From a virus, in IMG/VR virus record IMGVR_UViG_3300043446_003430, positions 1-54,653 of that record: DNA of 54,653 nucleotides; one strand, 5' to 3'. Position numbers and translations under genes: made by a program. The notes under the pieces were generated by a model that was not told where the DNA came from, searched no databases, and was given only the letters and a program-made list of their open reading frames with translations. Below are positions 1-54,653 of the stretch, one piece after another. Numbering within the stretch: the first letter of the stretch is position 1; every line of letters starts with the position of its first letter.

Positions 1-326
1 CCTGCAAAGGCAGAAAGCAATTTTAGATTGTTTGCTCCAATGATACTGAAATCAGTATTGTTGCCGTCGCCTATTTGGCGCATTTCGAAGAATATATTGT
101 CTCCGGTTATGTTGCTTGGCAAAGCAAATGATCCGATTCTATTCGACGCTCCACTTTGAATGAAGGTCGTGTCACCACCAGTTGTGATCTGGTTGACGTA
201 TATCATGTTTCCGGAAGAATTGCCCGCTGTTGCAGACAATGCTCCCGGCGTTTGTGCCATAACTGTTGAAAACAGTCCTAAGACTGCTGTAAAGAATATA
301 AACTTTACTATGTTTTTTGTGTTCAT
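1..326 (-). CDS. Curlin-like secreted protein (C-terminus beyond window)
   Basis: The gene starts at 326 and runs off the left edge, leaving 108 visible codons. My translation begins with a typical Sec signal peptide: Lys at 4 and 8, a hydrophobic stretch to about residue 22, then a probable VMA|Q cleavage site. The mature part is rich in Asn, Gly, Gln, Ile and Ser, with units such as FIQSGASNRIG and RQIGDGNNTDF that resemble the Q-x-G-x-x-N pattern of curlin (CsgA/CsgB) repeats. Its ATG overlaps the csgG stop as ATGA, so it is the third gene of a csgF-csgG-curlin operon and the likely export substrate. It could instead be a fibre or adhesin with curlin-like repeats. The repeats are loose and the C-terminus is missing, so the family call is moderate. 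Confidence 0.6.
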   Translation of the reverse strand, partial: MNTKNIVKFIFFTAVLGLFSTVMAQTPGALSATAGNSSGNMIYVNQITTGGDTTFIQSGASNRIGSFALPSNITGDNIFFEMRQIGDGNNTDFSIIGANNLKLLSAFA

Positions 327-1126
327 GGTTTTTTACTCTCCTGTTTGAATTTCCAGATGTTCATTTTTTCACCCTGATAGATAATGTCTATCACGGCTTT
401 TTCTATGGCGCTTCGAACCGCAATTGTATTTGGTTCGTTGGCGGTTATGCCAAGTTCGGATTCTACGGGTATGGTCCCGTGCTCGTAGAACTTGAATAGA
501 TTGCCATTCAAGGCAACACTGGAAATTGTCTTAGTTACTGCAACACTTAAAAGTATTTCTCCTGTTTGCACACTCACAAATCTTAATGATACTGTTACAA
601 CATCCTTACGATATTGTGTTGTGCCAGATATGCCAAGCACACTTGCTCCTGCTCCTCCTGTAAGAATATTACTGTCGTATCCTATAATTCCACCTTCAGC
701 AAGTATTCCTGCAAATAACATTGGTGCCAATTTTTCCGAGTTCTTTCCTTGAAAACTTTCTCTCGTTTGCAAAATGAGTTGTCGCTCCTTGATTACATTA
801 TCAAGACTTGTTCTTTCAAGAACTTGAAACCAACTTCCGTTTCCTGCTTGTCTTAATGCGTCAATCAGCCAACTTTCTGCTCCTTGTGTGACTGCCGCAG
901 AAAACGAAGCATAGTTATCAGCTACTTTTCTTGCACCAGTCTTGTCGGCAAATCCATAAACACCGATGGTTATTCTTGGACCATCTATATTTGGCAAACC
1001 ATTCAACTCCTTTTCCATCGGAGAGGTCTGAGTTTTTGGCTGTTCAAGTATTCCTGGTTTACTTTTTATAGAAGCACACCCACTTAGTAACAGAATTGAT
1101 AATATGAAAAGAACATACTTTTTCAT
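323..1126 (-). CDS. csgG: CsgG-like curli secretion channel lipoprotein
   Basis: This is a 267-aa homologue of CsgG, the outer-membrane lipoprotein that forms the nonameric curli export pore. Residues 1-17 are a lipoprotein signal with lipobox LSGC (Cys17). The core carries family landmarks: GVYGFADKTG near 55-64, WFQVLER near 99-105, EGGIIGYDSN at 144-153 and QTGEILLSV near 187-195. In the stretch that lines the constriction of E. coli CsgG, this protein reads NYASFSAAV, which seems to keep the key Phe but replace the neighbouring Asn with Ser. That alignment was done by eye. A longer reading frame extends to 1234, but the Met at 1126 precedes the signal peptide and overlaps the csgF stop as ATGA, so I chose it. 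Length is close to E. coli CsgG (277 aa). Confidence 0.9.
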   Translation of the reverse strand: MKKYVLFILSILLLSGCASIKSKPGILEQPKTQTSPMEKELNGLPNIDGPRITIGVYGFADKTGARKVADNYASFSAAVTQGAESWLIDALRQAGNGSWFQVLERTSLDNVIKERQLILQTRESFQGKNSEKLAPMLFAGILAEGGIIGYDSNILTGGAGASVLGISGTTQYRKDVVTVSLRFVSVQTGEILLSVAVTKTISSVALNGNLFKFYEHGTIPVESELGITANEPNTIAVRSAIEKAVIDIIYQGEKMNIWKFKQESKKP

Positions 1127-1587
1127 CCGTTTGGTGGTGGGGTTAAGGAACCGACTGGTACGGTTATTTGCGTAGTACTTCCACTTACTGGGTCTATTAT
1201 ATAAAGTGTGGCAAAATCTCCGTTTCTTTGCCAAGTAATAGTTGCGCCGCCTTGAAGATTTATAATACCGAATGTTTGACCGCTTGCGTTGAATATCTGG
1301 TCAGTAACTTGAGAAGCCAGTTGAGAGTATATTCTGGCTTGAAGATTGTTTATAAACGTGTTTAAAGGGGTATTCTGAGCCTGTATGATGGCTTGTTGGG
1401 CTTCGTTCTTGGCGGTGTCTTTGATGGATTGCTTGCGTGTTCTTGCAAGATTTTCCATAGTCATAGCTGTGCTGGAGTATCCCACACCATTAAATGTGGC
1501 AGATTTGAAGCCATGAACCATATCACTTGGGTATAAATTCCCAACTAAACAGGTCGCCAATACTACTAATAACACATTATATCTCAT
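1123..1587 (-). CDS. csgF: CsgF-like curli assembly factor
   Basis: This 154-aa protein resembles CsgF, the small periplasmic/extracellular factor that binds the CsgG pore and couples export to nucleation. A signal peptide covers about residues 1-20. The region after it, with HGFKSATFNG near 25-34, matches the conserved N-terminal pore-binding segment of CsgF (Phe and Asn/Gly rich). The C-terminal half contains LNTFINNLQARI and a hairpin-like segment ending DPVSGSTTQITVP, equivalent to the E. coli DRKTGQTSTIQV region. It is first in the operon and overlaps csgG by 4 bases. No SD sequence is visible before the ATG. Confidence 0.8.
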   Translation of the reverse strand: MRYNVLLVVLATCLVGNLYPSDMVHGFKSATFNGVGYSSTAMTMENLARTRKQSIKDTAKNEAQQAIIQAQNTPLNTFINNLQARIYSQLASQVTDQIFNASGQTFGIINLQGGATITWQRNGDFATLYIIDPVSGSTTQITVPVGSLTPPPNG

Positions 1588-1651
1588 ACATTATAGATAT
1601 AATATATACAAACAATACCGTTATAATATTTTTATATACGTGTATATATCT

Positions 1652-1891
1652 TCAAGATTCTGGCTTGAACAATTCGTCTATCTGTTTCTTGTTGTCTGGT
1701 TGATTTGGAAACTTTCCTAATACCATTGTGCAATGTGCGGCTAAAAGTCCTTCACAATAACCTTTCCACCATTCAAGTTTCCTGCCTTCTCGCTTGGCAT
1801 ATGGTTCAAGTTTTTGTTTAGCATCATTCAACATCTCTTCAATGAGAATGTCGGCGGCAAGATAGCCACGAATGCGGTCATCGTTTTTCAT
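1652..1891 (-). CDS. Hypothetical protein, 79 aa
   Basis: I do not recognise this small soluble protein. It is mostly helical in appearance, with charged residues and WWKGYCEGLLAAH in the centre. Its ATG overlaps the stop of the RNA ligase gene (ATGA at 1888-1891), so the two are probably translated together. No signal peptide or membrane segment is seen. Confidence 0.7.
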   Translation of the reverse strand: MKNDDRIRGYLAADILIEEMLNDAKQKLEPYAKREGRKLEWWKGYCEGLLAAHCTMVLGKFPNQPDNKKQIDELFKPES

Positions 1892-2910
1892 TCTTTATAC
1901 TTCTCCAAGTAACGATTGCTGATGGTCTTGAAACTCATACGACCCTTCAATACTTCACTGTATGTTTCGCATATTGGACGCCAAACAATGCCTTCAGCGG
2001 GAGTGCCGTTTGCATAATTCAAATTGCTGGCAATATTCAAAAGATAATCCACATCCTTTAAGCCAAGGTTTGCGGCGAAATCAAGTTTATATACACACTT
2101 TACAACTTTCAACCCGTGCTTTTGAGCAAAAGAGCATAGTTCGGTATAACCGAGATACTTGCCACTATCAATGTCAAACAAGTTGAACAAGTATAGTTCG
2201 ACTTCCTTGAGACCAAGACGATTTGCTTGAATGCCCGTACCAACCATTTCACCTTGAACACAAAGATTGCGAGATTCACTGCGAAGAATCTCTTCAAGTT
2301 TCAGCTTGCGAGCCATCTTCCAATGTGCATTATCTTCTGTTTCCTTTAGGTTGAGGTTACGAGAACACACGCCAAACTCATCGTCCCTTCTATATGCAGT
2401 AAAACTTGTGCCGTCCATTTTGAGTGTGCCAATAAGCACAAGACCTTTTGATATTGCTTCATCAAGAACTCTTGGTTCGGATTGTAATCTGACTTCATCA
2501 GTTTTATGTAGAAATGCTGGGAAATTGCCCTTGACGGTTCCAGATAGATGGGCAGGAATGACAGGTTCGTATTTTTCGACACCAACAATGTTTGTTACAT
2601 CCTGTCCAACTTCATATTCACCTTGAGGTAATAAACTAATCGGTAAAGCCAATCCTTGTGAAAGTTGCCCACGAAGGCGGATTGTTTTGACACGAAGTGG
2701 TTTGTCTTTCTCTTTGCGAAGATGGTCGTTCCAAGAAGCAATAGGAAGAACACTATCAATTTCAAAATATACACATTTGTCCCCGACATTGAACTCATTC
2801 TTTTTGACCACACATTCCCATCCAAGCACCTTGGCACAAAGAATGGCATCTGCCCCAGCAATAGGCTTGAGGTCGGATATTACTTGGATTGATGCGAGTT
2901 TTCGGTCCAT
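1888..2910 (-). CDS. RNA ligase (DRB0094/Rnl5-like)
   Basis: This is a 340-aa nucleotidyltransferase-type RNA ligase. The N-terminal ~115 residues look like the OB-fold domain of the DRB0094 family (ASIQVISDLKPI, then CVYFEIDSVLP). The adenylation motif I is KMDG with Lys164, preceded by LIGTL. Later nucleotidyltransferase motifs include VCSRN near 181, QGEMVG, EGIVWRP and a C-terminal FKTISNRYL. The frame extends to 2946, but Met at 2910 starts the conserved N-terminus. It would seal 5'-phosphate and 3'-OH RNA ends. The phage also encodes a kinase-type PNK and a 2H phosphoesterase nearby, suggesting an RNA repair set. A TTGACA-type promoter lies just upstream. Confidence 0.85.
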   Translation of the reverse strand: MDRKLASIQVISDLKPIAGADAILCAKVLGWECVVKKNEFNVGDKCVYFEIDSVLPIASWNDHLRKEKDKPLRVKTIRLRGQLSQGLALPISLLPQGEYEVGQDVTNIVGVEKYEPVIPAHLSGTVKGNFPAFLHKTDEVRLQSEPRVLDEAISKGLVLIGTLKMDGTSFTAYRRDDEFGVCSRNLNLKETEDNAHWKMARKLKLEEILRSESRNLCVQGEMVGTGIQANRLGLKEVELYLFNLFDIDSGKYLGYTELCSFAQKHGLKVVKCVYKLDFAANLGLKDVDYLLNIASNLNYANGTPAEGIVWRPICETYSEVLKGRMSFKTISNRYLEKYKE

Positions 2911-2918
2911 AACATACC

Positions 2919-2946
2919 AGAATACAATATAATAATAGTTTGTCAA
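2919..2946 (-). promoter_or_regulatory. Sigma70-like promoter of the RNA ligase gene
   Basis: On the minus strand a -35 TTGACA (complement of 2941-2946) and a -10 TATTCT (complement of 2919-2924) are separated by 16 bases. The ligase ATG is at 2910, leaving a very short leader. Confidence 0.5.
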
Positions 2947-2954
2947 TATTTTTT

Positions 2955-2962
2955 TATTTATA
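2955..2962 (+). promoter_or_regulatory. TATTTATA element before the GT9-like gene
   Basis: TATTTATA on the coding strand, 18 bases before the ATG at 2981. The same octamer recurs on the coding strand before several structural genes. Its reverse complement is the T4 late promoter TATAAATA, so its orientation and function are open. Confidence 0.35.
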
Positions 2963-2980
2963 CCATCTTAGTTATATCAT

Positions 2981-3823
2981 ATGTCGTTGAGCGAAAAAAT
3001 ACTATTGGCTGGTCCTTGGGTAGGTGAATTTGGCTATGAATTGTTTTGTTGGCAGGCTTATGTCAGGAAATTGTCAAGAAAATTTGATAAAACCATAGTG
3101 ATGAGTAGACCTGGTCACAAATACCTCTACGAGGATTTTTGCAGCGAATATATAGAATTTGATCCAAAGAGCTATAAAACCAGAAAGCATCAGTGTTTTG
3201 AATTTGATCCAGAGGTTGACGAAGATACACCGGCAAAAAATGTGACAATAGATGCAGCCAAAGATATTATTAAAAATACACATCATACATTTTATCTGGA
3301 TGGGAATTTTGATATCGGAATGAGATATAATGCAAAAAGAGGAGTAATAGACACGCAAGATTTATTCTTTAAGGAACAGGAATATCACAAATATGATTTC
3401 AAAGGAAGCCTGTCATTTGATTTAATATTTCATTGCAGAAACAAATCAACAGGAAAGGAAAGAAACTGGGGACTTTACAATTGGAAAAAATTATATGAGT
3501 CTTTACCAAAAAATTTAAATATTGCATGTATAGGAAACAAGGAAGCATTTTATATAGAAGGGACCACCGATTTAAGAGGTATAGACACAAAGGAATTGGT
3601 AGGAGCAATAAATAACACCAAACTTATATTGGGACCAAGCAGCGGACCTATGCATCTAGCCAGTTTGTGTGGAGCAACTCACCTAGTATGGAGCGCGGAA
3701 TGCAATAGAATAAGATATGAAAGAGATTGGAATCCATTCAAAACCAAAGTTATTTTTTATAGCAGAGAGGGGTGGTGCCCCAACCCAGAAGAGATAAATA
3801 AACTAATTTTGACCCATATTTGA
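2981..3823 (+). CDS. Glycosyltransferase family 9-like protein
   Basis: This 280-aa protein resembles heptosyltransferase-type (GT-B) glycosyltransferases. The N-terminus reads LLAGPWVGEFGYELF, a Gly-rich loop after a beta strand. Near residues 217-226 is GPSSGPMHLASL, matching the GT9 G-P-x-S-G-P-M-H-L-A donor-site motif. It would transfer an activated sugar to an unknown acceptor, such as host LPS or a virion protein. It is one of only three plus-strand genes in the window, apart from the main glycosyltransferase cluster at 10.8-15.9 kb. Neighbours give no clue to substrate. Confidence 0.7.
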   Translation: MSLSEKILLAGPWVGEFGYELFCWQAYVRKLSRKFDKTIVMSRPGHKYLYEDFCSEYIEFDPKSYKTRKHQCFEFDPEVDEDTPAKNVTIDAAKDIIKNTHHTFYLDGNFDIGMRYNAKRGVIDTQDLFFKEQEYHKYDFKGSLSFDLIFHCRNKSTGKERNWGLYNWKKLYESLPKNLNIACIGNKEAFYIEGTTDLRGIDTKELVGAINNTKLILGPSSGPMHLASLCGATHLVWSAECNRIRYERDWNPFKTKVIFYSREGWCPNPEEINKLILTHI

Positions 3824-3835
3824 AGGCTTTATATA

Positions 3836-3843
3836 TATTTATT
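3836..3843 (+). promoter_or_regulatory. TATTTATT element before the 527-aa gene
   Basis: A variant of the recurrent TATTTATA element on the coding strand, 13 bases before the ATG at 3857. Judged by its tag, the gene it precedes is a probable internal-head protein, so a late promoter role is plausible. Confidence 0.3.
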
Positions 3844-3856
3844 ATAACAAGAACAT

Positions 3857-5440
3857 ATGATTTCACTACTTTCTTTAATCAACGAAGCTTTGGGCGGCAA
3901 GGAATTTTACGATCAACTCGTAAGTCCGTCATTCAAATCGCAGGACACATTTCCTGTAAAGATGGATTTCGTCGTTGATAACAAGAAAGTAGAAGTAAGC
4001 ATTCCCGTCAAGATCACTATGAAAAACCTCCAGCGTGAGGTTGAGCAGTATATGAAGGCTCCTCCGGAAATGAAAGCAAAGCTGGACACATATGCATATT
4101 GGTATGACAATTTCAACAAGCTTGTTTTCCAAAGTATGGGAGAAAGTGATGCTTGCTTGTTTTTGGCGGCTTGCGGATATTGTTCTGCCAATACTGCTCT
4201 TGATCAAAACATTCTTGAAGCGGCCAAACTTTATACAGCAACCAAGAAAGACTTTGCAACAGCGGAAGGAAAACAAGCACTTGAAGCCATTTCATCGAAC
4301 GTAAAGAGTAATCTGAAAGACGCTGATCTTGCGTTCCTAGCCAGATATCCAAATAGTGCTTATGCCAATCTATTGCTGCCAAAGAAAGATTACTCTGGCA
4401 AGAAGATTGAAAAAGGAGCCAAGAAGGGTCAAGATGACATCTTCAGCGAAATTACAGTTTCAAACGCAAAGATTCCAAACTTCAACACATATGTGAAGTA
4501 TTATCTCCAGCACAACGGCGAAGTATCAAAAGAGCAGCTTTACAAGGATCTTGAGTCCGGCGCATTCACAATCAGCGGCACCAAGATCAACTCATTCCTT
4601 ATCAACCTCATATTCCCAGGCAAGAAATGGGCAGGCAAGATTGACCCAGCCACCATTGATCGTTGGATGATACGAGTGTTCTTTGATGAACCATTGAAAC
4701 ATATGGTTGATAATGAAATCGGTGATTGGATCAACCATCTACCGGATGAAAGTGGCGAAGAACAAGTTGACGAAAAAGAAAAGAAACCAAAGCTTTCGCC
4801 GGAAGAGCAGCTGCTTGCCAAGAAAAAGAAGGCACTTGAGGCAAAGAAGAAAGCTATCGTGAATAGTATAGTGATGAAACTGTTTGGTGATGATGTCATT
4901 CGCCAGAACCTTGTGAAGATACTTCATGAGGAAGCAAACAAGATTGGTCTTACATCATATCAGCTACAGGCACTTGCTTGGGTCAACATTCGTGAAAGAT
5001 ATGAGGAACCAGCCGCCAAGTTCGCAAAGTTTGAAGATGTTATGGATTATGCACAGGAAGCCGCCAACACAATCATGGCAATAGATCCAAACACAAACTC
5101 CGTGATGAACACCATCAAGATTCTTTCATCCGGTCCAAGATTCAAGTTCACCAATCCAGCACAGGTTGTTGATACTATTGAGAATGCTGGCAGATATGAA
5201 AAGGTATATGTGTTGCCGCCAAAGATTGTAAAGGACAAGAAGGAAAAGGGCTCAACCATACAATATGAGAAACTCAAGGTGGGTCTGATTGATGACAACA
5301 AGGCAGACATATATGACCTCAAGGTCTCAAAGAAAAAGCCAATTCATACAGTAAATGGTGCTTCCAAATCAGAAACACTGAACAATGCGTTGAAGTGGAT
5401 TATGGCATATAATCCACCGCAAGCAGCGAAAAATCCATAA
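3857..5440 (+). CDS. Unknown 527-aa protein with capsid-targeting-like N-terminus
   Basis: I do not recognise the family. The first 14 residues form a short amphipathic helix with I8-N-E10 followed by Ala. This fits the (I/L)xE prohead-protease motif used by T4-type capsid-targeting sequences, and similar starts occur on several other proteins here. The body is soluble and mixed alpha/beta, with a very charged Lys/Glu helix near residues 295-335 (KKKALEAKKK) that may be coiled coil. There is no signal peptide or membrane segment. It is monocistronic on the plus strand and ends 10 bases from the convergent gene at 5451. Packaging into the head is an inference from the tag only. Confidence 0.75.
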   Translation: MISLLSLINEALGGKEFYDQLVSPSFKSQDTFPVKMDFVVDNKKVEVSIPVKITMKNLQREVEQYMKAPPEMKAKLDTYAYWYDNFNKLVFQSMGESDACLFLAACGYCSANTALDQNILEAAKLYTATKKDFATAEGKQALEAISSNVKSNLKDADLAFLARYPNSAYANLLLPKKDYSGKKIEKGAKKGQDDIFSEITVSNAKIPNFNTYVKYYLQHNGEVSKEQLYKDLESGAFTISGTKINSFLINLIFPGKKWAGKIDPATIDRWMIRVFFDEPLKHMVDNEIGDWINHLPDESGEEQVDEKEKKPKLSPEEQLLAKKKKALEAKKKAIVNSIVMKLFGDDVIRQNLVKILHEEANKIGLTSYQLQALAWVNIRERYEEPAAKFAKFEDVMDYAQEAANTIMAIDPNTNSVMNTIKILSSGPRFKFTNPAQVVDTIENAGRYEKVYVLPPKIVKDKKEKGSTIQYEKLKVGLIDDNKADIYDLKVSKKKPIHTVNGASKSETLNNALKWIMAYNPPQAAKNP

Positions 5441-5450
5441 TAGCTGCTGA

Positions 5451-5669
5451 TTACAGCCACTTTTTCACATCGTCGCTGTTTTTATATTTTCCGGTCTTAG
5501 CAGCATCCTTGACTTGCTTGGCAACAGCCTTATCAAGTTCCTTGGCCATTATATTTACAGGATGCATATCATACAGCTTTCCGCCGTCAGTAAGATAATA
5601 ACGATTTTCTCCAGACTCAAGTCTTACAACCTTGTTGTCTGTAAAAAATACAGCATCGTCAATCTTCAT
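5451..5669 (-). CDS. Hypothetical protein, 72 aa
   Basis: A small unrecognised protein. The N-terminal half looks like a compact beta fold (DAVFFTDNKVVRL, RYYLTDGG) and the C-terminus is Lys-rich and helical. Its ATG overlaps the stop of the 2H phosphoesterase gene as ATGA (5666-5669), so it is likely co-translated and may be functionally linked. Confidence 0.65.
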   Translation of the reverse strand: MKIDDAVFFTDNKVVRLESGENRYYLTDGGKLYDMHPVNIMAKELDKAVAKQVKDAAKTGKYKNSDDVKKWL

Positions 5670-6067
5670 TGCATTTCTTTTACTTCACCACTTAGCTTGA
5701 ACGATGCATCAACCGGAGTCCAAACCGCAATCTTATTGCTGTCTACTGCCTTACCACCGTCTTTTACATTAACCGCTACAGTGATATGTGGAATAAGATT
5801 CTTGCTATAAAAACCGACTACTCGCACTGCAATAGCATTGTCGCTAACACCATAATGGGTCACATCAAGCTTTTGACTTGTGCCAAGATATTGCTGTAAA
5901 AAGGCTGGTGTATTGCCCATAGCAATCGTCATATGATGACAAACCAGCTTCCAACCGTTGTCTCGTAATAGAACAGGAAGACGAACACCATTCACTTTGA
6001 TGTTGTCTTCTGCCCACTTGACAAGTTTCAAGTGGGATTTTTCATCTAAAACGACTGCGGTATACAT
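5666..6067 (-). CDS. 2H phosphoesterase-like protein (cyclic phosphodiesterase)
   Basis: This 133-aa protein has the two signature H-x-T-x motifs of the 2H phosphoesterase superfamily: HMTI (His45, Thr47) and HITV (His94, Thr96), 49 residues apart. The context around the second, PHITVAV followed by a Gly-Gly turn and VDSNKI, resembles the cyclic phosphodiesterase domain of fungal tRNA ligase. Family members open 2',3'-cyclic phosphates on RNA ends or cleave cyclic oligonucleotides. Its placement among clamp-loader genes and near RNA ligase and PNK favours RNA end healing. An anti-defence role such as that of the 2H enzyme Acb1 (T4 57B) is the main alternative. Length is close to a minimal 2H domain. 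Confidence 0.75.
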   Translation of the reverse strand: MYTAVVLDEKSHLKLVKWAEDNIKVNGVRLPVLLRDNGWKLVCHHMTIAMGNTPAFLQQYLGTSQKLDVTHYGVSDNAIAVRVVGFYSKNLIPHITVAVNVKDGGKAVDSNKIAVWTPVDASFKLSGEVKEMQ

Positions 6068-6071
6068 ATGC

Positions 6072-7025
6072 TTATTTGATTGCTCTAAGGATGTTGATCA
6101 CCGTAGCCATGAAGTTGATCTCCTTGTCTACGACAGAAGCATCGTGAAACTGACCCTCTGCTAAAATAAGTATAACATCGGCTTGGTTTTCGGGGGCATA
6201 ATCAGATACCTTTTCATACATCTCTGTATATAGATCGCTGAAGTTCTTCAGTCCATTATCAGCGACCAATTGACGGATGTTGGAGAACGCTTCTTTCCTG
6301 TTTGTATTCTTCAACATCTCGACCAACTTGGACTTGATATCACCTTGCAATACATCCTCTTTGGCAAGTTTAAGCTCACCATCGATCACGCCGCGCTGTG
6401 CGGTATTGATAATGGCGCGAATATCGGGATAGTGACTGTTGACGAGCAACACCACACCATCCTTGTCAAACTTGATCTTTTCAGACTTGAGAATGTTTAC
6501 AATGTTGGCGGCAACATCCTTCTTGGTAGGAGGATGAATTGCATATGCTTGGCATCTGGACTGGATCGGTTCGGTGATGCGTTCATGATAGTTACAAGTC
6601 AGGATGAACCGAGTGTTCATACTATATGTTTCCATCGTGTTACGCAGACCAGCTTGACCCGCCGCAGTAAGATAATCAGCCTCGTCAAGAATGATCACCT
6701 TCAGACCATTGAATCCAATCGTGGAGGCGAAGTTCTTGATCTTTACACGAATCGTGTCAATGCCGTTATCGTCAGAAGCATTGATGTAGAGCACATCGCA
6801 CTTGATGCTTTTCGTGATAAGTTTAGCCAGAGTAGTCTTGCCAGTACCCGCGCCACCATATAAGAGAAGATGAGGAATATCATTTTCTTTGATGTATTGT
6901 TTTACCTTTTCCTTGAGCGTATCGTTGCCGACATAATCTTCCAGCTTTGTGGGACGATACTTCTCGCACCACAAACTATGCTCGACATTCTCGGTTTTCT
7001 TTTCGTTTTCTTCCAAGAAGTTCAT
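6072..7025 (-). CDS. 44: Clamp-loader ATPase (gp44-like)
   Basis: A 317-aa AAA+ ATPase of the RFC/gp44 type, which opens and loads the sliding clamp on primed DNA. It begins with the typical LWCEKYRPTKLEDYVG. Walker A GGAGTGKT lies at 57-64, Walker B VIILDEAD at 110-117, sensor 1 ILTCNY at 141-146, and the SRC arginine-finger motif at 156-158. The reading frame extends upstream to 7127, but that part lies inside the clamp gene; Met at 7025 follows the clamp stop by one base and matches the family start. No gp62-type small subunit is visible in this window. Confidence 0.95.
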   Translation of the reverse strand: MNFLEENEKKTENVEHSLWCEKYRPTKLEDYVGNDTLKEKVKQYIKENDIPHLLLYGGAGTGKTTLAKLITKSIKCDVLYINASDDNGIDTIRVKIKNFASTIGFNGLKVIILDEADYLTAAGQAGLRNTMETYSMNTRFILTCNYHERITEPIQSRCQAYAIHPPTKKDVAANIVNILKSEKIKFDKDGVVLLVNSHYPDIRAIINTAQRGVIDGELKLAKEDVLQGDIKSKLVEMLKNTNRKEAFSNIRQLVADNGLKNFSDLYTEMYEKVSDYAPENQADVILILAEGQFHDASVVDKEINFMATVINILRAIK

Positions 7026-7026
7026 C

Positions 7027-7755
7027 TTAGTTGTCAATTTCCTTCTTGATAAGGAAGTATGAAGCATCAAATTCCTTGCTACTGAAAGAGATGTTGGAAA
7101 TACCAGCGGTGGCGACCTTGAACACAATTCCGCCCATCCCGCGACACTTGCTCACGATCTCCTTGAAATAGTTGGCGTTGAAACTGATAGGCTTGTCGAG
7201 CTTATCCTTGCCAGCAATAGGAGCCACATCCAGCTTGATACGGCTTGTATTCACGCTGCTATAACCAATCACCAGTTCCATCTTATCCTTCTTGTTCATA
7301 AGAAGAGTAAATGTCTCGGCGTCGGTCAATGCGCCCTTGGCCTTGATATACTTGTCGATGAAGTTGTCATCCATAGGAATTTCAACGTCATAAGACTTGA
7401 TTTCCTTTACCTTTGGAGCGGCGGGAATAATAGACAAATCCGCGAGCAGAACGGTGGAATCGGTGGAGCCATCTGACACGGACCAACTGATTGCACGATC
7501 ATCGATCTTGTTGACAGACACATTGATGGTATCTTCAAGAACACTGATCATCTTCTTGAGTTGGGCAGTATCATAAATACCATATTCTCCCTTGTCGATC
7601 TTGATGGCAGAGAACGAAACAATGCCAGCCAGCGTCTTGTCCTCGGACACAAAGTTGGTCTTTACACCATCTCCGTCCGATACGATCTTCACGGATTCAA
7701 TCGTTCCGTTCAGGTTATATAGTTCGATGAACTTGCTTAGTTCTGTTTTATTCAT
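7027..7755 (-). CDS. 45: Sliding clamp (gp45-like processivity factor)
   Basis: At 242 aa this is close to T4 gp45 (228 aa) and has the two-domain pattern of trimeric PCNA-like clamps, with alternating strands and short helices. It sits directly upstream of the clamp-loader ATPase and downstream of the DNA polymerase, the T4-like order. It would tether the polymerase to DNA and, in T4, also activates late transcription. Identification rests on overall pattern and context, as this family has few invariant motifs. A TTGACA -35 sequence lies about 40 bases before the ATG. Confidence 0.85.
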   Translation of the reverse strand: MNKTELSKFIELYNLNGTIESVKIVSDGDGVKTNFVSEDKTLAGIVSFSAIKIDKGEYGIYDTAQLKKMISVLEDTINVSVNKIDDRAISWSVSDGSTDSTVLLADLSIIPAAPKVKEIKSYDVEIPMDDNFIDKYIKAKGALTDAETFTLLMNKKDKMELVIGYSSVNTSRIKLDVAPIAGKDKLDKPISFNANYFKEIVSKCRGMGGIVFKVATAGISNISFSSKEFDASYFLIKKEIDN

Positions 7756-7771
7756 AATAGTAGAGTGTGAA

Positions 7772-7801
7772 TATATTGGCTTGTTTTTATAAACTTGTCA
7801 A
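7772..7801 (-). promoter_or_regulatory. Sigma70-like promoter of the clamp gene
   Basis: A minus-strand TTGACA (complement of 7796-7801) is followed after 18 bases by AATATA (complement of 7772-7777). The -35 is a perfect consensus; the -10 is weaker and its exact register is uncertain. Confidence 0.4.
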
Positions 7802-7804
7802 GCA

Positions 7805-10318
7805 TCAAAACGAGAAAAACTCATTGATTGCTTCAGCGTCTTCGCTATAAAGATCCCATTTAAGAGCCTCATAGAAGCTCTTGAGCTTCTTTTCTAACTC
7901 AGCGTCCCAGATACGGTTACGGTCAATATACTGATTGATGAAGTCCATAACTACCTTCGGATCTTTGCCGTCGTCCTTGAACGCAAGTCCATCCAGCCCA
8001 AATGGATTGCTCTTAAGATATGCCCACTTGATCTTGCCACCGTTCATAATTGGTTCCGTTTCTGACAGGCTGTATCTCTTTAGCATATCGTTATATGCGA
8101 GCGCAGCCTTGCATTGGGCGGTCGAACCATCTACGAAATTGAACAGTCCACGGTCTTTGGGATTGAAATCCGTCTTGGCATCTGTGTTTGATATAAATCG
8201 CACAGAGGTATTTTTGGCAATATCTTCCAGATTGAATGATTTCATCGAAGCCTTGAAGTCCAGAATCTTCTTGTCCAATACAGTCTTGTCGGTTCCTCGC
8301 AGGATGTCCTCCAACACGGAACTCATAAAGTCTCTGAACTTCTTGGGGTAGGACGAGCGCACAACATCAAGACCCTTGATTTCGATATCGTTGGTGTCCT
8401 TGCTCAGTTCCATATTATAGACCTTGAGCATAGCATACCGCTTCTTTACGATCCAGAATGCCGCCTGAGCAACAACGTCGGGGGCAATCTTGATGCGATT
8501 GTCTGTGCTATTGAACATCTTAACCATCATCACTTTATAGAAGTCGTTAAGACCGTCCGCGACCTCGTTGATGGTCTTGATGGCATATGGCTTGATATCC
8601 TGTATCTTCTCGTGTTTGGCGAGCGAATTGATATCCAGATACAAGGAGTCCGTGTCGATGTATATGACATAGTCCTTGTTGGAAGTATCGCATCGCTTGT
8701 TGAAGCGAGCATTCACAAACTTGGCACTGGTCTTGATGATTTCCTGACCAGTCAATGTGACAGCGGATGCATTATCAAGGTCATAGAATCTGAAGATAGG
8801 AAGACCAAGAACACCGTAGAGCGAGTTAAGTAGAATCTTCTGCACTTGCTGGCGGCGTTTCCAGAAAGTGGTAGCAGCCTTGTCGCCGCTATCCGATGCC
8901 TCTTTCATCTTGTTCTTATACTCCACACGTTCCGCAAACCACTTCTTTAGAATGTCTGGGATGCAGCCGATCTTTTTTTGGTCATATACCACGCCGTTTG
9001 CGCTTACGGACAGATTATTCTCACCAAAGAATTCATTCAATTGCTTGTATGTATACTTGTCATCCGCGAAGTCAACAACCTCCTCTGTCTGTTTGGCATA
9101 CTTCTCCGCACTCCAATTGTTGATGACTGCCATCTTGGTCTCGGGAGAGATGTTGATGCTCATAATCACGCTGGGATACAGGGAATTGATATCCGCCGAA
9201 CATACCCAGTCATAACGGCCTGGCACAGGATCTTTTACATATGCTCCAACAAATCCCTCTTCACCATCATCGTCGTCACCATCAAAATCGTCATCGTCTT
9301 TGGTCTGCGGCTTGTTTGGTGCAACCAGTTTCTTGCGACGAAGATATGTAAGCAAAGCACCTTCAAGGAACTTGGATGAGATATGAAACTCCTCATATCC
9401 AACGTGGCAAACGTGACAGATGCTCATCGCAAGGTCGATGAACTGCAACTTGTCGTTCATCTTGCGAACAAGCACAATATCGTGCAAGTTGTATTCGATG
9501 AACTTGTTGATGTCAGTCTTCTTTAGATTATCCAGCGAGCCTTCATAATCCACCTTACCTACACCAAGTTCTTCCTTGGCAACAGTATCCAGTCGATAGT
9601 TGGGAAGATTCTTCTGGCTGTATTTCTTGTACAAGAGAAGATAGTCGAGCGTGTTGACGCCAGCGATTGTCATCTTGTTCTTGAACTTGTTGAAATAGCA
9701 CACGTTGATAGGAGACAACTGTCCCGCCGTGTCTTCATCAAACACTTTCAATAGCCTTGCGTGCAGATATGGAAAGTCAAAGCCGTCAATGTTCCAGCCA
9801 GTTGCAATTGTGGGCTTTACTTGCTTCCATCTGTCCAAGAACGCTTTAAGCAAGTCTTCCTCGTGAAGATATGAAGTCACCTCCGCACCGTGCATCTGTC
9901 CAGCCTTCACAACTCCCTCTTCATCAAGCACAAAGCAATAATACTTGTTGTTGAACACATCGCACAACGCAATAGCCGTGATCTTCTGAACAGGATGTTC
10001 CACATTGGGATATCCTCCGGTGGAATCCACTTCGATGTCAAGCACCGCGAGCCGATGGTTAATGGACACATCGTCGCTGCCACCATAAACATCTATCAGA
10101 AAACGAGTTTCAACAGGAACATCCGATTCAAGAAGCGAGGAGTCGCGAGGATTGAATTTTTCAACCCGTTCAAGTTCTTGACCATAAATAGACTTATATT
10201 TGCCACCCTGCTTCTTGCGATATGCATACGGCACATACTTGACTCTGGCATAACCATTCTGGTCATCCCAAACGTGCACGAAGTTGGCCTTGCGGTCATA
10301 GAATACGGCTTGATACAT
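7805..10318 (-). CDS. 43: Family B DNA polymerase (gp43-like)
   Basis: The 837-aa replicative polymerase has all expected motifs. Proofreading exonuclease: ExoI D94-I-E96, ExoII N176-to-D181 (GWNIDGFD), ExoIII Y276-x3-D280. Polymerase: motif A DINSLYPS (D376), motif B KILLNSLYG (494-502), motif C YIDTDS (D555, D557). An acidic insertion, DDDDFDGDDDD near 341-351, lies between the exonuclease and palm. The C-terminus ends INEFFSF, a probable clamp-binding peptide like that of T4 gp43. It is slightly shorter than T4 gp43 (898 aa). A TTGACA-type promoter lies just upstream and a weak AGGA precedes the ATG. Confidence 0.97.
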   Translation of the reverse strand: MYQAVFYDRKANFVHVWDDQNGYARVKYVPYAYRKKQGGKYKSIYGQELERVEKFNPRDSSLLESDVPVETRFLIDVYGGSDDVSINHRLAVLDIEVDSTGGYPNVEHPVQKITAIALCDVFNNKYYCFVLDEEGVVKAGQMHGAEVTSYLHEEDLLKAFLDRWKQVKPTIATGWNIDGFDFPYLHARLLKVFDEDTAGQLSPINVCYFNKFKNKMTIAGVNTLDYLLLYKKYSQKNLPNYRLDTVAKEELGVGKVDYEGSLDNLKKTDINKFIEYNLHDIVLVRKMNDKLQFIDLAMSICHVCHVGYEEFHISSKFLEGALLTYLRRKKLVAPNKPQTKDDDDFDGDDDDGEEGFVGAYVKDPVPGRYDWVCSADINSLYPSVIMSINISPETKMAVINNWSAEKYAKQTEEVVDFADDKYTYKQLNEFFGENNLSVSANGVVYDQKKIGCIPDILKKWFAERVEYKNKMKEASDSGDKAATTFWKRRQQVQKILLNSLYGVLGLPIFRFYDLDNASAVTLTGQEIIKTSAKFVNARFNKRCDTSNKDYVIYIDTDSLYLDINSLAKHEKIQDIKPYAIKTINEVADGLNDFYKVMMVKMFNSTDNRIKIAPDVVAQAAFWIVKKRYAMLKVYNMELSKDTNDIEIKGLDVVRSSYPKKFRDFMSSVLEDILRGTDKTVLDKKILDFKASMKSFNLEDIAKNTSVRFISNTDAKTDFNPKDRGLFNFVDGSTAQCKAALAYNDMLKRYSLSETEPIMNGGKIKWAYLKSNPFGLDGLAFKDDGKDPKVVMDFINQYIDRNRIWDAELEKKLKSFYEALKWDLYSEDAEAINEFFSF

Positions 10319-10324
10319 ACAAAT

Positions 10325-10352
10325 ATCCTACCAGAACAGGCAGGATTGTCAA
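10325..10352 (-). promoter_or_regulatory. Sigma70-like promoter of the DNA polymerase gene
   Basis: Minus-strand TTGACA (complement of 10347-10352), a 16-base spacer, then TAGGAT (complement of 10325-10330). The polymerase ATG is at 10318. Confidence 0.45.
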
Positions 10353-10356
10353 GGCT

Positions 10357-10806
10357 TCAGATAACTGTAACGCTGTCGAATCCCTCGTCTTTTACAGGAG
10401 GATACAGCTTGCTGGCTTGCTTGTCTATTACCCACTCCGGAACTTTTCTCTGGCGTTTGTTATTCTGTGATTTACATACACTTACAGGAGTGTCAACAAA
10501 GTATGCACGCACCTCGGCATTGTTTGCTTTGGCAATATCAATCCAGTCTTTTCTATCTCTTACAGAAAGACTTGTTGCATCGATAATTGCATTCTTGCCT
10601 TGTGACAAAATATCATTCACTCTCTTTTTGGCAATTTCAAATACCTTGCCGTTTTGACTTTGGTCTTCGGCATTTCCAGTCAATTCAAGTCTAATGACAT
10701 CTGTTTCAACAAGTTCCGCATTAAGCGAAGTCTTCAAGCCATTGGCATATGTGCTCTTGCCAGAGCCGCTAATGCCAACCATCACTGCTAATATGGGTTT
10801 ACTCAT
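10357..10806 (-). CDS. Polynucleotide 5'-kinase (kinase domain only)
   Basis: This 149-aa P-loop kinase resembles the N-terminal 5'-kinase domain of T4 polynucleotide kinase. Walker A GISGSGKST lies at 11-19, ETDVIRLEL near 34-42 holds the likely catalytic Asp36, and NAIIDATSLS lies near 92-101. A basic lid region contains KRQRKVPEWV. The C-terminal 3'-phosphatase (HAD) domain of T4 Pnkp is absent. It would phosphorylate 5'-OH RNA or DNA ends for the ligase. Its start overlaps the stop of the upstream glycosyltransferase gene by 4 bases. Confidence 0.85.
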   Translation of the reverse strand: MSKPILAVMVGISGSGKSTYANGLKTSLNAELVETDVIRLELTGNAEDQSQNGKVFEIAKKRVNDILSQGKNAIIDATSLSVRDRKDWIDIAKANNAEVRAYFVDTPVSVCKSQNNKRQRKVPEWVIDKQASKLYPPVKDEGFDSVTVI

Positions 10807-11735
10807 ATAAAATAGTCTAGACCGTGGTGTGAATTTGTCAAGCCATCCTCGTTTCTTTCCATAAAATATTTCATAACGCTATCATAAAAAGAATCCGGCA
10901 TATTATCTATTCTGACCAATCCATCCGAGTCAAGTGAAAGAGTTTTATCAAAATCCATACCTTTTATTATATCATACCTGTCGCCGTATCGTCTATTTGT
11001 TGGATCTCCGTGCCATTCGTGTATTATTTCGCCATCCAAATTTCCAACATCATCCGGAGTTATATAACCCGTTATTGACTTTTCCCAATCAACGTATGGT
11101 TTAAAATTGACATTTTCCAGCATACCGGTCAAGTATTTAAATTTGTCGGTGGTAAAAATTTTCCATATTGTATATATGAATAGGGTATCCCCTCCGCCCA
11201 AAAAAGAGAAGGGATATAATCCACCATAATTCCACATCTCTCTTCTCGCCGCCCACGCACAACCTCTGGCCCCAGAGCTTGTGGAAGATACTCCTCGTTT
11301 TATTATAGACGATACTGGGGGCCGACTTCTTCCAAACTGATCTGTTCCTATATAATTTGAAAACAGATGAATGGCTTTGAATTTTTCCAACGCGGCACTG
11401 GCGTCTTCATACCAATTCAAATTGGAAAACATAAAATCGTGATCGATCCACGCAATCTTGGTTATTTCCATTGGTATGGTTTTTACGGTGATGTTGATGC
11501 AAGCTTCTTTCTGAAAACATATATTCTCCTTGGTCACAGTGATATTTGTCCAATTTTTCATTCCCGCCGTTTCAAATTTTCCAGTCAAAGACAATTCAAC
11601 GCCATATACCGGAATATTTTGTATACCAAGCTGTCTTATAAATCTATGCAGGTTTCTCGTGGGTGTGTAAAAATTGCACCAATTGTAGTGACAAACCACA
11701 ACAGCAAGATCATTGACTTTTGGTTTATTATACAT
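10803..11735 (-). CDS. Predicted GT-A-type glycosyltransferase
   Basis: A 310-aa protein with GT-A features. There is an N-terminal strand LAVVVCHYNW, a central WIDHDFMF (96-103) with an Asp-x-Asp-like metal and nucleotide-sugar site, and a downstream FLGGGDTLF acidic loop that often holds the catalytic base in galactosyltransferase-like enzymes. It belongs to a co-directional run with a methyltransferase fusion, a multi-domain glycosyltransferase and a GT2 enzyme. It overlaps the PNK gene by ATGA. The acceptor may be the Thr-Pro rich protein further upstream, but host glycans or phage DNA bases cannot be excluded. Confidence 0.65.
   Translation of the reverse strand: MYNKPKVNDLAVVVCHYNWCNFYTPTRNLHRFIRQLGIQNIPVYGVELSLTGKFETAGMKNWTNITVTKENICFQKEACINITVKTIPMEITKIAWIDHDFMFSNLNWYEDASAALEKFKAIHLFSNYIGTDQFGRSRPPVSSIIKRGVSSTSSGARGCAWAARREMWNYGGLYPFSFLGGGDTLFIYTIWKIFTTDKFKYLTGMLENVNFKPYVDWEKSITGYITPDDVGNLDGEIIHEWHGDPTNRRYGDRYDIIKGMDFDKTLSLDSDGLVRIDNMPDSFYDSVMKYFMERNEDGLTNSHHGLDYFI
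10814..10841 (-). promoter_or_regulatory. Possible promoter of the kinase gene, inside the upstream CDS
   Basis: Minus-strand TTGACA (complement of 10836-10841), a 16-base spacer and TAGACT (complement of 10814-10819), lying in the last codons of the upstream gene. Transcription would start almost at the kinase ATG (10806), giving a leaderless message if real. Confidence 0.3.
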
Positions 11736-11738
11736 ATT

Positions 11739-12725
11739 TTACTTCCAAAGAAGCCAAGTTTCTCTATTTGCGTGATTGGAATCGACGTATAACAATTTTC
11801 GGTTTGGCCACCATTTAAGTGGGCGATATTCCTTCATGTTTCGATATCGCTGTTTTACCTCATTTTCTTCATCCGTGCTAAGTTCAAGTGCCACACACTG
11901 ATATTGTTTAATTTTTTCAATCCATTCATTTGTATAAAGTTTGTTATTTATCAAATGATATAATACGGAATACAATATTAGACATTCCGTTTCCGGCAGT
12001 TCTTTTGGAGTTATTACTGAATCAATTTTATCTTTTATTAAAGATTGTGCAAGGGTGCGTGCCGGACCATTTATTTCGCTTCCGTAAGCTTGCACACCGG
12101 ATTGTCTTAATATCCATATACCGACTCCTTCCGCGCACCCAATTTCATATGTGTTTTTTATTCCACTTTTTGCAAGTTCCCCATATCTTATTTGGCACGA
12201 TTCCATTGTTCTATACTCTTTCAAATCCCACAAAACTGGATGAGGATGTGGTTGGTGTTTGATCCTATGCAATGGATCAGACTTTGCATTAATCACCGCT
12301 TTCCATTCTGGAGAAATGTTTCTGGTATGATCAAATGCGACGACTGGTTCTTCTCCACGCACCATCGCGGCTTCTGTTCTATGATTTCCGTCTATAAGAA
12401 ACACATCACCTTCAACCAACATCGAATGATCTATATTCATACTGATGTATGAGTTAAAGACATTACTATGCAGCATTGTTAATGGAGGAGAAGTTTCTTG
12501 AATATTTTGACTTGTTGTTGCCTCCCTGCCCCAGAATTCCGCAACACTCTCTTCACAAATCTTATTGTTTGTGATCTTTGAATAATATTTTTTATACTTG
12601 GAGGCGTCTCCATTCTTCAAAGACCACATCGCATCCCATAATCCATTGTCAGCATTCAACATCCGCTGGACATATTCATTTTTTGGACTGAATTTACATG
12701 TATATTTTTTCAACTCTTCGCCCAT
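11739..12725 (-). CDS. ParB-like domain fused to a SAM methyltransferase
   Basis: This 328-aa protein appears to join two domains. The N-terminal part carries IDGNHRTEAA at 111-120, matching the D-G-x-H-R motif of ParB/sulfiredoxin-like folds. The C-terminal part (about 190-328) is a Rossmann methyltransferase with motif I EIGCAEGVG at 194-202 and an acidic Glu218 after strand 2. ECLILYSVLYHL near 246-257 fits the motif IV/V region. It lies between glycosyltransferase genes, so sugar or protein methylation is plausible. The ParB-like motif could act as an ATP/nucleotide-binding or nuclease unit. Function is not established. Confidence 0.65.
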   Translation of the reverse strand: MGEELKKYTCKFSPKNEYVQRMLNADNGLWDAMWSLKNGDASKYKKYYSKITNNKICEESVAEFWGREATTSQNIQETSPPLTMLHSNVFNSYISMNIDHSMLVEGDVFLIDGNHRTEAAMVRGEEPVVAFDHTRNISPEWKAVINAKSDPLHRIKHQPHPHPVLWDLKEYRTMESCQIRYGELAKSGIKNTYEIGCAEGVGIWILRQSGVQAYGSEINGPARTLAQSLIKDKIDSVITPKELPETECLILYSVLYHLINNKLYTNEWIEKIKQYQCVALELSTDEENEVKQRYRNMKEYRPLKWWPNRKLLYVDSNHANRETWLLWK

Positions 12726-12734
12726 TTTATTCCT

Positions 12735-15110
12735 TTACAGATACATCTTTTGCAGCATTTCCGCACTTGCGTTCTTGATGGAAAAATCTTTCTCTCTTTT
12801 TCGAATAGGATCTTTATTAAACAAGCTTTCCATAGTACCCGCTAATGCAAAAAAATTAATATCACTTGGATTGTTTTTGAACATTATTAATAGTTTGGCA
12901 GGTAATTTTTCCAACCAATCATATTTGTAAATTTTCCATTTTTCCATCAGATCAAAATACCTCTCATATATTAATTCGAGATTCCATTTTGGACTGTGGT
13001 ATCCGAGTACCACTTGTTTCATAGCTGTATTATATCCTCCCGAGTGCATTCTTTTGATCTGCTCCATTTCGCATGAAATTGTTTCAAGATTATATGGATA
13101 ATTTTTTAATACATCGTGCTTGTATCCTTTGATTCCATATATATCAAAATCTAAATGCACATCTTTCAACATATATGCGACTATTGATGTTTTCTCCTCC
13201 GACGATACCAGTGAGTTGTATATCGTTTCTATTGCGTCTGGATTCAATATCATATCTCCATCAACTTGTATATAATATTTTGTAAAGCAATCATCTATCA
13301 TCCTTTGGAATGCTTTTGACATGGGTGCCACATTGTTGATGAATTTGATATGAAATGTGCAATTCTGGTTGTATACAGAATCCACACAATCCCAATAATT
13401 TGGATTATCTCCCGCATTTATCACAAAAACGGTCAGCTCGTCTCGGAGATTTTTCTTGCCGAATGACAGGAAAAAATCGGCAAACTTTTTGGCGGTCCTT
13501 TTATATGTAAACTGTTCGATGGCAACTTTGTAAGCCTCTTCTCCTTTTTTTACACATTCTTCTCTATTCGTTTTTAACCTGTTCAAAATATTGACAAAAT
13601 CCTCAGCCGTGCTGCCAACAAAACACGGTATATGCTTCGCAAGTTGATTGGTGTCTCTGATCAACATAGGAACCTCGCACAATGCCGCTTCAACAAATGT
13701 TTGCGGACCACCTTCAAATTCACTGAAGTTTATTACTACATCCGCTTTGTTGTATTCGTGAACCATTTCATTATTTGGTATATCTTCGCAAACATTTAGA
13801 GTTACTTGTGATTCATTGCATATTTTTTTTACTGTTTCAAAATTCTTGATTAGGCGAAGCGTATTTCCAACATACAATACAGTAAATTCTTTATTCTTTT
13901 TATGTTTTATGGGATAGAATAAATTTTCATCAGAAGCATCCGTTATTGTTTCCGTTGGGAAATTTTTTGGAAGATGTTTTAAAAATTGTTCTTTTAAAGC
14001 CTCATTTGCAAACACCGCTCCACCACATCCACTAAAATACTCGCACATATATTTTGGTGTATAGAGTTCATTCTCCGACCAAAAGGCAGAATAACATCCT
14101 CGGATTACGTTTTTTTCGGAGGGTATTATTCTTTCTCCTTCAAACATCACATATACATAATCCCAATCAGAATTATTATATGATGATATTTTTGAATGCA
14201 AATCTCTGGAATATACGGTCTCATAATAGAGTTTCTCCGGATAAGGATTATACTTGATTACCGCTTTAACGATATTATCGAATGCCCAATCTCTGGCGTC
14301 GGGCACCAATAATATTTTCTTGGTGCTTGGATCAAACGCGGGAAAGTTTGATAAATTCCATCGCATTTTTTTGGAATGCGATGCCATATCTCTTTCTCCT
14401 CTGATGTCGGAGGTTCTTACATCCGCCAATGCTATATTTGGATAAAATGTATAACATTCTCCATAATGTCTGCCTTGCACATCAGTCAGAATTATATCCA
14501 CCGGGGCGTATTTTTTTAAAAATTCGGATTCCAACTCATCAAACATGCTTCTATCCACAGCGTATGCAAATGTTCCCCGAGTATCTTTTGACAGATAGAA
14601 TCCTCCCTCGGACGGATTTATATTTTCCCAGTCATATTGACTTCCTCCGAGATAAAGCAATTTCCAATCAATTTTTTGTAAAAGCTGTATTCTTTTTTGA
14701 AAGTCTTTGGACAGATGTACGTCGTCTTCAAAAATCAAAATTCTATGATAATTGTTTGCCTTTGCGTCCCGTATCACCGAAAGATGGCTTAATAAGCATC
14801 CGTATTCTCCGGAACTTAAATTACTTTCTCCGGAGAATAGTTCCCCATCGATTGCATTAAATCTTATAGCATCAACATTACAGGCATTCAATCTTCGTTT
14901 GACCGACAACCATTTTGCAATTCGTTGGTTAAGATTTATGCAATAGACTTTGTCAAAATACGTGTTTACAAAATTATCATCGAACTGAATTTGATCTTCA
15001 TTTATTTCAAACTTCAGCTGATTCTTATCCCAAAACAGCGCGGGATTGTTGAGAAAGATTCTTTTTATTGGATACTGTTGAATATCCTCATTGAGATCAC
15101 ATTCATTCAT
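12735..15110 (-). CDS. Three-domain glycosyltransferase (GT25 + GT4-like + GT2-like)
   Basis: At 791 aa this protein contains three glycosyltransferase-like segments. About 50-260 resembles GT25 (LPS/procollagen type): VYCINLNQR, GEYGCLLSHL and LIFEDDVHL. About 270-560 resembles a GT-B/GT4 enzyme: VLYVGNTLRLIKNF, EYNKADVVIN and EFEGGPQTFVEAAL. About 570-791 resembles a GT2 GT-A fold: LTVFVINAGDNPN and YYIQVDGDMIL with its DGD metal site. The frame runs to 15161, but Met at 15110 overlaps the GT2 gene stop as ATGA. Several sugars could be added in sequence by one polypeptide. Confidence 0.8.
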   Translation of the reverse strand: MNECDLNEDIQQYPIKRIFLNNPALFWDKNQLKFEINEDQIQFDDNFVNTYFDKVYCINLNQRIAKWLSVKRRLNACNVDAIRFNAIDGELFSGESNLSSGEYGCLLSHLSVIRDAKANNYHRILIFEDDVHLSKDFQKRIQLLQKIDWKLLYLGGSQYDWENINPSEGGFYLSKDTRGTFAYAVDRSMFDELESEFLKKYAPVDIILTDVQGRHYGECYTFYPNIALADVRTSDIRGERDMASHSKKMRWNLSNFPAFDPSTKKILLVPDARDWAFDNIVKAVIKYNPYPEKLYYETVYSRDLHSKISSYNNSDWDYVYVMFEGERIIPSEKNVIRGCYSAFWSENELYTPKYMCEYFSGCGGAVFANEALKEQFLKHLPKNFPTETITDASDENLFYPIKHKKNKEFTVLYVGNTLRLIKNFETVKKICNESQVTLNVCEDIPNNEMVHEYNKADVVINFSEFEGGPQTFVEAALCEVPMLIRDTNQLAKHIPCFVGSTAEDFVNILNRLKTNREECVKKGEEAYKVAIEQFTYKRTAKKFADFFLSFGKKNLRDELTVFVINAGDNPNYWDCVDSVYNQNCTFHIKFINNVAPMSKAFQRMIDDCFTKYYIQVDGDMILNPDAIETIYNSLVSSEEKTSIVAYMLKDVHLDFDIYGIKGYKHDVLKNYPYNLETISCEMEQIKRMHSGGYNTAMKQVVLGYHSPKWNLELIYERYFDLMEKWKIYKYDWLEKLPAKLLIMFKNNPSDINFFALAGTMESLFNKDPIRKREKDFSIKNASAEMLQKMYL

Positions 15111-15856
15111 AATTTTATGAGAGTGGATGGAAAAACATATGGCCTGACCGGATTTTTCCATTTTTTGTTTATTCGGTTTTCCATTATTATTTTCCCGTAT
15201 TTTTCCCTGATTTTGGAGTTTATTCCGGTGTCCGGAGACTTTGTCATATTATTGGAATGATATCTTCGGTAAAAAAGAGGAACATCGATATTGTGTATAT
15301 CGTTTCCATTACCGGAATATCTTTCGTGAAATTCGGTGTCGGCTCCGCATTTCCATCCAAAAAACCCCATACTTTTGAAGAAACTTTTTTTGGTTATCAG
15401 AAATTGACCGATGGATGAATCTGGAGATATGTTCAGATTATCGACGTTGGTATAATCAGAGCCATCGTTGAAATTGTAAAACTTGAATTTCAACATACTT
15501 TTTCCTTTGAAGTTTTTCAACAATGTTTCCACCATATTTTCCATCATAACATCATCCGAATCAAAAAACAAAATATTAGCATACTTTGATTTTTCCGCAA
15601 GAGAATTTCTTATAAAGTAAGGTCCGACGTTTTTTGAAAAATAATATACTTTGATGTGCTTATGAGAAAACAACGAAGATGATTGTATAAATTCGAGAGT
15701 GTCGTTGCAATGGTCTATACCCAGCAGTATTTCATAATTTGCACATTTTTCTGCGGATGCTATTACTGATTCCAAGCATTCTATTAAAAACTTGGTATTT
15801 TTATATGTAGGTATAATGATAGATACCTCATACTTTCTGTATAACCATTTTAACAT
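15107..15856 (-). CDS. Family 2 glycosyltransferase
   Basis: A 249-aa GT2 enzyme. The N-terminus has VSIIIPTYKNTKFL (11-24), the classic nucleotide-binding strand and loop. DSDD at 99-102 is the metal-binding D-x-D, and GWKCGADTEFHERY near 165-178 fits the acceptor/catalytic base region. It overlaps the three-domain glycosyltransferase by ATGA and follows a 75-aa protein and the Thr-Pro rich protein. The order suggests one operon running from the mucin-like protein to its glycosylation enzymes. Confidence 0.85.
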   Translation of the reverse strand: MLKWLYRKYEVSIIIPTYKNTKFLIECLESVIASAEKCANYEILLGIDHCNDTLEFIQSSSLFSHKHIKVYYFSKNVGPYFIRNSLAEKSKYANILFFDSDDVMMENMVETLLKNFKGKSMLKFKFYNFNDGSDYTNVDNLNISPDSSIGQFLITKKSFFKSMGFFGWKCGADTEFHERYSGNGNDIHNIDVPLFYRRYHSNNMTKSPDTGINSKIREKYGKIIMENRINKKWKNPVRPYVFPSTLIKL

Positions 15857-15862
15857 ACACTA

Positions 15863-16090
15863 TTAAGTCGAATCTTCTATGTATATTTTATCGTTTTCAC
15901 TGACTTGAATTCTTGTCCTCGTATCCCACGTTCTGATAAAAAAATTCTCGTCGATCTCAGTACATCCGCCTATTCTCGTCGATTGTCCTGTACTGTCCTC
16001 GAAATATACTTTAAATTCAAAGCTGGCGCTGGAAGACGCTTTTAACTGCTCTACGACCGTATTAAAATCCTTGTTTATATAAGTTTTCAT
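15863..16090 (-). CDS. Hypothetical protein, 75 aa
   Basis: An unrecognised small protein, predicted mostly beta, with FEFKVYFEDSTGQSTRIGG in the centre. It lies 6 bases before the GT2 gene and 8 bases after the Thr-Pro protein, so it shares their operon. It could be a small virion decoration protein. No membrane segment is seen. Confidence 0.6.
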   Translation of the reverse strand: MKTYINKDFNTVVEQLKASSSASFEFKVYFEDSTGQSTRIGGCTEIDENFFIRTWDTRTRIQVSENDKIYIEDST

Positions 16091-16098
16091 AATTCAAT

Positions 16099-17385
16099 TT
16101 ATGTGCAAGCCGCACCCGGTCCAACTATATATCCGGCACTATAACTTATTGCATTATTCTGTACACAGGCCGAACCATATTGTGAATTTGGAACATCGCC
16201 CGTAGTAAAGTCGCTACCAGATCCTCCCGCACACGTTGTCCAGCTTGCCTGTCCATTTCCGCTGCCATCTGTCCATAATGTATATGTATTACAATTTGGG
16301 GGAGGTGTTGAAGTTGGCGTTGGAGTTGGGCTGCTAGCCGGTGTTTCGCTTGGAGAGGGAGTCGGTGTATTTGTTGGAGTGCTTGTTGGATCCGGAGTAC
16401 TCGCCGGTGTGCCAGTTGGTGTAAGTGTCGGCGTATTGGTTGGAGTGTTAGTCGGAGTGTTAGTCGGAGTGTTGGTTGGTGTAAGAGTCGGTGTGTTGGT
16501 CGGTGTGCGTGTTGGTGTATTGCTAGGCGTGGTAGTAGGTGGTGCGCCAATTGTGCCAGATGGAGTGGAGGTTGGTGTATAAGTAGGCGTATATGTAGGA
16601 GTATTGGTTATTGTAGGAGTCAGCGTGGATGTTGGAGTAGGAGTTGCAGTCGTCCCAGTTGTACCTGACGGCGTAGATGTTGGAGTAGGAGTCGCCGGTG
16701 CACCAGTTGATTGTGTAGGTGTAGAAGTCAACGTCGGTGTACTTGTTGGTGGAATTGGTGTTGCAGTTGGGGTGGACGTTGGAGTTGGAGTATTCGTTGG
16801 AGCGCTTGTTGGTGCTGGCGTATATGTCGGAGTGGATGTAGGAGTTCTTGTTGGGCAAGCAGTGTGACTAATCGTTGGAGTAGGTGTGGCTGTCAACTGC
16901 ACCGTTGATGTTGGGGTATGCGTAGGAGTTCTCGTGACAGTATGTGTTGGAGTATTAGTCGGTGTATTTGTTATTGTCGGAGTAATCGTTGCTGTAACAG
17001 ATATCGTAGGTGTATTTGTTGGCGTATTGGTAGGAGTAACTGTTATGGTTGATGTAATAGTCGGTGTTGGCGTTGGATTTGGAATGAACGGACCATAGTT
17101 GCTGAGAAGAGTCCAACCGGTGCTATATAATTCATTTGTGGTCTTTACATATGTGTATTGACCTGGTTTAATTTTTTGCAGTATTTCAACGTCTTCTGGT
17201 GTGCGGAATATGAACGGTCCTCTCACAGTTGCAAACTTTACTTCTTCCCAAGCATCTCCCCGCGATCCTGAAAAATTTATTCTATAGAACGAGCCTGTTT
17301 TATAAAACAACGAGCCTTGTGGCGCGTATATTATGGTATTTGGATTTCCATCCGGTGGTATTGCACTATCTATAAAAAGGCTCAT
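16099..17385 (-). CDS. Mucin-like Thr-Pro repeat protein, probable virion stalk or fibre
   Basis: This 428-aa protein has three parts. Residues 1-105 form an ordered N-terminal domain ([20 protein letters not shown], then [17 protein letters not shown]). Residues ~105-360 are an almost pure Thr-Pro low-complexity region built of T-N-T-P-T and T-P-T-x-T units. Residues ~361-428 form a small C-terminal domain with four Cys and many Gly, Ser and Asn ([18 protein letters not shown]). Such dense Thr/Pro stalks are typical O-glycosylation targets, and the genes just downstream encode several glycosyltransferase domains. It has no signal peptide, so it likely stays on the virion. The fibre or decoration role is inferred. 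Confidence 0.75.
16300..17095. repeat. Low-complexity coding repeat (Thr-Pro codons)
   Basis: About 800 bases of degenerate short repeats, seen on the plus strand as gttggagt/gtcggtgt-like units, encode the Thr-Pro stalk on the minus strand. Units such as gtgttagtcggagt repeat in tandem near 16447-16480. The region is prone to slippage, so copy number may vary between isolates. Confidence 0.85.
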
Positions 17386-17415
17386 AGTTGTATTATTATA
17401 ACTATCAATTTAAGC

Positions 17416-17664
17416 CTAAAAAAGTTCATATATATGACGAGAGTGTTTGGTGAATAAATTCATCTTATTCCACTTCCCGCAATGAACGCAACTGGCAACA
17501 TATCTATATGTGTTTGTATTTAATATATAATTCTTTGTCTTGAACGGTAAATTGCAGTTTCCGCACACCACGTTGATTTCAGTTCGCGGACATAGCGATA
17601 CTATTGGTCTATTTACATATTTGACCAAACATACATCATCTTTGCTGATTTGCAGTTCAATCAT
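17416..17664 (-). CDS. Small zinc-ribbon-like protein
   Basis: This 82-aa protein contains two C-x-x-C pairs, CGNC near 34-37 and CVHC near 59-62, spaced like a zinc ribbon, with beta-prone sequence between them. The role is unknown; such proteins often bind nucleic acid or act in assembly. Its start overlaps the end of the small membrane protein gene by 8 bases. Confidence 0.65.
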   Translation of the reverse strand: MIELQISKDDVCLVKYVNRPIVSLCPRTEINVVCGNCNLPFKTKNYILNTNTYRYVASCVHCGKWNKMNLFTKHSRHIYELF

Positions 17665-17860
17665 TTTCTTCTTCGTCGTCTTTTTTAGGATATGGAGGAA
17701 ATCCTCGCACCAAGATAGGCAAAGACTCTGTGAAGAATTCTCCGATATATTTGATGATGATCATTATCATCCCAAGAATCGTGAATATAAATAAAAACAG
17801 AAAGATGAATTGGGCCGCTCCGTGCCAACTCTTTAGTATTTCAATAAAATCATTATACAT
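17657..17860 (-). CDS. Small membrane protein, 67 aa
   Basis: A single strongly hydrophobic segment (about residues 16-37, FIFLFLFIFTILGMIMIII) is followed by a basic/Pro-rich stretch and an acidic tail, DDEEEND. The layout suggests one membrane span. No enzymatic motif is visible. A holin-like or host membrane-modifying role is possible, but nothing in the context fixes it. Confidence 0.6.
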   Translation of the reverse strand: MYNDFIEILKSWHGAAQFIFLFLFIFTILGMIMIIIKYIGEFFTESLPILVRGFPPYPKKDDEEEND

Positions 17861-17887
17861 AATAAAACAATTATACGGAATTAAATC

Positions 17888-18235
17888 TTATTTACCAGTT
17901 TTTTTATCCGTATCTTCTTCTTTTTTCCTATTAGTGGCGTTTTTCTTGTCTTCTGTTTCTGGATTCCAATTAAACAATACTGGTGGAGTTGATTTCTTCC
18001 AACCGTTGGTGGCATCTCTTTTAAAATACCACAATATACATTTCTTGCGTTTTCTCTCCAATACTTCCTGATTGATGGCGCGGATGGTTCCTACAACCAA
18101 ATTTAGCGAACCATATGACACAGGTTCTCCCATATCACTGTCATATAATGCATATGTGGCTTCGCCCAATTCATACCAATAAAATATTGGTTCATCATAC
18201 CCTATTTCCTTCAGATGAACAGGCTTCTTCTTCAT
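17888..18235 (-). CDS. Hypothetical protein, 115 aa
   Basis: I do not recognise this protein. The first ~75 residues are an ordered mixed fold (PIFYWYELGEATYALYDSD); the last ~35 are a highly charged Lys/Glu/Asp tail, probably disordered. It lies between the membrane protein gene and a hairpin at 18251-18280. The sequence ATAAATA occurs on the plus strand just upstream of its ATG. Confidence 0.6.
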   Translation of the reverse strand: MKKKPVHLKEIGYDEPIFYWYELGEATYALYDSDMGEPVSYGSLNLVVGTIRAINQEVLERKRKKCILWYFKRDATNGWKKSTPPVLFNWNPETEDKKNATNRKKEEDTDKKTGK

Positions 18236-18250
18236 ATATACATAAATAGA

Positions 18251-18280
18251 AAGCCGTTGGAGTTTTCACCCCAACGGCTT
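18251..18280 (-). terminator. Intrinsic terminator after the 120-aa gene
   Basis: A 10-bp perfect stem (aagccgttgg / ccaacggctt) closes a 10-base loop. On the minus strand it lies 23 bases after the stop at 18304 and is followed by TTTCTATTTAT, an interrupted T-rich tract. Confidence 0.65.
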
Positions 18281-18303
18281 GGACCATATCTTTATTTTAA
18301 CTA

Positions 18304-18666
18304 TTACTCTGCGGTGATACCGGCGGTAGGAGCAACAGCGGTGGGAGCCTTGACCTTCTTTTCAGACTTAACCTCGGCCACAGTGATAGCAGCCTTGGGT
18401 TCGTCGCTGACCAACACTCCAGCAGCCTTGGCGGCATCAAGAATGTCCTGAGTAGGATTCGCGGGAGCGAATACGATCTTCGGGCGACCGATGGCAGGCT
18501 TGATCTTGCCGATAGTTACGATCTCCTTGCTCTCGACTGCCTTCTTCACACGGAAGCGCAGCGTGATATTCACAACGTCCGGATATTTATTCTGGACATC
18601 GTCGATTGTAAAATGGCTCGTGGGCCATTGGATGTTAGTAGCGTTTTTCTTTTTTGTGTTTGCCAT
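18304..18666 (-). CDS. Hypothetical protein, 120 aa
   Basis: An unrecognised protein with a probable folded N-terminal half (FTIDDVQNKYPDVVNITLRF) and an Ala/Lys/Val-rich C-terminal tail, likely extended. The basic start (KKKNATN) suggests nucleic-acid or protein binding, but no motif confirms this. It has its own terminator downstream and follows the rIIB-like gene by 55 bases. Confidence 0.65.
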   Translation of the reverse strand: MANTKKKNATNIQWPTSHFTIDDVQNKYPDVVNITLRFRVKKAVESKEIVTIGKIKPAIGRPKIVFAPANPTQDILDAAKAAGVLVSDEPKAAITVAEVKSEKKVKAPTAVAPTAGITAE

Positions 18667-18721
18667 ATGTTTATTTAGTTATTTGTTAATTATGTTTTGT
18701 TTTAGTTTACTTCACTAAGGT

Positions 18722-19759
18722 TTATTCGTTGTTGCGATAGCCTTCGGCATATCCATCACGATATGCATCGCTGGCGTCAGAATCAAGATTGGTCATATAT
18801 TCAAGACCAAAGTTTGCATCGTGCTTGCCCTGATCATATCCAGAAGTATATTCATCCTCGGATTCGCTATTGCAGGAGCAGCCGCAACCATCGGCACATT
18901 CGTCAGAGTAATCGGAATCATCATCGAATCCATAATCACCATCGGGCTCATCAGAATCCCAATCAGAATCAAATTCCTGCGCGTTGCTGGTGTATACAAC
19001 CTTGTCGAGTTCTTTTACAACGTCCTTAATTTCACTGACAACGACATACTCGCACACACGCATCTTGGTATGACCTTCATACTTAGGAACACTGACAACG
19101 TCCTTGGGATTGACCTTCACGATAAGAAGGCGATTTCCATCGGTGGCAGGAGCCTGTCCCTTGACGAAGTGACCGTAGCCAACAACATAGTCGAGTGCAC
19201 CAACGTGCAGACCATTGCTGCAATCCACGCCATAGTTGTCATCAACCATATTGCGGGGCATAGAAACAACGGCACCGATTGCGTTGTTGAACTTGCCGCT
19301 ATAAATATCGGTATAGTTGTTGCGAACAGCCTTGTAGGCGAGGAAACAACCGTCGTCGGTGATGGGAAGACCATAGTTCTCAAGGAACCAGTAAGTCTCA
19401 TCCACAGCACGCTTGCTGGGATTCTGCATAACATTTTCAAGGAACTTGATCATATGATCAAACTTGAAACCATCAGCCATCATCTTAAGGATGCGCTGGG
19501 TGAGCGTATTGCTCACAGCAAAGCCGCTGTAAAGAATCTCACCATTGACAACCGAGATTCGGCCAGAGGCATAATTAACAACAGCCTTGGCTACATTGAC
19601 CAGACTTTCAATATTAGAGAAATCACCGGCTTTGATGTTCTCAACGATTTTGTTATAATTGGGGTGGTCAGTCGCCACAGTAAGACACTCGCCATTAAGG
19701 TAGAGTGTCACGGAACCATTGGTCTTGATGACGTAGGGAATAGCAGTAGTATTATTCAT
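18722..19759 (-). CDS. rIIB: rIIB-like protein
   Basis: A 345-aa protein resembling T4-like rIIB (T4: 312 aa). The central region (about 115-235) has the recognisable ENYGLPITDDGCFLAYKAVR, DCSNGLHVGALDYV and LIVKVNPKDVVSVPKY. An added tail from about 260 is very acidic, with a Cys-rich patch (ECADGCGCSC), and ends in DAYRDGYAEGY-type repeats. It lies downstream of rIIA, as in T4. In T4, rIIA and rIIB guard against lambda RexAB exclusion and affect lysis; the mechanism is unresolved. A near-consensus promoter (TTGACA-17-TAATAT) precedes it. Confidence 0.8.
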   Translation of the reverse strand: MNNTTAIPYVIKTNGSVTLYLNGECLTVATDHPNYNKIVENIKAGDFSNIESLVNVAKAVVNYASGRISVVNGEILYSGFAVSNTLTQRILKMMADGFKFDHMIKFLENVMQNPSKRAVDETYWFLENYGLPITDDGCFLAYKAVRNNYTDIYSGKFNNAIGAVVSMPRNMVDDNYGVDCSNGLHVGALDYVVGYGHFVKGQAPATDGNRLLIVKVNPKDVVSVPKYEGHTKMRVCEYVVVSEIKDVVKELDKVVYTSNAQEFDSDWDSDEPDGDYGFDDDSDYSDECADGCGCSCNSESEDEYTSGYDQGKHDANFGLEYMTNLDSDASDAYRDGYAEGYRNNE

Positions 19760-19783
19760 AAGAGTTCTTGATTTATACGGTCT

Positions 19784-19812
19784 ATATTATGTAGATTTTA
19801 TTAATTTGTCAA
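19784..19812 (-). promoter_or_regulatory. Strong sigma70-like promoter of rIIB
   Basis: Minus-strand TTGACA (complement of 19807-19812), a 17-base spacer and TAATAT (complement of 19784-19789). This is the best promoter match I saw in the window. The -35 sits in the gap after the rIIA stop at 19820. Confidence 0.65.
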
Positions 19813-19819
19813 ATATATT

Positions 19820-21985
19820 TTAGGACTTTTCGTCGATAAAATTGATAACTTTATACAAAGAAGACGCCTTGTTGTGATATACTTCCATAACCTCAACGAT
19901 GCCGAAATACTTGGTATCAAGCATTTTCTTGAACGCGGCGAGGTCAATCGGAAGTTCCTTGTGCTTCTTGGGCGAAATACCAGCCATATTCATCAATACA
20001 GGATTGACGCGACTGATTGTATCGTTGGTCACCTTGACATATGTAGAAACAAAGGAACTAAACATATTGCGAGTAGCATCGTTCTTGATGTTGGCGATGA
20101 TGCTCGGATGATAAGACAGCTTTTGATAGACGTTGCAAAGGTCGGTAAACGCATTGCGCTGATTATGAATATAATATTTCTGTTCATACTTTTCTTTGTT
20201 GGCGGCGATGGTACTCTTGAACAGGGACAAGATATTCACCCAATTGCCAACCTTAAGAAGGTTCTTGTTCTTGGAATTGATACCATATACGATTTCTGAA
20301 GAAATAGCCTTCTCGGTGGCAAGCACGCTAATCACATCGTCCACGTGATCGCTGATATCCGAGTTGCCATCGACCGGATATGTGTAGTGAAAATCAAAGT
20401 AATAATATGTCTCGTTGGAATTGAACGTGCCAGCACGGCGAAGCCAATTAACCGAAGGGTGTCTGTTTTCGACGTTAGAGAAATCCTTGATGGAAGCCTG
20501 AAACACTTCATCGGTTCCAATCGCCTTCTTCACACGAGGAGACGGCGGCGGCTTGGGCAAAGACTCCACATTGAAAACATTGGCGTTATTCCAGCCAAAG
20601 TGATTCTTGATGGCAGCAAACTGCTTGCCATTGCTATCACTATCGATGAATACTCGGATGGTCGGGAAGTTCTTGTCTGTATAGTTCTGGTTGGCAAGGT
20701 GATGCAGAACGCGGGACTTTTTAAGGCTGTTATGTGTGGTGTGATAAACAAGCACATCCTTGCCATACACCGCCACAATATTGTCGATCTTGCGAACCTT
20801 GATCTTGTTGTTGCGAAGTTCGATGGCATACATATCCATCTTGCCACCAATTCCATTCAGAATAGTGTTTCGAAGCGAATAATTGGACACGTTGTTGCTG
20901 TCAATATTCTCGTTGTTGAAGGAAATCTTGATCTCGCCAACAATATTACGAAGACTGCTGAACGGACTTTCATACGAGTTATATTTCTGGTGCAAGCACA
21001 TCGCTTCCCAGCGGGACTTGGGAATTTCAATGTTCTTCTTGACACTCGCATTCAGTTCATCAAACGCAACCTTCATCGCGGAAATGATGGCAGAAGCGGT
21101 TGTATTGTTGGTGTCATCATACTGAAGCTGTTCCTTATTGGGAGCAACCTCAAGATCACCAATGTTGAAAAAGAAGTCGAACGAGCCGTATTCAAGCATA
21201 TTGCCAAGCTTGGCATCGTTTGAATTATACAAAGCACGGCGAATGATTGTGCTGGAGATGGGGTAGCAATAGTTGCCCATAAAGGCATACGATTGGCGAT
21301 TCTCATAGCGATTGGTGTGTTCACGCATACCCCAAGTCTTGCCTTGGTAGATATACTTGCGTTCAGGATAAGTGATGTTGGCACCCTTGATGACCGGACG
21401 ATAGCGGAACGGCTCATATGCGCGAGTAACCTTGTCAACCCACATCGAAATGTCGGCAATTTTGACGCCAAACTTCACCTCTACGCCATTGTGCTCGGTG
21501 GTGTCGGTAACAGCCATCTGCATAATATTGGGAGCACCAGCCTCGTCAATATAGCAATTATATACATACTTCTTGCCGTTGTAGAAAGAAGTGACAGTGA
21601 AATTCTCCGTATAGTTAAACGGAGTCTTGCTGCCCAGACCCATACAGCCATCGCTGTCATTATCGGCGGTCTTGGTAGACTCAAAGTAGGTGGTATAGAT
21701 GGTGTCAACAGCCTCGGGACTAAGACCAGTGCCAAAGTCACGAATGGCGAACCAAGGCTCAAGAGTATTTGGGGCGTGAACTTCAAACATCTGCTTGGTG
21801 TTACCAGCCTTAACGTGACTGTCCCACGCATTGGCACCAAGCTCACGCGGAATAGCGAGGATAGGCTCAGAATAGAATCCAGACAGAATCTTGAACGCTT
21901 TGGCGCTGGCCTTGATCTTGAAACGACTGGGAGCAGAGAGGACGCTGGTCAGAACAGGAGAAGAGACGGCTTCGTTGATAATCAT
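19820..21985 (-). CDS. rIIA: rIIA-like GHKL ATPase
   Basis: A 721-aa protein similar to T4 rIIA (725 aa). The N-terminal ~200 residues are a GHKL ATP-binding domain: N-box RELGANAWDSH (47-57), G1 DFGTGL (83-88) and G2 MGLGSKTPF (115-123). The rest lacks motifs I recognise. It may act with rIIB at the membrane in phage exclusion or lysis control, as known for T4. It has its own promoter-like sequence at 22009-22036. No SD is present before the ATG. Confidence 0.85.
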   Translation of the reverse strand: MIINEAVSSPVLTSVLSAPSRFKIKASAKAFKILSGFYSEPILAIPRELGANAWDSHVKAGNTKQMFEVHAPNTLEPWFAIRDFGTGLSPEAVDTIYTTYFESTKTADNDSDGCMGLGSKTPFNYTENFTVTSFYNGKKYVYNCYIDEAGAPNIMQMAVTDTTEHNGVEVKFGVKIADISMWVDKVTRAYEPFRYRPVIKGANITYPERKYIYQGKTWGMREHTNRYENRQSYAFMGNYCYPISSTIIRRALYNSNDAKLGNMLEYGSFDFFFNIGDLEVAPNKEQLQYDDTNNTTASAIISAMKVAFDELNASVKKNIEIPKSRWEAMCLHQKYNSYESPFSSLRNIVGEIKISFNNENIDSNNVSNYSLRNTILNGIGGKMDMYAIELRNNKIKVRKIDNIVAVYGKDVLVYHTTHNSLKKSRVLHHLANQNYTDKNFPTIRVFIDSDSNGKQFAAIKNHFGWNNANVFNVESLPKPPPSPRVKKAIGTDEVFQASIKDFSNVENRHPSVNWLRRAGTFNSNETYYYFDFHYTYPVDGNSDISDHVDDVISVLATEKAISSEIVYGINSKNKNLLKVGNWVNILSLFKSTIAANKEKYEQKYYIHNQRNAFTDLCNVYQKLSYHPSIIANIKNDATRNMFSSFVSTYVKVTNDTISRVNPVLMNMAGISPKKHKELPIDLAAFKKMLDTKYFGIVEVMEVYHNKASSLYKVINFIDEKS

Positions 21986-22008
21986 AATTGTTGTTGAATT
22001 ATGAGATC

Positions 22009-22036
22009 ATTATGACCAAACAATATAAAAAGTCAA
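22009..22036 (-). promoter_or_regulatory. Sigma70-like promoter of rIIA
   Basis: Minus-strand TTGACT (complement of 22031-22036), a 16-base spacer and CATAAT (complement of 22009-22014). The rIIA ATG is at 21985. Confidence 0.5.
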
Positions 22037-22054
22037 TAACTTTTTATTAAAATA

Positions 22055-24115
22055 TTAGGTATTTGCCTTAGACAAAAACTTCTTGTTCAGAGTATGGGCG
22101 ATCTGAATAACGCTGTGAGTATCAATGAATTGCGCATCCTTGCCATACATGGTCTTGAAATTCTTTACATTCACAGGAGACATATGGCTGGCGTTTTCAA
22201 CATAATAGCTGATCACTTCCACTCCTTTTTCCATCATCTTGTTCACTTGCTTGCGGGTATGGCGCGAGGCAATATCGTGGAAATAACCAGGATTAAAAGC
22301 GGGTTCGCCATCAGACAAGTTTACAAAATAGCTATCCATTTCATATGTAGACTGGGGAATATGATCGAGAATCGCTTGGAACGCCAAACCTTCCGGAGTG
22401 GAACCGTTGGGATAAAGCATAGGGAACAGCGAAGTGATCTTGTTGAACTTGTCTTTGCGCGAATCATATGCGAGCACGATATACGGCACTTCACCGGAAC
22501 GACCACGAGATACGTGCACTCCGCTACGGAAAGAAATGCTCACTGACACGTTGTTGATCATACTCGCAGCCTTTGCGATGGCAACAAGAGTGGTCAGTGT
22601 CTTGTCCCACTTGCTTGCCATAGAAGAAGACGCATCAACGGAAATATGAAGATGAACATTCTTGTATTTATCAACAGCGGTCTGATAGAACAGATTATCC
22701 GCCTGATATCCAAGACCGGAAATCAATCGCTTGTCGATCTTGCCTCTTTCAAGACGAGTGAATTTGGTGGTCTTTACCTCCGAACGAATCTGTAGACGAC
22801 GACCAAGCATAGTACCAAGTTCTACTCCAGCCTTAACACCTCTTGCGGCAATAGGATTTTCCGAAGAACAAGAATATTCGCTGGTGTATGGAAATTCCTT
22901 GGTAGTCATCAGTTCCTTGGTCATATTGGTGACCACAACGCAATCCACCTTTGGAACACCCTCTTCTCCTCCAACTGACACCATATTCACTCCGCTCTTT
23001 TCAAGCGCCTGTAGCTTGCTCAATACCTTATTGTCGAACGGAACCTTGATGTTCGTGCGATTGATTAGCGATTCCTGTTTTTGCAGGATTTTTTCCAGTC
23101 GCTTGATTTTCTTTTCAGACAATCCCGCATAATCATCTTCCTTCTCGGGCTTTTCTTCTGACTTCTGCGGAGATGTGTTGGAACTTTCTGTTCCACCAAG
23201 AATGTCGTCAATATCAGAAGAAGTGCTGTCCTGCTGACCTTGACTTTCTCCAGTATCGGAAATATCTCCGGAGTCATCCGTCGAATCATCCGAAGACTGC
23301 TCACCATCGGACTCGTCGTCGGAATCGCCTGAGCCAGAGCCTCCGGAAGATTGCTTATCTGTGTTGTCCTTCTCCGAAGTGACATCATTCATGATTTCTT
23401 CCACAATCTTAAGCGAAAGATCAAGACGACCCTGCGGGGTGGAAAGTTCGTCGCGCAGAATATTGTTCAGATCAAGAAGTTCGTAGATCTTGCGAAGACG
23501 AGGAAGTGCATCAAGGTCTGTATTCTTGTTTGTGAGATTAACAAAGCGGAACTTATAGCTCTTGATGGTGGATGTGCGAAACGCTTCAGACTTCAATCCC
23601 TGAGCGATTTCGGGAAGATTGAAATAACGATCATACAGAGCAAGATAATATCCACGATAACCCGGTGCGTTCTGGTATACCCAAGCGTCGATATAACGGT
23701 CTTCGACGACATTAAGGATATACTTGCAGAAGTCTCCCAGTTCGTTGTAATTGAATTTTCCCTTGGCGGCTTCAGTAACGCTCTTGGGTAATTTTCCCCA
23801 AAGCATCTTGATGAGGGTAAAGTCGGACTTCACGATGTGTGCGGCTTCGTGAAGAGCGAGACCCACCGTGGGGTCGAACTCTCCCTTGGCAAGCTCGCCA
23901 CCGATATACACTACCTTGCCATCTGTCATCGAAGTGCTCTTGTCCGCAAATCGGACAGGAATGCTCTTGCCAGTCAGAATATAGACAAAGTTGCTGATGG
24001 CTCGGCGGTAGCCAGCCAATTTAAGCAGACCATATGTGGACTCCACATCCAGCTTTTCGGTGGAGAAATCCTCACCAAGCCAGAACTTAGAATACTCTGT
24101 GTATTTTTCTTTCAT
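22055..24115 (-). CDS. VWA-domain protein with HExxH motif (CobT-like)
   Basis: A 686-aa partner of the MoxR ATPase encoded just upstream. The N-terminal region has LHEAAH (H89-E-A-A-H93), a zinc metallopeptidase signature, with a possible third ligand in VVEDRYID near 137-144. Residues ~250-330 are a long acidic Ser/Asp/Glu linker. The C-terminal domain is a von Willebrand A fold with a MIDAS motif D494-A-S-S-S498 and LSDGEPAF further on. Similar CobT-like proteins occur in T4-like phages beside CobS-like ATPases. Cobalt chelation is unlikely here; a chaperone or peptidase role driven by MoxR is more plausible. Confidence 0.75.
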   Translation of the reverse strand: MKEKYTEYSKFWLGEDFSTEKLDVESTYGLLKLAGYRRAISNFVYILTGKSIPVRFADKSTSMTDGKVVYIGGELAKGEFDPTVGLALHEAAHIVKSDFTLIKMLWGKLPKSVTEAAKGKFNYNELGDFCKYILNVVEDRYIDAWVYQNAPGYRGYYLALYDRYFNLPEIAQGLKSEAFRTSTIKSYKFRFVNLTNKNTDLDALPRLRKIYELLDLNNILRDELSTPQGRLDLSLKIVEEIMNDVTSEKDNTDKQSSGGSGSGDSDDESDGEQSSDDSTDDSGDISDTGESQGQQDSTSSDIDDILGGTESSNTSPQKSEEKPEKEDDYAGLSEKKIKRLEKILQKQESLINRTNIKVPFDNKVLSKLQALEKSGVNMVSVGGEEGVPKVDCVVVTNMTKELMTTKEFPYTSEYSCSSENPIAARGVKAGVELGTMLGRRLQIRSEVKTTKFTRLERGKIDKRLISGLGYQADNLFYQTAVDKYKNVHLHISVDASSSMASKWDKTLTTLVAIAKAASMINNVSVSISFRSGVHVSRGRSGEVPYIVLAYDSRKDKFNKITSLFPMLYPNGSTPEGLAFQAILDHIPQSTYEMDSYFVNLSDGEPAFNPGYFHDIASRHTRKQVNKMMEKGVEVISYYVENASHMSPVNVKNFKTMYGKDAQFIDTHSVIQIAHTLNKKFLSKANT

Positions 24116-24117
24116 TA

Positions 24118-25062
24118 TCAGAACGGGGTAACGCTCTTGTCGTCGTTCTTGTAAAGATTTTCAATAGGTACGTTTTCGGAAGAAATATACTTTTGCACGA
24201 TCTGCTTCACCATAGTGCGTTCGCTGTCAACACCACCATCGTCAGGATAGTCAGGATAGATGATGCTCTCAGCAAGTTCAATCAACTTGAAGCCATCAGT
24301 AGTAAGCTCTGCCATCTCTTTTACGCTGCGGGTGGAGATGAACTTGGAAAGCTTTCCTTGTGTGGCAAACTCTCGTGTAGCAGCGGCGATTTCAGTAACC
24401 GCAAGCATAATACCCATATCCGCATCGGGGCAGTGTTCCTTCAACAGTTCCATTTCGGAGTTTTGCGAAAGAATGTCAACCTCAATCTTGACGGTAAAGC
24501 GATCAAGCAAAGCCTTGTCCATCACGCGGGTAGCAGTATATTCATTGCCGACATTGGCGGTAGCGATAAAGCACACACCATCAGCGACTTGAACCTTCTC
24601 ACTACCAAGCTTCTCGTCGAGACGAAGATATCGCTGAATATAGTCAAGCGGAGTCAACAGAATGTTCCAAGCATCGGGGTGAGCGCGAGAAAGCTCGTCA
24701 AGGTGAATGATGCTATTGGGGGTGCGAAGAGCTTTAACAAACGGAGACTCGTCGAACAATGTGCCAGTATCCTTGTTGAAATGGGTGTTGCCAATTAATG
24801 TGGCACGAGGATCTTGGGTGGCTCCCATATTAAGATAGAAATAATCGTTCCGGCGACCAAGAGCATCTACAAGGCATTGAATAGCATATGTCTTACCGTG
24901 ACCAGAAGGACCAACGATGAGGATGTTCTTGCCGCGTAAAGCACTACGAACAAGATACTTCCATTTAAGCTCCTTCATAAAAAGCTTAGACGGTTTAATG
25001 TCAATCGCATTAGCAACCGTGTTTTTGATGTCGGAAGTCATAGGCTTTTTGCTCTTATTCAT
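24118..25062 (-). CDS. MoxR/CobS-like AAA+ ATPase
   Basis: A 314-aa AAA+ ATPase. Walker A GPSGHGKT at 51-58, Walker B IIHLDELSRA at 118-127, sensor CFIATANVG near 168-176, and LLDRF arginine-finger region after it. MoxR ATPases work with VWA-domain proteins, and the next gene, 2 bases downstream, is such a protein. Homologues are often labelled cobS in cyanophages. I infer a remodelling module acting on a host or virion target. It has a promoter-like TTGACT upstream. Confidence 0.85.
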   Translation of the reverse strand: MNKSKKPMTSDIKNTVANAIDIKPSKLFMKELKWKYLVRSALRGKNILIVGPSGHGKTYAIQCLVDALGRRNDYFYLNMGATQDPRATLIGNTHFNKDTGTLFDESPFVKALRTPNSIIHLDELSRAHPDAWNILLTPLDYIQRYLRLDEKLGSEKVQVADGVCFIATANVGNEYTATRVMDKALLDRFTVKIEVDILSQNSEMELLKEHCPDADMGIMLAVTEIAAATREFATQGKLSKFISTRSVKEMAELTTDGFKLIELAESIIYPDYPDDGGVDSERTMVKQIVQKYISSENVPIENLYKNDDKSVTPF

Positions 25063-25068
25063 ATATAG

Positions 25069-25098
25069 ACACTATGAACACTTTTTATACAAAGTCAA
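25069..25098 (-). promoter_or_regulatory. Sigma70-like promoter of the MoxR-VWA pair
   Basis: Minus-strand TTGACT (complement of 25093-25098), an 18-base spacer and TAGTGT (complement of 25069-25074), just before the MoxR ATG at 25062. Confidence 0.4.
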
Positions 25099-25101
25099 TA
25101 A

Positions 25102-25125
25102 AAAACCCTCGATTTCGAGGGTTTT
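25102..25125 (-). terminator. Intrinsic terminator after the 237-aa gene
   Basis: A 10-bp stem (aaaaccctcg / cgagggtttt) closes a 4-base loop, followed on the minus strand by a T run. It lies 27 bases after the stop at 25152 and directly before the MoxR promoter. Confidence 0.8.
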
Positions 25126-25151
25126 AGAAGTTATTGATTATCAATCGTTGA

Positions 25152-25865
25152 TTATGACTTCTTTTCTTTTAGAGCAGGAGTATCTTTTAGTTTAACGGAA
25201 AGCTTATCTGGACTTTCTGTATCCTTGTCGTGCTTTAGATATGCACTCTTTGGTTCTGCTTTATTTTTATCTTTTAAGACTTTGTCTACAATCTTTTCAA
25301 TCTTATCTACGATATTTCCACCAAGTGCTGGTGCTACATCTTTGTTAATAGGAGCATTTTCCTTGTTTGCTTTTTCTTCTGCCTTTACGTCTGTCTTGTC
25401 CGCGATGTCAACTTGTCTTTCTTCGTCAACATCGTCCATTTTGTCGGCTTCATTGGCTTCTTCCTTCTCGGATGGCTTCTTTCCAAATCCCTTTAAGCTC
25501 TTGTCATATGCTTTCTGAACATATGTCTTTTCGCTATCCTTGGCGTGTTGCTTTACAAGTTCCATCGCTGCTTCTAATGAGATTCCACGAGCAATCTTTC
25601 TTTCCGACTCGTTGGTTACGGAAACAACATCATAGCAATCTTCTGCGTTCTTTGTGACTTCGGCGGTCTGTTTTTCTGTTGCTCCTGCGGTCTTATTTGT
25701 GCCGTGGATTTGACGAACATTGGCATCTTTGCCCATAGCCTTGATCAGTGCTTCTTCAGCATTCTTGTCTTTTTTGTCTGTATGAATTGGTGTACCAAAC
25801 TGGTTATTGGTGATTTCTTGGATGACAAGTTTCTTGATGGCTTTTTTTAGAAGATCTCTATTCAT
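25152..25865 (-). CDS. Charged protein with capsid-targeting-like N-terminus
   Basis: A 237-aa, very Lys/Glu/Asp-rich protein. The first 18 residues (MNRDLLKKAIKKLVIQEI) form an amphipathic helix with I15-Q-E17, an (I/L)xE site like those of the tagged proteins at 50-53 kb. One compact segment (about 80-125, CYDVVSVTNESERKIARGIS) may be folded; the rest looks disordered. It forms a single-gene unit with a TATTTATA element upstream and a good terminator downstream, inserted between early-type genes. I infer an internal head or core protein. Confidence 0.7.
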   Translation of the reverse strand: MNRDLLKKAIKKLVIQEITNNQFGTPIHTDKKDKNAEEALIKAMGKDANVRQIHGTNKTAGATEKQTAEVTKNAEDCYDVVSVTNESERKIARGISLEAAMELVKQHAKDSEKTYVQKAYDKSLKGFGKKPSEKEEANEADKMDDVDEERQVDIADKTDVKAEEKANKENAPINKDVAPALGGNIVDKIEKIVDKVLKDKNKAEPKSAYLKHDKDTESPDKLSVKLKDTPALKEKKS

Positions 25866-25888
25866 AAATAAAAATATATATGGTTTAA

Positions 25889-25896
25889 TATAAATA
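25889..25896 (-). promoter_or_regulatory. TATTTATA element before the 237-aa gene
   Basis: TATTTATA on the coding (minus) strand, 23 bases before the ATG at 25865. It belongs to the recurrent set seen before structural genes. Confidence 0.4.
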
Positions 25897-25911
25897 GTAG
25901 ATTATAACAAA

Positions 25912-25935
25912 AAACCGCCATATTACAGGCGGTTT
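25912..25935 (-). terminator. Intrinsic terminator after nrdA
   Basis: An 8-bp stem (aaaccgcc / ggcggttt) closes an 8-base loop, followed on the minus strand by TTTTTG. It lies 17 bases after the nrdA stop at 25953. Confidence 0.8.
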
Positions 25936-25952
25936 GATGTGTTTTTATAATC

Positions 25953-27602
25953 TTAAGCTTCGCAGCTCTTACATTCTAGGATACTTCGTCCAAGCTCTTG
26001 TGCTGGGTTTGTACCACGTTGGTAATAAAGGCACTTTATACCATTCTCCCAAGCGAATATAAGCAGCTGATTTACATCTTTGACCGGAGTCTTAGGATGA
26101 ATCATCAGGTTCAAGGATTGACCTTGATCGATATATTTCTGACGTGCAGCCGCTTGGATAATGATTTCCTTTTGAGAGATTTCACCAAATGTCTTGAATA
26201 CTTCCTTTTCGTGTTCGGACAGGAACTCAAGATGCTGCACAGAACCACCCTTAAGAAGGATGCTCTTCCAAACATCGGCATTGTTCTTGTCGTGCTTGTT
26301 CAATACAGCTTCCAGATAAGGATTGCGATATGTGAACTTGCCCTTAGCAAGATCCTTTGTATAATAATTGCTGTTTAGTGGCTCAATGCTTGGTGAGACT
26401 TGACCAAGAATGAATGAACTGCTGGTTGTTGGAGCAATAGCCATTGTAGTGACATTGCGACGACCCTGTCCCTTCAGTAAGGCGGGTTCACCATACTCTT
26501 CAGCCATTTGCTTACTTGCGGCATAACTCTTGTCACGAATCAAACGATGAATTTGTGTGTTCAGGAATTTGGCTTCCATACTTTCGAATGGAATCATCTT
26601 GCTTTGCAGGAATGAATGCCAGCCAAGAACACCAATACCAAGTGCTCGTTGGTTCTTGGCGAAGTTGTGAGCAGCTTTCAGGAATGGAATATTTTCGGTC
26701 GCCTGAATATAATCTTCCATTACAGCGTCGAGGAAGTATGTCATTGTCTCGACAGCATCGGTAGATTTCCAATCTTCATAATGAAGCAGATTCATAGAAG
26801 ACAGATTGCAAACAAATGTTTCGTCGGCAGAAGAACTCAAGCAGATTTCAGAACAAAGATTGGAAGCGTGAATCTTCATCTTCTTTTCCTTGTATACTTC
26901 TGGCGCGTTGTCATTTACATTATCTGTAAAGAAAATGTATGGATATCCGCTTTCAAAGCGCTTCTTAAGAACTTTGGCCCAAACGGTGCGAGCATCCTTG
27001 TCGCCATCAATCATCTTCTTCATAAACTTGTTACCGACACAAACGCCGATGCTCAAGTCTTGAATAGCATGACCTTCTTCACGAATGCCAAGGAACTCCA
27101 TGATGTCCGGATGTTCGATTGGAAGATAAGCAGCAAAACTACCACGGCGAACGTTTGACTGCGATACCACGCGAGTAACGGCGTCAAACATTTCCATAAA
27201 ATGAACTGGTCCAGAACTTGTGCCACCAACGCTAATTGGTGTTCCTCTGCTGCGAAGATCGCCAAAATAACCGGATGTGCCAGCGCCATACTTTGTAAGC
27301 ATACCGACTTCAGCAGTCTTTTCCAAGATTGCGTTCATCGTGTCTGATACATAAGACCCGTTACAAGATATAGACAATCCTCGTCCGTTTCCAAAGTTTG
27401 CCCAAACAGGAGATGATAAACTATACCATCCCTTGTGCATATAAGATTCAAACTTTTCAGCGAATCCTTTCTTCTTTAGAATTTTTTCGGCGGCTTTGGC
27501 AATCTCGTGGATGCGTTCTTCCGCTGTTTGTCCTTTGGGCAAATAGCCTCTTTCAAGGAATGTGATGCTGTCCTTGTTCAGCCAATAGATATCCTTACTC
27601 AT
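25953..27602 (-). CDS. nrdA: Class I ribonucleotide reductase, large subunit
   Basis: A 549-aa catalytic subunit that reduces ribonucleotides to deoxyribonucleotides. The redox and radical cysteines are recognisable: C80 in SISCNGS, N248-L-C250-S-E252 (thiyl radical site), and C265 in FVCNLSS. LYYQRGTN near the C-terminus holds the radical-transfer Tyr pair, and the last residues include C544-x-x-C547 for reduction by thioredoxin or glutaredoxin. It is much shorter than E. coli NrdA (761 aa) and starts directly in the catalytic region, without the N-terminal ATP-cone. It follows nrdB by 4 bases. Confidence 0.95.
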   Translation of the reverse strand: MSKDIYWLNKDSITFLERGYLPKGQTAEERIHEIAKAAEKILKKKGFAEKFESYMHKGWYSLSSPVWANFGNGRGLSISCNGSYVSDTMNAILEKTAEVGMLTKYGAGTSGYFGDLRSRGTPISVGGTSSGPVHFMEMFDAVTRVVSQSNVRRGSFAAYLPIEHPDIMEFLGIREEGHAIQDLSIGVCVGNKFMKKMIDGDKDARTVWAKVLKKRFESGYPYIFFTDNVNDNAPEVYKEKKMKIHASNLCSEICLSSSADETFVCNLSSMNLLHYEDWKSTDAVETMTYFLDAVMEDYIQATENIPFLKAAHNFAKNQRALGIGVLGWHSFLQSKMIPFESMEAKFLNTQIHRLIRDKSYAASKQMAEEYGEPALLKGQGRRNVTTMAIAPTTSSSFILGQVSPSIEPLNSNYYTKDLAKGKFTYRNPYLEAVLNKHDKNNADVWKSILLKGGSVQHLEFLSEHEKEVFKTFGEISQKEIIIQAAARQKYIDQGQSLNLMIHPKTPVKDVNQLLIFAWENGIKCLYYQRGTNPAQELGRSILECKSCEA

Positions 27603-27606
27603 AAAA

Positions 27607-28581
27607 TTAAAATAGGTCGTCTGCTTGAATAGATTGTGTCTTCTTTGCGTATTCGACTGGTCTCTTGTGGAAGAAATCAGTCATAGTGTTGCCCATTACA
27701 TCCTCATCCATCCAAGTAGTCAATTCAATAATAGTAGGATCTACTTCAAATATTTTCTTGAATCCAATCATCTCAAGTGAGTCATTTAGACGCTTCTGTA
27801 CATATCCCTTAAGAATATCTGCACTGATCTTATCATCCTTATAATCACCGATCATCCAATCAATGATCTTGGATTCGGCTATATATGATTGTTCAGCTTC
27901 GTGAAGAATCTTGGCTTCAAGCTCTTCATCAAATAATTCAGGCAGTTCTGAACGGATTGTGTTTACGATTCTGACGCCAGCAAGAGCGTGCAATGTTTCT
28001 TCTTTGGCGGTATATGCGACTTGCTGTGCTGTATCCTTAAGCAGACCCTTGTAACGGTTAAACCAATTAATAATGTAAAATTGGCTGAACAGGGACACGT
28101 TTTCTACATACAATGTGAAAAGAATAAGCGAGTATATATACTGCTTGCGGTTGTCTGTATATACTTTGTCAAGATACTTGCGTAGATATTTCACGCGACC
28201 TTGAATAATATCAAGCTTCAGATTTTCCTCGAACACATCCTGCATCTGTAGCACATCCAATAGTTTTTCATATGCATTGTTATGAATAACTTCAATGTTG
28301 CTCATAGTAATGCCAAGATCACTCAATGCTGGATGGGGCAATACATCACCGAGCTTCGCCCAAAATTTCTTCACGGATATTTCTATCTGTCCAATCGCGC
28401 TAAGAGCATTCTTGATTATCACCTGCTCCTGTGGAGTAAGTTCCGTTTTATATTGTTGTAGATCGCTTGTGAATGTAAATTCATTTGGAGTCCAGTGTCC
28501 TGCCCACATCGCGTCTATATATTCCTGCGCCCAAGGATATCTGTTCGGTTTGCGCGCAATTTGTTCGTCAAAAATGTTCAT
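27607..28581 (-). CDS. nrdB: Class I ribonucleotide reductase, small (radical) subunit
   Basis: A 324-aa ferritin-like beta subunit. Metal and radical residues follow the class I pattern: E97-x2-H100-x3-Y104, with Tyr104 in the radical position, Glu160, and E195-x2-H198. A likely first ligand is Glu67 or the Glu/Asp near it. The C-terminus ends in an acidic/hydrophobic tail (SIQADDLF) for binding the large subunit. It is the first gene of the nrdBA operon and has the clearest SD sequence in the window. Confidence 0.95.
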   Translation of the reverse strand: MNIFDEQIARKPNRYPWAQEYIDAMWAGHWTPNEFTFTSDLQQYKTELTPQEQVIIKNALSAIGQIEISVKKFWAKLGDVLPHPALSDLGITMSNIEVIHNNAYEKLLDVLQMQDVFEENLKLDIIQGRVKYLRKYLDKVYTDNRKQYIYSLILFTLYVENVSLFSQFYIINWFNRYKGLLKDTAQQVAYTAKEETLHALAGVRIVNTIRSELPELFDEELEAKILHEAEQSYIAESKIIDWMIGDYKDDKISADILKGYVQKRLNDSLEMIGFKKIFEVDPTIIELTTWMDEDVMGNTMTDFFHKRPVEYAKKTQSIQADDLF

Positions 28582-28588
28582 AAAAGTT

Positions 28589-28594
28589 CCTCCT
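28589..28594 (-). promoter_or_regulatory. Shine-Dalgarno sequence of nrdB
   Basis: AGGAGG on the minus strand, 7 bases before the nrdB ATG. This consensus site is unusual here, as most other starts I inspected have no SD. It may reflect a gene acquired from another source or a need for high translation. Confidence 0.8.
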
Positions 28595-28668
28595 GTTGGT
28601 TCGGTTGTGTGGAGAATAAATACAGCTTATAAAAAATAATTGTTATAAAAAAATTTTAGAAAATTTTA

Positions 28669-30066
28669 TCACAAATCGGTGTTTTCGCCATTTTGATTTT
28701 GGCGAGAACTATTCCATTTGTTCTTCAACATTGTCTTCATCGACGATTCGTCATCCTCCATTGACGATTGAATTGCCATTGCTTCCTTGGATTTCGCATC
28801 AAAGATTTGAATATCTCCGTTGCCTGTGTTCATTTTCGCGTAAAGTGTGATGCCGTCCGGACCAAAACGATTCTTGATCACGTGACAGCGAGCAGTATTG
28901 TTCGCTTTGTCTTGTGTATTGCGGCTGACACTCATCACAAAATCGGCAGTCATGATCTTGCGATACGAGTCAGCGATGTTGTGAGCCTGAACAATCTCCT
29001 CACTCAAGCCGCCACGATTGGTCTGCGAAGCAGTCCATACAGGAATCTGTAGTTCACCAGCAACCTGACGAAGTTCTTCATAGATTCCACCGGCTTCGCT
29101 GTAACTGTTGCTGTTCTTTTCTTTCTCAAGGGGACGCAGAATATCGGCGTAATCAACGACCATCTCATCAATCTTGATGCCTTCAAGCGCTTGAATACGT
29201 TCGATATGGAACTTAAGCGACTGAGCACTGACTGTCTTAAGTGGGAAATATTTTACAAACAGTTTTCCCTGAATCTTCTTGATGGCTTCAGCGACTTCCG
29301 GTTGACGATGCTTGATTTCTTGGAAATCAATGTTTGTGAAGCAGCAATCATAACGAAGACCAACATAGTTCTCGTTCAGTTCAAGCGTGAAGTGGGCAAT
29401 GTTCTTGCCTGTTCTCATAGCTCTTGCGCCAAGACTGCAAAGCAGCCAACTCTTACCAATACCGGCAGGAGCAACCACAATGCCAAGTTCACCAGGCCCA
29501 AGACCTCCATCCATAAGACTGTCAACAACTTCCCATCCTGTGGAGATGGTGTTGCGGCACATCTGACTCATACGTCCAGCAAGATCCTTGTGATAGTTGT
29601 GACCAAGATTGCGTTCCATACCTGCCTTCATAGCCTTGTCAACAAGACCCTTGATGCGGTCATATTCACCCGTCTTAAGAAAATCAACGGATTCGATAAT
29701 CGCGTTCTTCAATTTCTGGTTCTTGCAGAATTCAAGAAACTGCTCACGAACGAACTGAAGATCCTTCTCGCTGATCTTAAGATATACGCTCTTCAGATGA
29801 TCGACGACGGTTGACTTGAAATCGGAGTTCTCGATTGTGTCCACGCGAACCTTGAACACTTGCATCGTTGGCAAGTCCTTGTATTCGGCGTGATATGCAA
29901 TGATCTCCTTGACGATCCATCGATGAGCTTCGTTTTCGAATGAATCGATTTCGATGATGTCAACAACGCGCTCAAGGAACGCCTTGTCTGTCAGAAGACT
30001 TGCGATGATCTTGACTTGAAATTCAAGACCATATTTGTGTAGATTGTCAATAATTACGGGAGCCAT
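28669..30066 (-). CDS. 41: DnaB-like replicative helicase (gp41-like)
   Basis: A 465-aa RecA-fold helicase. The N-terminal ~150 residues are helical, as in DnaB/gp41. The motor domain has Walker A APAGIGKSW at 199-207, a conserved FTLELNENY (H1a-like), Walker B MVVDYADIL, and WTASQTNR with the sensor Gln. The C-terminal tail is Ser/Gln/Asn-rich. It would form a hexamer on the lagging strand. The next gene downstream is nrdB; RNase H lies upstream. A TTGACT-17-TAGTCT promoter precedes it. Confidence 0.9.
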   Translation of the reverse strand: MAPVIIDNLHKYGLEFQVKIIASLLTDKAFLERVVDIIEIDSFENEAHRWIVKEIIAYHAEYKDLPTMQVFKVRVDTIENSDFKSTVVDHLKSVYLKISEKDLQFVREQFLEFCKNQKLKNAIIESVDFLKTGEYDRIKGLVDKAMKAGMERNLGHNYHKDLAGRMSQMCRNTISTGWEVVDSLMDGGLGPGELGIVVAPAGIGKSWLLCSLGARAMRTGKNIAHFTLELNENYVGLRYDCCFTNIDFQEIKHRQPEVAEAIKKIQGKLFVKYFPLKTVSAQSLKFHIERIQALEGIKIDEMVVDYADILRPLEKEKNSNSYSEAGGIYEELRQVAGELQIPVWTASQTNRGGLSEEIVQAHNIADSYRKIMTADFVMSVSRNTQDKANNTARCHVIKNRFGPDGITLYAKMNTGNGDIQIFDAKSKEAMAIQSSMEDDESSMKTMLKNKWNSSRQNQNGENTDL

Positions 30067-30086
30067 ATATAATGATGATGTTTAAA

Positions 30087-30115
30087 AGACTACGTTGTAT
30101 TTGGAGTTTAGTCAA
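30087..30115 (-). promoter_or_regulatory. Sigma70-like promoter of the helicase gene
   Basis: Minus-strand TTGACT (complement of 30110-30115), a 17-base spacer and TAGTCT (complement of 30087-30092), before the ATG at 30066. Confidence 0.45.
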
Positions 30116-30130
30116 TTTGATTTAGAAAAT

Positions 30131-31198
30131 TTATTCGGATTTTGCCATAACGTGCAACGGATAGAACACTTCCTGCAACCATACGTGATAGTTGGGTATG
30201 GTGGAGTGCATACCGTGAGCAGTAAGTTTCTGAATGAAATGAAATTTGTTATAATCGTAGATGTTTTCCACCGCTTCTGATACTTTCATTTGCAGCGAAC
30301 CGGCGAAACTTGGATTCTTCAGTTGCATCAATAGATAATTTCTGGTGATGATGCTTGAATTTTCCACGATGGTGGAATATATCTTCTTCTCATTGACGCA
30401 GTCCTTCGCTCTGTTAAGGATGGAATCAACGCTTGTTTCGGTCGCTTCAGTGAGCATAGGAAAGCATTTGATCGCGGTTTTCAATCCTACACCCTTGACG
30501 CCATCAATATTATCGGACGAATCGCCTTCTAAGATACGATAATAAATAAAATTGGTAGGATGCACGCCATACTCATTGATTACATCCTGTACGCCATAAA
30601 TTTTTTTCTTGATAGGACTCCAGATGCATACTCTGTCACTGATTAGTTGGATAAAATCCTTGTCTCCACTCATGATGGTAACTTTGGACTGCGGATACAT
30701 CTGTGTGGCAATATATGCAATAGCGTCGTCTGCTTCAATATAATCAATGGAAATGACGCTGACAGGAAGACTGCGAAGAAAATCAATAAGTTTGACCATC
30801 TGATTGATCATAGCTTCTTGTTCTGTCTGCGGGTCGCTCATTTCTTCATATGCCCTGTTTACACGAACAGATACCTTACGGTTGTTTTTGTATTCTGGAT
30901 ATATGTCTCTGCGGCGCTGGCTTCCACCCTTGCCGTCAAATACTACAATGACTCGCGTAGGACGCAATAACTTGATTGCATATCCAAGACTAGTAAGAAA
31001 TCCAGTTACCCCACCTACGTGATCACCATTATCACTTAGTGTAGGAACAACTGTCCAACAACGAATAAAGTTATTGGTTCCATCCACAACAAGTATGTCG
31101 CTGTTCTTTTCCTTTTTTGTATTTACAGGAAGATTGGCGTGCTCACTTTTGATTTGTGAGAATATGGATGTGAATTTCTTTTTTGTATCGTCTTGCAT
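30131..31198 (-). CDS. rnh: 5'-3' exonuclease / RNase H (T4 Rnh-like, FEN family)
   Basis: A 355-aa FEN/PIN-type nuclease that would remove RNA primers and flaps. Acidic metal sites follow the family: ILVVDGTNNF (Asp39), VIVVFDGKGGSQRRRD, YIEADDAIAYIA and IMSGDKDFIQL. A helix-hairpin-helix DNA-binding segment contains GVKGVGLKTA. A ~30-residue basic N-terminal extension precedes the nuclease core. T4 Rnh has 305 aa. It lies 6 bases after the leucine-rich-repeat gene and just before the helicase. Confidence 0.9.
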   Translation of the reverse strand: MQDDTKKKFTSIFSQIKSEHANLPVNTKKEKNSDILVVDGTNNFIRCWTVVPTLSDNGDHVGGVTGFLTSLGYAIKLLRPTRVIVVFDGKGGSQRRRDIYPEYKNNRKVSVRVNRAYEEMSDPQTEQEAMINQMVKLIDFLRSLPVSVISIDYIEADDAIAYIATQMYPQSKVTIMSGDKDFIQLISDRVCIWSPIKKKIYGVQDVINEYGVHPTNFIYYRILEGDSSDNIDGVKGVGLKTAIKCFPMLTEATETSVDSILNRAKDCVNEKKIYSTIVENSSIITRNYLLMQLKNPSFAGSLQMKVSEAVENIYDYNKFHFIQKLTAHGMHSTIPNYHVWLQEVFYPLHVMAKSE

Positions 31199-31204
31199 TA
31201 TATT

Positions 31205-32269
31205 TTATAGTCTGCTTTCTACTTTTCCCTCATTTCTATTAATGTAGATGTCTTTGAAATATACCGTTTTGAAGTTTTCTTTCTTGACACTCAGCATAGG
31301 TAATATGTCTGGATGAAGGTTCTTGCTTTCAATCTGAGGGAAATCAATTTCTCCCCTCATATTAGAAATCACCGTTGCTGTGTCCACATCCAATTCTGTG
31401 GCGGAGTTAATCTTTAATCTCCAAAACATTTTGGTGGCGATTACCTCCATGACATCCTTTGGAATCGATTTTGGTCCCGGTGAATGCTGAAGTGCCCAAG
31501 TATGGTTAACGTCGTGATCCCATCCGCGACCAATATCTAAAGAATCTATTTCCGTCTTTGCGATTTCGGCAACAACTTCCTTTGATAAGGTGTCAAATCC
31601 ACCGATAGTAAGATGTGCACATTTCCACTTGCTCATCTGTTGAGCGGTTTCAACGGTAAACTCTTTTAATCCTCCGATATATAATCCTCCCCTATATCTA
31701 CCCAATGGTTTTGGATTTATTGCTTTCAGTGAATTTAGTTTAAGTCGATCAAACTTTACTCTTCCCATCAGGCTTTGAGTTGTATCGGAAACTTCCTCAA
31801 GTCCATTTAATGAAAGAGTCTGTCCTTTCTTCATAACATTGGCAAACTTTTCAAAGAATGAATCTGGTACTTTCTTCAACCCATCCAAATGAACATTTCT
31901 GGAGCGCCACTTGCGGGATGTTGCAAGCAATCCGGTCATTATATCAACCTGCTTTTCGGTCAATTCTGTGAGACCGTTCATGCAAAAAGTATATAAATCG
32001 GCACTACAAATAAGACTTAGTCCGACATTTGAGATTTTATTCACACAAGGAAAGATGGGATCTTGCCCATCGTTCATCAGTTGTGCTATTGCGGAATCAG
32101 TTATCTCTGTTGCTTTATAGTAATACTCTTCTTTATAAGCATCATATTCTTTACCTGCGATTTCCTTTGCGTTCTTTTCTTCTTCTGTTTCTGGTGTATA
32201 CGGAAACTCGTCATACTTGTCGCTTAACTTTTTTAATGTCTTTAATACTGCTGGGGTAATCTTACTCAT
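31205..32269 (-). CDS. Leucine-rich-repeat-like protein
   Basis: A 354-aa protein with a charged helical N-terminus (~1-60) followed by degenerate repeats of about 22-27 residues. Their pattern is L-x-L-x-G/S-L-x-x-L/V followed by a helix, for example LSLNGLEEVSD, LKLNSLKAI, LYIGGLKEFT, LTIGGFDTLS and LDIGRGWDHD. This resembles LRR units I associate with environmental bacteria such as Planctomycetes and Verrucomicrobia. LRR proteins bind other proteins. Its position between RNase H and RecA points to replication, but it may be an unrelated insertion. Confidence 0.65.
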   Translation of the reverse strand: MSKITPAVLKTLKKLSDKYDEFPYTPETEEEKNAKEIAGKEYDAYKEEYYYKATEITDSAIAQLMNDGQDPIFPCVNKISNVGLSLICSADLYTFCMNGLTELTEKQVDIMTGLLATSRKWRSRNVHLDGLKKVPDSFFEKFANVMKKGQTLSLNGLEEVSDTTQSLMGRVKFDRLKLNSLKAINPKPLGRYRGGLYIGGLKEFTVETAQQMSKWKCAHLTIGGFDTLSKEVVAEIAKTEIDSLDIGRGWDHDVNHTWALQHSPGPKSIPKDVMEVIATKMFWRLKINSATELDVDTATVISNMRGEIDFPQIESKNLHPDILPMLSVKKENFKTVYFKDIYINRNEGKVESRL

Positions 32270-32295
32270 ATATTTCCCTTCTTTAAGTGATAACC

Positions 32296-32319
32296 GTGGG
32301 GAGGTATTTCACTCCACAC
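32296..32319 (-). other. Stem-loop downstream of recA
   Basis: An 8-bp stem with one mismatch (gtggggag / ctccacac) and an 8-base loop, 8 bases after the recA stop. There is no T run on the minus strand, so it may be an RNA-stability or processing element rather than a terminator. Confidence 0.35.
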
Positions 32320-32326
32320 AGTCATT

Positions 32327-33553
32327 TTAGTCTTCTGCTCCTTCTGATGCTTCGTCATATTCAACGTCATCAGCCATCTCAGAATTTGGAGCCTTATATT
32401 TCATAACAAAATTCTCGACGAGTTTGTTATAAAGATAATCTCTGCATTCTGGTCTGTCTTTGAGCAGCTTCGGCAAGTCCCTCTTTTCAAACACGACTGT
32501 CTCCGGATCTTTTCCTTCAACAGGCATAATGAATTGTAGATTCTTTGCCTTCTTGTCTTCTTCTTTTTCTTCTTCCAACTGCTTCTTTGTCTTCTTTTCA
32601 CCTGCAACCTTTACCTTCTTGGCATTGGTTACAATATCCCATTCGATGAGATGTTCCAACCAATTGCTGAAGTTGTCGATGCCTCGGTCAAAGTAGATGT
32701 CAAATTCAGCACTTCGCATAGGTGGTCCCATACGATTTTTGACAACAGTGCACTTGGTACGAATACCAACTGTCTGTTTGTCACCGTTTTTAATTTGATT
32801 CAACTGCTTCAAGCGTAGGCGCAGCGAGGCGTGGAACGCAATGGCTTTACCACCACTAGTTGTCCAAGGATCGCCAAGTCCAACAAATCCTACCTTTTGA
32901 CGAAGCTGATTAGTAAAGCACAGGCATACACGCTGTTTGGCGATTAGCCCTGTGATCTTTCTCATCGCCTTGCTGATCGCAATGGCTTTGCCGGTGGCAT
33001 AACCATCAGCACCGTGATCGCTTGCCAGTTCCTTTTTTGTGGAAGCGGCTGCAACCGAGTCAACCAGAATAGTCACAAGACGATTCTTGCTGCTCTTGCG
33101 GACGAGCGTGATAATCTCTTCAACTTTGTCAAATACATCCTCTACTGTATCAACATTGATGTATAGCATCTTTGGAACGTCTACACCAATGGCTGTCAGA
33201 AAGTCCGTGGATACGGATGTTTCTGTATCGATGAATACTGCCAGTCCACCCTTCTTTTGAGTTTCCGCAAGTAGGTGAGCGCCCATAAGACTCTTACCAG
33301 ATGCTTCAAGTCCAGTTAGTTCCGTGATGCGACCAACAGGCAATCCGCCATTTGGGCGGTTTGCGATGGTTAGGTCAACGAGGCTGTTGCCAGTTGAGAC
33401 CCAATCGGTGATCTGCGAAGGATCATCTTCTGCATCGAGGAAAAAGGCGACTTTACCATCGCTGTTCTTATTGATGGAATCTGCCAATGCTTCTGCCAGT
33501 TCATCGCGAGATGAGTTCATCTCGTGTTCAATTGTTTTCTTCTTTTTTTCCAT
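32327..33553 (-). CDS. uvsX: RecA/UvsX-type recombinase
   Basis: A 408-aa strand-exchange ATPase. Walker A GLEASGKS at 81-88, Walker B VTILVDSVAAAS near 159-170, and FTNQLRQKVG resembling the RecA L2-preceding segment. The catalytic Glu is likely in FIDTETS near 107-113. A Lys/Glu-rich stretch (KKTKKQLEEEKEEDKK) near 320-340 and an acidic C-terminal tail (DDVEYDEASEGAED) are added. The motif pattern is closer to bacterial RecA than to T4 UvsX. It follows the SSB gene, separated by a strong hairpin. Confidence 0.9.
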   Translation of the reverse strand: MEKKKKTIEHEMNSSRDELAEALADSINKNSDGKVAFFLDAEDDPSQITDWVSTGNSLVDLTIANRPNGGLPVGRITELTGLEASGKSLMGAHLLAETQKKGGLAVFIDTETSVSTDFLTAIGVDVPKMLYINVDTVEDVFDKVEEIITLVRKSSKNRLVTILVDSVAAASTKKELASDHGADGYATGKAIAISKAMRKITGLIAKQRVCLCFTNQLRQKVGFVGLGDPWTTSGGKAIAFHASLRLRLKQLNQIKNGDKQTVGIRTKCTVVKNRMGPPMRSAEFDIYFDRGIDNFSNWLEHLIEWDIVTNAKKVKVAGEKKTKKQLEEEKEEDKKAKNLQFIMPVEGKDPETVVFEKRDLPKLLKDRPECRDYLYNKLVENFVMKYKAPNSEMADDVEYDEASEGAED

Positions 33554-33576
33554 AATGGATATAGTTTGGATGAGGA

Positions 33577-33608
33577 GTGGTGCGCCAGTACTCCCTCTGG
33601 CGCACCAC
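33577..33608 (-). other. Perfect 12-bp hairpin between SSB and recA genes
   Basis: gtggtgcgccag pairs perfectly with ctggcgcaccac around an 8-base loop. No T run follows on either strand, so it is not a classical terminator. It sits between the SSB stop (33640) and the recA start (33553) and could block 3' decay of the SSB message or dampen recA expression. Confidence 0.75.
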
Positions 33609-33639
33609 CATCATCATTTACTCTACTACTCCGTTCAAC

Positions 33640-34461
33640 TTACGAGTTGAACAAGTCGTTGAATTCGTCGGCAATAGCCTTCGTATTGGAGGGTGCCTTA
33701 ACAGCAGCTTTGGCTGTTGCACTCTTTGGTGCAGCGGCTTCCTCGGTTTCCTCGGTCTGAGGAGTTGATGCTGCGGCGGGTTCACCGTCTTCAGCGGACT
33801 CCTGTGAGGCATTCAGCCAAGTATCCATCACGGCAGCAAGCTCGTCATATGTCAGTTCAGGGAACAGTTCAGTGACGTTCTTCTGGTTCTTGACCTTTTC
33901 CTTGAGCGCGGCGTCGGAAGGATCAAACGCGGGGGTCTGATTCGGCTTGACGCGAATTGTCGTCTCAGGGAAGCTCTTGCCGGTTTCCTCGGCGGTCTTG
34001 AACTCGACCACGATGTCACGACCATTTTTCAGGTCGGTGATGTCACCGTAATCGGCGTCAGCGATGATGCTCAGTATTTCCTGATACACCTGCTTGCCCA
34101 TTCCCCAGAACTTGACACCTTCGTGCTCCAGTCCACGGACGAGGACAGGAACATATGTGCGCATCTTGGGTTCGAGAGAACGACCAGTCTTCCATTCTTC
34201 CTTGTCGCCGCTCTTCTTGAGCTTGTTGGCAAACTCCACGATAGGATCGGGACGACCAAATGAAGCGGGGGACAAATATGTCTTACCGTTCATATTGTAA
34301 TGGAAAAGCAGTTCGATGAACGGATTTTCAGGATTGTGGGCATAAGGAACGATTCTTACAACGTTCTTGCCCGGATTTGGCTTCCACACGGCGGTGGTCT
34401 TGTTTTGTGTGCTCTTGAGTGTATCAAGACGCGACTTAATCTTGTTTAGATCTAATGGCAT
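33640..34461 (-). CDS. 32: Single-stranded DNA-binding protein (gp32-like)
   Basis: A 273-aa SSB with the gp32 layout. There is a basic N-terminal segment (LNKIKSRLDTLK), a core with VWKPNPGKNVVRIVPY, ELLFHYNMNGKTYLSP and KFWGMGKQVYQEIL, and an acidic/Ala-rich C-terminal tail ending DEFNDLFNS for partner binding. T4 gp32 uses His-Cys3 to hold zinc; this protein has no cysteine at all, so the zinc site is lost. Two promoter-like sequences lie upstream, fitting a need for abundant SSB. Confidence 0.85.
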   Translation of the reverse strand: MPLDLNKIKSRLDTLKSTQNKTTAVWKPNPGKNVVRIVPYAHNPENPFIELLFHYNMNGKTYLSPASFGRPDPIVEFANKLKKSGDKEEWKTGRSLEPKMRTYVPVLVRGLEHEGVKFWGMGKQVYQEILSIIADADYGDITDLKNGRDIVVEFKTAEETGKSFPETTIRVKPNQTPAFDPSDAALKEKVKNQKNVTELFPELTYDELAAVMDTWLNASQESAEDGEPAAASTPQTEETEEAAAPKSATAKAAVKAPSNTKAIADEFNDLFNS

Positions 34462-34528
34462 AATTTTTTATTCGTTAATTTTTAATGTTTGACCATTTTG
34501 AAAGCATTCAACTCGGTCAATGTTGAAT

Positions 34529-34557
34529 ACTATGGCTTAATAAACGGCAATCGTCAA
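34529..34557 (-). promoter_or_regulatory. Proximal SSB promoter
   Basis: Minus-strand TTGACG (complement of 34552-34557), a 17-base spacer and CATAGT (complement of 34529-34534). Confidence 0.4.
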
Positions 34558-34618
34558 TCTATAAGAAGCATTTAGCTAATTTTTCAATCGTTAATTGGTC
34601 ATTCGTTAAGTCTATATA

Positions 34619-34646
34619 ACTATAAACCAAAACGAGTTTTCGTCAA
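34619..34646 (-). promoter_or_regulatory. Distal SSB promoter
   Basis: Minus-strand TTGACG (complement of 34641-34646), a 16-base spacer and TATAGT (complement of 34619-34624). Confidence 0.45.
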
Positions 34647-34652
34647 AATATA

Positions 34653-35051
34653 TTAACTAATCTGGTAAATTTTCATCAATTTTGTCGGTGTGATTTTGAC
34701 TTTTCCGTCACGTGCCGTGATGAAACTATTTCTATAATCTTCCCAGCGTATCTGAAATGTATTTGATACCACGCCGTTATTTTGCTCTTTGATGAGTTCA
34801 TTCAATGCGTTGATGCTGTATAAAATATTGTATTCCTTCTTGCGATGAACAGAAATGGTATTTGGATAGAACTGACTGCCATTCTTCTCGGCGTTGTATG
34901 TAAGAAATATATCTTCTCTGTTAGCGCCACTTTGTAAAACGTATATTTTACGTTCCATGATATTGTAGTATTCGGACAATGCTTCTATTTCAGCTTGATA
35001 AGTCTGCTGCTTCGCAAATGTGCAAAGAAGTTGTGCATTGCCGATTGCCAT
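34653..35051 (-). CDS. Hypothetical protein, 132 aa
   Basis: I do not recognise this protein. It begins with a helix (MAIGNAQLLCTFAKQQTYQ), followed by KIYVLQSGANREDIFLTY and a C-terminal mixed region. The frame extends to 35075, but Met at 35051 falls one base after the upstream stop, matching the spacing used elsewhere. It ends just before the SSB leader and is downstream of two presumed internal-head proteins, so it may be structural. Confidence 0.65.
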   Translation of the reverse strand: MAIGNAQLLCTFAKQQTYQAEIEALSEYYNIMERKIYVLQSGANREDIFLTYNAEKNGSQFYPNTISVHRKKEYNILYSINALNELIKEQNNGVVSNTFQIRWEDYRNSFITARDGKVKITPTKLMKIYQIS

Positions 35052-35052
35052 A

Positions 35053-35919
35053 TTACACTTTGCTCTTTTCCACAAAGAGTTTGTATTCTTCTCTGTCGTT
35101 GCTTTTTACAGGAACAACTTCACCGCTTAATCCAACAACCGCCGCAGTATTTCCTTCGGCGTCTCTATATTCGCCATATGGTTCAGCTATCCATCCTTTT
35201 TTAAGAGCAAACTTCTTTGATATGGATGCATATTCTTCTGGTGGAGTTGTTACAACCGGAACGTCTATTGCGGGAGATTCTGCTGATTTTTTTGCTTCAG
35301 GAGCGGAAGGTTCGGTTGGGGTTGTTGGTTGTGTTTTTTCTGGGGCTTCGGGTGATTTTTCAACTGCACCCGGTGCTTTTGCTGGAGCGGACAGTTTTTC
35401 GGATGAAGAAGGTTGTGCAGGTGTCTCAGAATCTTCGTCTCCCATCATATCCGGTGTAACTTGGCCGGGTTGTCTGGAAGGCTTTGTATCTGCGGCTGGT
35501 GCTTGTGGTTTTGGGGCTTGTTGTTTTTTAGCTGGTTGAACTTGCGTTGCTGTTTGTTGTGTCTGTCTCTTTTGCTTACCCTTGCGTTTATAATACAAAT
35601 TCATTCCACCCTTGCCGTGCGTTGGATCTGAAATGGAATGAGTTCCTTTCTTTATGGCGGCGTCACGATAGTCCTTTGATGGGAATGTGACAAGCCATCC
35701 ATCTTTATTGAAAGCCTGTCTGTCGGGGTATTTTCCTTCACTAATAAATGCATTTACAAATTCATTAACGATCTCTTCATTTTCGCAGGCATTATACATG
35801 GCTTCCGCAACAACCTGTATATGTTCCGTGTTCTTTAGGTCTACTACACCATCCGGTATTCTTGCATCCAATGCTGCTTCGGAAATTATAGATGATATAA
35901 ACTCGGTCACTGTTTTCAT
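35053..35919 (-). CDS. Presumed internal-head protein with T4-like capsid-targeting sequence
   Basis: This 288-aa protein starts MKTVTEFISSIISEAALD, close to the T4 capsid-targeting sequence (MKTYQEFIAEA-type) with I12-S-E14 as the (I/L)xE cleavage site. The next segment, RIPDGVVDLKNTEHIQVV, parallels the region after the tag in the neighbouring 495-aa protein. The middle is Pro/Ala/Gln-rich and disordered (about 130-225). The C-terminal ~60 residues may be folded (FALKKGWIAEPYGEYRDAEG). The frame runs to 35964, but Met at 35919 overlaps the upstream stop as ATGA. Confidence 0.75.
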   Translation of the reverse strand: MKTVTEFISSIISEAALDARIPDGVVDLKNTEHIQVVAEAMYNACENEEIVNEFVNAFISEGKYPDRQAFNKDGWLVTFPSKDYRDAAIKKGTHSISDPTHGKGGMNLYYKRKGKQKRQTQQTATQVQPAKKQQAPKPQAPAADTKPSRQPGQVTPDMMGDEDSETPAQPSSSEKLSAPAKAPGAVEKSPEAPEKTQPTTPTEPSAPEAKKSAESPAIDVPVVTTPPEEYASISKKFALKKGWIAEPYGEYRDAEGNTAAVVGLSGEVVPVKSNDREEYKLFVEKSKV

Positions 35920-37403
35920 AAATCTAATCCTTTCAAATTGGATAAATTGGTAAGCACGTTGCATACAATTCCATTTTGCGCCATGCTATCAAATTCAAGC
36001 TTTATCTTATTCGTATCAACAACTACGGCGCTGTTTTTTCCTTGTGCGGCAGAAACAATCAACATTCCTGTATACTTTGTTTCTACCAATTTTGCAATTT
36101 CATCAGATATTACTTTTAAGTTATATTTTTTATCAAAGAAGTCAAACTGCATTGCCATATCTTTATAATCTTCGTCGCTGCCTCCTATGGTTTGTTTTAC
36201 TGGCAAGTCTAACTTTTGAGGCTCTTTTGGATTTGTACTCAGGGCGCTGCTTACTTTTGTCATTTGCTGCAACGCGGCGGTTGAATCTGTTGCAAATTCT
36301 TCTTTGTTTGGTCCGACCGCAATCGCTACTTTTGCCACATCTTTTTTCTTTTCTATTGGCAGCTCAAGTTTAACTGAAACTATTACCAGCGCTTTGAAAA
36401 GTCCCTTCGGCATATCGGCGGTATTTGGAGACTTTACAAAATCCTCAAACAATCTAACTTCTTCCTCCGTCGGTGGTCTTGCTCCTTTGTACAAATACTC
36501 GTCCGTCGCCGGGTCTTTTCCGCTCAATACTTTTAATAAAAATTCTCCGAATCCTTTGTTTTTTCTCATCTGTTGCGCCAGGTCTTCGATTGCATTCTTG
36601 AATCTACTGTTAGAGAATCCATCCAACGTGGATGAACTTATTCTCACCGTATCCTTTGCTTTTTTTCCACCGACTTCCTTTACTTCCACTCTTCCGTATC
36701 CCTCGACATTAATCAAGTCCACGTCCCCAATACCACCAGATTTTACATCACGAAGCATAAACACGAATGCAAGTTCTCCTTTACCAAGCCCTTGGTGTTT
36801 AACATCATTCATTGCATCCACGAATTTCTTTTGATTTCCGGAATTTGTATTGTATATCTTTAAAGCATTATCAAGTGATTGATTGTTGTATATGCTTTTC
36901 GCATAGTCGTATATTTTTGCTTTGTTTATTATGGCGGATTTCATTTGCTCAACATATTTTTCTCCAACCGCCTTACCATTCGGTGCCATCAAATCTTCCC
37001 ATATATTTTTTTCTATTCTGCGTGCTCTTCTTTCGGCGTCCAATTCAAGTTTTGCTTTTTGTGCTGGTGTATACCAAGGTGCCTTGTTTGCAATTATATC
37101 CTCCACGGGAGTGCCATCTGCATAATTTGGATGACCAACGGTAACTATTTTTCCCGTTTTTTTGTCTTTTTCACGAAATTTGCTCTGCGGTTTTTTTAAT
37201 TTTGCAGGTCTTCCGCCTTTAGTTTTTCTTTCTTCATCCGACACATCCCAGTCTCCTCTCCAGAGTTCTTCCAAATCCATTTCACTCAATATCTCATTCA
37301 ATACATCAATATTTTCTGGTGTATCGTGTCCACTAACAAGACCATCCGGCGAACGCATCGCCCATTCATTTAGTATATACTCTATGATCTTGTCTTTTTC
37401 CAT
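35916..37403 (-). CDS. Presumed internal-head protein with PD-(D/E)XK-like motif
   Basis: At 495 aa, this protein begins with a tag-like helix (IIEYILNEWAMR, L11-N-E13) and then RSPDGLVSGHDTPENIDVL, related to the start of the next gene product. Near 225-245 lies GIGDVDLINVEGYGRVEVKEVGG, in which D227/D229 and E240-x-K242 fit a PD-(D/E)XK nuclease core; Glu210 could be the N-terminal acid. It may be a nuclease packaged with the DNA, or a degenerate fold used structurally. A TATTTATA element lies just before its ATG. Confidence 0.7.
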   Translation of the reverse strand: MEKDKIIEYILNEWAMRSPDGLVSGHDTPENIDVLNEILSEMDLEELWRGDWDVSDEERKTKGGRPAKLKKPQSKFREKDKKTGKIVTVGHPNYADGTPVEDIIANKAPWYTPAQKAKLELDAERRARRIEKNIWEDLMAPNGKAVGEKYVEQMKSAIINKAKIYDYAKSIYNNQSLDNALKIYNTNSGNQKKFVDAMNDVKHQGLGKGELAFVFMLRDVKSGGIGDVDLINVEGYGRVEVKEVGGKKAKDTVRISSSTLDGFSNSRFKNAIEDLAQQMRKNKGFGEFLLKVLSGKDPATDEYLYKGARPPTEEEVRLFEDFVKSPNTADMPKGLFKALVIVSVKLELPIEKKKDVAKVAIAVGPNKEEFATDSTAALQQMTKVSSALSTNPKEPQKLDLPVKQTIGGSDEDYKDMAMQFDFFDKKYNLKVISDEIAKLVETKYTGMLIVSAAQGKNSAVVVDTNKIKLEFDSMAQNGIVCNVLTNLSNLKGLDL

Positions 37404-37407
37404 AATA

Positions 37408-37415
37408 TATAAATA
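37408..37415 (-). promoter_or_regulatory. TATTTATA element before the 495-aa gene
   Basis: TATTTATA on the coding strand, 4 bases before the ATG at 37403. A second copy lies at 37442-37449, about 40 bases upstream and next to the stop of the polymerase gene; that one has more promoter-like spacing. Confidence 0.4.
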
Positions 37416-37449
37416 TTCGTATATATCAAATATACGCTTATTATAAATA

Positions 37450-38817
37450 TTATAGAGCGACTTGTTTCATATCACCATAGTTGTTTCCAGCATACACTTT
37501 CACTGGAAACTTGTCGCGTTCCATAATAGTCTTTAGTCTTTTTATAGTATCCATCTTATCGTCCTTGTGAGCGTCAAATAGGATGCTATCATATGTGTAT
37601 AGAATAGGTAGCGTCTTTTTGCCTTTTAGGTCATCCAATAGGTCACCTAATACATCTACCGCCATTTCGGTTTCAAAAGCCTGTAGAATGTAATTAAACA
37701 GCTTGTTTGGCGTAGGATCTTGAATATGGCAGTGCTTGATCTTTCTGCCATACTTGGGAGTTTCTATATAACCATTCTGTTCAAAGAACTTCCAGCGATG
37801 GTCGATATACTCCTGCACTTTCTTGAAGTATGGTATATGAATCCACTTCTTGTCGATGCCACCGTATATCTGTGTAAATGTGAATCCTTTGGCGACCGAA
37901 ATGTCTTCGTCGGTTACGTTCTGTTTGTTGAAGTAATGTTTCGCCAGATATGCGTATGGATTCTCACCCGCTTCCATATTGAAGTTGGAAAGATGGGCGA
38001 TAAGACGAGGATGAAAAGCATTATAGTCCATCATCACCAGCATACCATCTTTTCCATATCTGCTCACAAAGCAGTTTCTGCTGCCGTCGTTCTTGTTCAA
38101 CGCAGCATAGTTGACGCCGCCGAAACGATTGGATGGTCTGCCAGTAGATGTCAATAGATTGTATTGAGAAAAAACCAGATTCTTTTTGATGTGTTTGGTT
38201 TGCTCTTCACCAAACGCATCAGTGAAATCATCACTTACACATAGTCCATTGGATTCCAGTTTGGCGAAAAGACTGGTCATCGTGGTATTGGTGAACACAA
38301 ATCCCTTTTCCTTGGTATTATTGACCTGTATGTTCTTTATCTTCTCCACCTGATCAAGAAACATCTTGGCGTGCTTGTATAATGGAACACAAGAGTTCAA
38401 GTTTGGCAGATTCTTGAAGTTGCTGTGCACGAATCTGTGGGCGCTTGTGGTTGGTTTTTCATCCGGAACAATTCCATTTTCCAAAAAGTTATACACATCA
38501 ATGTCAATGAAGTTGCAATCCTCACCAAACAACTGAACTATGCTCTTTTTGTCGGACACGATCTTCTTATGGTAGTTGCTGTCCTTCAACGCTTTCTTGA
38601 TATCAGCCAATGCATTTGGCAGACAAACCGCCTCGTTATGCCTGATGGGAAGACAATAATACAAATCGCTGACAAAGAAGTAGAAGAACAACAATGATAT
38701 ATTATTGTTGGACACGTGCTTGTCCGCATCAGCGCATACATAAGAAATATATGTGCTTTCACGGGCGATGGCGTGTGAAAGGCTTTTGAATTCGTCGTTG
38801 TCTTCTACAATATGCAC
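37450..38817 (-). CDS. Family A DNA polymerase-like protein
   Basis: A 455-aa protein with the Pol I palm and fingers motifs. Before motif A it has LTSTGRPSNRFGGVNY (222-237), matching T-x-T-G-R-x-S...N. Motif A is MMDYNAFHPRLIAHLS (Asp264). Motif B is K310-GFTFTQIYGG (Tyr318, Gly319). Motif C is YTYDSILFD (Asp410), where the usual HDE is YDS. NYILQAFETEMAV (375-387) matches the N-x-x-x-Q-x motif. The first ~150 residues look like a degenerate exonuclease domain (SDLYYCLPIRH). The gene has a TTGACA-type promoter. It would be a second polymerase beside gp43, perhaps for repair or primer-gap filling. Confidence 0.8.
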   Translation of the reverse strand: MHIVEDNDEFKSLSHAIARESTYISYVCADADKHVSNNNISLLFFYFFVSDLYYCLPIRHNEAVCLPNALADIKKALKDSNYHKKIVSDKKSIVQLFGEDCNFIDIDVYNFLENGIVPDEKPTTSAHRFVHSNFKNLPNLNSCVPLYKHAKMFLDQVEKIKNIQVNNTKEKGFVFTNTTMTSLFAKLESNGLCVSDDFTDAFGEEQTKHIKKNLVFSQYNLLTSTGRPSNRFGGVNYAALNKNDGSRNCFVSRYGKDGMLVMMDYNAFHPRLIAHLSNFNMEAGENPYAYLAKHYFNKQNVTDEDISVAKGFTFTQIYGGIDKKWIHIPYFKKVQEYIDHRWKFFEQNGYIETPKYGRKIKHCHIQDPTPNKLFNYILQAFETEMAVDVLGDLLDDLKGKKTLPILYTYDSILFDAHKDDKMDTIKRLKTIMERDKFPVKVYAGNNYGDMKQVAL

Positions 38818-38823
38818 ATATCC

Positions 38824-38851
38824 AATATGTCACATTGCGAAGAAGTGTCAA
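38824..38851 (-). promoter_or_regulatory. Sigma70-like promoter of the family A polymerase gene
   Basis: Minus-strand TTGACA (complement of 38846-38851), a 16-base spacer and CATATT (complement of 38824-38829), just before the ATG at 38817. Confidence 0.45.
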
Positions 38852-38857
38852 CTTATT

Positions 38858-39247
38858 TTAACTGCCCCGCCAGTATTCAAGAAGGTTTGGTAACGCTGGA
38901 GAAAGGTCAATTCCTTCTTCTTTTATTATTCGGTCTATCTCGAATTTGTTTGAATCTTCCACTCCATTTTTGTCTAATATACCATTCTTGTATACGCTGC
39001 TTTTTGGTCCCGAAATTCTCCATTTTACTGCCACGGCTTTATATAAATATGAATTTGCCGATGTTGCTCCTGTTCGATCCGTTTCTGTTATGATGTTCTC
39101 ATTGATCTTTTTTACAAAATATCTTTCCACAAATCCATCCTTGTAATTTTGATCGCTTGGTAGTTTTTTGTATTTTGACACGTTGGAAGCATTACGTATC
39201 TCCGTGAATACGCCATATGAAGTTGATAATTTTTCATTGTATATCAT
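38858..39247 (-). CDS. Unknown protein of the baseplate gene cluster
   Basis: A 129-aa protein without recognised motifs. It has a possible beta-rich core (SYLYKAVAVKWRISGP) and a helical C-terminus. Its Met at 39247 overlaps the stop of the 822-aa baseplate gene as ATGA; the longer frame to 39292 would invade that gene. It is last in the run of baseplate genes and likely a structural or assembly protein. Confidence 0.65.
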   Translation of the reverse strand: MIYNEKLSTSYGVFTEIRNASNVSKYKKLPSDQNYKDGFVERYFVKKINENIITETDRTGATSANSYLYKAVAVKWRISGPKSSVYKNGILDKNGVEDSNKFEIDRIIKEEGIDLSPALPNLLEYWRGS

Positions 39248-41712
39248 AATACGGTCAGCGGTCTTACTTGGGCGGTGATTGTGGTCGTCCAATTTTTGTC
39301 TTCCACGTTCTGTTTAACGTCCGATATCTGCCATACAGCGGTAGTATAGCTATATTCCGGTGGTACGTGGTCCAAAAGAAATTGGGACAGGAAGTTGATA
39401 CCAGATATTCCCATCAGTTCAATTGTCACTGTTGTGCCCGGCATTATTCCGTTATTTAGATATGGGGCGTTTTTATTAGGTAGTGTCAGATTATAGTTAA
39501 GGAAATCCTTGTATTTTTCGCATATATAATACTTTTTCAAATAACTTTCATCTTTGTTATTTGGATCAGGAACATAATAGATCAGGAAAGATTCGGCGTT
39601 TCCTTCTTCTCTTATTTTACGTTTTCTGTCTTTCGCCGCTTGGGCGTCTTTGACCGCTTTTTCTTTTTGCTTCGTTTCTACTTCGGTTCTTTTCTTTCGC
39701 TGTTCCGGTGTCTCGTTTGTTGGCGTGGATGGAGCATTACTTGATTCTGACTTGTTTGGTAATTCTCCCTTCACATACAATCTGTCTCCAGCTGAGTATC
39801 TGTTTGTTATTGGATTGGCGGCAACATTCTTTGTCTGAGTAGAACCGTCTGGATCTTCGTCTGGATTTGCACTTTGAAACACAAGCTGATTCATCATTTC
39901 TTGGCTGATTTTTACATCAAACGATACAGATTTCATGAATGCGGAATCCAAAGAACCTAATGTTATTATTGGCAGATCCGCCGCATCGTTCTTTGTTGAT
40001 ATTCCAGCCATATTCTCATCATATACCGAGTATGTTTGATTTCCATATTCGGCGGGAATAAGTTTGAGTTGGCATATCTGGCAGAACGCCTCGTTGATTC
40101 CCTGAAGCAATTGTTCTATCATCTTCAGCGCGGAATCGTTGTTCTCGACAATCTTCTTGAAATAATCGGCACTGATGAAAATATCCTTCAAATATCCCCA
40201 GTATCCAGATTTTAACTTTTGCGCAGTCTTACCGCCATCAGCTGGAATGTCCTTGTCTTCATATATCGGAAAGGAATTGCCGCCGGGATTTATTGCTGTT
40301 TTAAGATCATCGAATATGTCTATGTTTCCGAACTCGTATTTTTTTCTCAGAGACTGTATTTTTTCCTTGAACAAGCGTTCATATTCTCCGGAAGGAGGAG
40401 TTGGACTTGGTTTTCCAGGATTTGATTTTTCATTCTGATATGTGAATCTCGGTGCATATCGGTTGGGAATCAACACGTTTGGATTCGAAGATTTCAGGAA
40501 TGGGCTGGCGACCACTACCGTCTCCATTATATCCAACTGCCTAATCGTGGCAGTTTTTGTGCCAACCATTTTTATTTCAAAGAATGCATTGATGATATCC
40601 TGCACCAGATCCATTCTAAGCCAGAATCCATCTTTGTTTTTTGGATGCGTCTTATCCGACATACGAAACACGCGCTCTTTTATATTGTCCTTTGTTCCAA
40701 CTTCAACATAAGGATCCAATCCTTGACCGTCTCGTTCTTCATCATATTCATATATCTTGGTCAACAGCTTGAGATCTTTTCTCTTATTAACATATTCAGG
40801 CTTGTTGGAATCTATGTTGTTGAGGTCATCTTTTACAAACGATCTAAAGTTTTGTAGAGGAGTTCTTGTGTCCCCCTTCTTTTCTGTGACTTCTTTACTG
40901 TGTATTTGCTCTCCTTCTATGAGGCGATTTGCGTTCATTATGGTGGTATGACAATCATAACCACCGGCTTCGTTTAGCTTGAAACTATAATCCGTGATAA
41001 ATCCAAGGCCGGCGTCATAGTTTCCATTTGATTTTTTCACCCATTCTAAAGTGTAACTTGGATCAACAAACATGTTGTTTATCCAGTCCAAATCCGTCAA
41101 GTCAACCAGCGAGATGTTGTCATAATTATTCCATCCCCATTCAACCAAGCACGTGATTCTTGGTGTAAGAAAGTATGGAGCCAGATAGTTCAATTGCGCA
41201 AGAGAATAACATTTCCAGTTGATTGTTATTTTTCTGCACAGATTTGGAAAGCTGGCATTTGATCCGGCCATTTCACAAGACACCGATTCCACGCTCGGAG
41301 GTGGGCGATGTGGAAAATCCATAACTTGTCTGTTTTGGTTGTTCTTGGCATTGCTTACCGATAACAGATGCTCGATTCTATCGTTTGGTATTTTGTGCGG
41401 ATTTCCTCTGGAGTCTACGCCGATTGTTATCTTATTGTCTTGATTGAATCCATTTCGATTAAATCCATAACTGTCATCAAAGCCATACGTTCCTCCCATA
41501 ACAAATCCATCCAATTTTGCTGCTTCTGGATGCCTTGATATTCCATTTGAGAAAAATCTAACCCACGCCGTTCTTGGTCCGCTATATGGTTTTCCATTTT
41601 CCATATTTGGATTTTGGCCGTATTCTTTTGAACGACGATTCAATTCACCTATTATCCACTGAGGAAGTGGATGCAATCCCCAAGGTACTACTGTAACAAT
41701 GTCGTTGGCCAT
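39244..41712 (-). CDS. Large baseplate/tail structural protein
   Basis: This 822-aa protein lies in the baseplate cluster. It has many aromatic beta-rich stretches (RITCLVEWGWNNYDN, SLVDLTDLDWINNMF) like those in phage baseplate and hub proteins. A Lys/Glu/Ala-rich helix lies near 665-700 (RKKRTEVETKQKEKAV). The C-terminal ~120 residues (MPGTTVTIELMGISGI, YTTAVWQISDVKQNV) resemble the end of hub-like proteins. I cannot assign a specific T4 equivalent. It overlaps the small gene downstream by ATGA and follows the gp53-like gene by one base. Confidence 0.65.
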   Translation of the reverse strand: MANDIVTVVPWGLHPLPQWIIGELNRRSKEYGQNPNMENGKPYSGPRTAWVRFFSNGISRHPEAAKLDGFVMGGTYGFDDSYGFNRNGFNQDNKITIGVDSRGNPHKIPNDRIEHLLSVSNAKNNQNRQVMDFPHRPPPSVESVSCEMAGSNASFPNLCRKITINWKCYSLAQLNYLAPYFLTPRITCLVEWGWNNYDNISLVDLTDLDWINNMFVDPSYTLEWVKKSNGNYDAGLGFITDYSFKLNEAGGYDCHTTIMNANRLIEGEQIHSKEVTEKKGDTRTPLQNFRSFVKDDLNNIDSNKPEYVNKRKDLKLLTKIYEYDEERDGQGLDPYVEVGTKDNIKERVFRMSDKTHPKNKDGFWLRMDLVQDIINAFFEIKMVGTKTATIRQLDIMETVVVASPFLKSSNPNVLIPNRYAPRFTYQNEKSNPGKPSPTPPSGEYERLFKEKIQSLRKKYEFGNIDIFDDLKTAINPGGNSFPIYEDKDIPADGGKTAQKLKSGYWGYLKDIFISADYFKKIVENNDSALKMIEQLLQGINEAFCQICQLKLIPAEYGNQTYSVYDENMAGISTKNDAADLPIITLGSLDSAFMKSVSFDVKISQEMMNQLVFQSANPDEDPDGSTQTKNVAANPITNRYSAGDRLYVKGELPNKSESSNAPSTPTNETPEQRKKRTEVETKQKEKAVKDAQAAKDRKRKIREEGNAESFLIYYVPDPNNKDESYLKKYYICEKYKDFLNYNLTLPNKNAPYLNNGIMPGTTVTIELMGISGINFLSQFLLDHVPPEYSYTTAVWQISDVKQNVEDKNWTTTITAQVRPLTVL

Positions 41713-41713
41713 A

Positions 41714-42016
41714 TTATGTATTATTTTCTCGCTTGAAGCTTAAAACAATATTATCTATATTTTGAGGTATGCGAATTTGTTGTCCTGTCGGTGCTTTCAT
41801 CGTGGCAGATATACCATTTGCTTGCGCAATGACCCACCATAGGGTCTGATCTTTATAAAATTTATATGCGAGACTGTCAAGAAAATCCGTCTCACTAGCG
41901 ACAATATATATGTCATTGAATCCGACCGGAATCTTTGGATAACGAGTTGTTCTATAAACTCGCTTGCCGTCATATCTCTTAAATACATTTCCTTCTGATT
42001 GAGTATATCTGTTCAT
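41714..42016 (-). CDS. 53: gp53-like baseplate wedge protein with LysM-type domain
   Basis: A 100-aa protein with the phage-type LysM/gp53 signature: DIYIVASETDFLDSLAYKFY followed by LWWVIAQANGI and GQQIRIPQNID. T4 gp53 (196 aa) is a baseplate wedge protein with a similar core; this one is shorter. The frame extends to 42034, but Met at 42016 overlaps the upstream stop as ATGA. Neighbours are large baseplate proteins, supporting the call. Confidence 0.75.
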   Translation of the reverse strand: MNRYTQSEGNVFKRYDGKRVYRTTRYPKIPVGFNDIYIVASETDFLDSLAYKFYKDQTLWWVIAQANGISATMKAPTGQQIRIPQNIDNIVLSFKRENNT

Positions 42017-44103
42017 TCTAGTGTATTCTCCCATCCGTCCATCGGACCAAAGATGCTATTTCCTACCAAAGATCGTTCTCTTTCGATTATGGACAATTGC
42101 ACAGACACATCAACAATCGTAGGAAGCTGTCTTGAATATGCGGCAACAGACAATTTTTTATCTGTCCCGTATATATACTGATAGTTGTCGTCTCTTAATG
42201 TTTCCCACTGAGCATCATCCGGTATTGTAATATTAACACTTCTTAATATACCAGGTTGATCGACATACATATCGCCAATTCTGAATTCTATCATCGGAGG
42301 ATATATAAATCCACTCTCTGCCCCAGTTGTTTCCTGCGAATCTTCATTCACATTCGTTACCGTCGCCCTACCCGTATATTTACTTGGCTTGGTGAGTCCT
42401 GCCAGATAGTTGACTCTATTCCACATAGGAATAAGTTCAAGTATGCTGTTGGCATATACTCTAAAATTAAAGCTTACTTCTCTCGAAAATCCTTTGTAAA
42501 TGAACAACTTGTCCGCTCTTCCTATATACTTAATATCTTCCCAATCTGGACTATGTTGGTCACTTATGCTTCCGAGTGTTGCCCTGAAAGGAATATACTT
42601 CTGGTTGATAAGATCATAGAAATAAAAAAAGATCAGATCTTTTGATTGTGTTGTGCTTTCGTTTATGAACAACTTGTCCTGTTCATTTTTGTCCAATACA
42701 TCCAAAATATTATACTCGTCAACTGTTCCAAACTCTTTGTCTTTTTTGCTGGCCTTTGCGAATCCTCGGTTGTCGATGTTTATGGCGTTTACCACATCAC
42801 CTTCTTCTCGCAAATATTGTAAGAATGGTCCATCAGCTATACCCGACTTTTTTACGGCAGTGCTTGTTCCTGGTATTGACTCATAATTATTTAAATTTGT
42901 TACTCCAATATCTTCATTTTGCGTGTATCTTTCAGCGGATGCTCTAAATTGAGGAGCTTGCTTTGTATCAGAAAGCAACTTCATCATTCGTTCATATTTA
43001 CTTTTTAGATTGTCTTGATCAACTTTTCCAGTGGAATTATTGTATGTAAAATCCGTATATCCTATACTGTCATTTTGTATTCGCTGAGTAGAAGTATATT
43101 CCGTGGATTTGTTTTCTGGATCTGTTCTTGATGGGTAATATTTATGAAAATTACTTGGACCAAGGTCGCCCGTTGGTCTTGTTCCTCCAGAATTTTGTCC
43201 GGTTCTTGCATAGGCATCATTGTAAAAAAGTTGAGGTTGTCTGAATTGCGGGGTCTTCATCAACCCAGCCTTATCTTCCAAAAATGCATAATAAATTCCA
43301 TTTTTTCCTGTTCCGTATTCTGGTCTATATTTCCAAGTTTCTCCAGTGCTGCCACCAAATGCACCCAGAGGGTTTGTGCTTGGTATCATTTTGCGAAGCT
43401 TATCAACCAATCCGCTGGCAAGTCTACTTAAAAATCCACCAGCGGCTTCGTTTTTTTCGCCATTTGATGCCCATATTGTTTCAAAATTTGATATAGAGTT
43501 TGCGCCGGTTTGATATCTCATCAGTCCATATCTTGCCGACCCTTTTTTATCCGCGTAGTTGGCGAATGGACCAGAAGCCGTTCCTTCTATTTTGTTTTGA
43601 GACAAACTCTTGGATTCCATACCAAACGTGCTAAGTAATGCATCTTTGAAGAAATTCAGTAATCCTCCACTTGTTTCCAGATGTCTTTGTGGATAACCAA
43701 TTGCTCCAAGAGAAGTTGGTTTTGCGGTTGCTTTCAGCAAACTTAGCGGGTTGTATATTCTGGTTTCATTGAACGGATTCTGCTGTTGTAGCAGCAGTTG
43801 CTTGCCCAAATATATTACTCCACTTTTGCTGAGTGAAAACTTCGTCATTCTTTGAACGTCTCTTATTGTAGAACCAAGTGGAAGTGCCTGAGTATCGTAT
43901 GCAGTAAGGCTTTTTGATAATCTAGAATCTGTAAGTTTTACATACACATATGGCTGGTCAAATCCAATCTGCCCACCAGCTTGATAATATGGACTATACT
44001 TGTTATATATGCTGTTTTCGTTCTTTTGGAACGCAATCACATTCTGAGAAGGCGTACTTCTTTGTATTGGTGATAATGGAGCTAGAAATGTGTTATCTGC
44101 CAT
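42013..44103 (-). CDS. Baseplate structural protein, possibly tail-tube-proximal
   Basis: A 696-aa protein between tape measure and gp53-like genes. The N-terminal ~450 residues are low in motifs and rich in Asn, Ser, Tyr and Gly. The C-terminal ~230 residues form a beta-rich domain (PFRATLGSISDQHSPDWEDI, VSFNFRVYANSILELIPMW, IYPPMIEFRIGDMYV, LPTIVDVSVQLSIIERE) resembling tail-tube or tube-initiator folds. I infer a place at the junction of baseplate and tube, but no T4 equivalent can be assigned by eye. Confidence 0.65.
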   Translation of the reverse strand: MADNTFLAPLSPIQRSTPSQNVIAFQKNENSIYNKYSPYYQAGGQIGFDQPYVYVKLTDSRLSKSLTAYDTQALPLGSTIRDVQRMTKFSLSKSGVIYLGKQLLLQQQNPFNETRIYNPLSLLKATAKPTSLGAIGYPQRHLETSGGLLNFFKDALLSTFGMESKSLSQNKIEGTASGPFANYADKKGSARYGLMRYQTGANSISNFETIWASNGEKNEAAGGFLSRLASGLVDKLRKMIPSTNPLGAFGGSTGETWKYRPEYGTGKNGIYYAFLEDKAGLMKTPQFRQPQLFYNDAYARTGQNSGGTRPTGDLGPSNFHKYYPSRTDPENKSTEYTSTQRIQNDSIGYTDFTYNNSTGKVDQDNLKSKYERMMKLLSDTKQAPQFRASAERYTQNEDIGVTNLNNYESIPGTSTAVKKSGIADGPFLQYLREEGDVVNAINIDNRGFAKASKKDKEFGTVDEYNILDVLDKNEQDKLFINESTTQSKDLIFFYFYDLINQKYIPFRATLGSISDQHSPDWEDIKYIGRADKLFIYKGFSREVSFNFRVYANSILELIPMWNRVNYLAGLTKPSKYTGRATVTNVNEDSQETTGAESGFIYPPMIEFRIGDMYVDQPGILRSVNITIPDDAQWETLRDDNYQYIYGTDKKLSVAAYSRQLPTIVDVSVQLSIIERERSLVGNSIFGPMDGWENTLE

Positions 44104-44107
44104 AAAG

Positions 44108-44115
44108 TATAAATA
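44108..44115 (-). promoter_or_regulatory. TATTTATA element before the baseplate gene
   Basis: TATTTATA on the coding strand, only 4 bases before the ATG at 44103 and directly after the tape-measure stop. This spacing is too short for a normal promoter of this gene, so its function here is doubtful. Confidence 0.3.
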
Positions 44116-47100
44116 TTAGGATGTTTGGGCTATTGCTTTTGATACTTTGATGCCGTCTACATAAACCGCAACTTTTCCTCCAACAAGCGCTTCGTGTATA
44201 GCGTCTAGTTTTTCCACAATTCCATCTCCACCACCAGTTCCACCGGCAGTTGCTCCTCCGCCGCCTCCTGTAATGTTTGATGCAGCAGTCATTGCTGCTA
44301 TTGCAGTCAATTTCAATAGACTGGTTTTCTCCAGTTCGTCGTTCATTTTGCCAATAGAAACCGTCAATACGTCTATCGATTTTGCAAATGCATCTACTTC
44401 ATTAAATTTTTGAAACGCGGATGATAACATATTAATTGCCGATGCAGTAATAAGTAAATCAGGACCAACTTTTGCCAATCTTTCCATTTTTGCAATTGGG
44501 TCTCCTCCAAGAAGATTTCCCACAAAAGAACCAAGACCTGCTCCAGCAGAGCCTGCCCCAAATGCCGCGAGTGCAGCTCCGATGGCTCCAATACCCAATG
44601 CGGTTTTGGTTAAATCAATTTCCGATAGTCTTAATATAGGATCTACGGCACCGGATATTCCTTCTCCCAGCAATTTAATTCCAAATCCTGCGGCAATTGC
44701 GGCTACTCCGAATGGTATAAGAGCCATACCTAATGCAGCTATTCCAAGCACACCAGCGCCAAAAACAACTGCTCCAGCACCTGTAGATAATAACAACCCA
44801 AGCCCAAACGCCGCTGCGGTAAACCCTACAAGTGCAAGTGCACCTATTCCAACTGCCGACCAATCAACATCTGCAAACATTTTCATAGCAAACGCAAACG
44901 GAATTATTGATGCGCCAACAAGTGCAATTCCTAATGCACCTTTCAATACATTCGTATTTCCAAAATAACTAATACCTTTTGCTACATACTTCATGAATGT
45001 GGCAATTCCTTTTCCAAGAGAAGACCCAAGTCCTCCGCCAGATTTTCCAATCTTTGATGCGCCTTCTACTGCTTTACCAGCGCTACCTAGTCCGCCGAGT
45101 CCAGGTATTTTTGAAAGACCGGTTTTCAATAGACCAAATGATCCAGACAGTGCTTTTCCGATTCCTCCAAACCCAAGTTTTCCAGCAAATAAAATACCCA
45201 GCAGTCCAACTCCGCCACCAATCATTTTAGCGGATTCCGACCATCCTTCGAAACTTTTTCCGATATCTCCAACGTATTCTCCAATTTTTTGTAATGGAAT
45301 TACCATATACTTCAACAAAGGAATTATAGTAACTTTCAATACTGCTACCATTGCTTTAAACAATGGAACCACAAAGTCAGATAAAGCGGTTATTACTGGT
45401 TCAAGAATATCGGCAAATGCTATGGAAAGAGAATCCATTATGTTTTTAAGCTTCGTCATCACACCCTGCATCTTTTGCTGTGCCAGTGCTTTTTGATTTT
45501 GGCGAATAAGATCCTTTTCGTCCTCTTCGCTTCTTTCTTTCATCTTTTTGAGTTCTTCTTCCTGCATCAGCAATTGCTGACGTTTTTCTTCGTCCGCTCC
45601 GTTCAATATTTCATCGCGTTGTTTTTCTACAGCCAACGCCTTTGAAAGATCTTTTAGTTCCATACCAGCAGCCTTAGCAAGTTGCTCGCGCTGATAAACG
45701 TTCATCTTTTCAAAATCTCCGGATTTTTTTACCGTTTCCAAAGTCGCCTTTAATGCTTCATCAGACTTTCCTTCGTATGCAAGTTGGCGGGCTTTTTGGA
45801 ATGAAATGCTCTTGCCAAGCAATGCGCTAAGTTCAAGCTCGTCGTTTATACTGGATGTAAAATCAAGAAGCTTTCTTTGCGATGCTGCAATCTTGTTGAT
45901 ATCCAGTCCAAGCGCTCTTGCCGCAATGGCTGCTTTCATCAACTTTGCTGGTGAGCCGCCGATCATGTTGATGGTGGTTTCTGATGCTTTAGCCACGTCA
46001 TCCATTACTTTAGCAAACGGTACTCCTGTTTTTTCAGAAAGAACAGAGCCAAGCTTTATGGTATCAAACGCAGCCGCCTCGGAAGACTTTCCAATACCCA
46101 TAAAATTCTCAAGAACTTGCGCAGAAACTTCTTCAGCAACCCCAAGGTTCTGTGAAAGCAGAGAAACATTCATCATCGCGTCCTTGCTGATTAGTGATGC
46201 TCTACCAAAAACATTAGCAAGTGCCGCAGCAGATTTATATGCTTGCTCTATGGACACGCCCATATCAGCAAATTGAACATTTATTTCTTCGGCATACTTT
46301 CTGATATGCGCCATTTGCCCAACAGTAAATCCGGTGGTTCTTCTAAAATCTTCAGCCGCTTTATCAAGCGCCACAAAACGTTCATATGCCATCTGAATCA
46401 ATTTCAGAAGATTTAGTTGAGCTTGTAGTTTGTTTATTTTTCCAAGCAATTTTGCTCTTTCTTCGTGTAAGTTATTTAATCTATATTCTCGTTTTTTAGT
46501 ATCTTCTTGAAGTGCCGTGCGTTGAGCCACCATTTGTCCAAGCCGTTCTTCGATTCCCATTCTATCTTTTTGCGTTTTTTTGAGGTCTTCTTCTAAATTT
46601 GCACTTACTCCTTCCAATTCCAGTCTTCGTTTTTTCGCAGCATTAAAGTTATCAGCAAAAAGTTCTGCTTTTCTTACCGAGTCCTCATATGCATCTTGCT
46701 GTTTAATCAAACGTTTTCCTACCGACTCTCTTTCCTGTAACAAAGCATTTTGGGTTTTTTCGGATTCTGTATTTTTCTTGGATAAAAGTGCTGCTTGTAT
46801 TTTGGCTTTATGAATTCGTTCTTCTATTATGGCTCTTTCATGGTAGTCACTTGTAGATTGAAGCTCCGCTGCCAAATCGGTCTGCAATCTTGCATTTTCC
46901 GCAATTTGTAATCCTAGCTGAAATCTTTCGTTTGCATTTTTTAATATGTCGTCGTCTATTCTTTTAAGTGTGTATTTTGTTTTTAATATGTGTTGCTCCA
47001 ACACTTCTTGTTTTTTTAATTCTGAATTTAACGCGCTCTCAATTTCTTTCTCTTGCCGAACCATGTCGGCTATTTCTGCTTTAATTTCACTTATCTGGGC

Positions 47101-47421
47101 TGTCAGGCTCAGTTCTTGACGAGCAAGTTGTGCAATTTCTTTTTCGTCTTCCGCAATTTGCGCAGTGAGTGCGCTTATTTGCGCATTGTTTGATTCAATT
47201 TGTCGAGTGTGTAATAGTATTTCAGCGTCGATTCCTCTCAATTTTTGTTGCTCTTTATTTAATTTATCATATGTTTCGCCATATGCTCTATTGAGTTTTT
47301 TGGCTAAATCAAAAGTATCTTCCAGCGTCTGGTAAAAGTCGCGTGCAATTTTATTAGATTCGTCCATCGAATCACGAATCTTTAAAAATTGTTCAACGTC
47401 TTCTTTTTTGATGTCTGCCAT
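44116..47421 (-). CDS. Tail tape measure protein
   Basis: The longest gene in the tail region, 1101 aa. Residues ~1-350 are almost continuous coiled coil (KLNRAYGETYDKLNKEQQKL; many Glu/Lys/Leu heptads). Residues ~360-600 resemble the globular part of tape measure proteins (QMAHIRKYAEEINVQFADMG, KTGVPFAKVMDDVAKASE). Residues ~700-1010 hold several hydrophobic Gly/Ala-rich segments, as expected for a protein ejected into the host membrane. It lies just after the two gp26/51-like genes. By the usual 1.5 angstrom per residue rule it would set a tail of about 165 nm. Confidence 0.85.
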   Translation of the reverse strand: MADIKKEDVEQFLKIRDSMDESNKIARDFYQTLEDTFDLAKKLNRAYGETYDKLNKEQQKLRGIDAEILLHTRQIESNNAQISALTAQIAEDEKEIAQLARQELSLTAQISEIKAEIADMVRQEKEIESALNSELKKQEVLEQHILKTKYTLKRIDDDILKNANERFQLGLQIAENARLQTDLAAELQSTSDYHERAIIEERIHKAKIQAALLSKKNTESEKTQNALLQERESVGKRLIKQQDAYEDSVRKAELFADNFNAAKKRRLELEGVSANLEEDLKKTQKDRMGIEERLGQMVAQRTALQEDTKKREYRLNNLHEERAKLLGKINKLQAQLNLLKLIQMAYERFVALDKAAEDFRRTTGFTVGQMAHIRKYAEEINVQFADMGVSIEQAYKSAAALANVFGRASLISKDAMMNVSLLSQNLGVAEEVSAQVLENFMGIGKSSEAAAFDTIKLGSVLSEKTGVPFAKVMDDVAKASETTINMIGGSPAKLMKAAIAARALGLDINKIAASQRKLLDFTSSINDELELSALLGKSISFQKARQLAYEGKSDEALKATLETVKKSGDFEKMNVYQREQLAKAAGMELKDLSKALAVEKQRDEILNGADEEKRQQLLMQEEELKKMKERSEEDEKDLIRQNQKALAQQKMQGVMTKLKNIMDSLSIAFADILEPVITALSDFVVPLFKAMVAVLKVTIIPLLKYMVIPLQKIGEYVGDIGKSFEGWSESAKMIGGGVGLLGILFAGKLGFGGIGKALSGSFGLLKTGLSKIPGLGGLGSAGKAVEGASKIGKSGGGLGSSLGKGIATFMKYVAKGISYFGNTNVLKGALGIALVGASIIPFAFAMKMFADVDWSAVGIGALALVGFTAAAFGLGLLLSTGAGAVVFGAGVLGIAALGMALIPFGVAAIAAGFGIKLLGEGISGAVDPILRLSEIDLTKTALGIGAIGAALAAFGAGSAGAGLGSFVGNLLGGDPIAKMERLAKVGPDLLITASAINMLSSAFQKFNEVDAFAKSIDVLTVSIGKMNDELEKTSLLKLTAIAAMTAASNITGGGGGATAGGTGGGDGIVEKLDAIHEALVGGKVAVYVDGIKVSKAIAQTS

Positions 47422-47435
47422 ATATCAGGTTATAT

Positions 47436-47443
47436 TATAAATA
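47436..47443 (-). promoter_or_regulatory. TATTTATA element before the tape measure gene
   Basis: TATTTATA on the coding strand, 14 bases before the ATG at 47421. Confidence 0.4.
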
Positions 47444-47453
47444 TATCCGGAAC

Positions 47454-48368
47454 TCATCTTTTTACCGTTGGCGGACGAGCAATCTTGGATGGTCCATTAC
47501 CCTTGGAAGCCGCTTCATTCGCCTCTTTTTCCGCCTTTTTAGCATCAACAAGCTTTTTTATATAAAAACTGCGTAAATTTGTCGGCATATTATAAACTCC
47601 CTGTTGTGTAAAAGCACCATTGCTATAATAACAAAGGTCGAATATTTCAGAATGTATGGCTAGTTTGCTCTCTGGTCCTATTCCGAATATCTCCGTATTT
47701 ATCTCCATCTTGGACTTTTTGACTGCCTTGCAGGATGGACAATTGGTTTGCATACCTGTTTGATAACCGGGTGTGTTCTTGTCAAAAAATGCCCTGAATG
47801 CGCCACTGTCGCTGGCTGGTAGTATATCGTCGTAAAAATTTTCTATGTCGTCCACGCCTTCTATAGACAATGTTATGACCTTGGCGAATGTCAGCCAGCC
47901 ATATTCTTCGTAAATATTATACTCTTTTACAGTAGGAAGTTTATAAGATATGGTTTTGTTGGCTTTGGTAAACTTGTATTCAAGCTTATTTAAGCCACGG
48001 GTATATCTTGAAAAATCAAATGGCTTGGATCGAAAGCCAAATGACATATCGAATTCAAAGTCGGCTTCACAATCGTCGCAGCGAGCCTTAAGTTTTGCTC
48101 CAGCCCCATAATTTGCTATTCTAAGATTAAGAAGTATAGATTCTCTATCACAGTTTAACAAATTTTCATAGTCCAACTCGCCATCCACTATACTGGTTAA
48201 AAACTCCTTATCAACGAGCTTGCGCTTGATAAGATTTACGTTACCCAACAATTCTTCATGTTGAGCGGTGATAGGGAATATTCTTATTTTACCGGACGAT
48301 AATGGATGCTCTACAGGATAAAAATATCCTTCCGACGCAAGGTCAATTATCTCTGATTGCAACTTCAC
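47454..48368 (-). CDS. gp26/gp51-like baseplate hub protein, copy 2
   Basis: A 304-aa protein of the T4 baseplate hub assembly type, paralogous to the gene just upstream. Shared features are the opening YFYPVEHPLSSGKIRIFPIT, an acidic LNCDRESILLNLRIANYGAG segment, and two Cys pairs, C97-x2-C100 and C210-x2-C213, that could bind zinc. The C-terminus is extended and basic (KKLVDAKKAEKEANEAASKG). The start is GTG, overlapping the upstream stop as GTGA; this is the one non-ATG start I confirmed. In T4, gp26 and gp51 act in hub assembly. Confidence 0.75.
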   Translation of the reverse strand: MKLQSEIIDLASEGYFYPVEHPLSSGKIRIFPITAQHEELLGNVNLIKRKLVDKEFLTSIVDGELDYENLLNCDRESILLNLRIANYGAGAKLKARCDDCEADFEFDMSFGFRSKPFDFSRYTRGLNKLEYKFTKANKTISYKLPTVKEYNIYEEYGWLTFAKVITLSIEGVDDIENFYDDILPASDSGAFRAFFDKNTPGYQTGMQTNCPSCKAVKKSKMEINTEIFGIGPESKLAIHSEIFDLCYYSNGAFTQQGVYNMPTNLRSFYIKKLVDAKKAEKEANEAASKGNGPSKIARPPTVKR

Positions 48369-49201
48369 ACATCTCTGTCAGATAGATTTGGCCAGAAGAA
48401 GTTTGCTCCAAGAGGAATGCTCATCTTGACTTGATGACCGCACTTTGGACAGTTAAAATCAAACGTCATATCAAGGTCTGGAGTCACTTCTCTTACGTGT
48501 TTTCTGAATGCAAGACTATCTTTTGCCGTCATCTGATTATCAACATAGTTCTTGATCTTTGCACGGTCTGTTTCTCCGTCAATGGATTTGATCGTGTATT
48601 TGAGTCTTGTTGTGACTTCGGGCGCAGATGCGTTTGTTCCGAGTTTTGCCAACGCTTTTAATTCTTGTTCTATATCGTTCTCGTCCTTGTGAGTAAGCAA
48701 GCTCCAAACCACAGTCTTCTTTGAGTTTGGTAGAGTAAAACTAAACTTGTTTTCGCCCTTGGTATAGTTTTCAAAAGCAAATTCTTTGGGCTTGATATTT
48801 GAAAGATCAATTTCTGTCATCGATTCTTCGCCGCATTCCGGACACTTGATCTTTGTGGAATAATCTTCACCATACGCATTCTTTCTTGATTCAACAAACA
48901 GCGCGTTTTTATCCCCGATCAATACGTCATTCAAAGTTACATTAGGGGTAGCAATAAGCGCCTTTAAAAATTCATCAAGAACAATACCTTTTTTTAAAAG
49001 GTTGCTATTACTTAGAATATCTTCGTGTTTGGCAGTAACGTGATATAGTTCAATAGTTCCGCCAGACAGTGGATTGCTTGTTGGATAAAAATGCCCTCTC
49101 GATGGCAATTTGACGCTAATAGTAGGAACAGACTGCTTAACTGGTTCGGCGCTTGAGATATTGACCGTCGCCTGCTTAGTAATTGATATTGTATTATCCA
49201 T
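48365..49201 (-). CDS. gp26/gp51-like baseplate hub protein, copy 1
   Basis: This 278-aa protein matches the T4 baseplate hub family pattern: KLPSRGHFYPTSNPLSGG, LYHVTAKHEDILSN, LLKKGIVLDEFL and LIGDKNALFVESRKNAYG. It has two zinc-ribbon pairs, C120-P-E-C123 and C251-P-K-C254. Both T4 gp26 and gp51 relate to this fold. The paralog encoded immediately downstream shares the order of these blocks, so the pair probably arose by tandem duplication. They precede the tape measure gene, where tail assembly chaperones usually lie. Confidence 0.8.
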   Translation of the reverse strand: MDNTISITKQATVNISSAEPVKQSVPTISVKLPSRGHFYPTSNPLSGGTIELYHVTAKHEDILSNSNLLKKGIVLDEFLKALIATPNVTLNDVLIGDKNALFVESRKNAYGEDYSTKIKCPECGEESMTEIDLSNIKPKEFAFENYTKGENKFSFTLPNSKKTVVWSLLTHKDENDIEQELKALAKLGTNASAPEVTTRLKYTIKSIDGETDRAKIKNYVDNQMTAKDSLAFRKHVREVTPDLDMTFDFNCPKCGHQVKMSIPLGANFFWPNLSDRDV

Positions 49202-49284
49202 ATTTAATATAACGTTTGTTTATCATATATATGAACTACAAAAAGTTTTTCATATATATAAAAAGATATAACCTTTATTATATC

Positions 49285-50250
49285 TTACTTCTCTGTTTCT
49301 TTGGCTTTCTTTTTGCCTTTAAAGAGAACTTGAGCAATACCCATCAATACTATGGCACCACCTGCCGTTGCGCCTATAGCCCACATAGGAATGCTTGTAG
49401 CCATATACGCAAGACCAAGGAAGGTAACGCCGGATAGTATCATACTGAAGCTCTTGAGCAATACGCCCAATACAAGGAATAGTATACCCAGTCCTCCAAG
49501 TATTCTTACGGTCCATACCATAAGTTCGCGTTGTTGCGCCTCTTTTAGCAGACGAACTTGGTCGGCTGCTTCAGCACGTACTCTTTCAACTTCAGCTTTC
49601 TTTTCCGCTTCAACTTTTTCAATAGCAATGCGATTTGCTTCCTTCATCGCCGCTTTTTCTTTTTCCTTCTGCTGAATCAATTGATCTGCTTCATCAAGTG
49701 CTGCCTTTTGATTTACAGCAAGATCGATGGTTGCTTTGTATTTGATATACAATTGATCAACCGTCTTTGATCGCTCGTCCTCGATTTCCTTTTGTATTTC
49801 TGCCTTTTCTGCGTCAGTCAGTTTGTCTGTGCGCATCATTATTTCTTTTGAACGCAAGTGAGCAATGGTTGTATTGATGTCAGTCTTTTTGTTTTTCTGA
49901 GTAACGTGATATACACCATAGTTGAGTTCAGCAATCTTATCGAAATTGTCTTGGTCTTTCTTCTTTAGGTCGTCGTATGCCTTCATGGTTTCTGCCTTGA
50001 GTTTAGCATACTCATCTTCCATCTTCTTTTTGTCTTCAGCAGCTTTGGCTTCTACCGCAGCTGCTTTTTCCATAGCCTCTTTTGCTGCTTGGGCTGCGAC
50101 TACTGCCGCCACATTGACTTCCGGTTCTTTTACTGGTTCTGTTTTTGCCGCTTCCTTTTTGCCAAAGCTTGGAAGACTTGGCATCTTTGGAACCATTCCG
50201 CATCCAGACAACAATAAAACCGTTAATGTCAATGTGATGAATTTTTTCAT
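49285..50250 (-). CDS. Lipoprotein with coiled coil and C-terminal membrane spans (unimolecular-spanin-like)
   Basis: A 321-aa protein. Residues 1-17 are a lipoprotein signal with lipobox LSGC (Cys17); the residue after Cys is Gly, not Asp, favouring the outer membrane. Residues ~35-240 are mostly Ala/Glu/Lys coiled coil. Residues ~243-310 contain about three hydrophobic segments (ILGGLGILFLVLGVLL, MILSGVTFLGLAYM, AIGATAGGAIVLMGIA) followed by a basic tail. A lipid anchor at one end and membrane spans at the other fit a unimolecular spanin, though known ones have a single C-terminal span. The gene sits with tagged internal-head genes, so a virion role in DNA entry is also possible. Confidence 0.6.
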   Translation of the reverse strand: MKKFITLTLTVLLLSGCGMVPKMPSLPSFGKKEAAKTEPVKEPEVNVAAVVAAQAAKEAMEKAAAVEAKAAEDKKKMEDEYAKLKAETMKAYDDLKKKDQDNFDKIAELNYGVYHVTQKNKKTDINTTIAHLRSKEIMMRTDKLTDAEKAEIQKEIEDERSKTVDQLYIKYKATIDLAVNQKAALDEADQLIQQKEKEKAAMKEANRIAIEKVEAEKKAEVERVRAEAADQVRLLKEAQQRELMVWTVRILGGLGILFLVLGVLLKSFSMILSGVTFLGLAYMATSIPMWAIGATAGGAIVLMGIAQVLFKGKKKAKETEK

Positions 50251-50254
50251 ATGC

Positions 50255-51046
50255 TTATTTCAGACCTTTCTTTTTCATCAGATATGCTCTGAGTTTGTTG
50301 ATTTTTGCAATTTTTGCTGCTTTTTCTGAAGCGGCGAGCCTTGCCATATCAGGTTCACCGGAATCTGTATCGGAACTGGTGTCCGATTTGGCTTTTTGAA
50401 TAGCGTTTTGAATCACTGTGGCATCTAGGCTCATTGGTGTTTCTTCGCTGTTCTTTTCAGCAACTGCATCTGCCACTTCTTGTTCGGTGGCATTTGGGTT
50501 GTATTTGATAAAATCTTCAACGGCATCTTCTGTTCTAGCAATCTCGGCTTGAGATGCTGGACCGGTTGATACAGCAGGTGTTGCTTTTGGACGACCAAGG
50601 TTTGGATTTTCACCCTTCTTGACATATGGTCCTTTTGGAGCTTCTGTTGGTGTGCCGTCTGGAATGGTCTTGTGTCCCTTGACGACCCAGCCTGTTGGAG
50701 AACTTGGATCTTCCACCTTGAACTTGCTACCAACAGCACCCTTTACACGAGCCATCTCATCAATCTCTTCACGAATCATTTGAAGAATTTCTTCTTTGAT
50801 ACTTCCAACCTTTTGTGGATTGGCTGGCTTCTTTACCACAGGAAGCTTCTCACCTTCTTCTTTTTCCTTTGGCTCGGAAGTTGGAGTCAACGACTTTGAA
50901 TCAGCAACCTTCTCGGTATGTTCAGTTGATTCCTTGGATTTCTTGAATCCAGACAATCCTTTGGTTTCATCAAGTTGCCCTTGTTTTACGGCAGCAACTT
51001 CTTCTGCAATTACTTTCAACAACGCTTTTAGTTCTGATTTTTTCAT
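50255..51046 (-). CDS. Tagged internal protein, 263 aa
   Basis: Starts with MKKSELKALLKVIAEEV, the shared N-terminal helix, with I13-A-E15 as a possible (I/L)xE cleavage site. A related segment recurs internally near 83-97 (IKEEILQMIREEIDEMA), also with I-R-E. Most of the protein is charged, Pro/Thr/Ser-rich and probably disordered. SPTGWVVKGHKTIPDGTPTEAP near 115-138 looks like a short module. The C-terminus is basic (LRAYLMKKKGLK). I infer a packaged internal head protein, from the tag and neighbours. Confidence 0.7.
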   Translation of the reverse strand: MKKSELKALLKVIAEEVAAVKQGQLDETKGLSGFKKSKESTEHTEKVADSKSLTPTSEPKEKEEGEKLPVVKKPANPQKVGSIKEEILQMIREEIDEMARVKGAVGSKFKVEDPSSPTGWVVKGHKTIPDGTPTEAPKGPYVKKGENPNLGRPKATPAVSTGPASQAEIARTEDAVEDFIKYNPNATEQEVADAVAEKNSEETPMSLDATVIQNAIQKAKSDTSSDTDSGEPDMARLAASEKAAKIAKINKLRAYLMKKKGLK

Positions 51047-51068
51047 AATAGTATATTTTAAAGTTTTA

Positions 51069-51380
51069 TTATTTTCCAGTGAATGGATTTACACGTTTCA
51101 TTCCGCCTTCTATCCAGTTCTTGATGTCTTCCATATTCTTCTTGTTCAGTCTGTCGTATGGATTTACACCCGGTATTGTCACCCAATGAATTTTTCCGTC
51201 CGGACCTTTTACATAATATTCTGTTTTGACATTATCTTCTTCTCTGTCCTCTTCCCACCATAAGTTATATGACCCTTTGGATGTTTCTATGGTGGCTATG
51301 TGATTATCAACTTCAGGATTGTTGGTATACATCTCCTGTATGACTTCCCTGATAAGCTGTTTAAGTTCGGACTTTTTCAT
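51069..51380 (-). CDS. Tagged internal protein, 103 aa
   Basis: The N-terminus MKKSELKQLIREVIQEM is nearly identical to that of the 134-aa and 263-aa proteins nearby; I10-R-E12 and I14-Q-E16 are candidate cleavage sites. The rest is a small domain rich in Trp/Tyr and acid (YNLWWEEDREEDN, YYVKGPDGKIHWVTIPG). Function unknown; packaging in the head is inferred from the tag. Confidence 0.7.
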   Translation of the reverse strand: MKKSELKQLIREVIQEMYTNNPEVDNHIATIETSKGSYNLWWEEDREEDNVKTEYYVKGPDGKIHWVTIPGVNPYDRLNKKNMEDIKNWIEGGMKRVNPFTGK

Positions 51381-51383
51381 ATA

Positions 51384-52754
51384 TTACCACTTGCGGCAGG
51401 ACCAATAACGGGCAGATGTTCTTGGACCAGGATTTGAACAACGATGGCGTGCTCTAAAGCTCTTGCGGCGCTTTGGATTGCTCTTCTTTATGCGCATCTT
51501 TTTGTCACCGAAGTTAACCTTTTTTACATTACCGGTCTTTGGGTTTTTGACATATACCTTGAACTTCTTGACATCGCCACGCATCGGTTTGCCGAGCGGA
51601 ACTTTGCGACCGCGATATTCAGCTTCTTCGAGAGGAGCATCTGCATTCATGTCTCCATAAATTTCATAAAACTCATCACCTTCACAAGTATGCTCATCAC
51701 CTTCTGGGATCATATCCCAATTTGTTTTGCGATAGCATTCTTCCCAAGCTTCGTTGGTTCCTTCTTCCATGACGGATTCATAACATTCCCAGCATTCATC
51801 AACGTCTTCGTGCAGTTGACCTGTCCACGATCTCAATGTCTTGATGACATCTCGTTTGCTTAGATTTTCTTTTTCCACATTTTCGCCATTACGCAGTGAC
51901 ATTCTCAAATTGAATTTATCCAGAGTTTCATCCTTGGCGGTGATATATGCATCGGTAACATCAGACACTCCATTGGTATTTAAAATGAACTGAACTCTTC
52001 CGTTAATTGAACTCACCTCAACGTCTGCGATATTTCTGCCGCCAATATCCATGACTTTTCTTAGAGCAGAACGCATTTGTTGGACGATATAGTCTTTTCC
52101 GCTCGTGGCATATTCTTCTTCTACCATTTCGCGTATCAGTTTTCTTAGTTGTTCTTCTTTCATAAGTTGTTCTTCAGTTTTTTTGCGACCTTGGCAATGT
52201 GCTCTTTGACTAAATCCTTTTGGATGACTGCAATCAATGCTGCGTTTGTATTTCTCGCTCCATTTTTCATCCAGTTCCTGTGTTGCTTCTTCAACACCTT
52301 CCGATTTGCTTCCCCATTTACCTTTGCTCTTACGGCACTTTACCAATGCACCGGAAGCATATGCACTTGGCCACACCTTGTAACGAGCCTTGACCTTGTA
52401 ATAGCAAGCGTCTTTCTTTTCGTTCATCAGTGCCTCAGAAACTAGTTCTCCGCCACAAATTGGGCATATATGATTTTCCATAATAGTTTCCTCAGTTTTT
52501 ACATTCTTTGCTTTGCCACTTCTGTCTGGATTTGGATCTTCACGGCGTTTTCTGCGTGCAGCAGTTGCTCTTGCTTTCTTGCCCATTGCTTGTGCCGACT
52601 TTAATGGACGACACTTTGGCTTACCTTCGCTTGACTTTTCTCGTGCACATTGTCCACGAATTTTACCATCTGGACCAAAACGAACCCACTTCTCCTTGAA
52701 CCATTTGTGGAGATTTTCTTCTATCTCGTGGATTTGTTTTTCTATATTATCCAT
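51384..52754 (-). CDS. Modular basic protein, candidate processed precursor of head peptides
   Basis: A 456-aa mosaic. Module 1 (~20-75): RFGPDGKIRGQC, Cys/Lys/Arg-rich. Module 2 (~97-150): C97-x2-C100, then CYYKVKARYKVWPSAYASG and KCRKSKGKWG. Module 3 (~164-192): KYKRSIDCSHPKGFSQRAHC. Module 4 begins at 198 with an internal copy of the tag, MKEEQLRKLIREMVEEEY. Module 5 (378-456) is strongly basic and ends RYWSCRKW. Candidate (I/L)xE sites at IHE10, LDE163, IRE209, LHE315 and LEE377 fall largely between modules. I infer a precursor cut by the prohead protease into DNA-binding peptides. Confidence 0.7.
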   Translation of the reverse strand: MDNIEKQIHEIEENLHKWFKEKWVRFGPDGKIRGQCAREKSSEGKPKCRPLKSAQAMGKKARATAARRKRREDPNPDRSGKAKNVKTEETIMENHICPICGGELVSEALMNEKKDACYYKVKARYKVWPSAYASGALVKCRKSKGKWGSKSEGVEEATQELDEKWSEKYKRSIDCSHPKGFSQRAHCQGRKKTEEQLMKEEQLRKLIREMVEEEYATSGKDYIVQQMRSALRKVMDIGGRNIADVEVSSINGRVQFILNTNGVSDVTDAYITAKDETLDKFNLRMSLRNGENVEKENLSKRDVIKTLRSWTGQLHEDVDECWECYESVMEEGTNEAWEECYRKTNWDMIPEGDEHTCEGDEFYEIYGDMNADAPLEEAEYRGRKVPLGKPMRGDVKKFKVYVKNPKTGNVKKVNFGDKKMRIKKSNPKRRKSFRARHRCSNPGPRTSARYWSCRKW

Positions 52755-53065
52755 TATGCTTTGTCCTGTATAGCTTGTTGTTTACGAATAATATCAGCTT
52801 GTTGCTTTTGCAGCTTGGCCTTCATGCGCTCTGCTCTTTGTATCTTTGGCTGAATGGTCTGTTGCAGTTTGGCAACTTCACCTTCTATCTTTTTAATGTT
52901 GGTGGTAAGCTTGTCACTTTGAGATTTAAGATTGGCCAATTCTTTTTTATCTGCATCGCTTAAACCTGTTTCGGCTGCGGAACTATCTGTGACATCTCCG
53001 TCAACTTCGCTGAGTTTTCTGCGAACAATTTCCTGAATGACGCCTTTTAATTGAGAACGTGTCAT
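52754..53065 (-). CDS. Tagged coiled-coil protein, 103 aa
   Basis: Starts MTRSQLKGVIQEIVRRKLSE, a variant of the shared tag with I10-Q-E12 and a second L-S-E. After a short acidic linker, residues ~38-103 form one long coiled coil (KKELANLKSQSDKLTTNIKK). It overlaps its upstream neighbour by ATGA and its downstream neighbour by one base (TAATG). Possibly a scaffold-like or internal head component. Confidence 0.7.
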   Translation of the reverse strand: MTRSQLKGVIQEIVRRKLSEVDGDVTDSSAAETGLSDADKKELANLKSQSDKLTTNIKKIEGEVAKLQQTIQPKIQRAERMKAKLQKQQADIIRKQQAIQDKA

Positions 53066-53466
53066 TTGCCGTGCATCTTTAGGATTTTTTCGGCAGCGTC
53101 TTTGGCTTGCTTGGCAAGTTCAACTTCACGCTTTTCTTCTGGATTGCTCATATCAGTTTCATCGTGTTCTGCATTCTGCTCTTTGGAAATTTCCTGAACT
53201 GATTCAGTTTCCCAAGCTGTCCACATTTCGTTGACTTTCTTGTGTCCCTTTTCTTTTTCATAAAAGATCTTCCACATCGTGGCATATGCCTTTTCTTCTT
53301 CGCCTTTATACTGATTCAGTATTTTATCGTGCAGCTTCTTTGGGAAGTTTGGTGGAGTCTTTTCATCCAGTCTGCTTTCGTCCGCCACACCAAGTGGTGC
53401 AAAATCGTCTTTCATGACTTCTTCTACTACTTCACGAATAATTTGTTTGAGTTCAGAGCGTTTCAT
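53062..53466 (-). CDS. Tagged internal protein with KAYATMW domain, 134 aa
   Basis: The tag MKRSELKQIIREVVEEV (I10-R-E12) is followed by L-D-E (another possible site) and the domain KTPPNFPKKLHDKILNQY, then EEKAYATMWKIFYEKEKG. Proteins with the P-x-F-P...K-I-L-x-x-Y...K-A-Y-A-T-x-W pattern occur in many large phages, with unknown function. The C-terminal part is a charged helix. First gene of the tagged operon, following a TATTTATA element; AGGAA before the ATG is a weak SD. Confidence 0.7.
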   Translation of the reverse strand: MKRSELKQIIREVVEEVMKDDFAPLGVADESRLDEKTPPNFPKKLHDKILNQYKGEEEKAYATMWKIFYEKEKGHKKVNEMWTAWETESVQEISKEQNAEHDETDMSNPEEKREVELAKQAKDAAEKILKMHGK

Positions 53467-53494
53467 ATATTAAGTTCCTTGTTTATAGAGTATA

Positions 53495-53502
53495 TATAAA
53501 TA
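53495..53502 (-). promoter_or_regulatory. TATTTATA element before the tagged operon
   Basis: TATTTATA on the coding strand, about 28 bases before the ATG at 53466. This is a reasonable distance for a promoter -10 element of a structural operon. Confidence 0.45.
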
Positions 53503-53596
53503 TTAACTATACTGTTAAAAATTATATTTAAGTTGTGTTTGTCTCAGGTAATACCCGGGGTTATAGGGGGTAGATGAATATTTGTCAAGATAAAAT

Positions 53597-53629
53597 AAAA
53601 AACCCCCACTTTTTATGGCGGGGGTTTTT
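53597..53629 (-). terminator. Intrinsic terminator after the tail tube gene
   Basis: aaaaaccccc pairs with gggggttttt around a 13-base loop, with T residues after the stem on the minus strand. It lies 18 bases after the tail tube stop and separates that gene from the tagged operon. Confidence 0.85.
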
Positions 53630-53647
53630 GTTGAGTTTATAGGTGTA

Positions 53648-54142
53648 TCAGAACTGTAGAATTGCGTAATCGTATGTCAACGTGACGTTGATCAGCAGTG
53701 CTTCCTGAGAAGCCCAATCAAGGCCAGAGCCGTTGAAATCGACTGTTGAAGGAAATGCTCCTTTGATGTCCCACTTTTCAACGATGTCACCAACAGGTCC
53801 AAGAACTTGGATCTGAACGTCCTTCTTGTACATATCGGCATATCCGTTACGACCGGTCACGGATTCGTGAGCAAGACGTACCCATTCCATGCAAGCTTGT
53901 GCAGCAGAAGGAACGATTGGGTCATAAAGAGTGATAGCAATATCTGCCCATTCGCTCTTACCCTTGAGCTTGCGCTTTAGGTTGATGTGATCCATAACGA
54001 TAGTTCCGTTTGTGATGCTTGGGCGAGCGGCTGCTTTGATGAGATAAGCAGGAATTCCATCAATGTTCATGATGAAACGGTTCTGCACCTTGGGCTCGAA
54101 TGCAGTAAAAAATATCTGGTTTTGGTCGAGTAGTTCTGCCAT
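53648..54142 (-). CDS. 19: Tail tube protein (gp19-like)
   Basis: A 164-aa protein matching T4 gp19 (163 aa) in length and pattern: an N-terminal FEPKVQNRFIMNIDGIPAYLIK, central LKRKLKGKSEWADIAITLYD and QACMEWVRLAHE, and C-terminal LDWASQEALLINVTLTYDYAIL. It polymerises into the inner tube of the contractile tail. It forms a single-gene unit: a TATTTATA element upstream and a strong terminator downstream, as expected for an abundant structural protein. Confidence 0.92.
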   Translation of the reverse strand: MAELLDQNQIFFTAFEPKVQNRFIMNIDGIPAYLIKAAARPSITNGTIVMDHINLKRKLKGKSEWADIAITLYDPIVPSAAQACMEWVRLAHESVTGRNGYADMYKKDVQIQVLGPVGDIVEKWDIKGAFPSTVDFNGSGLDWASQEALLINVTLTYDYAILQF

Positions 54143-54175
54143 AGTATTGTTAGGTTAATTGTTCTTTTTCTTAGT

Positions 54176-54183
54176 TATAAATA
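54176..54183 (-). promoter_or_regulatory. TATTTATA element before the tail tube gene
   Basis: TATTTATA on the coding strand, 33 bases before the ATG at 54142. Its spacing is the most promoter-like of the set. Confidence 0.5.
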
Positions 54184-54272
54184 TATCCAAAAATATAAAA
54201 TACCGCATTTTTTGACACTTTTTTTTAAACCTTCCACGAGTGATATGCCATACTTTTTATATACAATAAATA

Positions 54273-54302
54273 TTGACATTTTCAAAAAAATTTGAATACT
54301 AT
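54273..54302 (+). promoter_or_regulatory. Sigma70-like promoter of the right-end gene
   Basis: TTGACA at 54273-54278, an 18-base spacer and TACTAT at 54297-54302, 9 bases before the ATG at 54312. Confidence 0.5.
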
Positions 54303-54311
54303 ACACCAATT

Positions 54312-54653
54312 ATGAAACTACGATTCATGCACGGTGAGAGTTATGTCACATTCTGCGGTAAAGGGGAATATGTGATTGATACAAGCAAGTTCCCTGAACT
54401 TGACGGTAAGAATGAAGATGAAGTTGTGGAATGGCTATACAACAACCAAGAAAGCGTAGCGGTCAATCCAGACTATATAGACGATGATCCCAATAAGCAC
54501 TCATACAACGATTATGACAAAGCGTATGAAATTGTTCCGTTGGAAGAGGATGACGATGAATCTCCATCACTATATGATTATACCAGCGACTCTTCTGTGG
54601 TTTGGGACAAGATCAAAAACGAAGAAGATTACTTCAGACTGCTATATGATATT
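54312..54653 (+). CDS. Hypothetical acidic protein (C-terminus beyond window)
   Basis: An open frame of 114 codons from ATG at 54312 runs off the right edge. The translation begins MKLRFMHGESYVTFCGKGEY, followed by a very acidic stretch with many Asp, Glu and Tyr (YNDYDKAYEIVPLEEDDDE). I do not recognise it. It is read divergently from the tail tube gene and has a sigma70-like promoter, so it is probably early. Acidic small phage proteins often mimic DNA or bind host factors, but nothing here proves that. Confidence 0.65.
   Translation, partial: MKLRFMHGESYVTFCGKGEYVIDTSKFPELDGKNEDEVVEWLYNNQESVAVNPDYIDDDPNKHSYNDYDKAYEIVPLEEDDDESPSLYDYTSDSSVVWDKIKNEEDYFRLLYDI

Follow-up and report, generated by a model that had tools for sequence, protein, structure and literature searches.

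A common N-terminal helix as a putative prohead-targeting propeptide in a branch of T4-like phages

In phage T4, the genes of the prohead-core proteins gp67 and gp68 lie between those of the portal (gp20) and the protease (gp21). The gp21 protease cuts after L/I-x-E with a free middle residue, and the core proteins are cut into multiple fragments (PMC9026906). T4 internal proteins carry N-terminal propeptides of 10-19 residues, with which they enter the prohead; they are then cut by gp21 and injected (PMC9026906). All three T4 internal proteins now have restriction-inhibitor roles (PMC9026906; PMC12373910), and the ip genes of T-even phages have likewise been located by their common signal (PMC12373910). 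The targets are known for only a few of the internal proteins that T4-like phages inject, and most of these targets are type IV restriction enzymes (PMC12373910). Virions of cyanophage S-SM1 have been found to contain a cytidylyltransferase, T4-GC190 (PMC3037559).

The DNA analysed here (the window) is a 54,653-base IMG/VR fragment of a T4-like phage, with a gp19-like tail tube gene (PF06841). Replication and tail genes were identified by reading its open reading frames (ORFs); no head genes were seen among the ORFs of this 54.7-kb fragment. On the minus strand, between the tail tube gene and baseplate-type genes, lies an operon in which four neighbouring genes encode proteins that start with a common helix, the tag, with the consensus MKKSELKxLIREVxEE (Table 1). 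At E 1e-4 the bodies behind it cluster separately, which bears out the sequence-only reading of four unrelated proteins with one N-terminal helix. The same reading had described a fifth protein with the helix inside; this is the 456-aa protein, where the tag begins at residue 198. In the 456-aa family the tag is found internally only, and the internal placement is kept in the relatives listed. The 263-aa protein holds a second tag-related helix, KEEILQMIREEIDEM, in its interior. The product of the last gene of the operon (49285-50250) has no tag; at 321 aa, it looks like a lipoprotein with coiled-coil and transmembrane parts. Outside the operon, a 237-aa protein has a weaker related N-terminus; in relatives its homologues directly adjoin a tagged gene or a homologue of the 456-aa protein (for example 50217-50927 beside 50931-52307 in the relative G001, and 8756-9466 beside 9470-10360 in locus L109).

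Table 1. Positions of the tagged genes, tag helices and candidate cleavage sites in the window.
Feature	Position	Strand	Basis or remark
gp19-like tail tube gene (context only)	53648..54142	-	PF06841 29.2 bits; PHROG 4542 E 1.2e-24
Tagged protein 1, 134 aa	53062..53466	-	ORF; 16 distinct orthologues aligned
Protein 1 tag helix MKRSELKQIIREVVEEV, residues 1-17	53416..53466	-	
Protein 1 candidate site L33-D-E35	53362..53370	-	LxE in 15/16 orthologues, variable middle residue
Tagged protein 2, 103 aa, coiled-coil-like body	52754..53065	-	ORF; orthologue alignment
Protein 2 tag helix MTRSQLKGVIQEIVRRK	53015..53065	-	
Protein 2 candidate site L18-S-E20	53006..53014	-	LxE in 13/13 orthologues, middle residue Q/N/S/T/R
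456-aa protein, basic Cys-containing modules	51384..52754	-	PHROG 727, 3477, 7595 matches
Internal tag MKEEQLRKLIREMVEEE of the 456-aa protein, residues 198-214	52113..52163	-	
Tagged protein 3, 103 aa	51069..51380	-	ORF
Protein 3 tag helix MKKSELKQLIREVIQEM	51330..51380	-	
Tagged protein 4, 263 aa	50255..51046	-	ORF; 17 distinct orthologues
Protein 4 tag helix MKKSELKALLKVIAEEV	50996..51046	-	
Protein 4 candidate site L25-D-E27	50966..50974	-	E invariant, [ILM] at P3 in 89%, variable P2
Protein 4 second candidate site I95-D-E97, internal, after second tag-like helix	50756..50764	-	IxE in 17/17, variable middle residue
237-aa protein, weaker related N-terminus MNRDLLKKAIKKLVIQEI, outside the operon interval	25152..25865	-	

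Like the capsid-targeting peptides of T4 IPI, IPII and IPIII, the tag is a short N-terminal peptide on unrelated bodies. It also has in common with the T4 internal proteins that (I/L)xE follows the peptide (in three of four families), that there are several variable genes per phage, and that a gp21-type protease is present, here seen in relatives. Judged by eye, the residues of the tag are not clearly similar to those of the T4 peptides, whereas length and hydrophobic spacing are alike. Further differences are that the predicted propeptide is longer here (16-35 residues), that the P1' residue is mostly not Ala, and that the tag is sometimes internal, between modules. The tag is best regarded as an analogue of the T4 targeting peptide and not as a detectable sequence homologue. 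The giant phages phiKZ and SPN3US, with their ejection proteins, are alike in having many head proteins whose propeptides a gp21-related protease removes at a short motif ending in Glu; phiKZ differs in that its motif is S/A-x-E, and the MKKSELK helix is not described there (PMC9026906).

A scoring matrix was built from the four window tags and run over 2844 proteins of relatives. At a threshold of at least 16 bits, 109 proteins matched, 63 of them with the tag starting within the first five residues, while shuffled proteins gave no match. The tag was found on at least 36-38 body clusters in the relatives, mostly at the N-terminus. I10 was retained in 32 and E12 in 34 of 38 cluster representatives, both residues being favoured by the matrix by construction. 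The tag helix is amphipathic, its moment lying at the 91st-99.7th percentile of window segments. AF2 models were obtained for protein 1 (helix 3-19, low-confidence linker 23-32) and protein 4 (helix 3-28); the two models, of low confidence (mean pLDDT 63, as in protein 1), hint at a helix-linker-body layout.

The small tagged bodies gave no credible function match in Pfam, PHROGs or a PDB fold search, and Pfam matches to a RelB-like antitoxin and to Rep_OBD were dismissed as far below the cut-off. With tblastn against 50,697 phage records, neither the body of the 134-aa protein found a match nor did three tagged families match any isolate; the 20-aa tag as query matched no cultured phage, a query too short to inform. 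A look for virion proteomics on this group of phages found none. No paper containing the strings MKKSELK or MKTYQEF was found, which says little, as peptides are seldom printed in full text.

Candidate cleavage sites were sought by a blind scan of ortholog alignments for a conserved E, a conserved [ILM] two residues before it and a variable middle residue (P2). In gp23 the scan yields one site, QLIDE/A (70 sequences; the slash marks the candidate cut), which lies where T4 maturation cleavage is expected, and in gp21 it yields LTE/A near the N-terminus and LAE/G near the C-terminus. In three of the four tagged families the signature lies just after the tag, with a conserved LxE ending at residues 20, 27 and 35. 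For protein 1, the predicted propeptide comprises residues 1-35, with the body starting at residue 36. The candidate in protein 3, I14-Q-E16 (inside 51330..51380, minus strand), is weakly supported, by only 5 orthologues. Sites are denser in the tagged proteins (4 per 603 aa) than in the untagged window proteins (3 per 4601 aa; p = 0.005), statistics that rest on few families and related sequences. As the scan also picks three untagged window proteins, four portal positions and other proteins, the site criterion alone is not specific and a single match proves little. The P1' residue at the tagged sites is V/I/L, T, K or M and differs from the A/G of gp23 and gp21. The IxE triplets at residues 10-12, which the sequence-only reading had proposed as cut sites, were rejected because E12 is not conserved: orthologues carry Q, S or N instead, and V occupies this position in the 263-aa protein.

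A prohead protease gene was found in the relatives: a gp21-type protease, PF03420 (Peptidase_S77), is encoded by G001, a 297-kb relative whose gp19 is 85% identical to that of the window, and by eight other records. The genes between portal and protease in G001 include one for a tagged protein (274387) and one whose product opens with a tag-like helix (274702). Variable proteins with strong tags occur in this interval across 37 loci having both genes, together with a conserved core protein; in most members of the latter, [ILM]xE closes the helix and the conserved body, (S/T)xTGxVAGY, comes right after it. In the cultured Flavobacterium phage immuto, which has three related tags (102880, 113188, 123355), the interval is organised alike, with MKKSQIVKAVQEVLEE/MSTTGAVGGY, and at locus L389 an exact MKKSELK tag stands on the body of the core protein. 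Of the 64 proteins in the interval, 10 are tagged, compared to 9 of the 382 that these loci encode outside it (p = 6e-5). The tagged genes of the relatives and the core protein with its tag-like helix resemble T4 gp67/gp68 in lying between portal and protease, a likeness of placement; the window genes sit elsewhere, following the gp19-like gene in the tail cluster. Two large uncharacterised tagged families were seen in L325-L444, one with 43 members near terminase or portal and one with 27 members, which lies by the protease in 22 of the 27; comparing a single representative per family with the 50,697 phage records gave no match. In another record, G025 (40193-40621, L162), three TGA codons stand in the reading frame of the S77 protease and may point to TGA recoding or a broken gene.

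IMG/VR was also scanned for DNA encoding MKKSE[LF]K, with the permuted MKSK[LF]EK as control, so that loci were sampled by the tag and not chosen by relatedness. The tag pattern occurred in at least 120 stretches, the permuted control in 52 in all. Among the matches listed, [IL]xE lay within residues 9-24 in 115 of 131 tagged sequences, compared to 8 of 52 controls. On contigs of at least 25 kb, again among the matches listed, Peptidase_S77 was present in 18 of 25 with the tag and 4 of 20 with the control (p = 0.0008), and gp23 in 16 of 25 and 3 of 20, respectively. Within 5 kb of a head gene were 73 of the 127 tagged ORFs among the matches listed and 2 of 29 control ORFs (p = 2.6e-7), a comparison that may lean towards the tag set, its reference head genes having been taken from this clade and from wider relatives. 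The co-occurrence of tag and S77 protease partly restates the presence of the tag in T4-like phages.

We propose that, in a large branch of T4-like phages most of which are uncultivated, the tag is probably a propeptide for prohead targeting. The amphipathic N-terminal helix would dock proteins on the scaffold or core during prohead formation, a gp21-type serine protease (Peptidase_S77) would cut at [IL]xE just after the helix, and the cut would free the body inside the head, so that the bodies would remain in the virion. Some tagged bodies would be prohead-core proteins, with genes between portal and protease; the others, among them the window proteins, would be variable cargo that remains in the head and may accompany the DNA when it is ejected. 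Injected proteins could, as the sequence-only reading suggested, have an anti-defence or host-takeover role. A capsid-targeting tag cut by a gp21-type protease had been suggested from the window alone; the protease in relatives, the gene position, the LxE sites and the co-occurrence with S77 agree with it, and the exact triplets did not stand. If the tag is a packaging signal, a search for it at N-termini would rank unannotated environmental T4-like proteins as candidates for head cargo or host-directed proteins, and the peptide could be tried as a means of bringing reporter proteins into heads of this kind. The chance is close to even, if somewhat below it, that in a widespread branch of environmental T4-like phages an interchangeable MKKSELK-type propeptide is a general packaging code for dozens of unrelated head proteins, including multi-module polyproteins with internal tags that the protease would split into small basic DNA-binding or host-directed proteins; in that case the tag alone would show which proteins uncultivated phages inject.

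The operon between tail tube and baseplate-type genes, the amphipathic helix and the internal position of some tags would also suit an uncut docking domain that is kept and binds scaffold, portal or a tail or baseplate component. This is unlikely, given that a conserved LxE with a variable middle residue stands just after the tag, as in gp23 and gp21, and that the tags of relatives cluster at head genes. It is possible, if on balance doubtful, that the tagged proteins are mainly sacrificial core proteins like gp67/gp68, which shape the head and are then degraded, and not cargo delivered to the host. The tagged genes between portal and protease and the 27-member family by the protease are consistent with such a role, and two sites are conserved in the 263-aa protein, reminiscent of the T4 core proteins with their multiple cuts (PMC9026906). 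The window genes, however, follow a tail gene and vary strongly among relatives, and basic modules are held in common with cyanophage proteins, some of them annotated as structural, all of which is more in line with cargo that is retained or ejected. The sacrificial and cargo roles are not mutually exclusive.

That the common N-terminus is a functionless by-product of gene duplication and 5'-end fusion is highly improbable. Fusions do occur, and some tag copies in G001 are recent: identical tag residues use the same codon in 212 of 278 cases, compared to 127.9 expected. Three consecutive small genes of G001 (139632-140448) have near-identical tags, unrelated bodies and most codons in common, which likely reflects recent tag duplication. 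In the window, however, codon usage predicts 27.5 matching codons among the 68 cases of identical tag residues, and 33 are observed. Codons this near to expectation indicate that the tags were not recently copied and that selection kept the peptide while silent sites drifted; recent duplication as the sole cause of the common tag is thereby ruled out in the window. Tags are moreover found on dozens of unrelated bodies on many contigs.

The basic modules of the 456-aa protein (net charge about +21) recur in cyanophage proteins, and the S-B68 protein that shares them is labelled structural in its annotation. Two cyanophage families each resemble part of the present system: GC119 has the basic modules in common with the 456-aa protein and includes the structural label in S-B68, and GC190 has the start that resembles a capsid-targeting sequence, as the S-SM1 cytidylyltransferase begins MKKFSAFLNE/A. 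Neither carries MKKSELK; their N-termini are of the T4 FLxE type or show no obvious tag. In G001, one gene (24101-25156) fuses the window's 103-aa protein 3 and 263-aa protein with both tags retained. Fusions of this kind suggest polyproteins that maturation would split.

Starts of the T4 type were also seen in the window, MISLLSLINE/A at 3857-5440 and, from an internal Met, MKTVTEFISSIISE/A at 35053-35964. The G001 homologue of the latter protein starts MNNFINNIITE/A, so that a second tag class may coexist with the first. Beside the capsid genes of G001 (283739-284398, minus strand, within L180), a lysozyme-like protein starts with MSIIKLRDLLHEIQLKEAM, which resembles a T4-type targeting start.
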